A stretch of DNA of 54,333 nucleotides from Aeromicrobium sp. (GTDB lineage: Bacteria > Actinomycetota > Actinomycetes > Propionibacteriales > Nocardioidaceae): NCBI GenBank assembly GCA_025964895.1, contig JAOPXY010000094.1:1-54333 (forward strand), given 5' to 3'. Made by a program: the position numbers and the translations under genes. Each line of letters opens with the position of its first letter. Positions within the stretch are counted from its first letter, which is position 1. Under the pieces are notes generated by a model. That model had not been told where the DNA came from. It was given only the letters and a program-made list of their open reading frames with translations, and searched no databases. Of this stretch, positions 1 through 54,333 are shown one piece after another.

Positions 1-32
1 CCCGCCGCGTTCACCTTCGTCGAGGGTGGTGG

Positions 33-65
33 GTCGTGGTTTACCCGGTTACCGGGGTAAACCAC
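33..65. repeat. Palindromic element, copy 1
   Basis: Imperfect inverted repeat with 11-base arms, GTGGTTTACCC (36-46) and GGGTAAACCAC (55-65), around an 8-base centre. Its first 18 bases (33-50) are repeated exactly at 147-164, so this is one of two copies of the same element 114 bp apart. Both are A/T-richer than their surroundings. The 66-146 stretch between the copies holds nothing I recognise. Function unknown: terminator, dispersed repeat or protein-binding site are all possible. Confidence 0.6.
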
Positions 66-146
66 CACGGTGCTGGGTGAATTTGCCCGGGGTGGCGCAG
101 ATCTGCCCGTGGCGGTGAGGATCCTCCGCGTCAGTCGCCCGTGGGA

Positions 147-177
147 GTCGTGGTTTACCCGGTTAACCGGGTAAACC
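147..177. repeat. Palindromic element, copy 2 (perfect 26-bp palindrome)
   Basis: Bases 152-177 form a perfect uninterrupted palindrome with half-site GGTTTACCCGGTT, preceded by GTCGT exactly as in copy 1. It ends 15 bases beyond the stop codon of the minus-strand gene ending at 193, so for that gene it is a 3' element. A perfect palindrome with no loop is unlike a normal intrinsic terminator and there is no T run. Confidence 0.65.
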
Positions 178-192
178 GAGCAGGGCCGCAGC

Positions 193-1611
193 TCAGCCGC
201 GCAGGGCACCCACGCCGAGGACGGCGGCGAGACCGAGGGCGCTGCGGGGGTGGTAGGCCGCGGTCCACAGCCCGCCGTGCGCGGCGTTCACCGCCTCGTC
301 CTGCCACGGCTCGGCCTGTGGGCCGGCGCCCGAGCGCAGGTCGTACGCCAGCAGGGCCGCCATCAGCGTGTTGCTGGTGGCGGGGTCGAAGACCTCGACG
401 CCGAACCGGTGCGCTCCGGCGTACGCCGCGGCCAGTGCCTTGTTCTTGACGACCGACCGCGTGCGGGTCGCGGGGGCGACGTTGAGCGACACGGTCGTGC
501 CCTGGGCACGCGAGGCCGTCGCACGCCAGCGCTGCAGCCGCTTCGCGAGCGCGTAGTTGGGACCCTGCTGCGGCACGAGGGCGTCGCAGACGCCGGGATC
601 GGCTCCCGGCGGGTAGTTGCGCTGCAGCAGCCGGCCGCCGCTGACGACCCTCAGCGGCGTCCGCACCAGGCGGGACGTGCCGGCGTAGGCCTCGTTCGCC
701 TGCCGCACCTCCTCGGCCGCGACCGCGAAGGTGTCGGTGGGGGTCGCGAGGAAGGCCAGCGCGGTGTCAGGACGGTGGGCGACCAGGTGCTCGGCCAGGG
801 CGTCGGCGGCCATCGACAGCCGCACGTGCGTGCCGCCGTCGGCGTAGCAGTAGTTGCCGAGCACGAGCCGTCCCGGCAGGCCGCCGAGCCAGTGGGCGAT
901 GCCGGGCAGCTCGGTCAGCAGGTCCGCGCCGGAGTCGTCACCGTTCGTGACGATCCGGGCCGGCAGGTGTGCGGTGCCGGCCGACCCCGAGGCCTGCGTG
1001 CGGATGCGGTCCTGCACGTCGGCGCGGGGCAGGTCGACCGCGACGACGTCGGCACCCCAGCGCAGCAGCGCGCGGTAGGGACCCATCTCGGCCCCGGCCC
1101 CCAGCACGACGACGGTGTCGCCGTCGAGCCGCAGCCACTCCGGATTGTCCTGCACGGTCTGCACCGCCTCGGCGCACGAGCGCGTGATGACTCCGTCACC
1201 GACCCAGCGCTCGAGCTGCGCCACCAGGGCCCCGCCGCTGAGGCGCTCGCCGCGGTAGGGGATCGACAGCTCGGTGTCGGCGTCGGCCGTGCCGGTGACA
1301 GTCCGCGTGTGGAACGCCTGGGTCAGCGCGGTGCCGTCGATCGCCTCGTCGAGGGCGACGTGGCCGAAGCGCATGAGGTCGTGGGCGCTGCGCAACCCGT
1401 CGGTGGCGATGCTGCGCGCGGCGGTCGGCTCACCGATGCCCGCCTCGACCGCGCGGCGGAAGTGGATCAGGTAGCTGCGACGCCAGTTGGTCTCGTTCTC
1501 CACCGCGCGCGAGCCGACGGGGTCGGCCTTCTGCAGCGCCGCGGCCATGACGGTGCGGGCCGCCGAGGTGGAGCTGTCGGACGGGAAGCTGACGGTTGCT
1601 GACTCACTCAT
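193..1611 (-). CDS. Conserved hypothetical protein with Rossmann-like motif
   Basis: A 472-residue soluble protein with no signal peptide or membrane segment. The only clear motif is a glycine-rich loop GAGAEMG at residues 171-177 following a hydrophobic strand (VVVL) and followed some 20 residues on by AVDLP (191-195), the layout of a dinucleotide- or SAM-binding Rossmann fold. I do not recognise the family and no catalytic signature follows it. The ATG at 1611 is supported by a TACAGT -10 box (1618-1623, minus strand) only 6 bases upstream, which would give a leaderless transcript. It is transcribed alone, divergently from the molybdoenzyme gene at 1712, and ends just before a palindromic element. 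It could be a short-chain-dehydrogenase-like oxidoreductase; that is a guess. Confidence 0.75.
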   Translation of the reverse strand: MSESATVSFPSDSSTSAARTVMAAALQKADPVGSRAVENETNWRRSYLIHFRRAVEAGIGEPTAARSIATDGLRSAHDLMRFGHVALDEAIDGTALTQAFHTRTVTGTADADTELSIPYRGERLSGGALVAQLERWVGDGVITRSCAEAVQTVQDNPEWLRLDGDTVVVLGAGAEMGPYRALLRWGADVVAVDLPRADVQDRIRTQASGSAGTAHLPARIVTNGDDSGADLLTELPGIAHWLGGLPGRLVLGNYCYADGGTHVRLSMAADALAEHLVAHRPDTALAFLATPTDTFAVAAEEVRQANEAYAGTSRLVRTPLRVVSGGRLLQRNYPPGADPGVCDALVPQQGPNYALAKRLQRWRATASRAQGTTVSLNVAPATRTRSVVKNKALAAAYAGAHRFGVEVFDPATSNTLMAALLAYDLRSGAGPQAEPWQDEAVNAAHGGLWTAAYHPRSALGLAAVLGVGALRG

Positions 1612-1711
1612 CCGCCCACTGTAGGAGCGCCGATTCGTTACTCACGAGTCGGCTGGAGAACTTTTTCCCGCTCCGACCCATCCACCCCGTCGAGGGCGCC
1701 GAACGCAAGGT

Positions 1712-3271
1712 GTGACCACGACCACGCAGGACCGAGCAGCCGCCCCGTGGTGGGCCGGCGCCCTGGCGGGCTTCCTCGCCGCCGCGTCCGGTGTGGCCGT
1801 CGGCACGGGCGTCGCCGCCCTGCTGCAGGGCGTGCCGTCGCCGATCGAGTCGGTCGGCAATCGCGCCGTCGACTACGCGCCGCCGTTCCTCAAGGAGTTC
1901 GCGGTCAAGCAGTTCGGCACCGCCGACAAGCCGGTCCTGATCGGCGGCGTCGTCGCGACGCTCGCGCTGGTCGCGATCGTCGCCGGCATCGTCGGACGCC
2001 GGCGCCCGCGCCTCGCGATCATCGTCGTGGCGCTGCTCGGCGCGCTGGCCATCGTGGCCGCCGCGATCGACCGCACCACGACCGCCAGCCGGGCACTGAC
2101 CCTCGTTCCCTCCGTCGTGACGCTGCTCGTGAGCCTCGGCGCGCTGCTGCTCGTGCTCGCCAATCTCCGCGGACGCGCCGCCGCCGCGGCCGCCCATCCG
2201 CTGGGCCTCGGCCGGCGCGGCTTCCTGAAGGCCGCGCTGGGCGTGACGGCGCTCGCCATCGTGGGCGGCACCGTGGGTCGTCTCTTCGGCGACGCCGCCG
2301 CGGCCGCCTCGCGCTCCGGCATCCGCCTGCCCCGCGCCGCCACCGCAGCCCCTGAGGTGCCCGCCGGCGCGCAGGTCGACGTCACGGGCGTCAGCGAGTT
2401 CGTGACCCCCAACCGCGACTTCTACCGCGTCGACACCGCCCTGCGCATCCCCGACGTGCCTGCCGAGGGCTGGAGCCTGCGCATCCACGGCATGGTCGAC
2501 CGCGAGGTCAACCTGTCGTTCCGCGATCTCATGGGCATGGCCCTGGAGGAGCACCGCGTCACCCTGACCTGCGTCTCGAACGAGGTCGGCGGACCGTACG
2601 TCGGCAACGCCCTGTGGCTCGGCGTCCGCACCGCGACGCTGCTGGAGATGGCCGGCGTGCAGGCCGGGGCGGATGCGATCAAGTCGACCAGCGCCGACCG
2701 CTGGACCGCCGGCACGCCCCTCGAGGCCGTCACCGACGACCGCAACTCGATGGTCGCGATCGGCATGAATGGCCAGCCGCTCCCGTTGGCCCATGGCTTC
2801 CCCGCCCGCCTCGTCGTCCCCGGCCTCTACGGCTTCGTGTCCGCGACCAAGTGGCTCACCGAGATCGAGGTCACCCGCTTCGCGGACTTCAAGGGCTACT
2901 GGACGACTCGCGACTACACCGCGCTCGCGCCCATCAAGTTCTCCTCGCGCATCGACGTGCCGAAGTCCTTCCAGGCCTTTGCGAAGGACGCCGTCCGGAT
3001 GGGTGGCATCGCGTGGGCGCAGACCGTCGGCATCGAGAAGGTCGAGCTCAGCATCGACAAGGGGGAGTGGGTCGAGGCCGAGCTCGGCACCGAGGACACC
3101 GTCGAGACCTGGCGCCAGTGGTCGTACCAGTGGGACGACGCCACGACCGGCGTCCACCAGGTCGCGATCCGCGCCACCACGAAGGACGGCGAGACACAGA
3201 CTTCCGATCGGGCCCCGATTCGCCCGAACGGGACGACCGGCTGGCACAGCGTCCAGTTCCGCGTCGAGTAG
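1712..3271 (+). CDS. Membrane-anchored molybdopterin-dependent oxidoreductase (sulfite oxidase fold)
   Basis: A 519-residue protein whose C-terminal two thirds is a sulfite-oxidase-type molybdopterin domain; the predicted Mo ligand is Cys287 in [10 protein letters not shown]. The N-terminus has about four hydrophobic segments (roughly 14-41, 75-98, 103-120, 130-150), then an RRGFLK twin-arginine-like motif (168-173) with a fifth hydrophobic stretch before the catalytic domain, so the Mo domain should lie outside the membrane. The C-terminal 120 residues resemble the Mo-co dimerisation (Ig-like) domain. Start GTG 1712 is the first in-frame start; no good ribosome site is visible. The physiological substrate is unknown for this actinobacterial group. 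The next gene, 47 bases on, is a fasciclin lipoprotein, suggesting co-transcription and an extracytoplasmic role. Confidence 0.88.
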
Positions 3272-3318
3272 CAGCACCCCGACACATCGCAGACATCCCA
3301 CCACCAAGGAGACACATC

Positions 3319-3987
3319 ATGCGTACAACCACCAAGAGCTTCGCCGTCGCAGCGGTTGCCTCGATGGCACTGTTCACCGCGGCCTGCGGTTCGAGCGACT
3401 CCGAGGGCGATGCGGCAGCGCCGGCCGATGACACCGCCACGTCCGCGGCCCCCTCCGAGGACGCCGGTGCCGCCGATCCGGCCGCCGATCTCGTCGGTGC
3501 CGGCTGCTCGGACTACGCCAAGGCCGTCCCGGACGGTGCCGGCTCGGTCAGCGGCATGGCGCAGGACCCGGTCGCTACGGCCGCCAGCAACAACCCGTTG
3601 CTCACGACGCTCGTCAAGGCCGTCAGTGGACAGGTCAACCCCGACGTCGACCTCGTCGACACGCTCAACGGTGGCGAGTTCACGGTATTCGCGCCGGTCG
3701 ACGACGCGTTCGCCAAGATCCCGGCCGACACGATCGACACCCTCGCCAAGGAGGCCGGCGGCACGACGCTGTCCAGCATCCTGACCTACCACGTGATCCC
3801 CGAGCGCATCGCGCCCGCGGACATCGACGGCACGTTCGAGACCGTAAACGGCGCCGAGCTCACGATCACCGGCTCCGGCGACGACATCTTGGTCGGCGAC
3901 CAGGCCGCCGTCATCTGCGGCGGCGTCCAGACCGCCAACGCGACGGTCTACCTGATCGACACCGTCCTCATGCCGCCCGCGGCCTGA
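3319..3987 (+). CDS. Fasciclin-domain lipoprotein (MPT70-like)
   Basis: A 222-residue secreted lipoprotein. The signal peptide ends in a lipobox (LFTAAC, Cys23), followed by a low-complexity Ala/Asp/Ser/Pro linker to about residue 60 and one FAS1 domain. Visible FAS1 landmarks are [15 protein letters not shown], the H-box-like TYHVIPERI and the C-terminal [17 protein letters not shown]1 domains mediate adhesion in the cell envelope, and small MPT70-like proteins are common in actinobacteria. Start ATG 3319 has a clear AAGGAG site (3306-3311) seven bases upstream. It follows the molybdoenzyme gene closely, a recurrent pairing that suggests shared transcription. Confidence 0.92.
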
Positions 3988-4001
3988 TCCACGGCACGCA
4001 G

Positions 4002-4038
4002 CACCGGGCCGGCTCCCCCTCGGGGATCCGGCCCGGTG
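4002..4038. terminator. Hairpin terminator between convergent genes
   Basis: Eleven-base perfect arms CACCGGGCCGG (4002-4012) and CCGGCCCGGTG (4028-4038) around a 15-base loop, lying between the stop of the fasciclin gene (3987) and the stop of the convergent deacetylase gene (4053). It can fold on either strand and probably serves both. There is no T tract, as is usual in GC-rich actinomycetes. Confidence 0.8.
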
Positions 4039-4052
4039 TCGTTGCGGAGGGG

Positions 4053-7004
4053 TCAGCGCACGCGGATGGTCCTCGTGCTGCTGGTACGGCTCCGGATGTC
4101 CGAGGATCCCTCGAACGTCACCGTGACGCGGTGCGTCCCCGTGCGGGAGATCCGCGGCAGCCGGATCGACAGCTTCCCGCGGTCGGAGGCGCGCAGGGTC
4201 TCCCGCTTGACCACCTTGCCGTCGACCCGCACGGCGACCCGGCCCGTCGGTCGCACGGCGGTGCCCGGCACGGTGACCGTGGCGGTCACGCGCGGCCTCG
4301 AGCCCTTCGAGATCCGCGACGAGCGTGGCTTCACCGACACCGTCGGCAGGGCACGCTGCACCGTGAGCGCAGCACCCGCCGACGTGGCCGGCTTGGTCTC
4401 CGCGTCACCGGCGTACGTCGCCGAGACCGTGTGGCTCCCGGCTCGCAGCTCGGCGGGCAGCAGGACGGTCGTGGCCCCGCCGGACAGCGAGGTGCTGCCC
4501 ACCGGTCGGCCGTCCACGAGGACCGTCACAGTGCCGGTCGGGGTCGGCAGGTCCGCGTCGCCGGTCACGACGATCCGCGCCGCGGCCGCCTTGCCGAACG
4601 TCCGCGGGCTCGTGACCACGACTGCGACGGACGCGGTGGCCTGGCGCGCCTTGACCGCGATGGCCTGGGTCGCGGACACGTGGCCGGCCCGGTCGACCGC
4701 CCGCAGCTGCAGGCTCGCAGCGTCGTCCGACAGCGTCGTCGGCGAGGTGAACGTCGTCCAGCTCGTCCCGCCGTTGCGGCTGATCTCGATCCTGGCGATG
4801 CCGGAGGAGGCGTCGTCTCCCGTGGCCGTCAGCGTGCGGGACGACTTGTCGAACGACGCCGTGACGGTCGGCTTCACCGTGTCGGCCTTGACCTCGAGTT
4901 GGTTGATCGCACCCTTCTCGGCACCGCTGACGCCCCGGTAGCGGAACGTCCTCGTGCCGTCGGCCACCGCGACCGGCGCCGTGTAGGCCGTCCAGTCCTG
5001 GCCGTTCCACGAGTACTCCGCCGCCGGGGTGGCGCCGAGTCGGGTCACCGTGATCGTCGGGGTCGTGTCGTACCACCCGTTCTCACCGTCCGGCTGCGCC
5101 GGCGCGATCGTCGCGGACGTCTTGAGCTCCGGCGGCACGACCTGCGTCGCGATCGCCGAGACGTTGCCTGCCGCGTCCGTCGCCCGCACCTGGTACGTCG
5201 TGCTGGTGGCGGCGTCAGGGACGGTGATCGCTCCCGGGTACGTCGTCCACGTCGTGCCCCCGTTGGTGCTGGTCTCGATCTTCGCGATGCCCGATCCGGG
5301 CGTCGCATCGCTCGCGGTGGCGGTGAGCTTGCGGGTCGCCGCGTCGAACGCCGCGGTGACCGTGGGCTTGGCGGTGTCGACCTTGAGGGTCAGCGTCCGC
5401 GTGGTCTCCGCGTAGTCGCCGGCTCCCTTGGACCGGTACAGCACGGTTGTCACACCGTTCGGCACCGGGAACGGTGCGGTGTACGGAAGCCACGTCGTGC
5501 CGTCGAGCGAGTACTGGATCGTCCAGCCCGCAGCCGCGGTCCGCGAGAGCGCCACGTCCGGCGTCGTCGTGTACCAGCCGCCCGCGCCGTTGGGCGCCGC
5601 CGGGGTGACCGTCGCGGTCGTCGTCGGCGCCGTCGCGGTGCCGACCGTGATGCCGTAGTCGTCGACGGTCAGGACGCCGTTGCTGAACAGGTTCAGGCCG
5701 AAGCTGATGCCGGTGTAGCCCTCGGGCACCACGCCGGTCGTCCAGCTCGCGAGCGTCCACTCCGACGTCGGGCCGAACCAGGGACTGGAGTCCCAGTAGA
5801 TCCACGATCCGGTCGAGTCGCGCAGGTACACGTCGAACTGGGTGTTCGCGGTCGAGGTGTACCAGGCCGTGAGGTTGTACGCCTTGCCCGAGGACGCCCC
5901 CGGGGCGCACGTGCCCAGGTCGAGGGCGGGCAGCAGCTTGGCGTCGCCGTCGGCGTAGTCCGTGACCGTGAGCCGGCCGGCGCGTTCTCCCGCGTGACCG
6001 GGCGTGACGGTGTCGAACAGCGCCGTGTTGCTGCCGAAGCCGCCCTTCATCCAGCACTCCGGGACGCCGCTGGAGCTGATCGTCTCGAAGCCGGGGTTCG
6101 TCAGCCCGGTGTTGTCGGTGGGCGGCGGGGGATCGGCCACGACGACCTTGGGCTTCGTCGTGCCGCCGATGACGTCGCCGACGGTCTTGACGACGGTGTT
6201 CTGGGTCGCCTCGCGCTGGTCGAGCCAGTCGAGGAACTGGTTCAGCTGGGTCTGGGTGACCGCGAGGTCACCGCACGTCGTGGTGCAGATGTTGTGGAAC
6301 GTGAACTGCACCCAGCCGCCGTCGTGGCTCTCCGCATTCGTCACGGCGTCCTTGAAGTCCTGCAGCGCCCATGTCGAGTCGACCTGGTCGAGCGCGCGCG
6401 TCTCGTACGCGTTGGGCGGCGGGGTCGTCTCGGCGTAGAGCCCGTCGGTGCCACCGAAGCGCGTCTTGAGGTCGCCCAGGTTGCGCGCGCTGTTGTAGCC
6501 GCACTGCTTGACCAGGGCCTGGAGGGCGGCGGACGTCTCGGCGAACGGGTAGGCGAAGCTGCGCGCGTTGAACCCCCAGTCGATGAGGTTGTTGCGGTCG
6601 AGGCAGATCTGCCGCTTGGCCTCCGTCTCCGGCAGGGACGGCAAGGAGGGGTGGTTGACGGTGTGCCCGGCGATCTCGTGGCCGGCGGCGGCTAGCGCCT
6701 CCAGGTTGGCGCGGGTCATGAAGCCCGACTGGCCGATCGTGCCGGAGTTGACGAAGAACGTCCCGTGCATGCCGCGTGCTGCCATCGCGGATGCGGCGGG
6801 CAGCTGGTCGGCGTTGCCGTCGTCGAAGGTGAGGCTGATGACGGTCTGGCCCGCGGCCTGCGCGGGCGACGAGATCGCGAGTGCGGGCAGGACGGCGGCG
6901 ATGAGCGTGATGACGGCGCCCACGACCGTCGCCCGTCGCGTGCGCGATGCGACGGGTGGATCGGTGGCCGGTGGATCGGTGGATGGGGCGATGGAGGTGT
7001 TCAC
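4053..7004 (-). CDS. Secreted multidomain polysaccharide deacetylase
   Basis: A 983-residue exported protein. A hydrophobic segment (27-45) ends in a SPAQAAG cleavage region. A NodB/CE4 domain follows with TFDDG (59-63, Asp61/Asp62) and metal-ligand pair His114/His118 in AGHTVNHP. Next is a jelly-roll carbohydrate-binding-like region (about 300-450, beginning NPGFE), then alternating Ig/chitobiase-type repeats, each starting GWYTTTP or GWYDTTP, interleaved with modules of the type KPTVTASFD, and finally two Big_3-like domains with GTVTVLVDG-type strands. No LPXTG sorting signal is present, so it is likely released or bound through its beta domains. The GTG start at 7004 has an AAGGGGAA site upstream. 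Likely acts on N-acetylated cell-surface or environmental polysaccharide; substrate unknown. Confidence 0.88.
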
Positions 7005-7167
7005 GAGAGATTCCCCTTGGTGTCATGGGTGGATGAGTGGGTCGAGGTCAACGGTCGGCTCGCCGGCCCGCGGGGACGGCCGGTTGCGGGATTCGTTGCG
7101 GCTTCCACCCGGACGGGTTCGGGGTGGCGCACAGGCCGCAGGAATGTGCCCATGACCCGCATCGCGG

Positions 7168-7184
7168 TATTCCTAAAAGGAATA
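7168..7184. promoter_or_regulatory. Inverted repeat upstream of DrrAB-type exporter
   Basis: Six-base arms TATTCC and GGAATA around TAAAA, an unusually A/T-rich palindrome for this genome, 22 bases before the exporter ATPase start. It probably overlaps the -10 region and is a candidate operator for an unlinked regulator; no regulator gene is adjacent. Confidence 0.5.
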
Positions 7185-7205
7185 TCGTGTGGCAGCATGG
7201 GACCC

Positions 7206-8159
7206 ATGAGCTACGCGATCGAGACCCACGACCTGGTCAGGATCTTCGGCGACAACCGGGCGGTCGACGGCGTCGACCTGCGGGTGCCGAGCGGAGGCGT
7301 TTACGGGGTGCTCGGGCCCAACGGCGCGGGCAAGACCACGACGATCCGCATGCTGGCAACCCTGCTCAAGCCGACCAGTGGCACCGCGCTGGTGCTGGGC
7401 CACGACGTCGTCGCCGAGGCCGGGGTCGTGCGGTCGAAGGTCGCGATGACGGGACAGTTCGCCTCGCTCGACGAGGACCTCACAGGCACCGAGAACCTCG
7501 TGATGCTGGCCCGCCTGTACGGCTTCAGCTGGGGTCAGGCGCGCCAGCGCTCGGCCGAGCTGCTCGACGCGTTCGACCTGACCGACGCCGCCGACCGGCA
7601 GGTCAAGAAGTACTCCGGCGGCATGCGACGGCGCATCGACATCGCCGGCAGCATCGTGGTGCGTCCCGACCTGATGTTCCTCGACGAGCCCACGACGGGC
7701 CTCGACCCCCGTAGCCGCAACCAGGTGTGGGACATCGTCCGTGCGCTCGTGTCGGCCGGCACGACGGTGCTGCTCACGACGCAGTACCTCGACGAGGCCG
7801 ACCAGCTCGCCGACCGCATCGCGGTCATCGACCGGGGCCGGGTCATCGCGGAGGGGACCAGCGGCGAGCTCAAAGCGTCGGTCGGCAGCGGCGCCCTGCA
7901 CGTGCGGGTCGCGGACGCGGCGCAGCGCGACGAGGCCGTCCGGGTGCTCGAGTCCACGCTGGGCACCGAGGCCGTCCGCGAGGGCGATCCGTGCGCGATC
8001 AGCATGCGGGTCGAGGACCCGGTGGGTGTCCCCGCGGCCCTGGCGCGGCTGCGCGACCACGGTGTCGCGACGACGGAGTTCTCGCTCGGGCAGCCGAGCC
8101 TCGACGAGGTGTTCCTCGCCCTGACGGGCGAGGCCGTGCACGAGGAGGTCAACGCATGA
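7206..8159 (+). CDS. ABC exporter ATP-binding protein, DrrA family
   Basis: A 317-residue ABC ATPase of the daunorubicin-resistance (DrrA) type. Walker [10 protein letters not shown] is at 37-45, the signature YSGGMRRR begins at 136, Walker B ends at Asp160/Glu161 ([11 protein letters not shown]), and a roughly 90-residue C-terminal extension ends in the DrrA-like [14 protein letters not shown] 7206 was chosen because it aligns with the usual DrrA start; ATG 7197, three codons upstream, is an alternative. The gene overlaps the permease gene by ATGA, so the two are translationally coupled and should form an ATPase dimer with two permease subunits exporting hydrophobic compounds. Substrate unknown. 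Confidence 0.93.
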
Positions 8160-8986
8160 CGGTCGACGCGGGAACCCGCATGGACACGAAGGTCGCCGCG
8201 GCGCTCGGGTCGGGCGCACGCCCGGCGGCTGCCACGCCCCTGTCGTCGTCGCTGACGTTCGGTTGGCGCGCCCTGCTCAAGATCAAGCACGTGCCGGAGC
8301 AGCTGTTCGACGTCACGATGTTCCCGATCATGTTCACCCTGATGTTCACCTACATCTTCGGCGGCGCGATCGCGGGCTCGCCCAAGGAGTACCTGCCGTA
8401 CCTCGCGCCGGGCATCCTGGTGCAGACCGTCGTCATGATCACGATGTACACCGCGATGACGATCAACAACGACATCGAGAAGGGCGTCTTCGACCGCATC
8501 CGGTCGCTGCCGGTCTGGCGTCCGTCCCTGCTGGTGGGGTCGCTCCTGGGCGACACGCTGCGCTACACGATGGCGTCGTCGATCATCATCGTGCTGACGC
8601 TGGTCATGGGGTACCGCCCCGCGGGCGGCGTCGTCGGCGTCGTGTCGGCGATCGCGCTGCTGCTGGTCTTCTGCTTCAGCCTGAGCTGGATCTGGACGCT
8701 CCTGGGCTTCAAGCTGCGCACGCCGAACGCCGTGATGGGCGTCAGCATGATGGTGCTGTTCCCGCTGACGTTCCTGTCCAACGTGTTCGTGGCGCCGGAG
8801 ACGATGCCCGACGTGCTGGAGAGCATCGTGAAGGTCAATCCCGTCACGATCCTCGTCGACGCGGCCCGCAGCCTGATGGACGGCGATCCCGACGGCGGCG
8901 CGATCACGACCGTGCTGATCATGTCGGCCGTGCTGGTCGCCGTGTTCGGCCCCCTCACGATGCGGGTCTTCGCGAACCGCACCTAG
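8156..8986 (+). CDS. ABC-2 type exporter permease, DrrB family
   Basis: A 276-residue ABC-2 permease starting at ATG 8156, which overlaps the ATPase stop codon. After a 35-residue cytoplasmic N-terminus, about six membrane segments follow (first around [15 protein letters not shown]). The DrrB-family coupling region with [15 protein letters not shown] lies between segments 2 and 3, and the [13 protein letters not shown] stretch before the last segments is typical of the family. It forms the membrane part of the exporter with the upstream ATPase. No drug-biosynthesis or resistance genes are nearby to suggest a substrate. Confidence 0.93.
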
Positions 8987-9022
8987 GGCGTCCCTCCCGG
9001 CTGGTGGCCGTAGGCTCCGGGC

Positions 9023-9661
9023 ATGGGAACCATCCACCTCATCCGCCACGGCCAGGCCTCGTGGGGGACGGCGAATTACGACCAGCTGTCCGCGCTCGGC
9101 ACCGACCAGGCCGACGCCCTCGGGACGTCGTGGGAGGCGTCCGGCTGGGAGCCGACCGATGCGGTCGCGGGCGGCATGAAGCGCCACGCGCAGACCGCGA
9201 TCGCCGTGATCGACGCGTACGGCGGCGACGGCTACGACGTTGACGCCGGCTGGGACGAGTACGACCACCTGGCCCTGGCGCGGGCCCACGCGCCGGGCTC
9301 CATGAGCGACGACCCGAAGGTGTTCCAGGCGTCCCTCAACCGCGCGATCACGGCGTGGATGGGGGGTGCAGAGGGCGCCGGGGAGTCGTATGCGGACTTC
9401 CGCACACGGGTCATGGATTCTCTCGAGGCGGTCGTCTCGCGCGCCACCTCGGGTCGGGCGGTGGCGGTGTTCACGTCGGGCGGCCCCATCGCGATGGTCG
9501 TGTCGCACCTTCTGGCGGGCGACGACTCGTTGTTCCAGCGGCTCAACGACGTGGTGATCAACGCGAGCGTCACGACCGTCATCGTGGGCGGGACGGGCAC
9601 GCGCCTGCTGGCCTTCAACGAGCACGCCCACCTGCCGAGGGACATGGTCACGTTCCGCTAG
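9023..9661 (+). CDS. Histidine phosphatase family protein
   Basis: A 212-residue member of the phosphoglycerate-mutase-like superfamily. The catalytic RHG is at residues 8-10 (HLIRHGQASWG); a second family histidine lies in GGMKRHAQTA and the late motif is FTSGGPIAMV. The family removes phosphate from small molecules or proteins through a phosphohistidine; this sequence does not reveal which. It starts at ATG 9023 only a few bases after a TAGGCT -10-like box, suggesting a leaderless message separate from the exporter. It is followed by two SDR genes. Confidence 0.88.
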   Translation: MGTIHLIRHGQASWGTANYDQLSALGTDQADALGTSWEASGWEPTDAVAGGMKRHAQTAIAVIDAYGGDGYDVDAGWDEYDHLALARAHAPGSMSDDPKVFQASLNRAITAWMGGAEGAGESYADFRTRVMDSLEAVVSRATSGRAVAVFTSGGPIAMVVSHLLAGDDSLFQRLNDVVINASVTTVIVGGTGTRLLAFNEHAHLPRDMVTFR

Positions 9662-9673
9662 GGCGATCGTTCA

Positions 9674-9688
9674 GATACCGGTAGTATC
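9674..9688. promoter_or_regulatory. Inverted repeat overlapping the -10 box of the SDR pair
   Basis: Arms GATAC and GTATC around CGGTA. The TAGTAT -10 candidate (9682-9687) lies within it and the ATG at 9695 is seven bases after the box, so the transcript is probably leaderless and a repressor bound here would block it. Size and position fit a TetR-type operator, but no TetR gene is adjacent. Confidence 0.5.
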
Positions 9689-9694
9689 CGAATC

Positions 9695-10495
9695 ATGAAG
9701 TTCCAGCCGACCGACCGCATCCTGATCACCGGCGCCGCGTCCGGACTGGGCCTCGCACTTGTGCGGCAGCTGAGCCGGCGGGGTTGTCGCGTGCTCGCGA
9801 CCGACGTCCATGCCGAGATGCACGAGTCGCTGCTGGGTCTGGCGGGCGTCGACTACCTGCGCCTCGATGTCACGCAGGACGTGGACTGGGCGACGGCCCG
9901 CGACTGGGTCGTCGAGCAGTGGGACGGCCTCGACGTATTGTTCAACAACGCGGGCGTCGCGGCGGGAGGCCGCATCGAGCTGACCGAGATGGACCAGTGG
10001 CAGTGGATCGTCGACATCAACCTGCTCGGCGTCGCCCGCGGGTGCCGGACGTTCACGCCGCTGCTCAAGCAGCAGCGCGCCGGTCAGCTCGTCAACACGG
10101 CCTCGGCCGCGGGGCTCGTCCATCCACCGCGCATGAGCGAGTACAACGCGGTCAAGGCCGGTGTCGTGGCGCTGAGCGAGACCCTCCTGCACGAGCTCAA
10201 GCCCTACGGTGTCGGCGTCTCGGTGGTCTGCCCGACGTTCTTCAGGACCAACCTGACCGGGTCGCTGCGCGGCAAGGACGCGTCGGCGCAACGATCCGCG
10301 GCCAAGCTGATCGACGGCTCGAAGGTCTCGGCAGACGACATCGCGGCCGAGGTGGTCAAGGGGGTCGAGAAGGGGCGCCACATCATCTTGACCGACCGCG
10401 AGGGCAAGATCGCGTACGCCGCGAAGCGTTTCGCGCGCCCCCTGTACTACTCGATGATGAAGAAGGCCTCGTTCCAGATGGCGAAGAAGGACTGA
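9695..10495 (+). CDS. Short-chain dehydrogenase/reductase
   Basis: A 266-residue classical SDR. The NAD(P)-binding motif is TGAASGLG with Gly13, Gly17 and Gly19; NNAG follows at about 88, and the catalytic pair is Tyr150 and Lys154 (YNAVK) with the upstream serine in NTASAAG. The C-terminal tail (about 225-266) is basic and hydrophobic, KRFARPLYYSMMKKASF, resembling SDRs that associate with membranes. The next gene is a second SDR starting one base after this stop, so both are made from one message under the inverted repeat at 9674. The substrate is probably a lipid-like alcohol or ketone, by inference. Confidence 0.9.
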   Translation: MKFQPTDRILITGAASGLGLALVRQLSRRGCRVLATDVHAEMHESLLGLAGVDYLRLDVTQDVDWATARDWVVEQWDGLDVLFNNAGVAAGGRIELTEMDQWQWIVDINLLGVARGCRTFTPLLKQQRAGQLVNTASAAGLVHPPRMSEYNAVKAGVVALSETLLHELKPYGVGVSVVCPTFFRTNLTGSLRGKDASAQRSAAKLIDGSKVSADDIAAEVVKGVEKGRHIILTDREGKIAYAAKRFARPLYYSMMKKASFQMAKKD

Positions 10496-10496
10496 C

Positions 10497-11255
10497 ATGC
10501 GAAGGAACGTGCTGATCACGGGGGCCAGCTCGGGCCTCGGCGCCGGGATGGCGCGCGAGCTAGCCGCATCGGGCCACCACCTCGCGCTGACCGCTCGGCG
10601 CGTCGACCGGCTGGAGGCGTTGCGCGACGAGCTACTCGCGGCCCATCCGGCCATTGAGGTCGTCGTCCACGAGCTCGACGTGAATGACCACGACCAGGTG
10701 TTCGCGGTTTTCCGGCAGTCGATCGGCGAGCTCGGCGGCCTCGACCGGGTCATCGTCAATGCGGGCCTCGGCAAGGGTGGACGCATCGGCACGGGCAAGT
10801 TCCACGCCAACAGGCAGACCGCTGAGACCAACTTCGTCGCGGCGCTGGCCCAGTGCGAGGCCGCGATGGAGCACTTCTACGAGCGCAAGGCCGGGCACCT
10901 CGTGGTCATCTCATCGATGTCGGCGATGCGGGGCATGCCGTCGGCGATGACGACCTACGCCGCGACGAAGGCTGGTGTCGCCATGATCGCCGAGGGCATC
11001 CGCTCGGACCTGATCGGGCGCAAGGCCCTCGACATCGCGGTCACGACGCTCTACCCGGGCTACATCGCCTCGGAGATGAACGAGGCCGTGGTCCAGGAGA
11101 CCCGCCTGATGGTCGACACCGAGACGGGCTGCCGCGCGCTGGTCAAGCAGATCGAGCGGGAGGTCGTCGACGCGGCGGTCCCGGCCTGGCCGTGGGCTCC
11201 GATCGGCCAGGTCATGAAGTACGCCCCGCTCTCGATCGTCCGCCGCATGCTCTGA
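10497..11255 (+). CDS. Short-chain dehydrogenase/reductase
   Basis: A 252-residue classical SDR with TGASSGLG (residues 8-15), NAG, serine in VVISSMSA and catalytic Tyr154/Lys158 (YAATK). The 48 residues after YPGYIASEM include a hydrophobic C-terminus ending in VRRML. It starts one base after the previous SDR stop (TGACATG), which suggests translational coupling. The two share the fold but differ in length and detail, so they are more likely two steps on related substrates than a recent duplication. It ends 25 bases from the convergent GAF regulator. Confidence 0.9.
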   Translation: MRRNVLITGASSGLGAGMARELAASGHHLALTARRVDRLEALRDELLAAHPAIEVVVHELDVNDHDQVFAVFRQSIGELGGLDRVIVNAGLGKGGRIGTGKFHANRQTAETNFVAALAQCEAAMEHFYERKAGHLVVISSMSAMRGMPSAMTTYAATKAGVAMIAEGIRSDLIGRKALDIAVTTLYPGYIASEMNEAVVQETRLMVDTETGCRALVKQIEREVVDAAVPAWPWAPIGQVMKYAPLSIVRRML

Positions 11256-11280
11256 CCCCCACCGCGCCGCCGAGGATGGG

Positions 11281-12510
11281 TCACGCCCGCCAGCGGGCGA
11301 CGACGGGAGCGCTGGAACCGGTCAGGACGCTGCGTCGATCGGCCGGTGCGATCAGGTCGGCGCGGACGTCGTGCGCGATCCGGTACGGCCGGTGCGCGAT
11401 GACCGAGCCGAGCACCTTGCGCAGGCGCGACATCTCGGCCCGCACCGTCACAGTGCGCTCCGGATCGCCGAACAGGTCGTCCGCGAGCTCCGAGGCCGAG
11501 CGCCCCTCGGGATGCATGAGTAGCGACAACAGGATCTCCCCGTGGCGCGGGGTCAGCTCGTGCGTCCACGTGCCGCCGGCGCCGGTCAGCGTGACGGTCG
11601 GCGCCCGGGCCGCGAGATCGAGCGAGATCGACGCGATGGACGCCGACTCCACATCGTCGCCGGCGGGCATCCTCAGCAGCCACCCGCCGGGCAGGGGCTC
11701 GCCGACGACGAGGCCGAATCCGGCGAGCCATGCATCGCCACCTGCGAAGCCGATCGGGAGGCCCACCCGCTCCGGCGGCACGAACCCGGTCGCGGCCGCG
11801 ACGCTTCCGTCCGTCGCGACGACGAGTGCCCGGCCGGTCAGCCGCGCCAGCAACGGTGCCGCGATCGACCGCAGTCCGTGCAGGCGCTCCTGGGCGGCGG
11901 AACGGAGCTCGAGCTCGGCGAGCCGCGCCGCGAGCGACACCATCGACAGCGTCCCGGCGTGGACGGTGTGCGCCGGACCGCTCAGGTCGACGACGCCGAG
12001 CACGCGCCCCGTCGCCGGATCGCGCAGCGGTGCGGCGGCACACGTCCAGGGGGTGTGCGCCTCGGCGTAGTGCTCGGCGGCGTGGATGTGGACGGGCGAC
12101 TCCGTCACGAGGCACGTCCCGATCGCATTGGTGCCGACATTGCCCTCGGTCCAGGCCGATCCGCCGACGAAGCCCAGATGATCGGCGTGGCGAAGGACGC
12201 CGGGTTGGCCCTCCCGCCACAGCACCCGTCCCTCGACGTCGGCGACGACCATGAGCTGGCCCGTCGCAGCGCAGGCCGGCAGCAGGTGCTGGCGCAGCAG
12301 CGGCATGAGCGGCTGGAGACCGCTGACCTCGCGGCGGCGGTACAGGTCGTCCTGGGCGAGCGGCGCGATCTCGGGAGCGCCGCCGGGGCTCATGCCCTGC
12401 ACCCGCATGCGTCGCCACGAGGCCTGGATGACCGAGCGGATGGGGCCCGGCGCGCGCCGACCGCCGAGCTCCGCATCGCGGATCGCGTGGGTCGTGTCGG
12501 GTCGGGTCAT
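11281..12510 (-). CDS. GAF-domain transcriptional regulator
   Basis: A 409-residue regulator when started at ATG 12510. An N-terminal helical region is followed by a GAF sensor domain (about 60-220, with GSAWTEGNVGTNAIGTCLV, the hallmark of AcoR-type GAF regulators) and a C-terminal winged helix of the OmpR/SARP kind (about 335-400, from LTPRHGEILLSLL to MSRLRKVLG). Unlike AcoR it has no AAA+ sigma-54 domain. An in-frame ATG at 12624 was rejected because it would cover the whole divergent promoter and the start of the monooxygenase gene. It probably controls that divergent gene through the GTTGCA inverted repeat at 12545-12562. Confidence 0.85.
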   Translation of the reverse strand: MTRPDTTHAIRDAELGGRRAPGPIRSVIQASWRRMRVQGMSPGGAPEIAPLAQDDLYRRREVSGLQPLMPLLRQHLLPACAATGQLMVVADVEGRVLWREGQPGVLRHADHLGFVGGSAWTEGNVGTNAIGTCLVTESPVHIHAAEHYAEAHTPWTCAAAPLRDPATGRVLGVVDLSGPAHTVHAGTLSMVSLAARLAELELRSAAQERLHGLRSIAAPLLARLTGRALVVATDGSVAAATGFVPPERVGLPIGFAGGDAWLAGFGLVVGEPLPGGWLLRMPAGDDVESASIASISLDLAARAPTVTLTGAGGTWTHELTPRHGEILLSLLMHPEGRSASELADDLFGDPERTVTVRAEMSRLRKVLGSVIAHRPYRIAHDVRADLIAPADRRSVLTGSSAPVVARWRA

Positions 12511-12544
12511 GCCTGCAGCCTCGGCGCCCGTGGGTTGCGCCGGC

Positions 12545-12562
12545 GTTGCAACCTCCTGCAAC
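12545..12562. promoter_or_regulatory. Candidate operator between GAF regulator and monooxygenase
   Basis: Perfect six-base arms GTTGCA (12545-12550) and TGCAAC (12557-12562) with a 6-base centre in the 112-base divergent intergenic region. It sits 60 bases before the monooxygenase start and is the likely binding site of the GAF regulator. It differs from the LacI operator of the island, which lacks a 6-base spacer and has a central CG. Confidence 0.55.
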
Positions 12563-12622
12563 TCTTTCGCGCGATCGGATCGACGCGGTGTGCTGTGGGT
12601 CACATCCACGAGAGGAGTCTTC

Positions 12623-14440
12623 ATGACTCAGACGATCGAGCGCGAGACCAGCAGCGTGACACCCCAGGAGCGCGTCGACCGCTGGCTCCGCGCCTTCGAG
12701 AGCGCCCTTTCCGCACGGGACGTCGAGGCCGGTGCGGCGATGTTCGCGACCAATAGCTACTGGCGTGACCTGGTCGCGTTCACCTGGAACATCACGACCG
12801 TCGAGGGACGCGACGGCGTCTCCGACCTGCTCGGTGCCCGGCTCGCCGACACCGATCCGTCCGGCTTCGCGACGACGGAGCCGCCGACCGAGGGCGATGG
12901 CGTGACGGAGGCGTGGATCGAGTTCGAGACCGCGACGGGCCGCGGCAAGGGGCACCTGCGCCTCAAGGGCGACGAGGCCTGGACGCTCCTGACCAGCCTG
13001 CGCGAGCTCAAGGGCCACGAGGAGCCCCTGGGTGAGCGTCGGCCGCAGGGCGTCAGCCACGAGCTGTCGAAGGGCCGCGCCTCGTGGAAGGAGGAGCGCG
13101 CCGCCGACGAGGCCGAGCTCGGCTACGGCACGCAGCCGTACGTCGTCGTGATCGGCGGCGGGCAGGGCGGTATCGCGCTCGGGGCGCGATTGCGTCAGCT
13201 GGGCGTCCCGGCGCTCGTGATCGACAAGCACGACCGTCCCGGCGACCAGTGGCGCTCGCGCTACAAGAGCCTGTGCCTGCACGACCCGGTCTGGTACGAC
13301 CACCTCCCGTACCTGCCCTTCCCGCGCAACTGGCCCGTCTTCGCACCCAAGGACAAGGTGGGCGACTGGCTCGAGATGTACACCAAGGTCATGGAGGTGC
13401 CGTACTGGTCGCGCTCGACGGTCCGGTCGGCGTCCTTCGACGGAGAGGCCGGCACCTGGAGCGTCACGGTCGACCGCGACGGATCGTCGGTCGAGCTGCG
13501 TCCGACGCAGCTCGTGTTCGCGACCGGGATGTCCGGCAAGGCCAACATCCCGCACTTCCCCGGCATGGAGGTGTTCAAGGGCGAGCAGCAGCACTCGAGC
13601 CAGCACCCGGGGCCGGAGGCGTACGCGGGCAAGAAGGTCGTCGTGATCGGGTCCAACAACTCGGCCTTCGACATCTGCGGCGCGCTGTGGGAGAACGACG
13701 CGGACGTCACGATGGTGCAGCGGTCGTCGACGCACATCGTGAAGTCGGCGTCGCTCATGGAGTACGGGCTCGGCGACCTGTACTCCGAGCGTGCGCTGGA
13801 GGCCGGTGTCACGACCGACAAGGCCGACATGATCTTCGCCTCGCTGCCCTACCGGATCATGCACGAGTTCCAGATCCCGGCGTACCAGCAGATGGCCGAG
13901 GTTGACAAGGACTTCTACGCGCGGCTCGAGGCGGCCGGCTTCGACCACGACTGGGGCGATGACGGATCGGGCCTGTTCATGAAGTACTTGCGCCGCGGCT
14001 CGGGCTACTACATCGATGTCGGTGCCGCCGAGCTCGTCGCGGACGGCGAGGTCAAGCTGGCACACGGCCAGGTCGACCACCTGACGGAGACCTCGGTCGT
14101 CCTCGCCGACGGCACCGAGCTCGAGGCCGATCTGGTGGTCTACGCGACGGGCTACGGATCGATGAACGGCTGGATCGCCGATGTGATCGACCAGGAGACC
14201 GCCGACCGGGTCGGCAAGTGCTGGGGCCTCGGCTCCGACACGACGAAGGACCCCGGCCCGTGGGAGGGCGAGCAGCGCAACATGTGGAAGCCGACACAGG
14301 TCGACCAGCTGTGGATGCATGGCGGGAACCTGCACCAGTCGCGCCACTACTCGCTGTATCTCGCGCTACAGCTCAAGGCCCGCTACGAGGGCATCGAGAC
14401 GCCGGTCTACGGCCAGCAGGAGGTGCATCACCTCTCCTGA
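12623..14440 (+). CDS. NTF2-like domain fused to flavin-containing monooxygenase
   Basis: A 605-residue protein. Residues about 18-130 form an NTF2/SnoaL-like domain; the rest is a class B flavoprotein monooxygenase. The FAD loop GGGQGG is at 178-183, the monooxygenase fingerprint appears as FKGEQQHSSQH, the NADPH loop GSNNSA starts at 343 and the C-terminal ATGYGS motif is present. Such enzymes use NADPH and oxygen to oxygenate ketones, amines or sulfides. The extra N-terminal domain adds about 150 residues to the usual FMO length. ATG 12623 has an AGAGGAG site just upstream. It stands alone, divergent from the GAF regulator, and ends at a hairpin; the two are probably a self-contained inducible unit. 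Confidence 0.9.
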   Translation: MTQTIERETSSVTPQERVDRWLRAFESALSARDVEAGAAMFATNSYWRDLVAFTWNITTVEGRDGVSDLLGARLADTDPSGFATTEPPTEGDGVTEAWIEFETATGRGKGHLRLKGDEAWTLLTSLRELKGHEEPLGERRPQGVSHELSKGRASWKEERAADEAELGYGTQPYVVVIGGGQGGIALGARLRQLGVPALVIDKHDRPGDQWRSRYKSLCLHDPVWYDHLPYLPFPRNWPVFAPKDKVGDWLEMYTKVMEVPYWSRSTVRSASFDGEAGTWSVTVDRDGSSVELRPTQLVFATGMSGKANIPHFPGMEVFKGEQQHSSQHPGPEAYAGKKVVVIGSNNSAFDICGALWENDADVTMVQRSSTHIVKSASLMEYGLGDLYSERALEAGVTTDKADMIFASLPYRIMHEFQIPAYQQMAEVDKDFYARLEAAGFDHDWGDDGSGLFMKYLRRGSGYYIDVGAAELVADGEVKLAHGQVDHLTETSVVLADGTELEADLVVYATGYGSMNGWIADVIDQETADRVGKCWGLGSDTTKDPGPWEGEQRNMWKPTQVDQLWMHGGNLHQSRHYSLYLALQLKARYEGIETPVYGQQEVHHLS

Positions 14441-14443
14441 TCC

Positions 14444-14463
14444 GCTCCAGCACGAGCTGGAGC
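14444..14463 (+). terminator. Hairpin after the monooxygenase gene
   Basis: Seven-base arms GCTCCAG and CTGGAGC around CACGAG, starting three bases after the monooxygenase stop and before the convergent metX stop at 14525. No T run follows. Probable terminator. Confidence 0.6.
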
Positions 14464-14524
14464 CCGTGAGCGTCGGCCGGGCCCATCGTGGCCCGGATGG
14501 CCCGGCCGGCCTCGCCAGCACGTC

Positions 14525-15649
14525 TCAAGATCCTCGTCCGGCCCTAAGCAGCGCCCTGGCGAGCTCGCCGACCTGGTCGGACTCGATGAGGAAGCCGTCG
14601 TGACCGTGGGCGGACGTCACGATGCGCAGGTCCTCCGCGGTCGGAATCAGGTCGGCGAGCTCTTGCTGCTGATGCAGCGGGTACAGGCGGTCGGAGTCGA
14701 TGCCGGCCACGACGGTTCGGGCCGTGACGCGGGCGAGGGCCGCCGCGACACCGCCGCGGTCGCGGCCGATGTCGTGGGTGTCCATCGCGGACGTCAGGAT
14801 CACGTACGAGTTGGCGTCGAAGCGACGGACGAGCTTGGCGCCGTGGTGCTGGAGGTAGGAGTCGACCGCCCACGTGCCGTCGCCCTGCACCGCGCGGCCG
14901 AACCGGTCGGCCAGCTCGCCCTCGCAGCGGTACGCGATGTGCGCGATCCGCCGGGCGAGGTCGAGGCCGGCGAGCGGCCCTTGTGGACCGTCGTAGTAGT
15001 CGCCGCCGTACCAGGCCGGATCGGTCTCGATCGCCGCGACCTGGGTGCGTGACAGCGCGATCTGCTCGGCCGAGGCGGCCGCGGACGTCGCCAGCAGGAA
15101 GAGCCGATCGACCTGCGCGGGATGCTCGACGGCCCACTCCAGCGCCCGCATGCCGCCGGCGGACCCGCCGACGACGGCATGCCAGCGCTCGACGCCGAGC
15201 CGGTCCGCGAGCGCCGCCTCGGCCCGCACCTGGTCGCGCACCGTCAGCGCGGGGAACGAGCCGCCCCAGTGGAAGCCGTCGCGGTCCAGCGACGCGGGTC
15301 CCGTCGTTCCCTGACACCCACCGAGGATATTGGGCGCTACGACGTATAAGCGATCGGTGTCGATCGCGCGACCCGGTCCGACGAGGGTGTCCCACCAACC
15401 CGCGGTGGGGTGTCCGGGTCCGGCCGTGCCGGCGACGTGGCTGTCTCCGGTCAGGGCGTGCAGCACCAGCACGGCATTGGACCCGTCGAACGTCCCCCAG
15501 GTCTCGTAGGCGATGCGGACGTCGGGCAGCGTCTTCCCGGAGTCGAGGGCGATGTCGCCGACCTGGGCGAACTGCCGGTCACCCGGGTGATCCCCCTCCC
15601 GCCACGCACCCGTGACGAGAGAGGGGTCGATGCCGGGAGCGAGGCTCAC
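14525..15649 (-). CDS. metX: Homoserine O-acetyltransferase
   Basis: A 374-residue alpha/beta hydrolase-fold acyltransferase that activates homoserine with acetyl-CoA in methionine synthesis. The family opening YETWGTFDGSNAVLVLHAL, the nucleophile Ser163 in GGSAGG (most MetX have GGSMGG), the acid in DSDRLYPLHQQQEL and the histidine in SAHGHDGFL are all visible, and the length is normal. The start is GTG 15649, overlapping the TGA of metY as GTGA, so translation is coupled. This fixes the start; the frame is open further upstream but inside metY. Product feeds directly into the metY enzyme. Confidence 0.95.
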   Translation of the reverse strand: MSLAPGIDPSLVTGAWREGDHPGDRQFAQVGDIALDSGKTLPDVRIAYETWGTFDGSNAVLVLHALTGDSHVAGTAGPGHPTAGWWDTLVGPGRAIDTDRLYVVAPNILGGCQGTTGPASLDRDGFHWGGSFPALTVRDQVRAEAALADRLGVERWHAVVGGSAGGMRALEWAVEHPAQVDRLFLLATSAAASAEQIALSRTQVAAIETDPAWYGGDYYDGPQGPLAGLDLARRIAHIAYRCEGELADRFGRAVQGDGTWAVDSYLQHHGAKLVRRFDANSYVILTSAMDTHDIGRDRGGVAAALARVTARTVVAGIDSDRLYPLHQQQELADLIPTAEDLRIVTSAHGHDGFLIESDQVGELARALLRAGRGS

Positions 15650-16935
15650 TTCGCGGCGCGGAGTCCGGCGTCGAGATCGGCCAGGATGTCGTCGATGCCC
15701 TCCAGCCCGATCGCGAGGCGGACCAGACCGGGCGTGACGCCGGTCGCGGCGTGCTCCTCGGGCGTCCCCTGCGAGTGGGTCGTGCTCGCGGGGTGGATCG
15801 CGAGGCTGCGCACGTCGCCGATGTTGGCGACGTGGCTGAACAGCTCGAGCGAGTCGATGAACGCACGGCCGGCGTCGACACCGCCGGGCAGCTCGAACGT
15901 CAGCACGGCGCCGGCGCCCTTCGGCACGTACTTGTCGGCGAGCGCCTTGTACGGACTGCTGTCGAGGCTCGCCCACGTCACCTTGGAGACGTCCTCGCGG
16001 GCCTCGAGCCATTGCGCGACCCGGCGGGTGTTCTCGATGTGGCGCTCGACGCGCAGGCTCAGCGTCTCCAGGCCCTGGGCCAGCAGGAAGGCGCTGAACG
16101 GGCTGATCGCGGCACCGATGTTGCGCAGGTACTGCACGCGCAGCTTGGCGAGGTACGCGGCGGGCCCGAGCGCCTCGGCGAAGACCAGGCCGTGATAGCT
16201 CGGGTCGGCGGTCGTGAAGCCGGGGAACTTGTTGCCGTGCGCGCCGTAGTCGAAGGTGCCGCCGTCGATCACGACGCCCGCGATCGTCGTGCCGTGGCCG
16301 CCGATGTACTTCGTCGCGGAGTGGACGACGGTGTCGACGCCGTGCTCGAGCGGGTTGAGCAGGTACGGCGTCGCGACAGTGTTGTCGACGATGAACGGCA
16401 CGCCGATCTCCTTGGCGACGCCCGAGATGGCCGCCAGGTCCAGGATGTCGCCCTTGGGATTGCCGATCGTCTCGCCGAAGAACACCTTGGTGTTGTCCTG
16501 CGCGGCGGCCCGCCAGGCGTCGGGGTTGTTGGAGTCCTCGACGAACGTCACCGTGATGCCCAGCTTCGGGAAGGTGTGGCGCAGCAGGCTGTCGGTGCCG
16601 CCGTAGAGACTGGCGGAGGCGACGATGTGGTCACCGGCCTCGGCGACATTCGTTAGCGCACCGGTCGTGGCGGCCTGGCCCGATGCGAACAGCAGCGCGC
16701 CGACTCCGCCCTCGAGGGCCGCGAGTCGTTCCTCGACGACGCTCTGCGTCGGGTTGATGATGCGCGTGTAGATGTTGCCCGGCTCGGCGAGGCTGAACAG
16801 GTCCGCGGCGTGCTGGGTGTCGCGGAACTGGAACGACGTCGTCTGATAGATCGGCAGCGCCCTGGCGCCGGTCGTGGGATCGGGCACCTGCCCGGCGTGG
16901 ATCTGCTTGGTCTCGAAGGACCAGTTCTCGCTCAT
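15646..16935 (-). CDS. metY: O-acetylhomoserine sulfhydrylase
   Basis: A 429-residue Cys/Met-metabolism PLP enzyme. It begins with the MetY signature WSFETKQIHAGQ and PDPTTGARALPIYQTTSF, has the PLP lysine Lys209 in HSATKYIGGHGTT, and the late motif RSLAIHPASTTHSQ. It forms homocysteine from O-acetylhomoserine and sulfide, and pairs with metX downstream. ATG 16935 has an AGGAG site six bases upstream. The 107-base leader separating it from the phosphofructokinase gene contains a hairpin next to the ribosome site. Confidence 0.95.
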   Translation of the reverse strand: MSENWSFETKQIHAGQVPDPTTGARALPIYQTTSFQFRDTQHAADLFSLAEPGNIYTRIINPTQSVVEERLAALEGGVGALLFASGQAATTGALTNVAEAGDHIVASASLYGGTDSLLRHTFPKLGITVTFVEDSNNPDAWRAAAQDNTKVFFGETIGNPKGDILDLAAISGVAKEIGVPFIVDNTVATPYLLNPLEHGVDTVVHSATKYIGGHGTTIAGVVIDGGTFDYGAHGNKFPGFTTADPSYHGLVFAEALGPAAYLAKLRVQYLRNIGAAISPFSAFLLAQGLETLSLRVERHIENTRRVAQWLEAREDVSKVTWASLDSSPYKALADKYVPKGAGAVLTFELPGGVDAGRAFIDSLELFSHVANIGDVRSLAIHPASTTHSQGTPEEHAATGVTPGLVRLAIGLEGIDDILADLDAGLRAAK

Positions 16936-17042
16936 GGGGTCTCCTGGGGGGATCGAGTTCTCTTCCCCCGACACTGCCACCGACCCAGGGAATGACACGC
17001 CCGTCTCAGAGTGTGGTCGCCCGGGTTCCCGCCGTCGGCGCG
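16936..17042 (-). other. Leader of metY with ribosome-site-proximal hairpin
   Basis: On the minus strand the last 40 bases before metY form GGGGGA (16969-16964) and TCCCCC (16952-16947) arms with an 11-base loop, ending right before the AGGAG. I looked for the conserved core of actinobacterial SAM-IV or SAM-II riboswitches and did not see it. The leader may still be structured; nothing else is recognisable. Confidence 0.35.
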
Positions 17043-18362
17043 TCAGCGCATCGAGAAGGGCTGAGCCGTCGACTCCAGCACGCTGAGCCACAGGTCGCCG
17101 TCGGGGGAGACGCTGTGGGAGCCGGCCGTGACGAACGGGATCGGGACGTTGACGAAGCGGTGCCGGCGACGTCCCACGACCATGTCCGTCCGCCCGGCCA
17201 TCGCGGCGTGCACCGCGGTCTGCGCCAGGCGCGCGCAGTACACCGAGTCGGACGCGTCGGCCGGAACGGACCGAATCGCGTAGCCGGGGTTGAAGTAGCG
17301 CATCGTGAGGGGCTGGTTGCGGTTGGCGAAGTCCTTGCCGATCTGCTCGCGCAAGAAGCCGGCGATGTCGCCCAGCACGGCGTTGCCACTGGCGTCGGTG
17401 CGGTCGTCGGCGGGGATGAGATCCTGCCCCGCGCCCTCGGCCAGCACGATGACCGCGCTGCCCTTCTCCTCGACCCGCCGGGCGAGCAGCGACAGGAGAC
17501 CGTTCTCCCCGTGCAGGGAGAACTCGACCTCGGGGATCAGCACGAAGTCGGCGTCGTGGTTGGCGAGCGCCGCATAGCAGGCGATGAACCCCGCGTGGCG
17601 GCCCATGACCTTGACGATGCCCACCCCGCCGACGGCCGCCTCGACCTCGACGCGCGCGCCCTTGATCGACTCGGCGGCCTTGGCGAACGCCGTCGAGAAG
17701 CCGAAGCTCTGCCCGATGTGCGGGATGTCGTTGTCGATCGTCTTGGGCACGCCGACGATGCCGATCGTCAGCCCGCGGGCCTCGATCTCGGCGCCGATGT
17801 TGTGCGCGCCGCGCATCGAGCCGTCGCCGCCGATCACCATCAGGATGTCGATGCCGAGCTCGACGAGCCGGTCGACGATCGCGACCGGGTCCTGGGCGCC
17901 GCGGGACGAGCCCAGGATCGTGCCGCCGCGCTCGTTGATGCGGGCGACCGATGCGGGCGTGAGCGGCACGACGTCGTGGCCGTTGGCCTCGATCATTCCG
18001 GCGTACCCGTGCTGGAAGCCGACGACGTCGCGCACGCCGTAGTGGGTGTGCAGCTCGAGGACGACCGCGCGGATGACGTCGTTGAGGCCCGGACACAGCC
18101 CGCCGCACGTCACGACCCCGACCTTGGTCGTGGCCGGCTCGAAGAAGATCCGGCGCCGCGGCCCCCCGGCCTCGAACGTCGGCAGGTCCTCCAGTCGTCC
18201 ACCGCGGGCCGCGATCAGCTCGAGGGTGTCGTCGTAGAGGATGCGGTCGGTCTCGCCGACGTAGTACTCGTTGGTCTCGCGCTCGCTGACGTACATCGCG
18301 AGGGGGCTGTCGACGGTGCTGGGACCGAGCGAGCGGACCTGGAGATCGGCGAGGGTGACCAC
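17043..18362 (-). CDS. pfkA: 6-phosphofructokinase, long (plant/trypanosome-like) group
   Basis: A 439-residue phosphofructokinase, about 120 residues longer than E. coli PfkA because of an N-terminal extension of some 90 residues. The core shows GVVTCGGLCPGLNDVIR, GGDGSMRGA, PKTIDNDI and MGRHAGF. Glycine in GGDGS (E. coli position 104) indicates ATP use, whereas lysine in PKTIDND (position 124) is the residue seen in PPi-dependent enzymes; this G/K combination is known from ATP-dependent plant and trypanosome enzymes. GTG 18362 is taken as the start because no ATG lies near. It lies upstream of metY on the same strand but is separated from it by 107 bases. Confidence 0.92.
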   Translation of the reverse strand: MVTLADLQVRSLGPSTVDSPLAMYVSERETNEYYVGETDRILYDDTLELIAARGGRLEDLPTFEAGGPRRRIFFEPATTKVGVVTCGGLCPGLNDVIRAVVLELHTHYGVRDVVGFQHGYAGMIEANGHDVVPLTPASVARINERGGTILGSSRGAQDPVAIVDRLVELGIDILMVIGGDGSMRGAHNIGAEIEARGLTIGIVGVPKTIDNDIPHIGQSFGFSTAFAKAAESIKGARVEVEAAVGGVGIVKVMGRHAGFIACYAALANHDADFVLIPEVEFSLHGENGLLSLLARRVEEKGSAVIVLAEGAGQDLIPADDRTDASGNAVLGDIAGFLREQIGKDFANRNQPLTMRYFNPGYAIRSVPADASDSVYCARLAQTAVHAAMAGRTDMVVGRRRHRFVNVPIPFVTAGSHSVSPDGDLWLSVLESTAQPFSMR

Positions 18363-18448
18363 GGGCTCGATCCTATCGGCAGCCCCGTGCTCTCCAGCAC
18401 GGTTCAGTGGGACGTCTTGGTCGCGGGCGACGCTCGACTGCCGGTGGA

Positions 18449-18946
18449 CTAGGGCACGAAGACCAGGCACGTCGAGGTCGCCGTCGCGAGCAGGCGTCCG
18501 CCGGCGTCCTTGATGTCGGCCTCGACGAAGGCCGCGCGCGAGCCGGGCTTCGTGACCCGGCCCGTCGCGACGACCCGGCCCGTGTCGGTCGTGATGCCGC
18601 GCAGGAAGCTGACGTTGAGATCGAGCGACGTGTACGCCGTCCCCGCCGGCAGGGTCGTCTGCACCGCGCAGCCGCACACCGAGTCGAGCAGGGTCGCGAA
18701 AAAGCCGCCGTGCACCGAGCCGATGGGGTTGTAGTGCGACTCGTCGGGGGTCGCGGCCATGATCGCGATGCCCGGCTCGATGCCGACGAACTCCATGTTG
18801 ATGTGGCTCGCGATCGGCGCGCCCGGGATCTCGCCGTCGATGATCGCCTGGAGGTAGTCCATCCCGCTCATCGTGAGCGCCTGCGCGGCCTGGGGACGGG
18901 GATCGACCCACGTGATGATCTTCGACTGCTGCGTCAGCTCGGTCAT
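18449..18946 (-). CDS. PaaI-family hotdog-fold thioesterase
   Basis: A 165-residue single hotdog domain of the PaaI/YbgC type. The characteristic segment is NPIGSVHGGFFATLLDSVCG, including the HGG loop and the following acidic residue used in acyl-CoA hydrolysis; LDLNVSFLRG and the C-terminal LLATATSTCLV complete the fold. ATG 18946 has an AGGAGAAGG site upstream. It is divergent from an HxlR regulator, with a perfect palindrome at 18991-19005 between them that overlaps the -35 region for this gene, so it is probably repressed by that regulator. Confidence 0.9.
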   Translation of the reverse strand: MTELTQQSKIITWVDPRPQAAQALTMSGMDYLQAIIDGEIPGAPIASHINMEFVGIEPGIAIMAATPDESHYNPIGSVHGGFFATLLDSVCGCAVQTTLPAGTAYTSLDLNVSFLRGITTDTGRVVATGRVTKPGSRAAFVEADIKDAGGRLLATATSTCLVFVP

Positions 18947-18990
18947 GGCCGTGCCCTTCTCCTGGAGGTGGACGGTAGCGTAGCATCTGG

Positions 18991-19005
18991 GTTTGTCAGA
19001 CAAAC
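18991..19005. promoter_or_regulatory. Candidate HxlR operator
   Basis: Perfect palindrome GTTTGTC-A-GACAAAC in the 87-base gap between the divergent thioesterase and HxlR genes. For the thioesterase it covers the -35/spacer of a promoter whose -10 TACGCT is at 18982-18977 on the minus strand. Spacing and symmetry fit a homodimeric winged-helix repressor. Confidence 0.65.
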
Positions 19006-19033
19006 TCAGCCAGTCGGAAGCCCGAGGTGCCCC

Positions 19034-19504
19034 GTGACGTGGACCGACTACGACTCCGGTAGCTGCTCTATCGCGCGGACCGCTGGGATCCTGGCCGACC
19101 GGTGGAGCGTGCTGATCGTGCGCGACCTGTTCAACGGCGTGCGCCGGTTCGACGCCCTGCAGGACCACCTGGGCATTGCCCGGGACGTCCTGACGCGGCG
19201 TCTGAACCTGTTGGTCGCCGAGGGGCTCGTCGACCGGCGTCCCGTGGCCGTCGAGGGCCGGCGGTCCCGCCACGAGTACGTGCTGACCGGCGCCGGGCAC
19301 GACCTGCGCCCCGTGCTCGTCGCGATCCTCGACTGGGGCGACGTGCACCGGTCCGGGCGCGACGGACCGCCGGCGTCGCTGCGGCACCGCGACTGCGGCG
19401 AGGCCGTGCACGCCCACCTCGTGTGCGACGCCGGCCACGAGATCGACGACGGTGCCGGCACCCGGCTGGTCCCGCTCGGGGGCGCCCGGTTGCGCACGCC
19501 CTGA
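19034..19504 (+). CDS. HxlR-family transcriptional regulator
   Basis: A 156-residue winged-helix regulator. The HxlR domain spans about 10-95 with Cys11 near its start (SGSCSIARTAGILADRW), the recognition region FDALQDHLGIARDVLTRRL and the wing VDRRPV...RHEYVLT. The remaining 50 residues contain HRDCGEAV and LVCDAGHEI, a small cysteine-bearing tail that could bind metal or sense thiols. GTG 19034 aligns with the usual HxlR start. Divergent from the PaaI thioesterase; probably represses both promoters through the palindrome at 18991. Confidence 0.88.
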   Translation: MTWTDYDSGSCSIARTAGILADRWSVLIVRDLFNGVRRFDALQDHLGIARDVLTRRLNLLVAEGLVDRRPVAVEGRRSRHEYVLTGAGHDLRPVLVAILDWGDVHRSGRDGPPASLRHRDCGEAVHAHLVCDAGHEIDDGAGTRLVPLGGARLRTP

Positions 19505-19550
19505 CGGCTGTTGCGTGGCCGGGACCCACCCTATGGGGCAAGATGTCCGC

Positions 19551-20204
19551 ATGACGCTCGACATCACCGTGCGGGGATCCGCAGAGCAGCACCACCCGGC
19601 CGAACGGGCCATCGTGTCGCTCGCTGCGGCGGTGGACGGGCACGACAAGCAGACCGTGTTCACCGACGCCGTCGCGATCCAGGAGCCGCTGAGCGCGCAG
19701 CTCAAGGACCTGGTGGGCATGAACGCGGTGGCGACGTGGTCCAGCGACCAGGTGCGCGTGTTCAGCCACCGCCCCTGGGAGGCCGATGGCAAGCGGGGCG
19801 TCATGGTGCACGTCGCCACGGTGCACGTGCGCGCCGAGTTCACCGACTTCGAGCGGCTCAGCGCCTTCCTCGACTACTGGTCGGGCGTCGACGGCGTCGA
19901 GATCGGCGGCGTGGCGTGGGACGTGAGCGCGAAGAACCGGCGGCTCTACGAGGCCGAGGTGCGCAAGTCAGCGGTCGACGACGCGGTTGCGAAGGCGCAG
20001 TCGTATGCCAACGCCGTGCGCCGGGGCAAGGTCGTCGCGGCGCAGATCGCCGATCCCGGCATGCTCACCGGCTCCGCCGAGAGTCTCCCCTTGGCGTTCA
20101 AGGCAGCCTCCTTCGGGCACGACCCCGTCGGTCCCGAACTCAACCTCACACCCGAGGAGATCATCGTCCGCGTCGAGGTCGACGCACGCTTCCTCGCCGA
20201 CTAG
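19551..20204 (+). CDS. SIMPL-domain (DUF541) protein
   Basis: A 217-residue protein with the SIMPL fold: ITVRGSAEQHHPAERAIVSL at the N-terminus, a central VHVRAEFTDFERLSAFLDYW, and a C-terminal PEEIIVRVEVDARF strand. Most SIMPL proteins are exported, but no signal peptide is visible here and the domain begins almost at Met1. Function unknown; the mammalian namesake is a signalling adaptor and bacterial members are uncharacterised. ATG 19551 is close behind an A/T-richer stretch, suggesting a short leader. It converges on the E2 gene with only five bases between the stops. Confidence 0.85.
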   Translation: MTLDITVRGSAEQHHPAERAIVSLAAAVDGHDKQTVFTDAVAIQEPLSAQLKDLVGMNAVATWSSDQVRVFSHRPWEADGKRGVMVHVATVHVRAEFTDFERLSAFLDYWSGVDGVEIGGVAWDVSAKNRRLYEAEVRKSAVDDAVAKAQSYANAVRRGKVVAAQIADPGMLTGSAESLPLAFKAASFGHDPVGPELNLTPEEIIVRVEVDARFLAD

Positions 20205-20209
20205 CTCCT

Positions 20210-21454
20210 TCAGAGCAGCATCGTGACGGGGTTCTCCACGATGCGGGTGAACGCGGCCAGCCATTCGGCCGCGAGGGCTCCGTCCACCGCGCGGTGGTCG
20301 ACGGAGACCGTCACGGTCATGACCTGCGCCACGGCGATCTCGCCGTCGTCGACGACGACCTCTTCACGGGCGGCGCCGGCGGCGAGGATGCCCGACTGAG
20401 GGGGGTTGAGAATCGCGGAGAACTCCCGCGTCCCGTACATCCCGAGGTTGCTGATCGAGAACGATCCGCCCTCCAGCTCGTGCTGCTGCAGACGACCGCC
20501 GCGGGCCCGCTCGACGAGCTCGGCGATCGTGGTGCTGAGCTGCGTGATCGACTGGCCGGCCACGTCACGCACGACCGGCGTGAGCAGCCCCTTGTCGGTC
20601 GACACCGCGACGGCGACGTCGACGGTGTCGAACCGTCGCAAGGCCTCGGTGGTCCAGATGACGTTGGCCTCCGGCACCTGGACGAGTGCCGCGGCGATCG
20701 CCTTGACGAGCAGGTCGTTGACCGAGATGCGCACGTCCTGGGCCGCATTGGCCCGGGTACGGAGGGCGAGCAGATCGGCGACGCGTAGGTCGGCGGTCAG
20801 GTAGAAGTGCGGGACCGTCGTCTTGCTCTCCGTCAGGCGGCGCGCGATGGCCCGCCGCATGCCGGTGTGCGGGATGTCCTCGAAGCCGCCGCCTGCGTGT
20901 CCCGGCGAGGCGGGGGTGGGGGAGATGGGGTCCTGGGACTTCGGTTCCGCCGCGACCCAGGCCTCGAGGTCTCGGCGGACGATGCGGCCTCCGGGGCCGG
21001 TTCCCGTGACCAGGGTGGGGTCGATCCCTCTTTCGCGGGCGAGGCGGCGAGCGAGTGGGCTGACGAAGAGCCGGGCGTGCTCGGCATTCACCGGGCCAGG
21101 GGCGCGTACGAGCTCCGGTTCCGGTTCGGGCGCTGGGACGGTGACCGTGTCGGCCTCCGCCTCCGCGAAGTCGCCGGCCGTCGCGAGCGCCGCGTCGATG
21201 TCGGCATCGGTGTCGCCCTCCGCGACGAGCACGGCGATGACGTCTCCCACGGCGACCTTCTGGCCATCGGCCACGAGTGCTCGCCCGAGAGTGGCCGGCT
21301 CTTCCGCGGCGAGCTCGACGAGTGCCTTGTCGGTCTCGATCTCGGCCAGGGCATCACCCTCGGCGAAGGTGTCGCCGGGCTGGATGGACCATGCCAACAG
21401 CACGGCCTCGGTCGCTCCGGCGAGGACCGCCGGCATGCGCAGCAGGTGTGCCAT
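20210..21454 (-). CDS. 2-oxoacid dehydrogenase E2 (dihydrolipoyl acyltransferase)
   Basis: A 414-residue E2 with one lipoyl domain (about 1-78, lipoyl Lys43 in EIETDKALVEL), a peripheral-subunit-binding domain (about 130-165, LFVSPLARRLARERGID...GTGPGGRI) and a catalytic domain ending in the DHRAVDG motif. It transfers the acyl group from E1 to CoA. ATG 21454 is one base after the E1 stop, so the two genes form an operon. No E3 (lipoamide dehydrogenase) gene is in the window and the E3 is probably shared with other complexes. Operon position within the LacI-controlled island suggests it oxidises a 2-oxoacid or acyloin formed from the island's substrate. Confidence 0.92.
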   Translation of the reverse strand: MAHLLRMPAVLAGATEAVLLAWSIQPGDTFAEGDALAEIETDKALVELAAEEPATLGRALVADGQKVAVGDVIAVLVAEGDTDADIDAALATAGDFAEAEADTVTVPAPEPEPELVRAPGPVNAEHARLFVSPLARRLARERGIDPTLVTGTGPGGRIVRRDLEAWVAAEPKSQDPISPTPASPGHAGGGFEDIPHTGMRRAIARRLTESKTTVPHFYLTADLRVADLLALRTRANAAQDVRISVNDLLVKAIAAALVQVPEANVIWTTEALRRFDTVDVAVAVSTDKGLLTPVVRDVAGQSITQLSTTIAELVERARGGRLQQHELEGGSFSISNLGMYGTREFSAILNPPQSGILAAGAAREEVVVDDGEIAVAQVMTVTVSVDHRAVDGALAAEWLAAFTRIVENPVTMLL

Positions 21455-21455
21455 G

Positions 21456-23657
21456 TCAGCGATCCGTCCTGTGAGCGCCGAACCCCTTGGCGATACGGCT
21501 GAGCCCCTCGACGGTCTCCTCGGCACCGGCGATCGCCGCGCGCTCTAGGACCTTCGAGATCGTCGGCGAGGCCTCGCTGCCGGTGACGCGCTCGACCGGC
21601 TGGTCGAGCCAGTCGAAGAACCGGCGCTGGATCTCATCGCTGAGCCAGCCGCCGTACGACGTCCCGAGCGCACCCTGCTCGACGATCAGGACGCTGTTGG
21701 TCTTGCGGATGCTCTCGCCGACCGTCTCCCAGTCCAGGGATGCGCGATCGAGCCACCGCAGGTCGATGACCTCGGCGTCGACACCGGTCTGCTCCGCAGC
21801 GTCGAGGGAGTGCTGGACCATCGTGAGGTAGGTCAGGATCGTCACGTCGTTGCCTTCGCGGCGGATCGCGGCCTTGCCGAAGGGCAGCTGGTAGTCCAGG
21901 TCGTCGGTCGGGGTGTCGCCGGTCGTCGCGTAGAGGTCGACGTGCTCGAGCACGAGCACCGGGTCGTCGAGTGCGAGCGCGGTGTTCATCAGGCCGATGT
22001 AGTCGAACGGGGTGCTCGGGGCCACGATGCGCCAGCCGACCGCTGTGGCGAAGACGCCGGCGGGGTCCATCGAGTGCTGCGAGCCGTAGCCGGTGCCGGC
22101 AGCGACCTTCGTCCGGAGGACGAGCGGCACGGCGCCCGTCCCGCCGAACATGTGCCGGGCCTTGCCGATCTGGTTGAACACCTGGTCGGCGGCGACCCAG
22201 AGGAAGTCGGGATACATGAACTCCACGACCGGGCGGAACCGACCGTCCAGTGCCATGCCGCCGCCGAGACCGACGAAGGCGTTCTCGCTGATCGGCGTGC
22301 CCAGCACGCGGCCGGCGTACTTCTCGGGCAGCCCCTTGGTCGCGCCGTTGGTGCCGCCCTTGAGGCGATGGACGTCCTCGCCGAGCACGACGATCCGTGG
22401 ATCCTCGTCCATCCTGCGGTCCATCACCGCGGCCACGGCGTCGATGAAGCGACCCGGTGCGACGTCACCATCGAACTGCGCCAGCTCGACTGTGCGGGCG
22501 TCCCCGATCTCGCTGAGGTCACCGCGCACGCCGACATCGGCGAACGACGGATCCGGCCAGAGGCCCGGCCGGATGCGGCGGGTGCCGGCCTTGGCGTCGG
22601 GATCGGGCTCCGTGAGCTCGGCTGCGATGATCGCCATCGCCTGCTGGGCCTGCCGACGTGCTGAGGCGACCCCCGGCTCGTCGATGAGCCCCCTGACGAT
22701 CATCTCCTTGCCGACGCGCTCGAGCGGATCGCGGACGCGCCACGACTCCTCCTCGTCCTTGGTGCGGTAGCCGAAGGCGCTGCCCGGGAACGAGCCGTTC
22801 TGGTGGAAGAAGCGATAGACCTGGGCCTCGACGACGGCCGGACCGTTCCCGGCGCGCATGTGCTCGGTGGCGGCGGACATCGCCAGATGCACCGCCAGCG
22901 GGTCCATGCCGTCGACCCGCCACGAGGCGATGCCGAAGCCGGGGCCACGGCCGGAGAGCCGAGGCTCCCCCGTGGCCTCGGCGACCGTGGTCGACACGGC
23001 GTAGAGGTTGTTCTCGATGAAGAAGCAGATCGGCAGCTTCCAGGCCGCGGCGAGGTTCATGCTCTCGAGCACCGAACCGATGTTGACGGCGCCGTCCCCG
23101 AAGTAGCAGACCGTGACGTCATCGGTTCCCGAGTGCTTCTGCGCCCACGCGTTGCCGGCGCCCAAAGGCACGCCGCCGCCGACGATGGCATTGGTGCCGA
23201 GCGCCCCGGCCTCGTGCCACTGCAGGTGCATCGATCCGCCTCGCCCGCTACTGTATCCCGCCGCGAGTCCGAGGATCTCGGACAGCGTCTTGTGCAGCAC
23301 GCCTCGGATCGCCGGCGTCACCAGATCGTGGGGGTCGATCCCGTCCGCTGCGATGTAGGTCAGCGCCTTCGCGAGGAACTGGTGGTGCCCGCGATGTGAC
23401 CCGTTGACACCGTCGGTCGGGCGCAGCGCCACGATCGAGCCGACCGCGCCGCCCTCTTGGCCGATGCTGGAGTGGGCCGGGCCGTGCACGAGGCCCTCGC
23501 CGGCGAGCTCGAGCACGGTCTCCTCGAAGGCGCGGATGAGATGCAGCTGGCCGAGCATTGCCTGCAGGAGTGCCGGATCGGCGTCCCGCCAGTCCTGGTC
23601 GGTCGTCGTGAGCTCGACCCAGGGGACGTCCGGGATCAGGGGCGTGGTGTGCGGCAT
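21456..23657 (-). CDS. Fused E1 alpha-beta of a 2-oxoacid dehydrogenase
   Basis: A 733-residue protein in which both E1 subunits are joined. The alpha half (about 20-370) has the thiamine-diphosphate motif GDGAVNIGSVLESMNLAAAW...ENN; the beta half (about 400-730) opens with DAVAAVMDRRMDEDPRIVV and GEDV and contains GTPISENAFVGLGGGMA. Separate alpha and beta genes are commoner; fused forms occur in branched-chain- or acetoin-type enzymes. ATG 23657 begins MPHTTPLIP; an ATG at 23687 would lie inside the LacI-type operator and was rejected. The operator at 23688-23701 sits directly upstream. Substrate unknown; branched-chain or substituted 2-oxoacid likely. Confidence 0.9.
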   Translation of the reverse strand: MPHTTPLIPDVPWVELTTTDQDWRDADPALLQAMLGQLHLIRAFEETVLELAGEGLVHGPAHSSIGQEGGAVGSIVALRPTDGVNGSHRGHHQFLAKALTYIAADGIDPHDLVTPAIRGVLHKTLSEILGLAAGYSSGRGGSMHLQWHEAGALGTNAIVGGGVPLGAGNAWAQKHSGTDDVTVCYFGDGAVNIGSVLESMNLAAAWKLPICFFIENNLYAVSTTVAEATGEPRLSGRGPGFGIASWRVDGMDPLAVHLAMSAATEHMRAGNGPAVVEAQVYRFFHQNGSFPGSAFGYRTKDEEESWRVRDPLERVGKEMIVRGLIDEPGVASARRQAQQAMAIIAAELTEPDPDAKAGTRRIRPGLWPDPSFADVGVRGDLSEIGDARTVELAQFDGDVAPGRFIDAVAAVMDRRMDEDPRIVVLGEDVHRLKGGTNGATKGLPEKYAGRVLGTPISENAFVGLGGGMALDGRFRPVVEFMYPDFLWVAADQVFNQIGKARHMFGGTGAVPLVLRTKVAAGTGYGSQHSMDPAGVFATAVGWRIVAPSTPFDYIGLMNTALALDDPVLVLEHVDLYATTGDTPTDDLDYQLPFGKAAIRREGNDVTILTYLTMVQHSLDAAEQTGVDAEVIDLRWLDRASLDWETVGESIRKTNSVLIVEQGALGTSYGGWLSDEIQRRFFDWLDQPVERVTGSEASPTISKVLERAAIAGAEETVEGLSRIAKGFGAHRTDR

Positions 23658-23687
23658 GGCCTCACCGTACTGCGCAGATGGATCCAT

Positions 23688-23701
23688 TGCAATCGGTTGC
23701 A
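23688..23701. promoter_or_regulatory. LacI-type operator, site 1 (E1-E2 / VOC divergent promoter)
   Basis: TGCAATCGGTTGCA, identical to the site at 28684. It lies between the divergent E1 (start 23657) and VOC (start 23766) genes and overlaps a possible plus-strand promoter with -35 TTGCAA (23687-23692) and -10 TACGCT (23711-23716, 18-base spacer). Confidence 0.8.
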
Positions 23702-23765
23702 GCACATTGTTACGCTGCACAAGCGGGGAAGACGAGACGAGTGGATCCATTGAAGGAGCGAACCC

Positions 23766-24290
23766 ATGACCTTGCCAGGCCTGCGCGGAACCGATCACAT
23801 CGGCTTCACCGTGCCGGACATGGAGCAGGCCCACGCCTTCTTCGTCGACGTGATCGGCTGCGAGCACATCTACTCCCTGCCGGCCCGGGAGAGCGATGAC
23901 GACTGGATGCGGACACATCTCGACGTCCATCCACGGGCGGTCATCCGCGAGGTGCGCTTCTACCGGTGCCGGTTCGGGTCCAACTTCGAGCTGTTCGACT
24001 ACGCGACGCCGGAGGGTCAGGCGCCCCAGCCGAGAAACTCTGACATCGGTGGCCACCACCTCGCGTTCTACGTCGACGACATCGATGCGGCCGTCGACTA
24101 CCTGCACGACGCGGGCGTCCGTGTCCTGGGCGATCCCACAGCCAGTGGTGCCGCCAGCGCGGGTCAGCGGTTCTGCTACTTCCTGTCCCCCTGGGGCATG
24201 CAGCTCGAGCTCGTGAGCTTCCCCGATGGCAAGGCGTACGAGGAGATCGCCGAGCGGCGGCTCTGGCATCCGGCGCATCCGGCAGACTGA
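23766..24290 (+). CDS. VOC-family (glyoxalase/dioxygenase-like) protein
   Basis: A 174-residue vicinal-oxygen-chelate protein with two beta-alpha-beta-beta-beta modules (about 8-85 and 95-160). The likely metal ligands are His11 (TDHIGFTVPDM), His in GGHHLAFYVDD and Glu in MQLELVSFPDG, the H/H/E pattern of lactoylglutathione lyase, methylmalonyl-CoA epimerase and extradiol dioxygenases. The reaction cannot be assigned. A strong GAAGGAG ribosome site precedes ATG 23766. A GntR gene follows after 26 bases, and the LacI-type site 1 lies upstream. Confidence 0.88.
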   Translation: MTLPGLRGTDHIGFTVPDMEQAHAFFVDVIGCEHIYSLPARESDDDWMRTHLDVHPRAVIREVRFYRCRFGSNFELFDYATPEGQAPQPRNSDIGGHHLAFYVDDIDAAVDYLHDAGVRVLGDPTASGAASAGQRFCYFLSPWGMQLELVSFPDGKAYEEIAERRLWHPAHPAD

Positions 24291-24316
24291 CCCCGGCAAC
24301 GGCAGGCGGAGGAACC

Positions 24317-24976
24317 ATGGTGGTGACGGACTCGACCGGATCGGTCGCGAGCCTGCGCATCGCCGACGGTCTGCGCCGGGCGATCCTGGCAGGGGAGTTC
24401 GCGCCGGGCGAGCGCATGCGCCAGGAGGTCATCGCGACCCGGTTCGGAGCGAGCCGGCTGCCCGTGCGCGAGGCGCTGCGCATCCTGCAGTCCGACGGCC
24501 TCGTGACGCTGGTCGCCAACTCCGGTGCCTGGGTGTCGCAGCTCGACGAGCGCGAGTGCGCCGAGAGCTACGAGATCCGCGAGCGGCTCGAGCCGCTGCT
24601 CCTGCGCGAGAGCATGCCCGGGTTGACCGCCCACGACATCGCGGCGATGCGGCGCCTGGCCGAGGAGATGGAGCGCAAGCCCGAGGTCGAGACCTTCTTG
24701 CGCCTCGACCGCGAGTTCCACCTGCTGTCGTACTCGCGGGCCGAGACGGTGCTGCTCTCGGCTCTCATCGAGCGGCTGTGGAACACGACGCAGCACTATC
24801 GCCGGGCCTTCGCCGTGCTCGTCGGCGCCGACGGTCGGCGGGTCGTGCACTACGAGCACTTCCTGCTGGTCGACGCGATCCAGCGAGGTGATGCCGAGGA
24901 CGCCCAGCGCGTGCTCGGAGGCCACATCAGACGCACGCGCCTCGAGCTCGCCCAGCATCCCGAGGTCTTCGGCTAG
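24317..24976 (+). CDS. GntR-family regulator, FCD (FadR) subfamily
   Basis: A 219-residue regulator with an N-terminal winged helix (about 10-75: LRRAILAGEFAPGERMRQEVI, RFGASRLPVREALRIL) and an all-helical FCD ligand-binding domain (about 85-215) with the usual metal-binding pattern of Asp/His residues (LDREFHLLSY, YEHFLLVDAI). FCD regulators typically sense small organic acids. It is co-transcribed with the VOC gene (26-base gap, GGAGGA before ATG 24317) and provides a second regulator inside the LacI-governed island. It converges with the aldehyde dehydrogenase gene, seven bases apart. Confidence 0.92.
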   Translation: MVVTDSTGSVASLRIADGLRRAILAGEFAPGERMRQEVIATRFGASRLPVREALRILQSDGLVTLVANSGAWVSQLDERECAESYEIRERLEPLLLRESMPGLTAHDIAAMRRLAEEMERKPEVETFLRLDREFHLLSYSRAETVLLSALIERLWNTTQHYRRAFAVLVGADGRRVVHYEHFLLVDAIQRGDAEDAQRVLGGHIRRTRLELAQHPEVFG

Positions 24977-24983
24977 CGCTCCG

Positions 24984-26453
24984 TCACCACGACACGGCGA
25001 CGTACTGCGACTCGGTGAACTCCAGCAGGCCCTCGTGCCCGCCCTCGCGGCCGAGCCCACTCTGCTTGAACCCGCCGAACGGCGCGGCGGGATCGGAGAC
25101 GACACCGCGGTTGATGCCGACCATCCCGGACTCGATCCGCTCACTGACACGCATGCCGCGGGCGAGGTCCGAGGTGTAGAGATAGGCGACGAGGCCGTAC
25201 TCGGTGTCGTTCGCCATCCTGATCGCGTCGTCCTCGTCCTCGAAGACGACGATCGGCGCGACGGGCCCGAAGATCTCCTCGACGAGCACCGGCGCGCCCT
25301 CGGGCACGTCGACGAGGACCGTGGCGGGGTAGAAGTAGCCCGCACCGCCCGGGAGCTCACCCCCCGTGAGGATGCGTGCCCCCATCGCGACGGTTCCCTT
25401 CACGAGCTTGTCGACCTTGGCCTGCGACGAGGCATTGATCAGCGGCCCGAGGGCGACGCCGTCGTCGGAACCACGACCCACGACGAGGGCCTGCATGGCG
25501 GCGGAGAGCTTCGCTGAGAACTCCTCGGCAACGGACGCGTGGACGTACAGGCGGTTGGCGGCGGTGCAGGCCGAGCCGCCGTTGCGCATCTTGGCGACCA
25601 TCGCGCCGGCCACGGCGTCATCGACGTCGGCGTCGCCGAAGACGATGAAGGGTGCGTTGCCGCCGAGCTCCATCGAGCAGTTGACGACGGTCTTCGCCGC
25701 CGCGGCGAGCAGCGTCCGGCCCACCTCGGTGGATCCGGTGAACGACAGCTTGCGCACGCGGGGATCGTCGAGCATCGCGCCGACGACGGGCCCCGAGCGC
25801 TTGGACGGGACGACGTTGACGACGCCGTCGGGCACGCCAGCCTCGGTCAGGATGTGCGCGACGGCGAGTGTGGACAGCGGGGTCTCGCTCGCAGGCTTGA
25901 GGATCACGCTGCAGCCGGCCGCCAGGGCGGGCCCGATCTTGCGCGTGGCCATTGCCGCGGGGAAGTTCCACGGCGTGACGAGCACGCTGACACCGATCGG
26001 CAGATGGTTGACGACGATGCGGTTGGTGCCCTTGGGTGCGGTCTGCACCGAACCGATGACTCGCACGGCCTCCTCGGCGTACCAGCGGAAGAACTCCGCG
26101 GCGTACGCCACCTCGGCGCGCGCATCGGGGAGCGCCTTGCCGTTCTCGAGCACGATCAGGAGGGCGAGGTCTTCGGCCCGCTCGGTCATCAGCTCGTACG
26201 CCTTGCGCAGGATCTCGCCGCGCTCGCGGGGCGGCACGACGGCCCAGGTGCCGAGCGCCCGCTCGGCGGCGTCGACGGCGGCGATCCCGTCCTCGACGGT
26301 GCCGCTCGACACCGAGGCGATGGGCTCACCGTTGGCCGGGTCGAGCACGTCGATGCGGTCGCCGTCGCCGGCCTCACGCCAGGCTCCGCCGATGAAGAGC
26401 TGGTGGGGGAACCAGTCCAGGAGTGCGCTGTGTTCGGTGGCAAGCGTGGTCAT
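24984..26453 (-). CDS. NAD(P)-dependent semialdehyde dehydrogenase (succinate-semialdehyde type)
   Basis: A 489-residue aldehyde dehydrogenase of the GabD-like group. Visible are LVTPWNFPAAMATRKIGPAL, KPASETP, FTGSTEVGR, the general-base glutamate in MELGGNAPFIVF and catalytic Cys296 in NGGSACTAANR. Family members oxidise succinate semialdehyde and similar omega-oxoacids to dicarboxylates. It is the last gene of a three-gene minus-strand operon (dehydrogenase, M24 protein, this gene), 17 bases after the M24 stop, and so is under the LacI-type operator at 28684. The substrate specificity is inferred from the family. Confidence 0.9.
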   Translation of the reverse strand: MTTLATEHSALLDWFPHQLFIGGAWREAGDGDRIDVLDPANGEPIASVSSGTVEDGIAAVDAAERALGTWAVVPPRERGEILRKAYELMTERAEDLALLIVLENGKALPDARAEVAYAAEFFRWYAEEAVRVIGSVQTAPKGTNRIVVNHLPIGVSVLVTPWNFPAAMATRKIGPALAAGCSVILKPASETPLSTLAVAHILTEAGVPDGVVNVVPSKRSGPVVGAMLDDPRVRKLSFTGSTEVGRTLLAAAAKTVVNCSMELGGNAPFIVFGDADVDDAVAGAMVAKMRNGGSACTAANRLYVHASVAEEFSAKLSAAMQALVVGRGSDDGVALGPLINASSQAKVDKLVKGTVAMGARILTGGELPGGAGYFYPATVLVDVPEGAPVLVEEIFGPVAPIVVFEDEDDAIRMANDTEYGLVAYLYTSDLARGMRVSERIESGMVGINRGVVSDPAAPFGGFKQSGLGREGGHEGLLEFTESQYVAVSW

Positions 26454-26470
26454 GTCGCTCCTGCGGGTGT

Positions 26471-27718
26471 CTAGTACTTGTTGGCGACAAAGAGCTCTTG
26501 CGCCGGGAACTTGGTGAGGATCTGCGGGCCCCGGGCCGTGACGACGACTTCTTCCTCGATGCGGGCCGCCGAGAATCCGTCGGAGGCGGGGCAGTAGGTC
26601 TCCAGGGCGAACACCATGCCCTCCTTGAGCTCGATCGACTCCGTCATGCTGTTGAGCCGCGAGATGATCGGACGCTCATGGAGGCCGAGGCCGAGGCCGT
26701 GGCCGAACTGCAGGCCGAACGCCGCGAGCTCGTTCTCGAATCCGAACTCCGTCGCCTTGGGCCACACGGCCGCGACCTGGTCGGTGCCGACGCCGGGTCG
26801 GATCATGTTGATCGAGGCGTCCATCCATTCGCGTGCCCGGGTGTACGCGTCGTGTTGTGACTGTGTCGCGCTGCCGACGCTGAACGTCCGGTAGTAGCAC
26901 GTCCGGTAGCCGTTGAAGCTGTGGATGATGTCGAAGAACGCCTGGTCGCCGGGCCGGATGATCCGGTCGGTGAAGTTGTGCGGGTGCGGGTTGCAGCGCT
27001 CACCGGAGATCGCGTTGATCGCCTCGACCTGGTCCGAGCCCATCTCGTACAGGCGCTTGCTGCCCAGGCCGACCATCTCGTTCGCGCGGATCCCGGGCTT
27101 GAGCACCTCGACGATGTCTTGGTAGACGCCGTCGACCATCGCGGCGGCCTGATTTAGTAGCATGATCTCGTCGGAGGACTTGATCTCACGGGCATCCAGC
27201 ATGAGCTGCTGGCAGTCGACGACCTTGAGACCCTGCTTCTGCATCTCGAACAGGAACGGCGGCTCGACGATGTCCATGCCGATCGGGCTGTCGGCGAGGC
27301 CGGCGTCCTCCAGCAGTCCTTTGATCTCGCGGACCGCGGACTCCATGAGTCCCGCGGACGGGGCCACTGCGCCACGCATGCCGAGCATGCCCGGCCGGCA
27401 GTTCTCGTCGGGCAGCCAGTTGGAGTAGAGCTGGTGATGACGGACGGCCGAGCCGAAGTCCCACAACCATGGATCGTCGGCCGTGCGCGTCAGCAGCGCG
27501 TACCGCGTCATCTTGTCGCCGAGGGCGCCGCCGATCCAGGTCTGGGTCGTGTAGCGGATGTTGTAGAAGTCGAACAGCAGGAACGCCCCGCATCCGCTCG
27601 ACTCGAGCGCGGCCTTGGCGCGTCCCAGCCGGTACGACCGCAGGCGGTCGAAGTCGACGCGCTCCTCGTAGTCGACGCCCATGTGACCGGGCGAGGGGAG
27701 CGGGCGGACGTCAGCCAT
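26471..27718 (-). CDS. Creatinase-like M24 family protein with altered metal site
   Basis: A 415-residue pita-bread-fold protein with an N-terminal creatinase domain (about 25-165) and a C-terminal M24 domain. Where M24 peptidases have five ligands (Asp, Asp, His, Glu, Glu; PepP Asp260 and Asp271 are 11 apart), this protein has Asp263 but Cys274 (GYRTCYYRTF) at the second Asp position; the His (FGHGLGLGLH) and both Glu (ALETYCP, ARIEEEVVV) remain. Loss of one ligand argues against ordinary Xaa-Pro peptidase activity and for a C-N or other hydrolase or lyase of a small molecule, as with creatinase, ectoine hydrolase or DddP. ATG 27718 overlaps the upstream dehydrogenase stop by eight bases. 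Member of the LacI-controlled operon. Confidence 0.85.
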   Translation of the reverse strand: MADVRPLPSPGHMGVDYEERVDFDRLRSYRLGRAKAALESSGCGAFLLFDFYNIRYTTQTWIGGALGDKMTRYALLTRTADDPWLWDFGSAVRHHQLYSNWLPDENCRPGMLGMRGAVAPSAGLMESAVREIKGLLEDAGLADSPIGMDIVEPPFLFEMQKQGLKVVDCQQLMLDAREIKSSDEIMLLNQAAAMVDGVYQDIVEVLKPGIRANEMVGLGSKRLYEMGSDQVEAINAISGERCNPHPHNFTDRIIRPGDQAFFDIIHSFNGYRTCYYRTFSVGSATQSQHDAYTRAREWMDASINMIRPGVGTDQVAAVWPKATEFGFENELAAFGLQFGHGLGLGLHERPIISRLNSMTESIELKEGMVFALETYCPASDGFSAARIEEEVVVTARGPQILTKFPAQELFVANKY

Positions 27719-28658
27719 GCGCCTTGGTCCCCAGCCCGTCGTCGACGAATGAGTCATCGGCCGCGAGCTCCGCACCCGAACGGCGCGCCTGCTCCAGGAG
27801 CAGCGTCGAGAAGTCCTCGGTCGTGTAGCCCGCGCCGATCGCCGCCGTCACGAGCTCGGCGGCGAGGGCCGCGACCGGCATGGGCACGCCGTGCTCGCGG
27901 GCCGCCTCCAGGCCGAGGTCGAAGTCCTTGCGCAGCAGCACGTTCGTGAACGTCGTGGTGAAGTCGAGGTTGACGAACGCCGGCGACTTGTAGCGGGTGA
28001 AGACCGACCCCATGACGGAGTCGTTGATGAAGCTCAAGAAGGCCTCCCGCTCGACGCCGCCCTGCTCGGCCAGGACGGTGATCTCGGCGAGCGACTGGGT
28101 GACGACACCGAGGAAGACGTTGTGGCAGATCTTGACGAGACGGGCGACTTCGTCCTCGCCGACGTACGTGACACCTTTGCCGAGCACGTTCAGCAAGGGG
28201 ACCGAGCGGTCGAACGTCTCGCGCGGTCCAGAGACCGCCAGCGTCAGCATGCCGGCCTTGACGACCTTGGGGCTGCCGCTCACCGGGGCCGCGAGGAATG
28301 CCGTCCCCTTGTCGGCCGCAATGGTGCGGATCTTGGTCGAGACAGCGGTCGAGACCGTCGACGAATCGATGATGATCTGTGGGCTCACGGTCGCGGTCAG
28401 CAGTCCGCCCTCGCCGATCGTGACGGTCTCGAGGTCCTGGGACGCGGACACCATGATGAACACGACGTCACGGTCGGCGAGCTCAGCCGGGCTGTCGACG
28501 AGCTTGGCGCCCTGGGCGGCCAGTGGCTCGGCCTTCGAGCGAGTGCGGTTGTAGACCGCCACGTCGTGGCCGGCATCCAGCAGGCGCTGGATGAGGGCGA
28601 ATCCCATCCGACCGGCGCCGATCCATCCGACGCTCATCGACTTCTCGTTCTCTGCCAT
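27711..28658 (-). CDS. 3-hydroxyisobutyrate/2-hydroxy-3-oxopropionate-type dehydrogenase
   Basis: A 315-residue beta-hydroxyacid dehydrogenase. The N-terminal NAD(P) fold opens GWIGAGRMGFALIQRLLDAG; the substrate-binding motif is PVSGSPKVVKAGMLTLAVSG and the catalytic lysine is in LVKICHNVFLG. The family oxidises 3-hydroxy acids to semialdehydes or reduces them. First gene of the operon ending with the aldehyde dehydrogenase, which could oxidise the semialdehyde it produces. ATG 28658 has a GGAGAG site seven bases upstream, and the LacI-type operator at 28684 overlaps the transcription start. Confidence 0.92.
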   Translation of the reverse strand: MAENEKSMSVGWIGAGRMGFALIQRLLDAGHDVAVYNRTRSKAEPLAAQGAKLVDSPAELADRDVVFIMVSASQDLETVTIGEGGLLTATVSPQIIIDSSTVSTAVSTKIRTIAADKGTAFLAAPVSGSPKVVKAGMLTLAVSGPRETFDRSVPLLNVLGKGVTYVGEDEVARLVKICHNVFLGVVTQSLAEITVLAEQGGVEREAFLSFINDSVMGSVFTRYKSPAFVNLDFTTTFTNVLLRKDFDLGLEAAREHGVPMPVAALAAELVTAAIGAGYTTEDFSTLLLEQARRSGAELAADDSFVDDGLGTKAHG

Positions 28659-28683
28659 TCCAACTCTCCACAACTCGAGGGAC

Positions 28684-28697
28684 TGCAATCGGTTGCA
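28684..28697. promoter_or_regulatory. LacI-type operator, site 2
   Basis: TGCAATCGGTTGCA, identical to site 1. It begins one base downstream of the -10 box (28703-28698) of the hydroxyacid dehydrogenase operon and so covers the transcription start. Confidence 0.82.
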
Positions 28698-28726
28698 AGC
28701 CTGCACCCAGTTCTACCACAAGTCAA
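28698..28726 (-). promoter_or_regulatory. Promoter of the dehydrogenase-M24-aldehyde dehydrogenase operon
   Basis: Minus-strand -35 TTGACT (28726-28721) and -10 CAGGCT (28703-28698) with a 17-base spacer, directly followed by operator site 2. Confidence 0.55.
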
Positions 28727-28763
28727 TGCGGGAGGGGCGGGGAGAGAGTGAAGTGCCTCCGAT

Positions 28764-28777
28764 GGCAACCGATTGCC
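28764..28777. promoter_or_regulatory. LacI-type operator, site 3 (auxiliary)
   Basis: GGCAACCGATTGCC matches the invariant core GCAANCGNTTG with changed outer bases. It is 80 bases (centre to centre) upstream of site 2, between that promoter and the end of the lacI gene, so it could act as an auxiliary site for looping. Confidence 0.6.
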
Positions 28778-28811
28778 GTTGTCCGTTCGGCGCGCCGCAC
28801 GCCGGGAGGGC

Positions 28812-29831
28812 CTACGCGGCGGCTGGGCCGGTCGAGCCGCGAACCACGAGCGTCAGTGGCAGGAGCAGCGACCGGGGATGCCGTTCAGGACCGTCCAGCA
28901 CCTCGAGCAGCAGCCGGGCGGCCTCCGCGCCGAGCTCGTAGTGAGGGATCCGCACCGTCGTCATGGGCGGGTACACCTTGTCCATGTAGGGCATGTCGTT
29001 GAAGCCGATAACGCTGATCTCGCCCGGGCACGAGATGCCCCGCGCGGCGAGGGTGTCGTAGGCGCCGAGCGCCAGCAGGTCGTTGCCGGCCAGGACGGCC
29101 GTGAAGGGCACGCCGGAGTCGAGCAGCTGCAGCATGCCGCGGGCGCCGGCCTCCTCCGACCAGGCGTCGCAGACGACGATGCGCCCGGCCTCATCGGGAA
29201 GTCCCCGTTCTTCGAGGTTCTCACGGAACGCACGCCGGCGGGTCACGCCCGTCGACAGGTCCTGCGGGCCGGCGAGGTGAGCGATGTTGCGATGGCCGAG
29301 CTCGACCAGGTGCTGTATCGCGAGGGTGACGCCGGTCGAGTCGTCGGACGTCACGGAGGGGATGTCGGCGCTCGCGAGCCTGCGGTTGATCAGCACCATC
29401 GGTGTCGAGGCGGCTGCCATCTCCTCCAGGAGCGCATGGTGCAAGTGGGCCGTGGCGAAGACGAAGCCCTCGACGTTCCGCTGTCGGAACGACTCCACGG
29501 CGGAGGCCTCGACGTCCTGCTGGTTGTCGGTGTTGACGATCCACGCGTTGTAGCCCACCGGCCGCAGGACGTCTTCGATGCCTCGCACGATCGGGGGGAA
29601 CAGCGGGTTGGTGAGGTCGGGGATGATCAGCCCGATGCTGGAGGACCGCGAGGTCTTGAGGCTGCGAGCGATCGGATTGGGTGTGTAGCCCATCTCCTTG
29701 GCGACCTTCTGGATGCGGGCCGCGGTCGTCGCGTTGACCATGCCCTCGGTCGCGCTGTTGAGGGCACGCGACGCCGTGGCGGGATGGACCCCCGCCTTGT
29801 CGGCGACCTCTCTCAGCGTTGCCCTGTGCAC
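28812..29831 (-). CDS. LacI-family transcriptional regulator of the catabolic island
   Basis: A 339-residue regulator with the LacI helix-turn-helix at the N-terminus (ATLREVADKAGVHPATASRA), hinge (KTSRSSSIGLIIPDLTNPLF) and a periplasmic-binding-type effector domain with FPPIVRGIED, AVLAGNDLLALGAY and ISVIGFNDMP. GTG 29831 gives normal family length; an ATG at 29918 would run back into the preceding MFS gene. It follows the MFS gene by 46 bases in a three-gene operon headed by a binding-protein-like gene. Nine palindromes of LacI type within 22 kb, including one before its own operon (31981), strongly suggest it is the local repressor. Effector unknown; presumably the island's substrate or an intermediate. 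Confidence 0.92.
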   Translation of the reverse strand: MHRATLREVADKAGVHPATASRALNSATEGMVNATTAARIQKVAKEMGYTPNPIARSLKTSRSSSIGLIIPDLTNPLFPPIVRGIEDVLRPVGYNAWIVNTDNQQDVEASAVESFRQRNVEGFVFATAHLHHALLEEMAAASTPMVLINRRLASADIPSVTSDDSTGVTLAIQHLVELGHRNIAHLAGPQDLSTGVTRRRAFRENLEERGLPDEAGRIVVCDAWSEEAGARGMLQLLDSGVPFTAVLAGNDLLALGAYDTLAARGISCPGEISVIGFNDMPYMDKVYPPMTTVRIPHYELGAEAARLLLEVLDGPERHPRSLLLPLTLVVRGSTGPAAA

Positions 29832-29877
29832 AATCGGGTTTCCCTCCGGGGTGACCGTTCTTTGCCGAGTCCCGTGG

Positions 29878-31035
29878 TCATCGATGTCTTTCCCACCGGG
29901 CACGTGCAATATATCCACTCACGCTGATCGTGACGAGGACCGCCGCCGCGGCGCCGAACACCATGGTGAAGTCGTGCTCCTCGGCGAACGGTCCGCCGAG
30001 CGCCGCGGCGACCGCGCTGCCCGCGAACAGCGATCCGGCGAAGAACGACACCGTGAGTCCCCGTTCGGCCGGCATGACCTCGGTCGCCCACGTCTGCAGG
30101 GATGAGTGCATCGACGCCCACGCGATGCCGAGCAGCACGCAGGCTGTGCCGGCCGCCACCAGACCCACGGACCATGCGAGCAGCCCGCAGCCCGCGGCGC
30201 CGATCAGCGCCCCGACCACGATGAAGCGTGAACCCGGTACCCGTGAGGAGAGCCGTCCGACGGCACGGGCCGCGACGAGGACTGCAACCCCGTAGAGCGC
30301 GGTGATCGCGGCGGCGGTCGCTGTGTTGCGCCCCGTCGACTCCACGGCGGTCGGCAGAAACGTCAGCGCGCCCAGGATCGACATGCCGTCGAGCACGGCC
30401 AGGGCCAGCAGGGCCCAGACCGCGGGCCGGGTGAGGACCCGGCGCAGCGGAGCCAGGAGCGGGTCCCGCCACGGCATGCGCGGCAGCTCGGCGAGCCGCC
30501 ACACGTACACCGCGCTCAAGGTACCGAGGCCCGCGGTCAGCACGAAGACCCATCGCCAGCCGATGGCGTAGGTCACCCCGCCCGCGACGGCTGTCGCCAT
30601 GGCCGTGCCGACCGCGACCCCGGTCATCAGATTCGTGACCTCGCGCTGCCGCCGCTGTGGTGGGACCGTCGCCCCGACGTAGATGAGGGCGGCGGGGAAC
30701 CCCGCACTGAACAGCCCGCCCGCCACGGCGCGCCCGATCGTCAAGGCGGTGACGTCCTGGGCGAAGGTCGTCGCGAGGGTCGCTGTGCTGCCGAGCAGGA
30801 TGCACCAGCGCATCGTGGTGGCAAGGCCGATGCGGGTCGAGACCACACCCCAGATCGGCTGCATGAGTCCGTACGCCAGGAAGTAGGCTCCGGCGGCCCC
30901 CACGATCTGGGTCAGGGGTACCCCCAGATCGTGGGCGATCGCGACAAGCATCGGTGGCATCGCGAACCGGTCGAAGACGCAGATGAAGCTCGCCAGCTGC
31001 AGTCGGCGCGGATCGATCCGTGCCGGGTCATGCAT
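29878..31035 (-). CDS. MFS transporter
   Basis: A 385-residue major-facilitator carrier with about twelve hydrophobic segments. The cytoplasmic loop 2-3 reads GVVSTRIGLATTMRW, a weak version of the family motif. ATG 31035 overlaps the upstream gene by eight bases; ATG 31050 is an alternative start. It lies between the binding-protein-like gene and lacI in one operon behind operator site 4. Being co-transcribed with the repressor, it is probably an importer of the inducing compound or an exporter of a product. Direction and substrate are unknown. Confidence 0.88.
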   Translation of the reverse strand: MHDPARIDPRRLQLASFICVFDRFAMPPMLVAIAHDLGVPLTQIVGAAGAYFLAYGLMQPIWGVVSTRIGLATTMRWCILLGSTATLATTFAQDVTALTIGRAVAGGLFSAGFPAALIYVGATVPPQRRQREVTNLMTGVAVGTAMATAVAGGVTYAIGWRWVFVLTAGLGTLSAVYVWRLAELPRMPWRDPLLAPLRRVLTRPAVWALLALAVLDGMSILGALTFLPTAVESTGRNTATAAAITALYGVAVLVAARAVGRLSSRVPGSRFIVVGALIGAAGCGLLAWSVGLVAAGTACVLLGIAWASMHSSLQTWATEVMPAERGLTVSFFAGSLFAGSAVAAALGGPFAEEHDFTMVFGAAAAVLVTISVSGYIARARWERHR

Positions 31036-31960
31036 GGGAATCGGACACATGCTCCCGGGCGCGCTCGTGGACCATGTCCGGCCATCCCGCGGTCACGGTG
31101 TCGAGCTCGTCTGTCGGTCGGTAGGTCCGCCGGAGGTCGATCAGGGTGCCCAGCGCCGCGGCATCGACGATGCCGTCGGGGATCAGCCCGGTCGCCGGGT
31201 CGAGTAGGCACGCGCGATGCGCCCTCGCCTCCCCTTCGTCGAGATCGAGCAGCCGCATCGCCGATTCGACGACCTGCGACTCCCACCGCCCGGCCAGGAT
31301 GTCGGCCGAGACCCCGAGCAGGACGTCGACGAATCGCAGACGAGTCGCGGTGACGGCCGGGTCGTCGGTCTCGAGGGCCGCGACGACGGTGCCGAGGTAG
31401 GGCCCGAGGTCGGTGACCCCACTGACCAGGTGGCAGCCCCGCCCCTGTGCACGGAGCTCGTTCCCGGCGTTCAGCACCGTGGCCAGGCATTCCTCGGCGA
31501 TCAGCGCGTCCGCGCGCCGGGGCGTGGAGCCGAGCGACTCCAGGACGTAGTCGCCGGGCGCCAGTCCGGCACGCTCGAGCAGGGCGAACGCGACGAAGGC
31601 GAAGCCCGACTGCGGGACGTCGACGCCGACGATCTTGCCGCGTACGGACCCGAGGCTCTCGACGGACGGCGCGACGCAGAGGGAGAGCCCGAGCGCCCGG
31701 TCGATGCCGGCCAGGATCTGCACCGGCAGGTTCTCCCCCAGGGGATTGGCCGACAAGAAGCGGTAGGCGATGACGTTGTCGGGGCTCGTCAGCACGACGT
31801 CGTACTCGCCGTCGGCGAGGGAGCGGAACTGCGCGGGCGACGACACGACCGATGTCTCGGTGACCGCGAGACCGGCCGCGGCGAGCCTTCCGGTGCTCCT
31901 GGCGAGGTCGATCAGGACGGATCGAGTGAAGGTGCCGACGTGGAGGTGAGCTGGCTGCAT
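31028..31960 (-). CDS. Cytoplasmic binding-protein-like protein (NMT1/SsuA-type fold)
   Basis: A 310-residue protein resembling nitrate/sulfonate/thiamine-precursor binding proteins: LADGEYDVVLTSPDNVIAYR, ILAGIDRALGLSLCVAP and GKIVGVDVPQSGFAFVAFAL are typical of the fold. It has no signal peptide or lipobox, beginning MQPAHLHVGTFTRSVL, so it should be cytoplasmic, unlike the lipoprotein encoded at 33933. It might sense or sequester the substrate, or be an enzyme built on this fold. ATG 31960 is preferred; ATG 31978 would extend it by six codons towards operator site 4. It overlaps the MFS gene by eight bases and heads the lacI operon. Confidence 0.75.
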   Translation of the reverse strand: MQPAHLHVGTFTRSVLIDLARSTGRLAAAGLAVTETSVVSSPAQFRSLADGEYDVVLTSPDNVIAYRFLSANPLGENLPVQILAGIDRALGLSLCVAPSVESLGSVRGKIVGVDVPQSGFAFVAFALLERAGLAPGDYVLESLGSTPRRADALIAEECLATVLNAGNELRAQGRGCHLVSGVTDLGPYLGTVVAALETDDPAVTATRLRFVDVLLGVSADILAGRWESQVVESAMRLLDLDEGEARAHRACLLDPATGLIPDGIVDAAALGTLIDLRRTYRPTDELDTVTAGWPDMVHERAREHVSDSHA

Positions 31961-31980
31961 GGCGACATGGTGCCACACGC

Positions 31981-31994
31981 CGCAATCGTTTGTA
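31981..31994. promoter_or_regulatory. LacI-type operator, site 4 (autoregulatory)
   Basis: CGCAATCGTTTGTA keeps the core GCAANCGNTTG with weaker outer bases. It lies 20 bases upstream of the operon that contains lacI itself. Confidence 0.6.
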
Positions 31995-32080
31995 TGTCTC
32001 TGGAGGGCCGATGGGGCCGGGTCCGTCGCCCGCTACAAGCGCACGACAACGATCGTTTCGGAAAGATTGTTCCCGAACCC

Positions 32081-32111
32081 ATTGACATGACTCAGGTCAC
32101 ATCCGCAAGAT
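32081..32111 (+). promoter_or_regulatory. Promoter of the ABC transporter operon
   Basis: Consensus -35 TTGACA (32081-32086) and a weak -10 CAAGAT (32106-32111) at a 19-base spacing, followed two bases later by operator site 5. Confidence 0.45.
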
Positions 32112-32113
32112 GT

Positions 32114-32127
32114 AGCAAACGATTGCA
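32114..32127. promoter_or_regulatory. LacI-type operator, site 5
   Basis: AGCAAACGATTGCA. It lies just downstream of the ABC operon promoter, over the expected transcription start. Its inner 12 bases are identical to those of the intragenic site at 33952. Confidence 0.78.
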
Positions 32128-32179
32128 TGACCCACAATGTGAACCGACCCAAACGGTAGGACGACGTATGAGGAGTCAG

Positions 32180-33052
32180 ATGACTCAGGCAGTTCCTTCG
32201 ATCACCGACCCGGCACTGCTCGGCGACGGTGGCACGCTCACAGGCCGCAAGCCCCTGATCGAGATCCGCAACGTGTCTGCCGGATATGAGAACAAGCGCG
32301 CCAAGACGCGGCTCATCGCCCTGCGCGATGTGACCCTCGAGGTTTACCCCGGGGAGTTCCTGGCGATCGTCGGTCCCTCGGGCTGCGGCAAGACGACCCT
32401 GATCAACATGATCGCCGGTTTCATGAAACCGCTGGAAGGCACCATCACGGTGCGGGGCGAGAAGGTCGACGGGCCCAGCGCGGACCGCGCCATGGTGTTC
32501 CAGGACTATGCCGTACTTCCCTGGCGCACGGTCTACAACAACGTCAAGTTCGCCCTCGAGAATCGTCGCCCGCGTCCCAACAAGGACGAGCTGGCGACCA
32601 GGATCGCCAAGGTGCTCGCCATGGTGGGGCTCTCCGGCTTCGAGCAGTCGTACCCGTACGAGCTCTCCGGCGGCATGCGCCAGCGCGTCGGCATCGCCCG
32701 CGCCCTCGTGTCCGACCCTGAGATCCTGCTGATGGACGAGCCCTTCGGAGCCGTCGACGCGATGACTCGCGAGGCCATGCAGGCCGAGTTCGAGAAGATC
32801 ATCGCCGAGACCGGCCAGACGGTATTCTTCATCACCCACTCGATCGATGAGGCGGTCGCCCTGGCCGACCGCGTCGTCGTCGTGTCGAGCCGGCCGGGTC
32901 ACATCAAGGAGATCGTCGACATCGACCTGCCTCGTTCGCGATTCGCCGAGGGTGTCAAGAGCAATCCGCGCTTCGGCGAGCTGCGCGAGCACATCTGGGG
33001 ACTTCTCCAGGCAGAGGCGCTCGGCGCCAAGATCGGAGGTGCCGGCGTATGA
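32180..33052 (+). CDS. NitT/TauT-type ABC transporter ATPase
   Basis: A 290-residue importer ATPase of the nitrate/taurine/sulfonate class. Walker A GPSGCGKTT begins at residue 65, the Q-loop is VFQDYAVLPWRTV, the signature LSGGMRQRVGIARAL and Walker B LLMDEPFGAVDAMTRE, followed by the switch histidine in FITHSIDEAVAL. An AGGAG site (32171-32175) is four bases before ATG 32180; ATG 32168 is an alternative. It overlaps the permease gene by ATGA and leads a five-gene operon (ATPase, permease, binding protein, two LVIVD proteins) behind operator site 5. Actual cargo unknown. Confidence 0.93.
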   Translation: MTQAVPSITDPALLGDGGTLTGRKPLIEIRNVSAGYENKRAKTRLIALRDVTLEVYPGEFLAIVGPSGCGKTTLINMIAGFMKPLEGTITVRGEKVDGPSADRAMVFQDYAVLPWRTVYNNVKFALENRRPRPNKDELATRIAKVLAMVGLSGFEQSYPYELSGGMRQRVGIARALVSDPEILLMDEPFGAVDAMTREAMQAEFEKIIAETGQTVFFITHSIDEAVALADRVVVVSSRPGHIKEIVDIDLPRSRFAEGVKSNPRFGELREHIWGLLQAEALGAKIGGAGV

Positions 33053-33894
33053 CGACCGTGCAGCCCGCCCCCGCCAAGCCCGACGAGGACGTCTCGAGCA
33101 TCACCGAGGCGATCACCCGGAGCAGGTGGGCGCCGTTTCGCAGCCTCATCATCACGGTCCTGAATCTGACCGTGTTCTTCACGATCTGGCAGCTCATCGC
33201 GCTGGCCGAGGTCATCAACCCGCTGTTCTTCCCCAAGGCGACCGCGATGTTCAGCGCGATCTACACCGGTTTCGCCGATGGCATCATCGGTCCGGAGCTG
33301 TGGCACAGCGTGCAGAACTTCACGATCGGCCTGATCATCGCCTCGGTGATCGGCATCCCGCTCGGCCTGCTGATGGGTGGCGTGCGCATCGTCGACCTCA
33401 TCCTCAGCCCTTATGTCTGGGCGATGGCGGCACTCCCGCGGGTCGCCCTCATCCCGTTGCTGATCCTCATCCTGGGATTCGGCAACTCGATGCAACTGAC
33501 CATCATCGTGCTGTCCGCGGTGTTCCCGATGATGGTGAACTGCATGGAGGGGGTGAAGACCGTCGACCCCTCGCTCATCCGCGCGGGGCGGGTCTTCGGC
33601 GCGAACGGTCCGCAGATGTACTTCAAGGTCATCTTGCCGTTCACGCTTCCCTTCGTGATCTCGGGAATCAATCAGGGCATCGCCCGTGGCCTCGTCGGCA
33701 TGTTGATCGGCGAGCTCCTCGGCGGCGGCGGCGAGGGACTCGGGTTCCTCCTCGATCGTGCGGGCGACCAGTTCGACGCGCCGATGCTCTACGGAACTCT
33801 GCTCATCCTCGCCGTCCTCTCCGTCGGCCTGGTCCAAGGAATGCGATGGGTCGAGCGACGCGCCGCCCCATGGCGAGACCAGTCCCGCGTCTAG
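33049..33894 (+). CDS. NitT/TauT-type ABC transporter permease
   Basis: A 281-residue membrane subunit with about six segments and the ATPase-contact loop AGRVFGANGPQMYFKVILP (EAA motif). It starts at ATG 33049, overlapping the ATPase stop, and is followed after 38 bases by the binding-protein gene. Functions as the homodimeric channel of an importer for a small anionic or aromatic compound, by family. Confidence 0.93.
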   Translation: MTTVQPAPAKPDEDVSSITEAITRSRWAPFRSLIITVLNLTVFFTIWQLIALAEVINPLFFPKATAMFSAIYTGFADGIIGPELWHSVQNFTIGLIIASVIGIPLGLLMGGVRIVDLILSPYVWAMAALPRVALIPLLILILGFGNSMQLTIIVLSAVFPMMVNCMEGVKTVDPSLIRAGRVFGANGPQMYFKVILPFTLPFVISGINQGIARGLVGMLIGELLGGGGEGLGFLLDRAGDQFDAPMLYGTLLILAVLSVGLVQGMRWVERRAAPWRDQSRV

Positions 33895-33932
33895 TTCATC
33901 CCCGAAAGATCACCCCAAGAAGGAGCAAGTCC

Positions 33933-35027
33933 ATGTATAGAAGCAAACGATTGCTGAGCCTGGTCGGGGCGGGCCTCGTCCTGAGCTCGATGCTGACCGC
34001 CTGCGGAGGGAGCGACGACACGCCGAGTGCCCCCGCAGCGACGATCCCCAAGACCGCGGCAGACGTGGACGGCACGATCGACACGTCGAAGGTCAAGAAG
34101 AACCTGACGGTGGCGGTCGACAACCCGTACTACCTGTTCCACGAGGACATCATCGTCGCGCTGGAGAAGGGCTACTTCAAGGACGTCGGCATCGACAAGG
34201 TCAAGATCGTGACCGTCGAGGATCCGCTGCCTGCCCTGATCGGCGGCTCGGTGGACTTCGCCAACTACGACACCGACACGGCGATCGCTGCGGCGGTCAA
34301 GGCCAAGGCCAATCTGCAGTACCTGTCGCCGTACCTCGGTGGCGAGGCCAACATCCTCGGGGTCGGCAAGGGCATCGACACAGCCGACGACCTCAAGGGC
34401 AAGACGATCACGGGCGGCCAGTTCGGCAGCCGCAACGACTTCCTCATCCGCAAGCTCCTGACCGACAACGGTCTCGACCCCGAGAAGGACGTCAAGCTCG
34501 TCAGCACCGGCGGCCAGTCCAACGAGCGGCTCCAGTCCGTCATCGCGGGCACGGTCGACGGCGCCAGCCTCCAGCTTCGCCACAAGACCCTGCTGGAGAA
34601 CGCAGGCGGCAAGTTCCTGTTCCAGGAGCTCGGCCGGGCGCCGCAGAACGGCTGGTCCGGCAACAAGATCCTGAAGGAGAGCCCCGAGACGGCGGTCGCC
34701 TTCCTCGCGGCGACCCTCAAGGCACGCCAGTTCATCACCGATCAGGCCAACAAGGACGAGGTTCTCGCGCTCATGGAGGACAACGGCTTCGATCTGCCCC
34801 AGGACTACAAGGATGCGTACTCCGCCGAGAACGACCCGAACTATCACACGGGTGACGGCGGGTTCGAGATCGCCGACATGCAGCAGTTCGTCGACGAGCA
34901 GACCGAGCTGAAGATCATCCCGGCGGGCACGGACTGGCACGACTACGTCAACCCGACGTCGCTCTGGCGGGCCCAGAAGTCGCTCGACCTGCCCCTGCGT
35001 CCGACCCCGGAGGACTTCGCCCAGTGA
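33933..35027 (+). CDS. ABC transporter substrate-binding lipoprotein
   Basis: A 364-residue NMT1/SsuA-type binding lipoprotein with lipobox LTAC (Cys24). The mature part shows LTVAVDNPYYLFHEDIIVAL, DPLPALIGGSVDFANYDTDT and GKTITGGQFGSRNDFLIRKL, typical of nitrate/sulfonate/aromatic-acid binding proteins. ATG 33933 has an AAGGAG site. Codons 7 to 11 coincide with an AGCAAACGATTGCT palindrome (33952-33965), a LacI-type operator inside the signal-peptide coding region. It overlaps the next gene by GTGA, so binding-protein and LVIVD synthesis are coupled. Confidence 0.93.
   Translation: MYRSKRLLSLVGAGLVLSSMLTACGGSDDTPSAPAATIPKTAADVDGTIDTSKVKKNLTVAVDNPYYLFHEDIIVALEKGYFKDVGIDKVKIVTVEDPLPALIGGSVDFANYDTDTAIAAAVKAKANLQYLSPYLGGEANILGVGKGIDTADDLKGKTITGGQFGSRNDFLIRKLLTDNGLDPEKDVKLVSTGGQSNERLQSVIAGTVDGASLQLRHKTLLENAGGKFLFQELGRAPQNGWSGNKILKESPETAVAFLAATLKARQFITDQANKDEVLALMEDNGFDLPQDYKDAYSAENDPNYHTGDGGFEIADMQQFVDEQTELKIIPAGTDWHDYVNPTSLWRAQKSLDLPLRPTPEDFAQ
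33952..33965. promoter_or_regulatory. LacI-type operator, site 6 (intragenic)
   Basis: AGCAAACGATTGCT inside the start of the binding-protein gene, 1.8 kb downstream of site 5. It could act as a roadblock or as a looping partner of site 5. Because it overlaps the signal-peptide codons for Ser-Lys-Arg-Leu-Leu, chance cannot be excluded. Confidence 0.55.
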
Positions 35028-36205
35028 TCGCCACAGCCTCGGCCAAGGGTCTGCGGGTCCTGGGTCATCACGACCTGGCCGGCCGGGGCGACGGCATGCA
35101 GGTGATGCGCGAAGGCGCGGCCCTGTATGTCGGGCACAACGGCACATCCGGTGCGGGCACGTCGATCCTCGACGTGTCCGCACCGGACCGCCCCGTGCTG
35201 GTCGACCAGTGGGACCAGCCCGCCAACACCCACACGCATAAGGTCCAGGTCGCCGACGGGCTTCTGCTCGTCAACCACGAACGATTCCCGTACCGTCCCA
35301 AGACACCCCTGGGGCCGCACTCCGCGGGCCTCGCGATCTACCGCCTCGACGACCCCTTCAGGCCGGAGCGCATCGGCTTCTGGGAGTCCGGCGGCAAGGG
35401 CGTCCACCGGATCGTCTGGGAGGGCGGCCGGTACGCCCACATGTCCGGGACGCCCGACGGCTATCGCGACCGGATCTGGATGACGGTCGACCTGCAGGAC
35501 CCGACCGAACCGGTCCTCGCCGGGTCGTGGCACTGGCCGGGTCAGTGGGAGGGCGGCGGCGAGACCACCGACTGGCCGGACGGGCACCGCGTCGCGGCCC
35601 ACCACGCCCTGACGGAGGGCCACCACGCATACCTCGGCTACGACGACGCCAACCTGGTCGTGCTCGACGTCTCCGATGTCACGGCGCCGAAGGACGTCGC
35701 CCGCCTGCGATGGGCCGGTGGAGCGACCCATACCTGCATGCCCCTGCTCGGGCGCGACCTGCTGGTGGTGACCGACGAGCAGCAGCACGACGGGCCGCAC
35801 GGTGAGGAGCGGCGCATCCACCTCATCGACATCGCCGACCCCGCGCGGCCGGCCTACCTGCGCACGCTGCCGGCGCCCGAGGTGGCGTTCGACGAGCTGC
35901 CTCAGCGTTTCGGGCCGCACAATCTCCATGAGAACCGGGCCGGCTCCTACCGGAGCAACCGGATCGTCTTCGCCACGTACTTCAACGCCGGCGTGCGCGT
36001 GTACGATCTGTCCGATCCCGAGGACCCGCGCGAGATCGCCCACTGGGTGTCCGAGGCACCTCCTGGCTCGCGGGTGCCGCAGGCCAACGACCTGTTCGTC
36101 GACGCGGACGGCATCGTCTGGGTCACCGACCGCGGCACCGGCGGCGTCTTCGCCCTGCTGCCCGATGAAGATCTCGCTGCGCTGATGCGCGACGCGTCGC
36201 TCTGA
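35024..36205 (+). CDS. LVIVD-repeat beta-propeller protein, paralogue 1
   Basis: A 393-residue protein made of repeated beta-propeller blades of the LVIVD type, for example LVVLDVSDVTAPKDVARL, IHLIDIADPARPAYLRTL and VRVYDLSDPEDPREIAHW, with histidine-rich segments (HTHKVQV, FGPHNLHENRAG). There is no signal peptide. GTG 35024 overlaps the binding-protein stop. The family has no assigned activity; conserved His/Asp/Asn residues could bind metal or a ligand. Its position inside the ABC import operon and the homologous gene immediately downstream suggest a role in handling the imported compound. Confidence 0.85.
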   Translation: MIATASAKGLRVLGHHDLAGRGDGMQVMREGAALYVGHNGTSGAGTSILDVSAPDRPVLVDQWDQPANTHTHKVQVADGLLLVNHERFPYRPKTPLGPHSAGLAIYRLDDPFRPERIGFWESGGKGVHRIVWEGGRYAHMSGTPDGYRDRIWMTVDLQDPTEPVLAGSWHWPGQWEGGGETTDWPDGHRVAAHHALTEGHHAYLGYDDANLVVLDVSDVTAPKDVARLRWAGGATHTCMPLLGRDLLVVTDEQQHDGPHGEERRIHLIDIADPARPAYLRTLPAPEVAFDELPQRFGPHNLHENRAGSYRSNRIVFATYFNAGVRVYDLSDPEDPREIAHWVSEAPPGSRVPQANDLFVDADGIVWVTDRGTGGVFALLPDEDLAALMRDASL

Positions 36206-36221
36206 GCCGAAGGATCGCACC

Positions 36222-37442
36222 ATGACTGACGCACCCGAGCACACCGGCGCCGGCCTCGAGCTCGTCGGCTATCACGACATCGACGGCAAGGCGGCGTTCA
36301 AGCTGGCCCTGCAGGTCGTCGGCGACCGGTGGTACCTCTACGCCACGCACTTCTGGGAGACCGAGATCTCGATCTTCGACGTCACGGACCCGGCCGACAT
36401 GCAGCTGGTCGGGTCGATCGCAGATCCCGAGCACGCCGCACCGGCCCAGGTCCAGGTCGGCGACGGCATCCTGATCGAGGGTCTCGAGCACCGGTCGATC
36501 CCGTGGGGCGGCAGCCCGGATCGGCCGACGGACGAGGGCGTACGCATCTGGGACGTGGCGGACCCGGTGTCGCCCACGCTGCTGGGTCACTGGCACACCG
36601 GCGATCACGGGGTGCATCGCAACCACTACGTCGGTGGCCGCTACGTGCACCTCGCTGCCCACCGGCCCGGGTTCGACGGCAACATCTACGTGATCCTCGA
36701 CATCGCCGACCCGAGCGTCCCGATCGAGGTCGGCCGCTGGTTCCTTCCGGAGCAGTACATCGGGGCGGGTGAGAGACCTGCCACCCGCATCTCGTTCCAC
36801 GGCCCTCCGTACGTGCACGGTGACCGCGCCTATCTCGGCTACGGTCACGGCGGCGTCGTCATCGTCGACATCTCCGACCTGACCAACCCGGTCATGGTCT
36901 CGCGCCTCGAGCTCGGCGCGGCGTTCAACAGCATGATCGCGATGCACACAGCCGTCCCGGTGCCGTCGCGCGATCTGCTGCTGGTCAACACTGAGGCGAT
37001 CGCCGAGCTGTCGCAGGAGGCCTACAACGTGGCCGGCATCGTGGACATCGCCGACGAGACCGCACCACGCCTGATCTCGCTGCTGCCCATCCCGGTCCCC
37101 GGCCCGGACGCCGACTATCCCAACTACAGCCGTCGCGGAGGCCGCTTCGGTCCTCACAACCAGCACCACCCGCAGGACGGCGACCCGCACCTGTTCCAGT
37201 CCGCCGACCTGGTGTTCATGACCTGGTTCAACGCCGGCCTCCGCGTGTACGACATCAGCGACCCGTACCTGCCGCGCGAGATCGCCTGGTATCTGCCGGA
37301 CGACCCGACGGTGCGCCGCGGGATGCTGCCGAAGTCCGCGCTGGTCACTCAGTCCGAGGACGTGCTGGTCGATGCCCGGGGCAACATCTTCTTCACCGAC
37401 AAGAACCACGGGCTCCATGCCGTACGCCTGACCGCCCGTTGA
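36222..37442 (+). CDS. LVIVD-repeat beta-propeller protein, paralogue 2
   Basis: A 406-residue paralogue of the preceding protein with the same blades, for example VVIVDISDLTNPVMVSRL and LRVYDISDPYLPREIAWYL, and the same FGPHN segment (RFGPHNQHHPQDG). It differs in having HRNHYVGGRYVHLAAHRPG in the middle. The 16-base gap to the previous stop and GAAGGA site before ATG 36222 place it in the same operon. The two could form a heterodimer or act on successive intermediates; neither is established. It converges with the FAD enzyme gene, 29 bases apart. Confidence 0.85.
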   Translation: MTDAPEHTGAGLELVGYHDIDGKAAFKLALQVVGDRWYLYATHFWETEISIFDVTDPADMQLVGSIADPEHAAPAQVQVGDGILIEGLEHRSIPWGGSPDRPTDEGVRIWDVADPVSPTLLGHWHTGDHGVHRNHYVGGRYVHLAAHRPGFDGNIYVILDIADPSVPIEVGRWFLPEQYIGAGERPATRISFHGPPYVHGDRAYLGYGHGGVVIVDISDLTNPVMVSRLELGAAFNSMIAMHTAVPVPSRDLLLVNTEAIAELSQEAYNVAGIVDIADETAPRLISLLPIPVPGPDADYPNYSRRGGRFGPHNQHHPQDGDPHLFQSADLVFMTWFNAGLRVYDISDPYLPREIAWYLPDDPTVRRGMLPKSALVTQSEDVLVDARGNIFFTDKNHGLHAVRLTAR

Positions 37443-37471
37443 TCATTCGGGCTTTCCGCTCGGCACGTCCG

Positions 37472-39016
37472 TCAAGGCGCCGACATCACCGAGGCGGGGT
37501 CGATGCCGAGGTCCTGCAGCACGACGCGGGCGGTGTTGCGTCCCGGTCGCCCGGAGACCGAGCCACCCGGGTGGGATGTCGATCCGGTCAGGTAGAGCCC
37601 GGCGACGTCGGTGCGGTAGTCGAGCCAACCCGGGATGATGCTCCCGCCGTCGAGGACGAACTCGCCGCCGTGGCATGAGCCGCCGATGTTGGCGAGGTTG
37701 TGAGCGGCGATCGTGGTCGGCGACTCCGGGCGCATTGCGAGGATGTCGTCGGGCGCGAGCCCGTCGACGTGCCGTCGTGCGTACGTCAGCAGGGTCTCGG
37801 CGTAGTCGGCCGCGTCGTCATCGGTCCACGGGTGCCCGTTCAGCAGCTTCGGAGCAACCGTGAGGAACTTGAATACCCCACCGGGTGCGCGATCGGGATC
37901 GACAACCGTGGAGGACACCATCAGCAGCCAGGGCTCCTCGGTCTCGAGCTCGCCGGCGTAGGCCGCGGCGACCTGGCGGCGCAGTCCCTCGGGAGAGCCG
38001 AGGCCGCCGGCCACCGCCCGGAGGCCGCCGACGACCGTGCGATACCGGATGTCGGCGCGCAGGGCGAAGTGCACGGCGAACACCGAGAGCCCCGGCCGCC
38101 ACCGAGCGGCTGCGTCGCTGGCCACGCTGGACTCGATGTCGAGCATCGCCGGGAGCTCGCGCAGATGACTGCCTGCGACGACCGCGCGCCGGGCCCGAAA
38201 GCTCCGGCCGTCGGACGTCCGCACGCCGACGCAGCGCCCATCCTCTGTGATGAACGTGCTGGCCCACGCCGACGTCTCGACCGTGCCGCCGTGATCCGCG
38301 ATGTGCGCGACGAGCGCCGCGGGAAGTGCGCCGGATCCGCCCACAGGGGTCGTCCAGCCGAAGCCGATGCGCCCGGCCATGATGGCGGCGGGCAGGGCAC
38401 CCGTGCCGGGGCGCTCGGGCGGCTGGATCGTCGCGAAGGCCATCCAGGTCATCGCGTGCCGTACGACGGGATGCTCGAACGTCGACATGATGACGTCCCA
38501 GGCGCTGCGGAGGCGAAGGGTCTCGTAGCGCTCGGACCACTCGTCGCCCGGCAGTGGCAGGCCCGCCGAGTAGTGGGCGTGTGCCGTACGGAGGCCGGCG
38601 TTCCAGTCGCCCATCATCGTGTTCAGCGCGTCGGCATCGGCCAGCGAGAAGCGCGCGAACTCCTTGGCAGTGGCCCCGAGATCGGGATGGATCATCAGCA
38701 GGTCGTCACCGGGCAGCGGCAGCACGACGGCGGGATCGGTGATCAGGTAGTCGAGTCCGTAGCGCGCGAGCAGCCCTAGCTCGTCGGCGCGGATCAGGGG
38801 GTTGGACTGCAGGACGACGTGCGCACTGGAGCACGAGTCGTGCTGCCAGCCCGGGAGGGTCAGCTCCTCGGTCACGGTGTTGCCGCCGACCACGTCGCGA
38901 CCCTCGAGGACTGTCACCGACAGTCCTGCCTCGGCGAGATAGGCGGCGGTCACCAAGGCGTTGTGGCCTCCGCCGACGACGACGACATCTGACACGCGAT
39001 CGGGTGTTGCGGGCAT
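37472..39016 (-). CDS. FAD-dependent oxidoreductase, phytoene desaturase-like
   Basis: A 514-residue flavoprotein of the CrtI/amine-oxidase-like clan. The FAD loop is VVVVGGGHNALVTAAYLAEAG (GGGHNA at 15-20), followed by LEGRDVVGGNTVTEE; the C-terminal FAD motif is GLYLTGSTSHPGGSVSGRPGRN. Many such proteins are misannotated as phytoene dehydrogenases; no carotenoid genes are nearby, so a dehydrogenase or isomerase acting on the island's substrate is more likely. ATG 39016 has a GGAAGGA site. It is divergent from the C-C hydrolase gene with operator site 7 between them. Confidence 0.88.
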   Translation of the reverse strand: MPATPDRVSDVVVVGGGHNALVTAAYLAEAGLSVTVLEGRDVVGGNTVTEELTLPGWQHDSCSSAHVVLQSNPLIRADELGLLARYGLDYLITDPAVVLPLPGDDLLMIHPDLGATAKEFARFSLADADALNTMMGDWNAGLRTAHAHYSAGLPLPGDEWSERYETLRLRSAWDVIMSTFEHPVVRHAMTWMAFATIQPPERPGTGALPAAIMAGRIGFGWTTPVGGSGALPAALVAHIADHGGTVETSAWASTFITEDGRCVGVRTSDGRSFRARRAVVAGSHLRELPAMLDIESSVASDAAARWRPGLSVFAVHFALRADIRYRTVVGGLRAVAGGLGSPEGLRRQVAAAYAGELETEEPWLLMVSSTVVDPDRAPGGVFKFLTVAPKLLNGHPWTDDDAADYAETLLTYARRHVDGLAPDDILAMRPESPTTIAAHNLANIGGSCHGGEFVLDGGSIIPGWLDYRTDVAGLYLTGSTSHPGGSVSGRPGRNTARVVLQDLGIDPASVMSAP

Positions 39017-39050
39017 CGTGGGGTCCTTCCGCGGACGGGTGGTTGCTGCT

Positions 39051-39079
39051 AACGTACAGAGACGTGCAATCGATTGCAA
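39051..39079 (-). promoter_or_regulatory. Promoter of the FAD oxidoreductase gene
   Basis: Minus-strand -35 TTGCAA (39079-39074) and -10 TACGTT (39056-39051) with a 17-base spacer. The -35 box is part of operator site 7, so repressor and polymerase would compete. Confidence 0.55.
39065..39078. promoter_or_regulatory. LacI-type operator, site 7 (perfect palindrome)
   Basis: TGCAATCGATTGCA, a perfect 14-bp palindrome in the 73-base gap between the divergent FAD enzyme (39016) and C-C hydrolase (39090) genes. It touches the AAGGA ribosome site of the hydrolase and the -35 box of the FAD enzyme, so both genes should respond together. Confidence 0.88.
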
Positions 39080-39089
39080 GGATGGCTTC

Positions 39090-40157
39090 ATGGACGAGTA
39101 CGTCGCTTCCGCCCGCGCCCACTGGGGCCCACGCTTCACCGCCAACGGTGTCCCGGTGGGTGACTTCGAGCGGGTGCTCGGCAGCCTGGAGTCATGGGAC
39201 GACTGGTGCTCGGCGTGGTCCGAGGCGGCGGCGATCCACGAGGGGCTCGGCGAGCAGGCGCTTGCTGAGGGTCGGCTCCGCTCCGCCGGCTCGCACTTCA
39301 GCACGGCGTCCGTGACCTACCACTTCGCGAAGTTCGTGTTCGTCCGTCATCCCGAGCAGATGCGGCGCGCCCACGAGGCGGCCGTGCGATGCCTCGAGGC
39401 GGCTCTGCCGCACCTCGATCCGCCGGGCGAGCGGCTCGAGATCCCGTTCGACGGCGCGGCGATCTTCGGTGTCCTGCGCAAGCCGGCCGGCCCCGGACCG
39501 CATCCCGCCGTGATCCTCGTGCCGGGACTGGACTCGACCAAGGAGGAGTTCAAGGCGACCGAGGACCTGTTCCTCGAGCGCGGCCTGGCGACCTTCAGTG
39601 TCGACGGGCCCGGTCAGGGTGAGGCCGAGTACGCCTTGTCGATCCGGCCCGACTGGGAGGTGCCCGGCCGGGCATTCGTCGATGCCCTGGTGGCTCGCGA
39701 CGACATCGACGCCGACCGCATCGGTGTGTGGGGCGTCAGCCTGGGCGGCTACTACGCTCCGCGCTTCGTGAGCGGCGACGACCGCATCAAGGCATGCATC
39801 ACGCTGTGCGGCCCCTACAGCTTCGGCGAGAACTGGGACTCGCTCCCCGCGCTGACCCGCGAGACGTTCATCGCCAGGTCGGGCGCGACGGACGAGGAGG
39901 AGGGCCGGGCCAAGGCGCTCGAGCTGACGATGGCGGGTCGGACCTCGCAGATCGCCTGTCCGATGCTGATCATCGGGGGCAAGAAGGACCGGCTGATCCC
40001 GTGGCAGCAGGCCGAGCGCCTGCACCACGAGACGAGCGCGGTCAGTGAGTTCCTGCTGCTGGAGGAGGGCAATCACGGCTGCGCCAATGTGGTCGCCCAG
40101 CACCGCTACCGCGCCGCGGACTGGATGGCGGGACACCTCGGCGGGCCCCTGCTCTGA
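39090..40157 (+). CDS. Alpha/beta hydrolase, C-C hydrolase (dihydroxypseudooxynicotine hydrolase-like)
   Basis: A 355-residue alpha/beta hydrolase with a helical N-terminal cap (about 1-110) as in 2,6-dihydroxypseudooxynicotine hydrolase of nicotine catabolism. The nucleophile is Ser217 (WGVSLGGYYAPR), the acid Asp300 (GGKKDRLIP) and the base His329 (EEGNHGCAN); from memory these are the same residue numbers as in the pAO1 enzyme, and a Glu (E247, GENWD) lies near that enzyme's extra catalytic Glu. That enzyme cleaves a C-C bond next to a ketone. ATG 39090 follows AAGGA by seven bases. Operator site 7 abuts the ribosome site. The MFS gene follows after 44 bases. Confidence 0.88.
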   Translation: MDEYVASARAHWGPRFTANGVPVGDFERVLGSLESWDDWCSAWSEAAAIHEGLGEQALAEGRLRSAGSHFSTASVTYHFAKFVFVRHPEQMRRAHEAAVRCLEAALPHLDPPGERLEIPFDGAAIFGVLRKPAGPGPHPAVILVPGLDSTKEEFKATEDLFLERGLATFSVDGPGQGEAEYALSIRPDWEVPGRAFVDALVARDDIDADRIGVWGVSLGGYYAPRFVSGDDRIKACITLCGPYSFGENWDSLPALTRETFIARSGATDEEEGRAKALELTMAGRTSQIACPMLIIGGKKDRLIPWQQAERLHHETSAVSEFLLLEEGNHGCANVVAQHRYRAADWMAGHLGGPLL

Positions 40158-40189
40158 CGGGGACGGGGGGAACGCCCGCGACGGCCCCA

Positions 40190-40195
40190 TATGAT
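40190..40195 (+). promoter_or_regulatory. -10 box of a leaderless promoter for the MFS gene
   Basis: TATGAT, six bases before GTG 40202, a near-consensus box that would start transcription at or next to the start codon. No clear -35 box is visible. Confidence 0.45.
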
Positions 40196-40201
40196 CTGGG
40201 C

Positions 40202-41437
40202 GTGGCTCCGCCCTCCTTCCGTGAGCTTCGGCCCATCGCGGTCCCTGCCTACGGGCCGGCGTTCCTCGGGGCGATCGGCACAGGCGCCATCACCCCCGTC
40301 GTCGCGCTGACCGCGCGGGGTCTCGGTGGAAGTGTCGGAGTGGCTGCGCTGGTCGTGGCCTTGCTCGGCGTCGGACAGCTGGTGGGTGACCTGCCTGCCG
40401 GGGCTCTCGCCGCGCGGATCGGCGAGAAGCGGACCTTGCTCCTCGGCGCGATGCTGGAGGCCCTCGGCGGGCTGGGGTGTCTGTTGGCACCGAATGTCGT
40501 GGTGCTCGCCGGATCGGTGCTCGTGATCGGCATGGCCGGATCGGTCTTCAGCCTGGCCCGCCAGTCGTACCTGGCCGCGGTGGTGCCGATCGGCCTGCGG
40601 GCACGGGCCATGTCGACGCTGGGCGGGGTCAATCGCATCGGCACGTTCATCGGTCCGTTCCTCGGTGCTCTGGCGATCAGCCAGTTCGGGATCAAGGCGG
40701 CGTACGCCGTCGACATGGTGGCGTCCGTCGCGGCGTTCGTCCTGGTCCTGACGATCCGTGACATCACGGCCTCCGAGCGCGGGGCGCCCGGGCACGCCGA
40801 GCGCGACTCGGTGCTGCGGGTCGTCGCCAGGCATCGGCGCACCCTGGCAACCCTGGGTGTCGGCGCGATGATCCTGTCCGCGGCCCGGAGCTCACGGACC
40901 GTCGTGGTGCCGCTCTGGGCGGCCGCGATCGGACTCGAGGCGACTCACGCCTCGCTCGTCGTCGGCATCTCGGCCGGGGTCGACATGCTGCTGTTCTATC
41001 CGGGCGGATCGATCATGGACCGGTGGGGCCGGCTCGTGGTCGCTTTGCCGAGCATGGTCGTGCTCGGGGCCGGCCTGATCGCGATCGTCTTCACGTCGGG
41101 GTTCTGGTCACTGGTCGGCGTCGGCTGTGTCCTCGGCGTCGGGAACGGCATCGGCTCCGGCCTCATCGCGACGCTCGGCGCGGATGCCGCTCCGGCGTCG
41201 GGTCGGCCCCAGTTCCTGGCCGGCTGGCGGCTGATGTCCGACAGCGGCGCCGCCGGAGGACCCCTGCTGATGAGTGCCATCACGATCGCGTTCCCGCTGT
41301 CCGCGGCGGCGGTGACGATGGGCATCGTGACATTCCTCGGGGCGGCCTGGCTGCGGGTGTTCATCCCGAAGTTCGATCCCGTGTCGGCCTCGACGCTCGA
41401 CCGCCGGCTGACGGCTAGTCGAAGAACACGATCTTGA
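40202..41437 (+). CDS. MFS transporter
   Basis: A 411-residue carrier with about twelve membrane segments. Loop 2-3 reads GALAARIGEKRTLLLG, a good MFS signature, and a long central loop (about 180-200) separates the halves. The GTG 40202 start is consistent with a leaderless message from the TATGAT at 40190, so it may be expressed apart from the upstream hydrolase. It is not closely similar to the MFS protein at 29878, so the island has two carriers. Its last 23 bases overlap the convergent TauE/SafE gene. Confidence 0.88.
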   Translation: MAPPSFRELRPIAVPAYGPAFLGAIGTGAITPVVALTARGLGGSVGVAALVVALLGVGQLVGDLPAGALAARIGEKRTLLLGAMLEALGGLGCLLAPNVVVLAGSVLVIGMAGSVFSLARQSYLAAVVPIGLRARAMSTLGGVNRIGTFIGPFLGALAISQFGIKAAYAVDMVASVAAFVLVLTIRDITASERGAPGHAERDSVLRVVARHRRTLATLGVGAMILSAARSSRTVVVPLWAAAIGLEATHASLVVGISAGVDMLLFYPGGSIMDRWGRLVVALPSMVVLGAGLIAIVFTSGFWSLVGVGCVLGVGNGIGSGLIATLGADAAPASGRPQFLAGWRLMSDSGAAGGPLLMSAITIAFPLSAAAVTMGIVTFLGAAWLRVFIPKFDPVSASTLDRRLTASRRTRS

Positions 41438-42176
41438 CGATCGCGGTCAGGCCGATCGTCACGATCATCCCCCGCAGGACCGGGGTGGGCAGCCGCCGGC
41501 CGTACCGGGCGCTGATCGCGGCGCCGATGACCGAACCGGCGGCGATCAGTCCGACGACCGTCCAGTCGACGAACTCCCACGCGAAGATGATGAAGAACAG
41601 CGCCGCCGTGGCGTTCACGGCGGTCGCCAGCACGTTCTTGATGCCCGTGATTCCCTGCAGGCTGAGCGTCAGGAACAAGCCCATCAGCCCGGTGAGCAAG
41701 ACGCCCTGTGCTGCGCCGAAGTAGCCGCCGTAGACACCTGTCCCGAAGATGCCGGCCCACAGCACCGGGCTGAGCCGCGTACGCTCCGGCGCAGGTCCCC
41801 GGTCGCGGGTGCGCCGCTGCACGATCGGACCGATCAGGACCATGAGCACGCCCAGGCCGATCAGGACAGGCACGATCGTCTCGAACGTGTCCTCCGGCAG
41901 CACGAACAGCAGCGCAGCCCCGGTCACTCCACCGAGCAGCGACGCCGGGAGGAGTTGCCGGACGATGCGGCCGCTGCCCCTGAGCTCGCGCCGGTAGCCG
42001 TGGATGCCGGTCAGACCACCGGCGACGACACCGATGTTGTTGGAGACGTTGGCGACGAGTGGCGGATAGCCGAGGAACAGCAGCGTGGGGAACGTCACGA
42101 GCGCTCCGGATCCGACGAGCACGTTGATGGCTCCGGCCCACATGCCGGCAGCGAAGATCGCCAGGTGCTCCAGCAC
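41415..42176 (-). CDS. TauE/SafE-family (TSUP) membrane permease
   Basis: A 253-residue protein with about seven or eight hydrophobic segments and the two TSUP repeats: GAINVLVGSGALVTFPTLLFLG and, in the second half, FGTGVYGGYFGAAQGVLL. Members export sulfite, sulfonates or organic acids, or import taurine. GTG 42176 lies four bases after the hydroxylase large-subunit stop, so it is the third gene of that operon. Sulfonate transport is possible but not shown; an organic anion is equally likely. Confidence 0.88.
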   Translation of the reverse strand: MLEHLAIFAAGMWAGAINVLVGSGALVTFPTLLFLGYPPLVANVSNNIGVVAGGLTGIHGYRRELRGSGRIVRQLLPASLLGGVTGAALLFVLPEDTFETIVPVLIGLGVLMVLIGPIVQRRTRDRGPAPERTRLSPVLWAGIFGTGVYGGYFGAAQGVLLTGLMGLFLTLSLQGITGIKNVLATAVNATAALFFIIFAWEFVDWTVVGLIAAGSVIGAAISARYGRRLPTPVLRGMIVTIGLTAIVKIVFFD

Positions 42177-42180
42177 GACG

Positions 42181-44289
42181 TCAGGCCTCGTCGATCGCGG
42201 CGACGACGTTCGCGGGCGTGAACGGCAGGTTCCGCACGCGTACGCCGATCGCGTCGTGGATCGCGTTGGCGATCGCCCCGGGCACCGGCCCCTGCGTGGC
42301 CTCTCCGGCGCCCAGTGGTGGCTCGTCGGGCCGCGAGACGATGTGGACGTCGACGCGGGGTGCGTCGCTGAACCGGAGGATCGGATACGCCTCCCAGTCC
42401 GTGCTGGTGATCCTCGAGCGGTCGAACGCGACCTGCTCCAGCAGGCTCCAGCTCGTCGACTGGATCGCGCCGCCCTCGATCTGATTGCGCACGCCGTCGT
42501 CGTTGACGACCCGTCCGACGTCGACCGCGATCGTGAGCCGGGTGACGTGGACGGCCTCCTCGGCCTCCACCTCGGCGATGACCGCGCAGTAGGAGCCGCG
42601 GTTCTTGTAGCGCGAGTACGAGATGCCGCGCCCCACGCCCTCGGCGGTGGGGGAGCCCCACCCGGCGGCCTCGGCGACGGTGGTCAGGACGTCGCGGGCA
42701 CGAGGGTCGGTCAGGTGGGCGAGGCGGAAGGCGAGCGGGTCCTGTCCGGTGGCCTCGGCGATCTCGTCCATGAACGACTCCAGGGCGAACACGTTGAGGT
42801 GTGCCCCCAGCGAGCGCAGCGCCGATGACCTGATCGGCATCGCCAGCAGCCGGTGCGTCGTGATGTCCATGCGAGCGAAGTCGTACGTCGGCTCGGCATT
42901 GCGGGCGCTGCCGTAGCCGCGGGCGGGCGGCGGGTCGATCGCCGGAGGGACACGGTCCACGCCCGCCCGGTGCGCGTCCGAGAGCAGGCCGTGAGCGGGC
43001 GCGTATCCGGGTCGTGCCGTGTGGCCGTTCCCCGAGGCGTCATACGTCCAGTCGCTGACCCGGCCGTTGTCGCCGACCGTCGCGGTCACGTCGCCGATCA
43101 TCGCAGGCCCGAACGGCTCCCAGCGCAGCTCGTCGGCGCGGCTCCACTGCACCCGGACGTGCCGGCCCGGGACGTGTGTCGCGATCAGCGCGGCATCGAA
43201 GGCGGCGTCATCGGCCGAGTTGTGGCCGTAGCACCCAGCGCCCTCGACGTGCTGGACGATGACATCCTCCACCTCCAGACCGAGCGCGCGTGCGGTCGCC
43301 GCGCGCAGGGGGAAGATGCCCTGGCTGTGGCTCCAGACCTCGAGCCGCCCTCCGGCGAACCGGGCGATCCCGCAGCTCGGCGCGATCGAGCCGTGAGCGA
43401 CGAAGGGCTTGGAGTAGGTCCGGCTCATCGTCGTCGACCCGGTGCCGTGCACCGCCCCGTCTTTGCGGATGGGCGAGGACTCGGTCTCCTGCGACCGGAT
43501 CCAGTCCGGCAACCTGGAGCTGTCGGGGAGCGGTTCGGTGTCGGTCCAGGTGGCGCCCGCCGCCAGCCTCGCCGCCGCCCGGTCGGCGAGGCCCTCCCGT
43601 GTCGCGAGCACGGCGAGGAAGTCGTGGTCGCGGACGATGTGCTCGACGCCGGGCAGCCCGGCCACCTCGTCGACCGGCGCCCCGAGGAGGTGAGCACCCA
43701 TGCCGGGTGGCCGCACGATGCGCGCGTGCAGCATCTCGTCGAAGGTCAGGTCGTGGATGAAGCGCGGGCGGCCGAAGATCTTGTCCGGCAGGTCGACGCG
43801 CGACATCGAGGTCGCCTCGCCGATCGGAAGGAACGCGACGGCCAGTGCCTCGTCGCCGGCCTCGATGTCGAGATCGACGTTGTCGACGAGATCTCCGTAG
43901 CCGTACGGTCGGCCGCCCGGCGCTGCGAACGTGCCGTCCGAGAACGTGATCTCGTCGGGGGACACCCCCGAGCGGGCCGCCGCGGCACGGAGGAACAGCA
44001 GCCGCACCTCCGCACTGGCCCGCCGTACGGCCGCGCCCGAGAACGTGACCGAGAGGCTGCCGGCCGTGACCCCCTCGTCCGGTGAGATCTCGGTGTTGGC
44101 GGCGACCGGGCGTACGGCGCCCGCCCGCAGGCCGAGCTCCTGGGTGGCGATCTGGGTCAGCGCCGTGACGATGCCCTGGCCCAGCTCCACCTTGCCGACC
44201 CGCAGGTCGAACGTGCCGTCGGGGTGGGGGGCCAACCAGGTCGACAGACGGGGATTCGCCGCGAGTGACGGCGGCAGCCCGGTCGTCAA
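42181..44289 (-). CDS. Molybdenum hydroxylase large subunit (IorB/NicB-like)
   Basis: A 702-residue molybdopterin subunit of the xanthine-oxidase family, in the isoquinoline 1-oxidoreductase/nicotinate hydroxylase branch that works with only a small Fe-S subunit. Domains include the opening region with GKVELGQGIVTALTQIA, and the C-terminal active-site Glu663 in PPLGAGEATQGPVPGAIANA. Enzymes of this group add water-derived oxygen to N-heterocyclic or aldehyde carbons. The start is TTG 44289, overlapping the small-subunit stop as TTGA, which fixes it. No FAD-binding subunit and no c-type cytochrome domain is present, so the electron acceptor is unclear. Confidence 0.9.
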   Translation of the reverse strand: MTTGLPPSLAANPRLSTWLAPHPDGTFDLRVGKVELGQGIVTALTQIATQELGLRAGAVRPVAANTEISPDEGVTAGSLSVTFSGAAVRRASAEVRLLFLRAAAARSGVSPDEITFSDGTFAAPGGRPYGYGDLVDNVDLDIEAGDEALAVAFLPIGEATSMSRVDLPDKIFGRPRFIHDLTFDEMLHARIVRPPGMGAHLLGAPVDEVAGLPGVEHIVRDHDFLAVLATREGLADRAAARLAAGATWTDTEPLPDSSRLPDWIRSQETESSPIRKDGAVHGTGSTTMSRTYSKPFVAHGSIAPSCGIARFAGGRLEVWSHSQGIFPLRAATARALGLEVEDVIVQHVEGAGCYGHNSADDAAFDAALIATHVPGRHVRVQWSRADELRWEPFGPAMIGDVTATVGDNGRVSDWTYDASGNGHTARPGYAPAHGLLSDAHRAGVDRVPPAIDPPPARGYGSARNAEPTYDFARMDITTHRLLAMPIRSSALRSLGAHLNVFALESFMDEIAEATGQDPLAFRLAHLTDPRARDVLTTVAEAAGWGSPTAEGVGRGISYSRYKNRGSYCAVIAEVEAEEAVHVTRLTIAVDVGRVVNDDGVRNQIEGGAIQSTSWSLLEQVAFDRSRITSTDWEAYPILRFSDAPRVDVHIVSRPDEPPLGAGEATQGPVPGAIANAIHDAIGVRVRNLPFTPANVVAAIDEA

Positions 44290-44753
44290 CCGGATCGCTC
44301 CGCCGCGAGCAGGACGGCATCGATGAAGCGCTGCTGTGTGCCGCACCGGCACAGGTTGCGGTCGAGCGCAGCGGCCACCTCGTCGCGGGTCGGGCGGGGA
44401 TTGGCGCGCAGGAACGCCGCTGCGTTCATCAGGATTCCCGAGACGCAGTAGCCGCACTGCCCCGCCTGGAGGTCGAGGAAGGCGGTCTGCAGCGGGTGAG
44501 GGGCGTCCTCGGTGCCGAGACCCTCCAGGGTCTCGATCTCGGCGGTCCCGACGTACTCGATCGGCGTGTCACAGGCATACGTCGGACGCCCGTCGAGCAG
44601 CACGGTGCACGCGCCGCACAGCCCCAGGCCACAGCCGAACTTCGGCGACGTCAGCCCGAGGTCATTGCGCAGAACCTCCAGCACCGACGTCTCGGGTGGG
44701 ACCTCCACCTCGCGCGTCCTGCCGTTGACGTTCAGCTGTGTCGTCTCCGGCAC
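44286..44753 (-). CDS. Molybdenum hydroxylase [2Fe-2S] subunit (IorA-like)
   Basis: A 155-residue protein with two [2Fe-2S] clusters: the plant-type motif FGCGLGLCGACTVLL and later C in TYACDTP, then the helical cluster GQCGYCVSG...NLCRCGTQQ. It passes electrons from the Mo subunit to an acceptor. GTG 44753 has an AGGAG site six bases upstream. ATG 44813 was rejected because it falls inside operator site 8. First gene of the operon with the large subunit and TSUP permease. Confidence 0.92.
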   Translation of the reverse strand: MPETTQLNVNGRTREVEVPPETSVLEVLRNDLGLTSPKFGCGLGLCGACTVLLDGRPTYACDTPIEYVGTAEIETLEGLGTEDAPHPLQTAFLDLQAGQCGYCVSGILMNAAAFLRANPRPTRDEVAAALDRNLCRCGTQQRFIDAVLLAAERSG

Positions 44754-44808
44754 GGGTGCTCCTCGGCGGCGTGCACCCAGCGCGGGGTGGCGTTGAACGG
44801 CGATCGAA

Positions 44809-44822
44809 TGCAATCGATTGTT
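44809..44822. promoter_or_regulatory. LacI-type operator, site 8
   Basis: TGCAATCGATTGTT, matching the perfect site 7 except at the last two bases. It starts three bases downstream of the hydroxylase promoter -10 box and covers the transcription start. Confidence 0.82.
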
Positions 44823-44825
44823 AGC

Positions 44826-44854
44826 AGTATGTGTGCGGCCGCGATCCCCGTCAA
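44826..44854 (-). promoter_or_regulatory. Promoter of the molybdenum hydroxylase operon
   Basis: Minus-strand -35 TTGACG (44854-44849) and -10 CATACT (44831-44826), 17-base spacer. The -35 box overlaps the last codon and stop of the upstream hydrolase gene (stop 44851). Confidence 0.65.
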
Positions 44855-45795
44855 GCAGTGGGCTTGAGGTGCTGGTCCAGAAAGGCGATGACCCCGTCGA
44901 TGGCGCGGTCCTGCACCTCGTCGACCTCGACGACCCCGTCCGCGCCGAGCACGGGAAAGATGTAGCCGTGCAGCGGGTGGTCCCACGACACCCACGTGGC
45001 GTCCTTGCCCGACTCCTCGAGGAGGTCGTAGCTGAGCCGGAAGATGCCCTGTAGGTGGTCGTCGTCGCGGCCCATCACGAGCATGGGGGTGTCGATCGGG
45101 CCGATGCGCTCGAGCGCCAGCGGCTCGTTGATGCGCGACCGGACGAATGCGGGATCGCGCATCTGCATCTCCTCGATGTTGCGCAGGTGCGTCTCGGGAT
45201 TGACGAAGGCGGAGTCGTCCGGGGTCAGATCGAGGAACTCGTGGTTGGCCGGCTCGCACGCCACGCCGGCGCGGACCACCCGGCCGTACTGCGAGGCGAG
45301 CTTGTAGAGCATCTCGCCGGCATGGCTGACGCCCACGTGGCCCAGGCGGTCCGCGTCGATCCGGGGGTGCGCGCCGACGTGCCGCAGGATCGCCAGCTCG
45401 TCCTCGAACTCCAGGGGCGAGCGGTTCAGCAGCTCCATGCCCTGCCGCTGGTCGACGACCAAGGGCCCGCCATGGTGGAACCCCAGCTCGACCTCGGTGC
45501 GGTAGCGCCCCCACGCGCAGGCGTATCCGGCATCCAGGAGGCGCTCCATAACGTAGGCGTGGGTCCGCACACGCTCACGCAGCCACGCCAGACCACCTCC
45601 GCCGTTGCCGTACGCGAGGAACACGAACGGGAAGGTCCCCTCGTCGGCCGGGGTGCGCAGGGCATACGGCGCATAGAGACCGTCGCGCGTCTCGGCCAGG
45701 TGATAGCTGACGGGACGATCGGAACCCGGCACCTCGTCGACGGCGACGGGCTCGGTGATGTCGGGGGAACGAAGCTGGTTCATGGCGTATCTCAT
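44851..45795 (-). CDS. Alpha/beta hydrolase of the island
   Basis: A 314-residue alpha/beta hydrolase in the prolyl-oligopeptidase/dienelactone-hydrolase-like clan. The nucleophile is Ser157 in GHVGVSHAGEMLYKL and the base histidine lies in DHPLHGYIFP; the acid is probably in GRDDDHLQG. It differs from the C-C hydrolase at 39090 in lacking the helical cap. ATG 45795 is used; ATG 45783 is possible. It is transcribed from the promoter under operator site 9, directly in front of the hydroxylase operon on the same strand. Confidence 0.85.
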   Translation of the reverse strand: MRYAMNQLRSPDITEPVAVDEVPGSDRPVSYHLAETRDGLYAPYALRTPADEGTFPFVFLAYGNGGGGLAWLRERVRTHAYVMERLLDAGYACAWGRYRTEVELGFHHGGPLVVDQRQGMELLNRSPLEFEDELAILRHVGAHPRIDADRLGHVGVSHAGEMLYKLASQYGRVVRAGVACEPANHEFLDLTPDDSAFVNPETHLRNIEEMQMRDPAFVRSRINEPLALERIGPIDTPMLVMGRDDDHLQGIFRLSYDLLEESGKDATWVSWDHPLHGYIFPVLGADGVVEVDEVQDRAIDGVIAFLDQHLKPTA

Positions 45796-45802
45796 TTCTG
45801 GA

Positions 45803-45816
45803 TGCAAACGTTTGCA
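45803..45816. promoter_or_regulatory. LacI-type operator, site 9 (perfect palindrome)
   Basis: TGCAAACGTTTGCA, a perfect 14-bp palindrome seven bases upstream of ATG 45795. A weak -10, TACGGT (45821-45816), overlaps its first base, so the site covers the transcription start. Confidence 0.85.
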
Positions 45817-45842
45817 CCGTACCACCGTCCGAGCTCAGATCG

Positions 45843-45871
45843 TTGATCCTCGTCCATACCGAGAGTACGCT
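45843..45871 (+). promoter_or_regulatory. Leaderless promoter of the esterase gene
   Basis: -35 TTGATC (45843-45848), 17-base spacer, -10 TACGCT (45866-45871), and ATG eight bases after the -10. The transcript should begin at or within a base or two of the start codon. Confidence 0.6.
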
Positions 45872-45879
45872 CGCTCGGT

Positions 45880-47022
45880 ATGTGGTGGGCCTCCGTCCGT
45901 GACCGACTGACCGGTGCGGTCCGCGCACTGCCGGGCAGGCGGCGACGTCGCGTGCGCCTGGGCGTGCCAGGTCGCGGGCCCATGCGCGTGGTCTACGACA
46001 AGGCCGTCGTCCACGAGACCTGCAGCTTCCGGTCACGGGCACTGCAGCGCACGTTGCGCATCGTGTTCAAGCCGCTGCTGCGGCTGACGCCCATCAACGA
46101 GCGCTCGTTCGCCGTCATCCAGCGCATCGACGCGCTGTCCGGACGCCGGAAGCGCTCGCCGCACATCATGTTCCGGTCGTACGAGCTCGGCGGCGTGCGC
46201 GTCGAGGAGATGACGCACCGTCACGGGCCCGACAGTCGCATGACGCTGATGTACCTGCACGGGGGCGGATTCTTCTCCGGCAGCATCGTGACCCACCGGC
46301 GCATCTGCGAGCGGCTGGCCCGTAAGACGGGCGCGAAGGTCGTGTCGGTCGACTACGTCCAGCTGCCCGCGGGGTCGGTCGCCGCGTCGGTGCAGGATGC
46401 GATCACGGCCTACGCCGCGCTGGTCGAGGCCAGCGAGCACCCCGACAGGATCGTCGTCGCGGGTGACTCGGCCGGGGGATACCTGGCGATGAAGGTCGCC
46501 GAGCTGGCGACGCGGCGACGGCTTCCCGTGCCCGCCGCGATCCTGGGCTTCTCACCGCTGCTCAGCGTCGACCCCGATCGCGAGGACAAGGGCATCGAGC
46601 GGATCGTCCGCGCCAGGGACGCCTACCTGCCGGTCCGGCGCATCGCCACGATTCGCGAGCGCTGGCTGCCGGCCGACGGTCCCGCGATCGAGGGATACGC
46701 GTCACCGCTGCACGCGGCCGCGTACATCCGTTCGCCCGCGTTCTTCGTCGCGGTCGAGGACGAGATGCTGCGCCCGGAGGTCGAGGCGATGGCGCTGCTG
46801 CTGTCCGAGCGGGGCGTCGAGGTCGAGATCCACCTCTGGCGCAAGCAGGTGCACGCCTTCCCGGTGCTGGCCGACGTGCTGCCCGAGAGCGAGATGGCCC
46901 TCCAGCTCGCCGCGGACTTCGCCCGGCGTGCCGTCGGCGAGCTCGATCGCGAGCAGACCGTCGACCCGCACGCGCACGAGGAGCCGCTGGTCGGGGAGAT
47001 GGTCCCCGACTCAGCGGCCTGA
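45880..47022 (+). CDS. Hormone-sensitive-lipase-like esterase
   Basis: A 380-residue HSL-family (family IV) esterase. The oxyanion motif HGGGF (in YLHGGGFFSG), the nucleophile Ser197 in GDSAGGYLAMK, the acid in VAVEDEMLRPEV and the base histidine in KQVHAFPVLADVLP are visible. The first 90 residues are a basic cap with no signal peptide. It hydrolyses short or medium acyl esters, by family. It begins from its own leaderless promoter and is not controlled by a LacI-type site on its side, although site 9 lies about 60 bases upstream. Converges with the DUF3352 gene nine bases apart. Confidence 0.88.
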   Translation: MWWASVRDRLTGAVRALPGRRRRRVRLGVPGRGPMRVVYDKAVVHETCSFRSRALQRTLRIVFKPLLRLTPINERSFAVIQRIDALSGRRKRSPHIMFRSYELGGVRVEEMTHRHGPDSRMTLMYLHGGGFFSGSIVTHRRICERLARKTGAKVVSVDYVQLPAGSVAASVQDAITAYAALVEASEHPDRIVVAGDSAGGYLAMKVAELATRRRLPVPAAILGFSPLLSVDPDREDKGIERIVRARDAYLPVRRIATIRERWLPADGPAIEGYASPLHAAAYIRSPAFFVAVEDEMLRPEVEAMALLLSERGVEVEIHLWRKQVHAFPVLADVLPESEMALQLAADFARRAVGELDREQTVDPHAHEEPLVGEMVPDSAA

Positions 47023-47031
47023 TCCCCGGCG

Positions 47032-48642
47032 CTACCGGAACGAGATCCGCAGGCGGCTGAGCGTCCGGTCGTCGTCCTGCGTGCTCGTCGACACGCCGAA
47101 CGCCGACAGGTTCGACGCCGACTCGATGCCCGTGCGGACGTCCTGCGGCGGATCGGCCTTCAGGATCTTGTCGAGGATCGTGCCGATGTCGACGTACGCG
47201 CCGCCGAACGAGCTGTCGCCGTCGGGGATGACGCTCCTGAAGACGTCCTCGTCGCCGAGTGATCCGTCCGGATCGGAGATGGCGTCGGCCGCACCCTGGT
47301 TGGTCGCCAGCACGGCGCCGTCGTCGGTGGCGTCGGCGACGAGCGGGATGCCGTTGTCGCCGGCGAGCCGGGCGATGCGCTGCACGAGGTCGAGCGCCTC
47401 CGCCTCCTCGCCGTCGAGCGCTAGCGCGATATCGAGGTCGACGAGGCCCTGCGGTCCCGACAGCGTCGGCAGCGTCTCGAGGTTCTCGCCGCCGATCGCC
47501 AGGGTGAGGCTGTCGCCGAAGAGGGTCGCGAGATCCTCGGGGAGCTGCAGGCCCGTGGCGGCCTCGATCTCGTCGATGAAGCCCTGCGCACCGGTGGATC
47601 CAGGGGTGGGCTCGGGCGTCACCGGCTCGGGCGTCGCGGTTGCCACCGACGCAGCCGGGAAGCCGCCGAAGGCGCCGTCGAACTGCTCGACGAAGGAGTC
47701 GAAGGCCTCCGTGACCTGGTCGCCGACCCCGGCGATGGACAGGGCCGCGACGGTGTCGGCGGGCAGGTCGGCGAGGTCGACGGCGTCATCGCTGCTGTTG
47801 TTGGTCGCGCCGCTGAGCACCGCGAGCTCGATCGCGGAGCCGTCGGCGCGCAGCGTCGTGGCGACGGATCCGGCCTTGGCCATCTCGGCGCTCTCGCCGC
47901 CGAGGGCCTCCGCGACCTCTGGGAGCTTCGCGACGGCCTCGAGATCGGCCCAGCCGGACGCGATGCCCTGCTCGCCGAGCTGGTCGAAGTCCTTTGCGAA
48001 CGTCTCGTTGTCGGCCAGTGAGCTCTTCTTCGTCGCGGTGATCGCGGCGTCCACGTCGTCTTGCTCGGGCGCGAGGATCGCGTAGCCGTCGAGGTAGGCG
48101 ATGCCGTAGTCGTCGCCGGCGCACTCGAACAGCCGCTTGATGCCGGCGCGGGAGGCGTTCTCGTCGGTCGTCTGCACCGCGACGAGGAACTGCTTCCTCT
48201 CGATGTCGCCGCCGACGCCGAGGCGGTCGCCCAGCCACGGCTCGACGTCCTTGTCGTAGTCGAGGTCCTCGCACTCGCTGGCCAGGATCTCCCCGAACAC
48301 GAGCTTGCGGATGTCCTGCTTGTCGCTCTTGATGCCCACCTCATCGGCGAGATCGGGCACCTTGCGCAGCAGCCTGAACAGGTCGATCTTCTGGCTCGCG
48401 GAGGGATCGAGGTCGAGCCGGACGTAGAAGTCGCTCGACGCCGGCAGGACGTCGTGCGGCTGGGCGCCGCCGCCGTCGAGCCGGTCGTACACGGCGTACG
48501 CGCCGTAGCCGCCACCGAGGACGAGCGCAGCGGCCAGGCCGCCGATGATGAGCTTGCGGCGGCCGCCGCCACCGCTGCCTCCTCGCGTGTCCTCCACGGG
48601 GGGAGCGGGCGGGGCCGGCGGCGTGGGAGTCTGCCCGGTCAT
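47032..48642 (-). CDS. DUF3352 membrane-anchored protein
   Basis: A 536-residue actinobacterial protein. A proline/glycine-rich cytoplasmic stretch (1-28) precedes one membrane segment (about 30-52, KLIIGGLAAALVLGGGYGAYAVY); the rest is extracytoplasmic and matches the DUF3352 family, with PASSDFYVRLDLDPSASQKI and the repeated pattern of internal homology between residues 60-320 and 340-530. There is a Pro/Thr linker around EPVTPEPTPGSTG. Function unknown. It starts at ATG 48642; divergent from the TetR operon. Confidence 0.85.
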   Translation of the reverse strand: MTGQTPTPPAPPAPPVEDTRGGSGGGGRRKLIIGGLAAALVLGGGYGAYAVYDRLDGGGAQPHDVLPASSDFYVRLDLDPSASQKIDLFRLLRKVPDLADEVGIKSDKQDIRKLVFGEILASECEDLDYDKDVEPWLGDRLGVGGDIERKQFLVAVQTTDENASRAGIKRLFECAGDDYGIAYLDGYAILAPEQDDVDAAITATKKSSLADNETFAKDFDQLGEQGIASGWADLEAVAKLPEVAEALGGESAEMAKAGSVATTLRADGSAIELAVLSGATNNSSDDAVDLADLPADTVAALSIAGVGDQVTEAFDSFVEQFDGAFGGFPAASVATATPEPVTPEPTPGSTGAQGFIDEIEAATGLQLPEDLATLFGDSLTLAIGGENLETLPTLSGPQGLVDLDIALALDGEEAEALDLVQRIARLAGDNGIPLVADATDDGAVLATNQGAADAISDPDGSLGDEDVFRSVIPDGDSSFGGAYVDIGTILDKILKADPPQDVRTGIESASNLSAFGVSTSTQDDDRTLSRLRISFR

Positions 48643-48747
48643 GACGATCCTTCTGCGAAGCTCGTGGACTGAGTCTGGAGCCTAGCGGAGGTGAGCCCCT
48701 GACTCAGCGGTCGATGCCGGTGGCCCGGAAAGCGTCGTCGCGCGAAA

Positions 48748-48769
48748 ACAATCAGTCTTGACTGTTTGT
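48748..48769. promoter_or_regulatory. TetR-type operator
   Basis: Inverted repeat with arms ACAATCAGTC (48748-48757) and GACTGTTTGT (48760-48769) around TT; nine of ten positions pair. It overlaps the -35 box of the TetR operon promoter, so the TetR protein probably represses its own operon. Confidence 0.72.
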
Positions 48770-48786
48770 GGAATCTGGTCCATGCT
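48758..48786 (+). promoter_or_regulatory. Leaderless promoter of the TetR operon
   Basis: -35 TTGACT (48758-48763), 17-base spacer, -10 CATGCT (48781-48786), and GTG 48794 seven bases further on. It supports the GTG start over the ATG at 48782, which falls inside the -10 box. Confidence 0.6.
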
Positions 48787-48793
48787 GGTCGGC

Positions 48794-49405
48794 GTGACGA
48801 CCGACGCCGCGCAGGTCCGCGTTTCCCAGGTCGAGCGCACCCGGGCCATGCGGCTGCGCCTCCTGGAGTCGACGGTCGACTGCCTCGTGGAGCTCGGTTG
48901 GGCCGGTACGACCACGACCGTCGTGAGCCGCCGCGCGGGCGTCAGCCGGGGCGCGCAGCTGCACCACTTCCCCAGCAAGCAGGCGCTCGTCGTCGCGGCG
49001 GTCGAGCACCTGACCGACCGGCGCCGCGACGAGATGAGCGGATCGGTCGCCTCGCTGCCGGCGCAACGCCGCATCCGCGGGGTGCTGGAGATCCTGGCGG
49101 CCCAGTTCGTGTCGCCGGTGTTCTTCGCCGCGCTCGAACTGTGGGTCGCGGCACGCACCGACGCCGAGCTGCGGGAGTCGGTCGCGCCCCTCGAGCGGCG
49201 CATCGGTCGCGAGACCCATGCGTACGCCGTCGGCCTGCTGGACATCGACGAGACGCAAGGCGACAACCGGCATCTCGTCCAGGCGACCCTCGACCTGCTG
49301 CGCGGCCTGGGTCTGGCGGCCTCGCTCAGCGACGACACCAAGCGGCGGGCCACGGTGCTCGATGCGTGGGCCGTGGTCCTCGAGAACGAGCTGGAGACAT
49401 CATGA
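48794..49405 (+). CDS. TetR-family transcriptional regulator
   Basis: A 203-residue regulator with a TetR helix-turn-helix at about 15-62 (LLESTVDCLVELGWAGTTTT, RRAGVSRGAQLHHFPSKQAL) and an all-helical ligand-binding domain. GTG 48794 is chosen from promoter spacing; ATG 48782 would add four residues but lies in the -10 box. It overlaps the next gene by ATGA and leads the operon with the AtuA-like, acyl-CoA dehydrogenase and carboxylase genes, so its ligand is probably an acyl-CoA. It should bind the repeat at 48748. Confidence 0.9.
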   Translation: MTTDAAQVRVSQVERTRAMRLRLLESTVDCLVELGWAGTTTTVVSRRAGVSRGAQLHHFPSKQALVVAAVEHLTDRRRDEMSGSVASLPAQRRIRGVLEILAAQFVSPVFFAALELWVAARTDAELRESVAPLERRIGRETHAYAVGLLDIDETQGDNRHLVQATLDLLRGLGLAASLSDDTKRRATVLDAWAVVLENELETS

Positions 49406-50205
49406 CGACTTTGGACGACGTCCTCTCCGATCTGACCGCCGAGAGCCTGCAGCTCGACCAATGGGTCGCCGGGCTGGCGGTCGGGGCCTGGGACACCGTG
49501 ACGACCCCCGAGGGGTGGACCGTCACCGACCAGATCGCCCACCTGCACTGGACCGACATCGCCTCGCTGACCGCGATCCGCGAGCCGGACGCCTTCGGCC
49601 GGATGCTCAAGGAGGCGGCCGGCGATCCCACGGGGTACGTCGACGCGCAGTCCGCCGAGACGGCGCTCGTGCCCGCGGGTGACCTGCTGCTCCTGTGGCG
49701 GGAGGGCCGGGTCGACCTCGACGTCGCCCTCCGCGCGATGCCGGACGGCGAGCGCATCCCGTGGTTCGGCCCGCCCATGAGCCCGGCGTCGATGGCGACC
49801 GCTCGCATCATGGAGACCTGGGCGCACGGCCACGACATCGCCGAGGCGCTGGGCATCACGGTGCCGCGCACGTCCAGGGCGAGGCACGTCTGCCACATCG
49901 GCGTCCGCGCCCGCGGCTACGCGTACCTGGCCCGCGGTGAGCGAGACCCGGGCGTGGAGATCCGCGTCGAGCTGACCGGGCCCGACGGCGATCTGTGGGC
50001 ATGGGGCCCCGACGACGCGACGGAGCGCGTGACCGGCTCGGGACACGACTTCGCGCTCCTGGCCACCCGCCGCCGGCACCTCGACGACGTCGACGTGCAC
50101 GCCGAGGGTGAGCACGCGGCGCACTGGTTGACGATCGTCCAGGCCTTCGCCGGTCTGCCGGGCACCGATCCCGTGCCGCTGGCCGACCGGGGCCTGGGCG
50201 GATGA
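49402..50205 (+). CDS. TIGR03084-family protein (DinB/maleylpyruvate isomerase fold)
   Basis: A 267-residue protein of the actinobacterial TIGR03084 family, with an N-terminal four-helix metal-binding domain like mycothiol-dependent maleylpyruvate isomerase: WTVTDQIAHLHWTD and ETWAHGHDIAEAL supply the histidines. The C-terminal 90 residues are a separate SCP2-like or wing domain. No reaction is known. ATG 49402 overlaps the TetR stop, and the next gene starts at ATG 50202, overlapping its own TGA, so translation is coupled throughout. Confidence 0.85.
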   Translation: MTTLDDVLSDLTAESLQLDQWVAGLAVGAWDTVTTPEGWTVTDQIAHLHWTDIASLTAIREPDAFGRMLKEAAGDPTGYVDAQSAETALVPAGDLLLLWREGRVDLDVALRAMPDGERIPWFGPPMSPASMATARIMETWAHGHDIAEALGITVPRTSRARHVCHIGVRARGYAYLARGERDPGVEIRVELTGPDGDLWAWGPDDATERVTGSGHDFALLATRRRHLDDVDVHAEGEHAAHWLTIVQAFAGLPGTDPVPLADRGLGG

Positions 50206-51986
50206 GCATCCGCGTCGGCAACTGCTCGGGCTACTACGGCGACCGCCTCTCGGCGATGCGCGAGATGCTGGACGGCGGCGAGCTCGACTACCTGACCGGC
50301 GACTACCTCGCCGAGCTGACAATGCTGATCCTCGGCCGTGACCGCATGAAGGACGAGTCGCTCGGCTACGCGAAGACGTTCGTGCGGCAGATGACGGACT
50401 CCATGGCGCTGGCCAAGGATCGCGGCGTCAGGATCGTGGCGAACGCGGGTGGCTTGAACCCGGCCGCGCTGGCCACGAGGCTGCGGGAGATCGCCGCGTC
50501 GCAGGGACTCGACGTCGCGATCGCGCACGTGGAGGGCGACGACCTGCGCGAGCGTGCCGCCGAGCTGTCGTTCGGCGACGTCCTGACTGCCAACGCCTAC
50601 CTGGGCGCGTTCGGCATCGCGTCGGCGCTCAGCGCGGGAGCCGACGTCGTCGTGACCGGTCGGGTCACGGACGCATCGGTCGTCGTCGGCCCCGCCGTCG
50701 CACACTTCGGCTGGGGACGGGACGATCTCGACCGGCTGGCCGCGGCGGTCGTCGCCGGGCACGTCATCGAGTGCGGAACGCAGGCGACCGGCGGCAACTT
50801 CTCCGGCTTCGCCGACCTCCCGGACGGTGCGTGGGACCGGCCGCCGGGATTCCCGATCGCGGAGATCTCCGAGGACGGCTCGGTCGTCATCACCAAGCAC
50901 GAGGGCACGGGCGGCGCCGTCACGGTCGACACCGTCACGGCGCAGCTCGTCTACGAGATCGGCTCGCCGGTGTACCTCGGACCGGACGTCTCGGCGCGGC
51001 TCGACTCGGTGACGCTGCGCCAGGACGGCACCGACCGGGTCGCGATCGACGGGGTCGTCGGCGAGCCGCCGCCGGCGACGACGAAGGTGTGCCTCAACGA
51101 GCTCGGCGGGTTCCGCAACGGCGTCGAGTTCCTGCTGACGGGGCTCGACATCCCGCGCAAGGCCGACCTGGTCCGGCGCCAGATGGAGGCCGCGCTGTCG
51201 GCGGGCCAGCGGCCGGAGACCGTCGAATGGCACCTCGACCGCACCGACACGCCCGATCCGGCGACCCAGGCCCACGCGACGTCGCTGCTGCGCCTGCACG
51301 TCCGCAGCGCCCGGCCCGAACCGGTCGGCCGCGCATTCAGCGACGCCGCGGTGCAGCTGGCCCTCGGGTCGTACCCGGGATTCAGCGTGTCCCGGCCCCC
51401 CGCGGCCGGCTCCCCGTACGGCGTCTACCGCGCCGCGTACGTCCCCCAGACCGAGGTGCCGCACGTCGTCGTGCACCCCGACGGACGCCGCGAGGACGTC
51501 CCCCCGCCCACCGGAACCGCGAGTGGTGCGGACCGGACAGTTCGGGACGGCGTGTCCGTCCACGCCACACCGCTCGGGGCCGCGAACGCACCACTGGGCG
51601 ACTGGGCGGGCGACACGGTCCGTGCCCCGCTGGGCCGCCTCGTCCACGCCCGGTCCGGCGACAAGGGCGGCGACGCCAACGTGGGCGTCTGGATCCCGGC
51701 CGATCACCCAAATTTGCACGACGCCTACGCATGGCTCGTCAACCTGCTGGACGAGCCGACGATCCGCGAGCTGCTGCCCGAAGCGGCCACGCTTCCCCTC
51801 GAGATCCACCCCCTGCCCAGCCTCGCCGCGGTCAACGTCGTGATCCACGGCCTGCTCGGCGAGGGGGTCGCGTCGTCGACGCGGCTCGACCCGCAGGCGA
51901 AGGGCCTCGGCGAGTGGCTCCGCGCCCGCGACTGCGCCGTGCCCAGGATCCTGCTGTCCGACTCCTCCAAGGAGGACGTCCTGTGA
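50202..51986 (+). CDS. AtuA-like (acyclic terpene utilisation) protein
   Basis: A 594-residue protein of the AtuA/DUF1446 family with an N-terminal about 450-residue domain (RVGNCSGYYGDRLSAMREML, VTGRVTDASVVVGPA, ETQATGGN-like ECGTQATGGNFSGF) and a C-terminal AtuA-associated domain (about 480-594, LGRLVHARSGDKGGDANVG). Pseudomonas AtuA is needed for citronellol/geraniol breakdown and its role is unsettled. ATG 50202 overlaps the preceding stop, and the acyl-CoA dehydrogenase begins at GTG 51983 overlapping this stop. Confidence 0.9.
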   Translation: MSIRVGNCSGYYGDRLSAMREMLDGGELDYLTGDYLAELTMLILGRDRMKDESLGYAKTFVRQMTDSMALAKDRGVRIVANAGGLNPAALATRLREIAASQGLDVAIAHVEGDDLRERAAELSFGDVLTANAYLGAFGIASALSAGADVVVTGRVTDASVVVGPAVAHFGWGRDDLDRLAAAVVAGHVIECGTQATGGNFSGFADLPDGAWDRPPGFPIAEISEDGSVVITKHEGTGGAVTVDTVTAQLVYEIGSPVYLGPDVSARLDSVTLRQDGTDRVAIDGVVGEPPPATTKVCLNELGGFRNGVEFLLTGLDIPRKADLVRRQMEAALSAGQRPETVEWHLDRTDTPDPATQAHATSLLRLHVRSARPEPVGRAFSDAAVQLALGSYPGFSVSRPPAAGSPYGVYRAAYVPQTEVPHVVVHPDGRREDVPPPTGTASGADRTVRDGVSVHATPLGAANAPLGDWAGDTVRAPLGRLVHARSGDKGGDANVGVWIPADHPNLHDAYAWLVNLLDEPTIRELLPEAATLPLEIHPLPSLAAVNVVIHGLLGEGVASSTRLDPQAKGLGEWLRARDCAVPRILLSDSSKEDVL

Positions 51987-53146
51987 GCCTCTGGGACACC
52001 CCCGAACGTCGCGCCCTGCGCGAGATGGTGACGTCGTTCACCGAGAAGGAGATCGCGCCGCACCTGCCCGCGTGGGAGGACGCCGGCGTCCTGCCGCGCG
52101 ACCTGCACCGCAAGGCCGCAGACGTCGGACTGCTCGGCATCGGCTTCTCCGAGGACGTTGGCGGCGCCGGTGGCAACATCATCGACGCGACGATCATGAC
52201 CGAGGCCGTCCTCGCCGGCGGCGGGTCGACGGGTGTGCTGGCGAGCCTGTGCACGCACGGCATCGCGATCCCGCACATCGTCGACGCCGGCGCTCGTCCT
52301 GATGCAGGACCGCAGGCGCTCGAGCTCGTCGACCGGTACGTCCGACCGACCTTGGCCGGCGAGCTGATCGGCTCGCTCGGCATCACCGAGCCCGGCGGCG
52401 GGTCGGACGTCTCGGGCCTCACGACCCGGGCCGTGCTGGACGGTGGGGAATGGGTCGTCAACGGCGCCAAGACGTTCATCACGTCCGGCGTGCGCTCGGA
52501 CTTCGTCACGACCGCGGTGCGCACCGGCGGCCCCGGCTTCGGCGGCATCAGCCTGCTGGTGATCGACAAGGGCCTGCCGGGCTTTACCGTCTCCGCACCG
52601 CTGAAGAAGATGGGCTGGCACTGCTCCGACACCGCCGAGCTGACGTTCGACGACGTCCGGGTGCCTGCCGGCAACATCGTCGGCGAGATCGACGGCGGCT
52701 TCGGCCTGATCGTCGGCCAGTTCGTCAACGAGCGGCTGAGCCTCGCGACGCAGGGCTACGCCACGGCGCAGCGCGCGCTCGACCTCGCCGTGGCGTACGC
52801 CCGCGACCGCGAGACGTTCGGCAAGCCGCTGATCACGCGCCAGGTCATCCGTCACAAGCTCGTGGAGATGCACAGCCGCACGGCCGCCGCGCGGTCGCTC
52901 ACGCGCGATGCCGTCGAGCAGGCCGCGGCAGGCGCCAGCCCGCTGCTGGAAGCCGTCGTCGCGAAGAACGTCTCGGTGGCGGCATGCGAGTGGGTCGCGT
53001 CGGAGGCGGTGCAGATCTTCGGCGGCATGGGCTACATGCGCGAGTCCGAGGTCGAGCGCCACTACCGCGACGCCCGCATCTTGGGCATCGGCGGCGGCGC
53101 CACCGAGGTCATGACCGATCTCGCCGCGAAGCTGCTGGGCTACTGA
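51983..53146 (+). CDS. Acyl-CoA dehydrogenase, isovaleryl-CoA/citronellyl-CoA type
   Basis: A 387-residue acyl-CoA dehydrogenase with N-terminal helical (about 1-120), beta (about 120-230) and C-terminal helical domains; GSLGITEPGGGSDV and GIGGGATEV are the family signatures. The usual catalytic Glu of medium-chain enzymes (YEGT) is absent: here the segment reads GIGGGAT. A Glu in the position used by isovaleryl-CoA dehydrogenase is present, Glu250 in VNERLSLATQG. This fits a branched-chain or terpenoid acyl-CoA substrate. GTG 51983 overlaps the AtuA stop (GTGA). The carboxylase gene starts 13 bases after its stop. Confidence 0.92.
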   Translation: MSLWDTPERRALREMVTSFTEKEIAPHLPAWEDAGVLPRDLHRKAADVGLLGIGFSEDVGGAGGNIIDATIMTEAVLAGGGSTGVLASLCTHGIAIPHIVDAGARPDAGPQALELVDRYVRPTLAGELIGSLGITEPGGGSDVSGLTTRAVLDGGEWVVNGAKTFITSGVRSDFVTTAVRTGGPGFGGISLLVIDKGLPGFTVSAPLKKMGWHCSDTAELTFDDVRVPAGNIVGEIDGGFGLIVGQFVNERLSLATQGYATAQRALDLAVAYARDRETFGKPLITRQVIRHKLVEMHSRTAAARSLTRDAVEQAAAGASPLLEAVVAKNVSVAACEWVASEAVQIFGGMGYMRESEVERHYRDARILGIGGGATEVMTDLAAKLLGY

Positions 53147-53159
53147 TGGGGACGAACTG

Positions 53160-54333
53160 ATGAAGACGACGATCGACACCGGGTCGGGCACGTACGCGAG
53201 CAACCGCGAGGCAATGCTGGCGCGCGTCGCGGACCTCGCCGAGCAGCACCGCAAGGCCGTCGACGCGGGCGGGGAGCGGGCGATCGAGCGGCACCGCAGG
53301 CGCGGCAAGCTCACCGCTCGCGAGCGCGTCGAGCTGCTCGTGGACGCCGACTCGCCGTTCCTCGAGTTGTCCTCGCTCGCGGGCTGGGGCACGGACTTCG
53401 CGGTCGGCGCCTCCGTCGTGACGGGACTCGGCGTCGTGGAGGGCGTCGAGTGCCTCATCGTCGCGAACGACCCCACCGTGAAGGGCGGCTCGACGAATCC
53501 CAGCACCCTGCGCAAGGTGCAGCGCGCGGCGCAGATCGCGGCGGAGAACGGCCTGCCGACGATCAACCTGGTCGAGTCCGGCGGAGCCGACCTGCCGACG
53601 CAGAAGGACATCTTCATCCCCGGTGGCGGATCGTTCCGCAACCTCACGCGGGCCAGCGCCGACCGGCGCCCGACCATCGCGCTGGTGTTCGGCAACTCGA
53701 CCGCCGGCGGCGCGTACGTGCCCGGCATGAGCGACTACGTGGTCATGGTCAAGGAGGGCGCCAAGGTGTTCCTTGGCGGGCCGCCGCTGGTCAAGATGGC
53801 GACGGGCGAGGAGTCCGACGACGAGTCCCTCGGTGGCGCCGAGATGCACGCGCGGCAGTCGGGCCTCGCCGACCACCTCGCGATCGACGAGCGCGACGCG
53901 ATCCGCATCGGCCGCTCGATCGTCAAGAACCTGAACTGGCGCAAGACGGGCCCGGCGCCCGCCCCGTCCTACGCCGAGCCGGCGCTCGATCCCGAGGAGC
54001 TGCTCGGGATCGTCCCGACCGATCTGAAGATCCCGTTCGACCCCCGCGAGGTCATCGCGCGCATCGTCGACGGCACGCCCGACGGATCGACGTCGTTCGA
54101 GGAGTTCAAGCCGCTCTACGGCTCGTCGCTGGTGACGGGCTACGCGCGGCTGCACGGCTACCCGATCGGCATCCTGGCCAATGCCCAGGGCGTGCTGTTC
54201 AGCGAGGAGGCGCAGAAGGCCGCGCAGTTCATCCAGCTCGCGAACCAGATCGACACACCGCTGCTCTTCCTGCACAACACGACGGGCTACATGGTCGGCG
54301 CGGAGTACGAGCAGGGCGGCATCATCAAGCACG
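53160..54333 (+). CDS. Acyl-CoA carboxylase beta (carboxyltransferase) subunit, cut by window end
   Basis: The first 391 residues of a carboxyltransferase subunit; the gene runs off the window. The beginning (ASNREAMLARVADLAEQHRK, GKLTARERVELL) and the GGSTNPSTLRKVQRAAQIA, FGNSTAGGAYVPGMSDY and QSGLADHLAIDERD segments are those of methylcrotonyl-CoA/geranyl-CoA carboxylase beta subunits. It transfers CO2 from biotin to an unsaturated acyl-CoA, the step after the acyl-CoA dehydrogenase. ATG 53160 is preceded by a short GGACGA site and follows a tiny overlapping reading frame. A biotin-carrying alpha subunit gene should lie just downstream. Confidence 0.9.
   Translation, partial: MKTTIDTGSGTYASNREAMLARVADLAEQHRKAVDAGGERAIERHRRRGKLTARERVELLVDADSPFLELSSLAGWGTDFAVGASVVTGLGVVEGVECLIVANDPTVKGGSTNPSTLRKVQRAAQIAAENGLPTINLVESGGADLPTQKDIFIPGGGSFRNLTRASADRRPTIALVFGNSTAGGAYVPGMSDYVVMVKEGAKVFLGGPPLVKMATGEESDDESLGGAEMHARQSGLADHLAIDERDAIRIGRSIVKNLNWRKTGPAPAPSYAEPALDPEELLGIVPTDLKIPFDPREVIARIVDGTPDGSTSFEEFKPLYGSSLVTGYARLHGYPIGILANAQGVLFSEEAQKAAQFIQLANQIDTPLLFLHNTTGYMVGAEYEQGGIIKH

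Follow-up and report, generated by a model that had tools for sequence, protein, structure and literature searches.

A putative LacI-controlled catabolic island of Aeromicrobium sp. built around a relative of 2,6-dihydroxypseudooxynicotine hydrolase

The window, a stretch of 54,333 nucleotides from an Aeromicrobium sp. contig, carried a gene island extending from about 20.2 to 45.8 kb (~25 kb), whose features are collected in Table 1. The initial annotation had placed the island at 39065-45795; the genes named there were found to be real, but the span was too short, and the succinate-semialdehyde-type dehydrogenase counted among them is present outside it.

Table 1. Features of the island by position in the window. 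Counts of relatives refer to 80 loci and to identity cut-offs chosen by us.
Feature	Position	Strand	Remarks
2-oxoacid dehydrogenase E2	20210..21526	-	
Fused E1 alpha/beta of 2-oxoacid dehydrogenase	21456..23657	-	start approximate; in the long ORF, a relative aligns from residue 226 on
LacI-type operator TGCAATCGGTTGCA	23688..23701	.	before likely E1 start
GntR/FCD regulator	24317..24976	+	
Succinate-semialdehyde-type aldehyde dehydrogenase (ALDH)	24984..26453	-	NCBIfam SSADH 559.5 bits, below cut-off 646.35
M24 (creatinase/DddP-like) enzyme	26471..27700	-	start approximate
3-hydroxyisobutyrate-dehydrogenase-family enzyme (beta-hydroxyacid dehydrogenase)	27711..28658	-	start approximate
LacI-type operator TGCAATCGGTTGCA	28684..28697	.	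before dehydrogenase-M24-ALDH operon
LacI-family regulator	28812..29918	-	relative in 29/80 loci
MFS transporter	29878..31050	-	relative in 25/80 loci
Operator before ABC transporter operon	32114..32127	.	1 mismatch
TauT/NMT1-type ABC transporter (ATPase, permease, binding protein)	32180..35027	+	
Two LVIVD proteins	35024..37442	+	beta-propeller model for the second
CrtO/CrtI-like FAD oxidoreductase	37472..39001	-	divergent from hydrolase; relative in 20/80 loci
LacI-type operator TGCAATCGATTGCA	39065..39078	.	exact match; between divergent FAD gene and hydrolase
Alpha/beta hydrolase, DHPON hydrolase/AntI/Ayg1 group	39090..40157	+	helical N-terminal cap, triad S217/D300/H329, Asp148
MFS transporter	40202..41437	+	
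TauE/SafE-type exporter	41415..42176	-	present in mycobacterial islands
Mo-cofactor-binding subunit, Mo hydroxylase (IorB-type two-subunit enzyme)	42181..44289	-	Pfam MoCoBD_1, MoCoBD_2
[2Fe-2S] subunit, Mo hydroxylase	44286..44753	-	Pfam Fer2, Fer2_2; start GTG 44753
Operator-like site before Mo hydroxylase operon	44809..44822	.	2 mismatches
Second alpha/beta-hydrolase-like protein	44851..45795	-	by eye, nucleophile-elbow-like GVSHAG; relative in 10/80 loci
LacI-type operator TGCAAACGTTTGCA	45803..45816	.	exact match; before second hydrolase

The protein encoded at 39090 was a full-length relative of 2,6-dihydroxypseudooxynicotine (DHPON) hydrolase of pAO1; its best PDB match by sequence was 2jbw (1.1e-46), with residues 3-354 aligned on 8-354 of that structure, core and cap end to end, at an identity of 33-34%. 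The superposition that had been proposed for this pair took in the helical cap and gave a Z score of 48.7, with an rmsd of 1.7 for 345 aligned residues. In the fold ranking, 2jbw was followed by AntI (Z 40.8), FrsA (40.3) and Wdyg1/Ayg1 (37.0-37.9), and ordinary esterases lay well below all of these at 27.3 or less. An acetyl-xylan-esterase or lipase type, which along with a missing cap had been named as evidence against the proposed chemistry, was thus ruled out. The triad named in the initial annotation was found at precisely the residue numbers given, aligned with the identically numbered Ser217/Asp300/His329 of 2jbw (PMC6122326), and was conserved in 59/60, 60/60 and 60/60 aligned rows, respectively. 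This alignment held 59 hydrolases and the window's own, out of 92 hydrolase places in the loci; L029 and L042 were left out for stop codons in the span used, and L035 and the rest were thinned. Family, cap and triad are direct observations.

Asp148 of the hydrolase was present in all 60 rows, whereas the pAO1 enzyme has Glu148, so that the glutamate to be expected of an isofunctional DHPON hydrolase is replaced here. The review's account of this enzyme names Glu248 (PMC6122326); because residue 248 of the pAO1 enzyme is Trp, we took Glu148 to be the intended residue. Since two proteins of this fold, FrsA and the acylaminoacyl peptidase SMU_737 (3fnb, Z 37.0), catalyse other or unclear reactions, the fold does not by itself prove C-C hydrolysis, and we infer the C-C chemistry of the 39090 hydrolase. 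No ortholog was found in 40 sampled genus-mates (best 35%), leaving an old genus trait unsupported. The second hydrolase matched no Pfam or NCBIfam family.

The IorAB/NicAB-like Mo hydroxylase expected at 42181-44753 was likewise present, both subunits being recognized by their Pfam domains, and no NCBIfam cut-off was reached. Enzymes of the two-subunit (IorAB) type have a separate two-domain [2Fe-2S] subunit and a Mo subunit whose N-terminus matches a late part of xanthine dehydrogenases; in the present case, residues 80-177 of the Mo subunit matched 457-554 of XdhB. The Mo subunit probably starts at TTG 44289, overlapping the stop of the small subunit. A reading of Mo hydroxylation and C-C hydrolysis as the essential pair was not supported: the Mo hydroxylase occurred in only one of the ten hydrolase-positive genomes of the phylum sample, the window's own, and within the flank examined in 13 of the 80 loci, whereas the M24 gene occurred in all ten genomes.

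The hydrolase is instead consistently accompanied by a core of the M24 enzyme, the beta-hydroxyacid dehydrogenase, the succinate-semialdehyde-type dehydrogenase and the 2-oxoacid dehydrogenase. Across the window's phylum the M24 gene was found in 31 of 396 genomes, own genome included, and its co-occurrence with the hydrolase gave a Fisher value of 1.9e-12 (2.4e-11 with the own genome removed), a test that ignores kinship; four of the ten hydrolase-positive genomes belong to one family. Even when 12 genomes were chosen for an M24-free hydrolase flank, ten of them had an M24 relative elsewhere. This co-occurrence and the synteny were observed directly. A similar core was also found in a genus-mate without the hydrolase, as well as on one Streptomyces and two Rhodobacterales plasmids with different upstream enzymes. 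Because hydrolase and M24 core together span Actinomycetota, Pseudomonadota and one Dormiibacterota bin, and are kept in an actinobacterial bin of only 1.5 Mb, a common compound is suggested as the substrate.

Peptidases of the M24 family bind metal through Asp, Asp, His, Glu and Glu. When these places were taken from an alignment with 3q6d, the second Asp turned out to be Cys293, a place where 38 rows have Cys and one has a gap, so that the island protein lacks the five-ligand peptidase set; the other four ligands were kept in 39/39 rows. This branch, entered in plasmid records as 'Xaa-Pro peptidase family protein', is probably a non-peptidase one. Among the known M24 non-peptidases (DddP, creatinase, ectoine hydrolase), the DddP model covered most of the protein (41-427); its score of 79 bits lay below the cut-off of 600, and the island protein differs by the Asp-to-Cys exchange. 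A search of titles in the open-licence literature gave no match for the set of M24, semialdehyde and 2-oxoacid dehydrogenases. Both LVIVD proteins had invariant His132, His193, His242, His312 and Glu258 (numbered as in the 36222 protein). The profile match to Sb-PTE (5hrm), a binuclear-metal beta-propeller, was 2.1e-17, and its fold Z of 32.2 was tied with that of a WD40 protein (32.0).

A LacI-type operator motif, TGCAANCGNTTGCA, was found before the hydrolase/FAD pair, the ABC transporter, the core operons and the second hydrolase and, with two mismatches, before the Mo hydroxylase; the LacI-family protein at 28812-29918 presumably binds these sites. Ten sites with up to two mismatches occurred in the window against 0.89 expected (those at 33942 and 44809 having two each). 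When no more than one mismatch was allowed, the 3.44-Mb genome had six sites, of which five lay inside the island and the sixth in an open frame outside it that looks like rapZ. The backwards pattern gave 14 matches genome-wide, more than the real one, and the argument therefore rests on the clustering of the sites and not on their number. The 80 loci were also scanned near the hydrolase start, with the proteobacterial set assigned by hand from record titles and one Dormiibacterota bin among the 39 others. An operator was observed in 29 of these 39 at up to two mismatches and in 27 at up to one, against 0.6% and 0, respectively, of 4000 shuffled segments that kept base composition only; it was missing in the remaining 10 and in all 41 proteobacterial loci. 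All five mycobacterial loci that reach the Mo genes had a site upstream of the Mo operon, with one mismatch in L013 and L030 and two in L014, L016 and L017. The same five loci had an exact operator before the second hydrolase, and L014, L017 and L030 had an operator before the dehydrogenase-M24-ALDH operon; that upstream of E1 was absent in 3/3 other loci. The operator-like sites are observed as such, and the Mo hydroxylase appears to share the regulon here. A sigma-70 scan gave one weak site, near chance level.

We consider it reasonably probable that the whole region at about 20.2-45.8 kb is a single LacI-controlled catabolic island in which a 1,3-diketone-like intermediate undergoes hydrolytic C-C cleavage and a fragment enters the core. 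In the best reading, the 39090 enzyme would carry out this retro-Claisen cleavage. The compound would be taken up through the TauT/NMT1-type ABC transporter and/or the MFS carriers. The FAD enzyme, joined in this branch by the Mo hydroxylase, would oxidize it to a 1,3-diketone or vinylogous acid. Ser217 would then attack one carbonyl with Asp300/His329 as relay, Asp148 may act as the acid/base for tautomerization, and water-driven cleavage would release a carboxylic acid. This acid fragment would pass, in a proposed order of steps, through the dehydrogenase, the M24 enzyme, the succinate-semialdehyde-type dehydrogenase and E1/E2 into central metabolism. A more far-reaching version is speculative: an undescribed, widespread and oxygenase-free pathway that degrades a common natural compound. 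In it, a polyoxygenated 1,3-diketone would be opened or cleaved by the DHPON-hydrolase-like enzyme, and the Cys-substituted M24 and propeller metalloenzymes would perform further unprecedented steps.

The initial annotation had considered an N-heterocycle, hydroxylated beside the nitrogen by the Mo enzyme, from which the hydrolase would then remove an acyl side chain destined to become succinate. The nearness of the hydrolase to the nicotine enzyme speaks for this, as do the pAO1 hydrolase gene, which also adjoins a Mo enzyme gene, the operator-like site that precedes the Mo operon both here and in the five mycobacterial loci, and Shinella HZN7, where one region encodes a 37% relative together with a Mo hydroxylase. 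However, the Mo hydroxylase is accessory by the counts given above, the best solved relative of its Mo subunit is an aldehyde dehydrogenase (8gy3), and pAO1 falls outside the window's hydrolase clade, on a very long branch of unsure placement. No oxygenase domain and no nicotine-type ring-cleaving gene was found among the 20 island proteins scanned. The ring-cleaving part of the earlier statement that ring-cleaving and amine oxidase genes are missing stands for these proteins, with the nuance that the 37475-39001 protein scores Pfam Amino_oxidase (its best NCBIfam matches, CrtO/CrtI-like, are all below cut-off). We judge this pathway unlikely; an N-heterocycle is a possible substrate but not a favoured one. 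Two accompanying suggestions fit better, namely that another substrate undergoes the same kind of chemistry and that it is a 1,3-diketone.

A polyhydroxylated alicyclic or sugar-like compound (cyclitol, quinate-like or mycosporine-like), oxidized to a cyclic 1,3-diketone, would have its ring opened by the hydrolase itself and so need no oxygenase, in line with the lack of such a domain among the proteins scanned. Hydrolysis of diketo-inositol is known from Thermotoga. The LacI regulator points the same way, as do a Phaeobacter core adjoining short-chain dehydrogenases and an ABC transporter with a sugar annotation, and the genus-mate core (G013), adjoining a short-chain dehydrogenase and a transporter of similar make-up. 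The actinobacterial bin G441 has three such hydrolases, a TPP enzyme, a DHDPS-type protein and an alcohol dehydrogenase that matched threonine 3-dehydrogenase and inosose 3-dehydrogenase best, though weakly; these family matches are below cut-offs. LacI and transporter type are moreover weak guides, and the window's own transporter is of TauT/NMT1 type. In our estimate this substrate class is rather unlikely. It is quite improbable that the 39090 protein is an esterase or peptidase-like FrsA-group enzyme lying in the island by chance: Pfam did place it best in an FrsA-like family (46.6 bits, cut-off 22), and in the fold ranking the FrsA structures are on a par with AntI, but 2jbw leads FrsA by 8 Z units and about 120 bits (162.9 vs 40.9), and the NCBIfam FrsA score was 56.8 against a cut-off of 477.

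Among known systems, DHPON hydrolase of pAO1 shares whole fold, cap and triad with the hydrolase, which differs in being partnered by the M24 core, outside a nicotine cluster. The polyketide-shortening AntI and Ayg1/Wdyg1 share fold and cap, and AntI also has Asp at the aligned 148 position, but they are 20-23% identical and, by their PDB titles, biosynthetic and not catabolic. The isoflavone catabolism cluster of Variovorax, as described, is catabolic and encodes a DHPON-hydrolase-like protein (25% identical to the pAO1 enzyme), but has ring hydroxylation and dioxygenation genes (PMC11069340). The riboflavin/lumichrome pathway likewise combines a xanthine-oxidase-type enzyme with hydrolases; it was rejected, as the P450, Rieske and catechol dioxygenases that its description requires (PMC12746152) had no matching domains in the island. 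The island would add one more catabolic role to those of the nicotine-type C-C hydrolase fold and would give a function to the probably non-peptidase M24 branch, and with a defined gene set and a readable operator it lends itself to a simple reporter screen for its substrate.

The own genome (95% complete) was also searched with nicotine enzymes: the pAO1 2,6-dihydroxypyridine hydroxylase (dhpH) gave no match in a search run with no positive control, and (S)-6-hydroxynicotine oxidase gave nine weak relatives, the best at 29% identity. Nothing was found by an Rfam scan of the window or by PADLOC on two proteins. A contaminant contig was rejected: the tetranucleotide profiles of the four window segments showed correlations of 0.93-0.96 with 12 further contigs from the same genome and of 0.83-0.87 with four mycobacterial loci.

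The protein translated from the ATG at 39090 (39090-40157, plus strand; 355 residues) carries Ser217 within GVSLGG, Asp300 within GKKDR and His329 within GNHG. When it was searched with phmmer against PDB sequences, the top match was 2,6-dihydroxypseudooxynicotine (DHPON) hydrolase of plasmid pAO1 (2jbw; 1.1e-46, residues 12-347), with AntI (1.1e-16), Wdyg1/Ayg1 (5.2e-13 and 2.1e-11) and FrsA (1.4e-9) at lower levels. The initial annotation had matched this triad to that of DHPON hydrolase, and the match was borne out: the three residues align with the same three of 2jbw, and the pAO1 enzyme taken from the plasmid record (NZ_CP089294) has Ser, Asp and His at 217, 300 and 329, together with Glu at 148 and Trp at 248. 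Triad numbers of the pAO1 enzyme also appear in a passage of a review (PMC6122326) in which the acid/base residue is named Glu248; contrary to that name, residue 248 is Trp in the pAO1 locus (L096), and Glu148 fits the sequence. In an alignment of 60 rows (the window's protein and 59 others), Ser217 was kept in 59/60 and Asp300, His329, Asp148, Trp36, Trp39 and His78 in 60/60. A paralog at L056:1636-2670, with an intact copy nearby, has Ala in place of the nucleophile and is possibly a pseudoenzyme or a partner subunit.

The AlphaFold2 model built from the 60-row alignment (pLDDT 95.7, pTM 0.94) was helical over residues 3-108, preceding the first core strand. Foldseek placed four 2jbw chains on top (TM 0.88-0.91), and VIA-align superposed the model on 2jbw with a Z of 48.7 (rmsd 1.7, 345 aligned), against 40.8 for AntI, 40.3 for FrsA, 37.0-37.9 for Wdyg1/Ayg1, 37.0 for the acylaminoacyl peptidase SMU_737, 36.6 for AbyA5 and at most 27.3 for esterases and lipases. 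A missing helical cap or a greater closeness to esterases had been named as telling against the proposed chemistry; neither was seen, the cap helices being modelled and 2jbw ranking far above esterases and lipases.

Window genes were then searched in 80 loci, those of the best 80 of 116 hydrolase relatives. The island, first delimited at 39065-45795, is larger, about 20.2-45.8 kb. In mycobacteria (L013, L014, L016, L017, L030) the ABC transporter, two LVIVD genes, CrtO/CrtI-like FAD gene, hydrolase, Mo hydroxylase, TauE and second hydrolase (44851-45795, minus strand) were kept as far as the loci extend; there the MFS gene of 40202 is missing, and TauE flanks the Mo genes on the opposite side. 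In many other actinobacteria the hydrolase adjoins a 3-hydroxyisobutyrate-dehydrogenase-type enzyme, an M24 enzyme and an aldehyde dehydrogenase, frequently together with genes for LacI, an MFS carrier and a branched-chain-type ABC transporter, and in betaproteobacteria one to three hydrolases are grouped with TctC proteins, often with M24 and the E1 and E2 of a 2-oxoacid dehydrogenase. Within the flanks of these 80 loci, many of them short, we found M24 in 40/80, the dehydrogenase in 35/80, LacI in 29/80, MFS in 25/80, the FAD gene in 20/80, the Mo subunit in 13/80, the aldehyde dehydrogenase in 11/80, and the second hydrolase and LVIVD in 10/80 each; where 7 kb was available on both sides (n=35), M24 was present in 24 and the Mo subunit in 11.

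The Mo hydroxylase had been proposed as the hydrolase's partner, and this was not supported among 396 genomes of the phylum, the window's included: the Mo subunit was found in one of ten hydrolase genomes, against ten of ten for M24. At cut-offs of 1e-90 and 1e-120, the hydrolase occurred in 10/396 and M24 in 31/396 (Fisher 1.9e-12, or 2.4e-11 without the window's own genome, kinship being ignored), and at 1e-140 the Mo subunit occurred in 3/396, the window's genome being the only one of the three with the hydrolase. Of 12 genomes picked for an M24-free flank, ten had a relative of M24 at another place in the genome (cut-off 1e-60; in one case only 49% identical); none was found at that level in those of L092 and L079. 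The core (hydroxyacid dehydrogenase, M24, aldehyde dehydrogenase, E1/E2) also stands with no hydrolase in view, on a Streptomyces plasmid with an LLM-class oxidoreductase and an ABC transporter, and on Phaeobacter and Pacificitalea plasmids with sugar-annotated transporters and a short-chain dehydrogenase replacing the hydroxyacid dehydrogenase; in the genus-mate G013 the core is present and the hydrolase ortholog missing. The core may therefore handle a downstream intermediate, with the hydrolase as one of several entry routes.

An actinobacterial bin (G441, behind L026; L140-L142; 1.5 Mb, completeness not stated), freshwater at a guess from the style of its name, holds about 30 kb of pathway genes with a GC of 0.47. 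This stretch encodes three DHPON-hydrolase-like proteins (65, 33 and 45% identity), the second hydrolase, two hydroxyacid dehydrogenases, FAD enzyme, M24 (81%), VOC protein, E1, TPP enzyme, creatininase-family and DHDPS-type proteins and a branched-chain-type transporter, and has five operator sites at ≤1 mismatch. The window's Mo hydroxylase had no match at 1e-8 in 58 kb of this bin.

The claim of a two-subunit IorAB-like Mo hydroxylase (42181-44753, minus strand) fits its Pfam domains (Fer2 and Fer2_2 in the small subunit, MoCoBD_1 and MoCoBD_2 in the large) and the match order along the large subunit, which is as expected for IorB-type subunits: the N-terminal part matches XdhB positions 457-554, and the C-terminal part matches the ends of further Mo enzymes. 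The best solved relative of the large subunit was an aldehyde dehydrogenase (8gy3). The genome can probably make the Mo cofactor, since it encodes Mob_synth_C, a domain of molybdopterin synthesis. A weak carboxymuconolactone-decarboxylase-like (CMD-like) protein repeatedly adjoins the Mo operon or the hydrolase (L013:13660-14304 and others, 15 loci by clustering); no such gene was noticed at the corresponding place in the window.

Inspection of the promoter stretches revealed the palindrome TGCAATCGATTGCA ahead of the hydrolase, with close variants of it ahead of the Mo operon and of the second hydrolase. At ≤2 mismatches the window has 10 sites for TGCAANCGNTTGCA, where shuffles give 0.89 (shuffle maximum 3); none of the 10 lies past 45816. 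Site 12547, inside a distant gene, is likely due to chance, and 33942 falls in the first part of the binding-protein gene. Genome-wide there were six sites at ≤1 mismatch, five of them inside the island and the sixth in an open frame that we read as rapZ; it is the clustering and not the number that carries weight, because the reversed pattern gave 14.

Operator-like sites in the window and before the Mo operon of related loci
Position	Match	Group
23688	exact	window
28684	exact	window
39065	exact	window
45803	exact	window
32114	one mismatch	window
12547	two mismatches	window
28764	two mismatches	window
31981	two mismatches	window
33942	two mismatches	window
44809	two mismatches	window
L013:14325	one mismatch	Mo operon, mycobacterial
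L030:14289	one mismatch	Mo operon, mycobacterial
L014:14289	two mismatches	Mo operon, mycobacterial
L016:8596	two mismatches	Mo operon, mycobacterial
L017:14291	two mismatches	Mo operon, mycobacterial
L042:16725	one mismatch	Mo operon
L047:16744	one mismatch	Mo operon

Within 230 bases around the hydrolase start in the loci of the best 80 of 116 relatives, a site at ≤2 mismatches was present in 29/39 non-proteobacterial and 0/41 proteobacterial loci (0.6% of 4000 shuffled segments), and at ≤1 mismatch in 27/39 and 0/41 (0/4000). In non-proteobacterial loci, sites at ≤2 mismatches also preceded the second hydrolase (5/9), FAD gene (11/16; in mycobacteria this is the divergent site shared with the hydrolase), ABC ATPase (4/4) and dehydrogenase (16/28). 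Only 2/21 had one directly before M24, since M24 usually follows another gene, and none was found before E1 (0/3) or the small Mo subunit (0/1), in which locus the Mo genes seem to follow the CMD-like gene. The Mo operon as a whole was preceded by a site in 5/5 mycobacterial loci extending that far, and by none in L035:16500-21059. From its family and the form of the motif, the LacI protein (28812-29918, minus strand) would be the one binding these sites, which would make the island a single regulon.

The M24 enzyme (26471-27700, minus strand) keeps Asp282, His359, Glu392 and Glu407 in 39/39 rows, but its second metal Asp is replaced by Cys293 (Cys in 38/39 rows, a gap in one), which makes ordinary peptidase activity unlikely. 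It is DddP-like, and plasmid records label the family 'Xaa-Pro peptidase'. The two LVIVD proteins (35024-37442, plus strand) have four invariant His and one Glu that recur in three distantly related LVIVD proteins (15 rows). The second was modelled as a propeller (pLDDT 84.4), not separable from WD40 proteins by fold comparison alone, and the LVIVD profile matches the propeller phosphotriesterase 5hrm of Sphingobium TCM1 (2.1e-17); at a guess, they may be metal-dependent hydrolases.

A Pfam scan of 20 proteins from the 20.2-45.8 kb span, where hydrolases and dehydrogenases prevail, found an oxygenase domain in none of them. On our best reading of the sequences, the substrate would be oxidised to a 1,3-diketone or vinylogous acid, the 39090 enzyme would cleave a C-C bond using water, and the core would process the resulting acid. 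Candidate substrate classes are an N-heterocycle, an aromatic ketone and an alicyclic polyol; we lean to a non-aromatic one, since ring opening by the hydrolase itself would make a ring-opening oxygenase unnecessary. The hydrolase fold and its class of chemistry are already known; the apparently co-regulated gene set around this hydrolase was not found in open-licence literature searched mostly by title, and the island would matter more should its compound prove common and its reactions new. Outside the island, at 50202-51986, the window also encodes an AtuA-family (acyclic terpene utilisation) protein.
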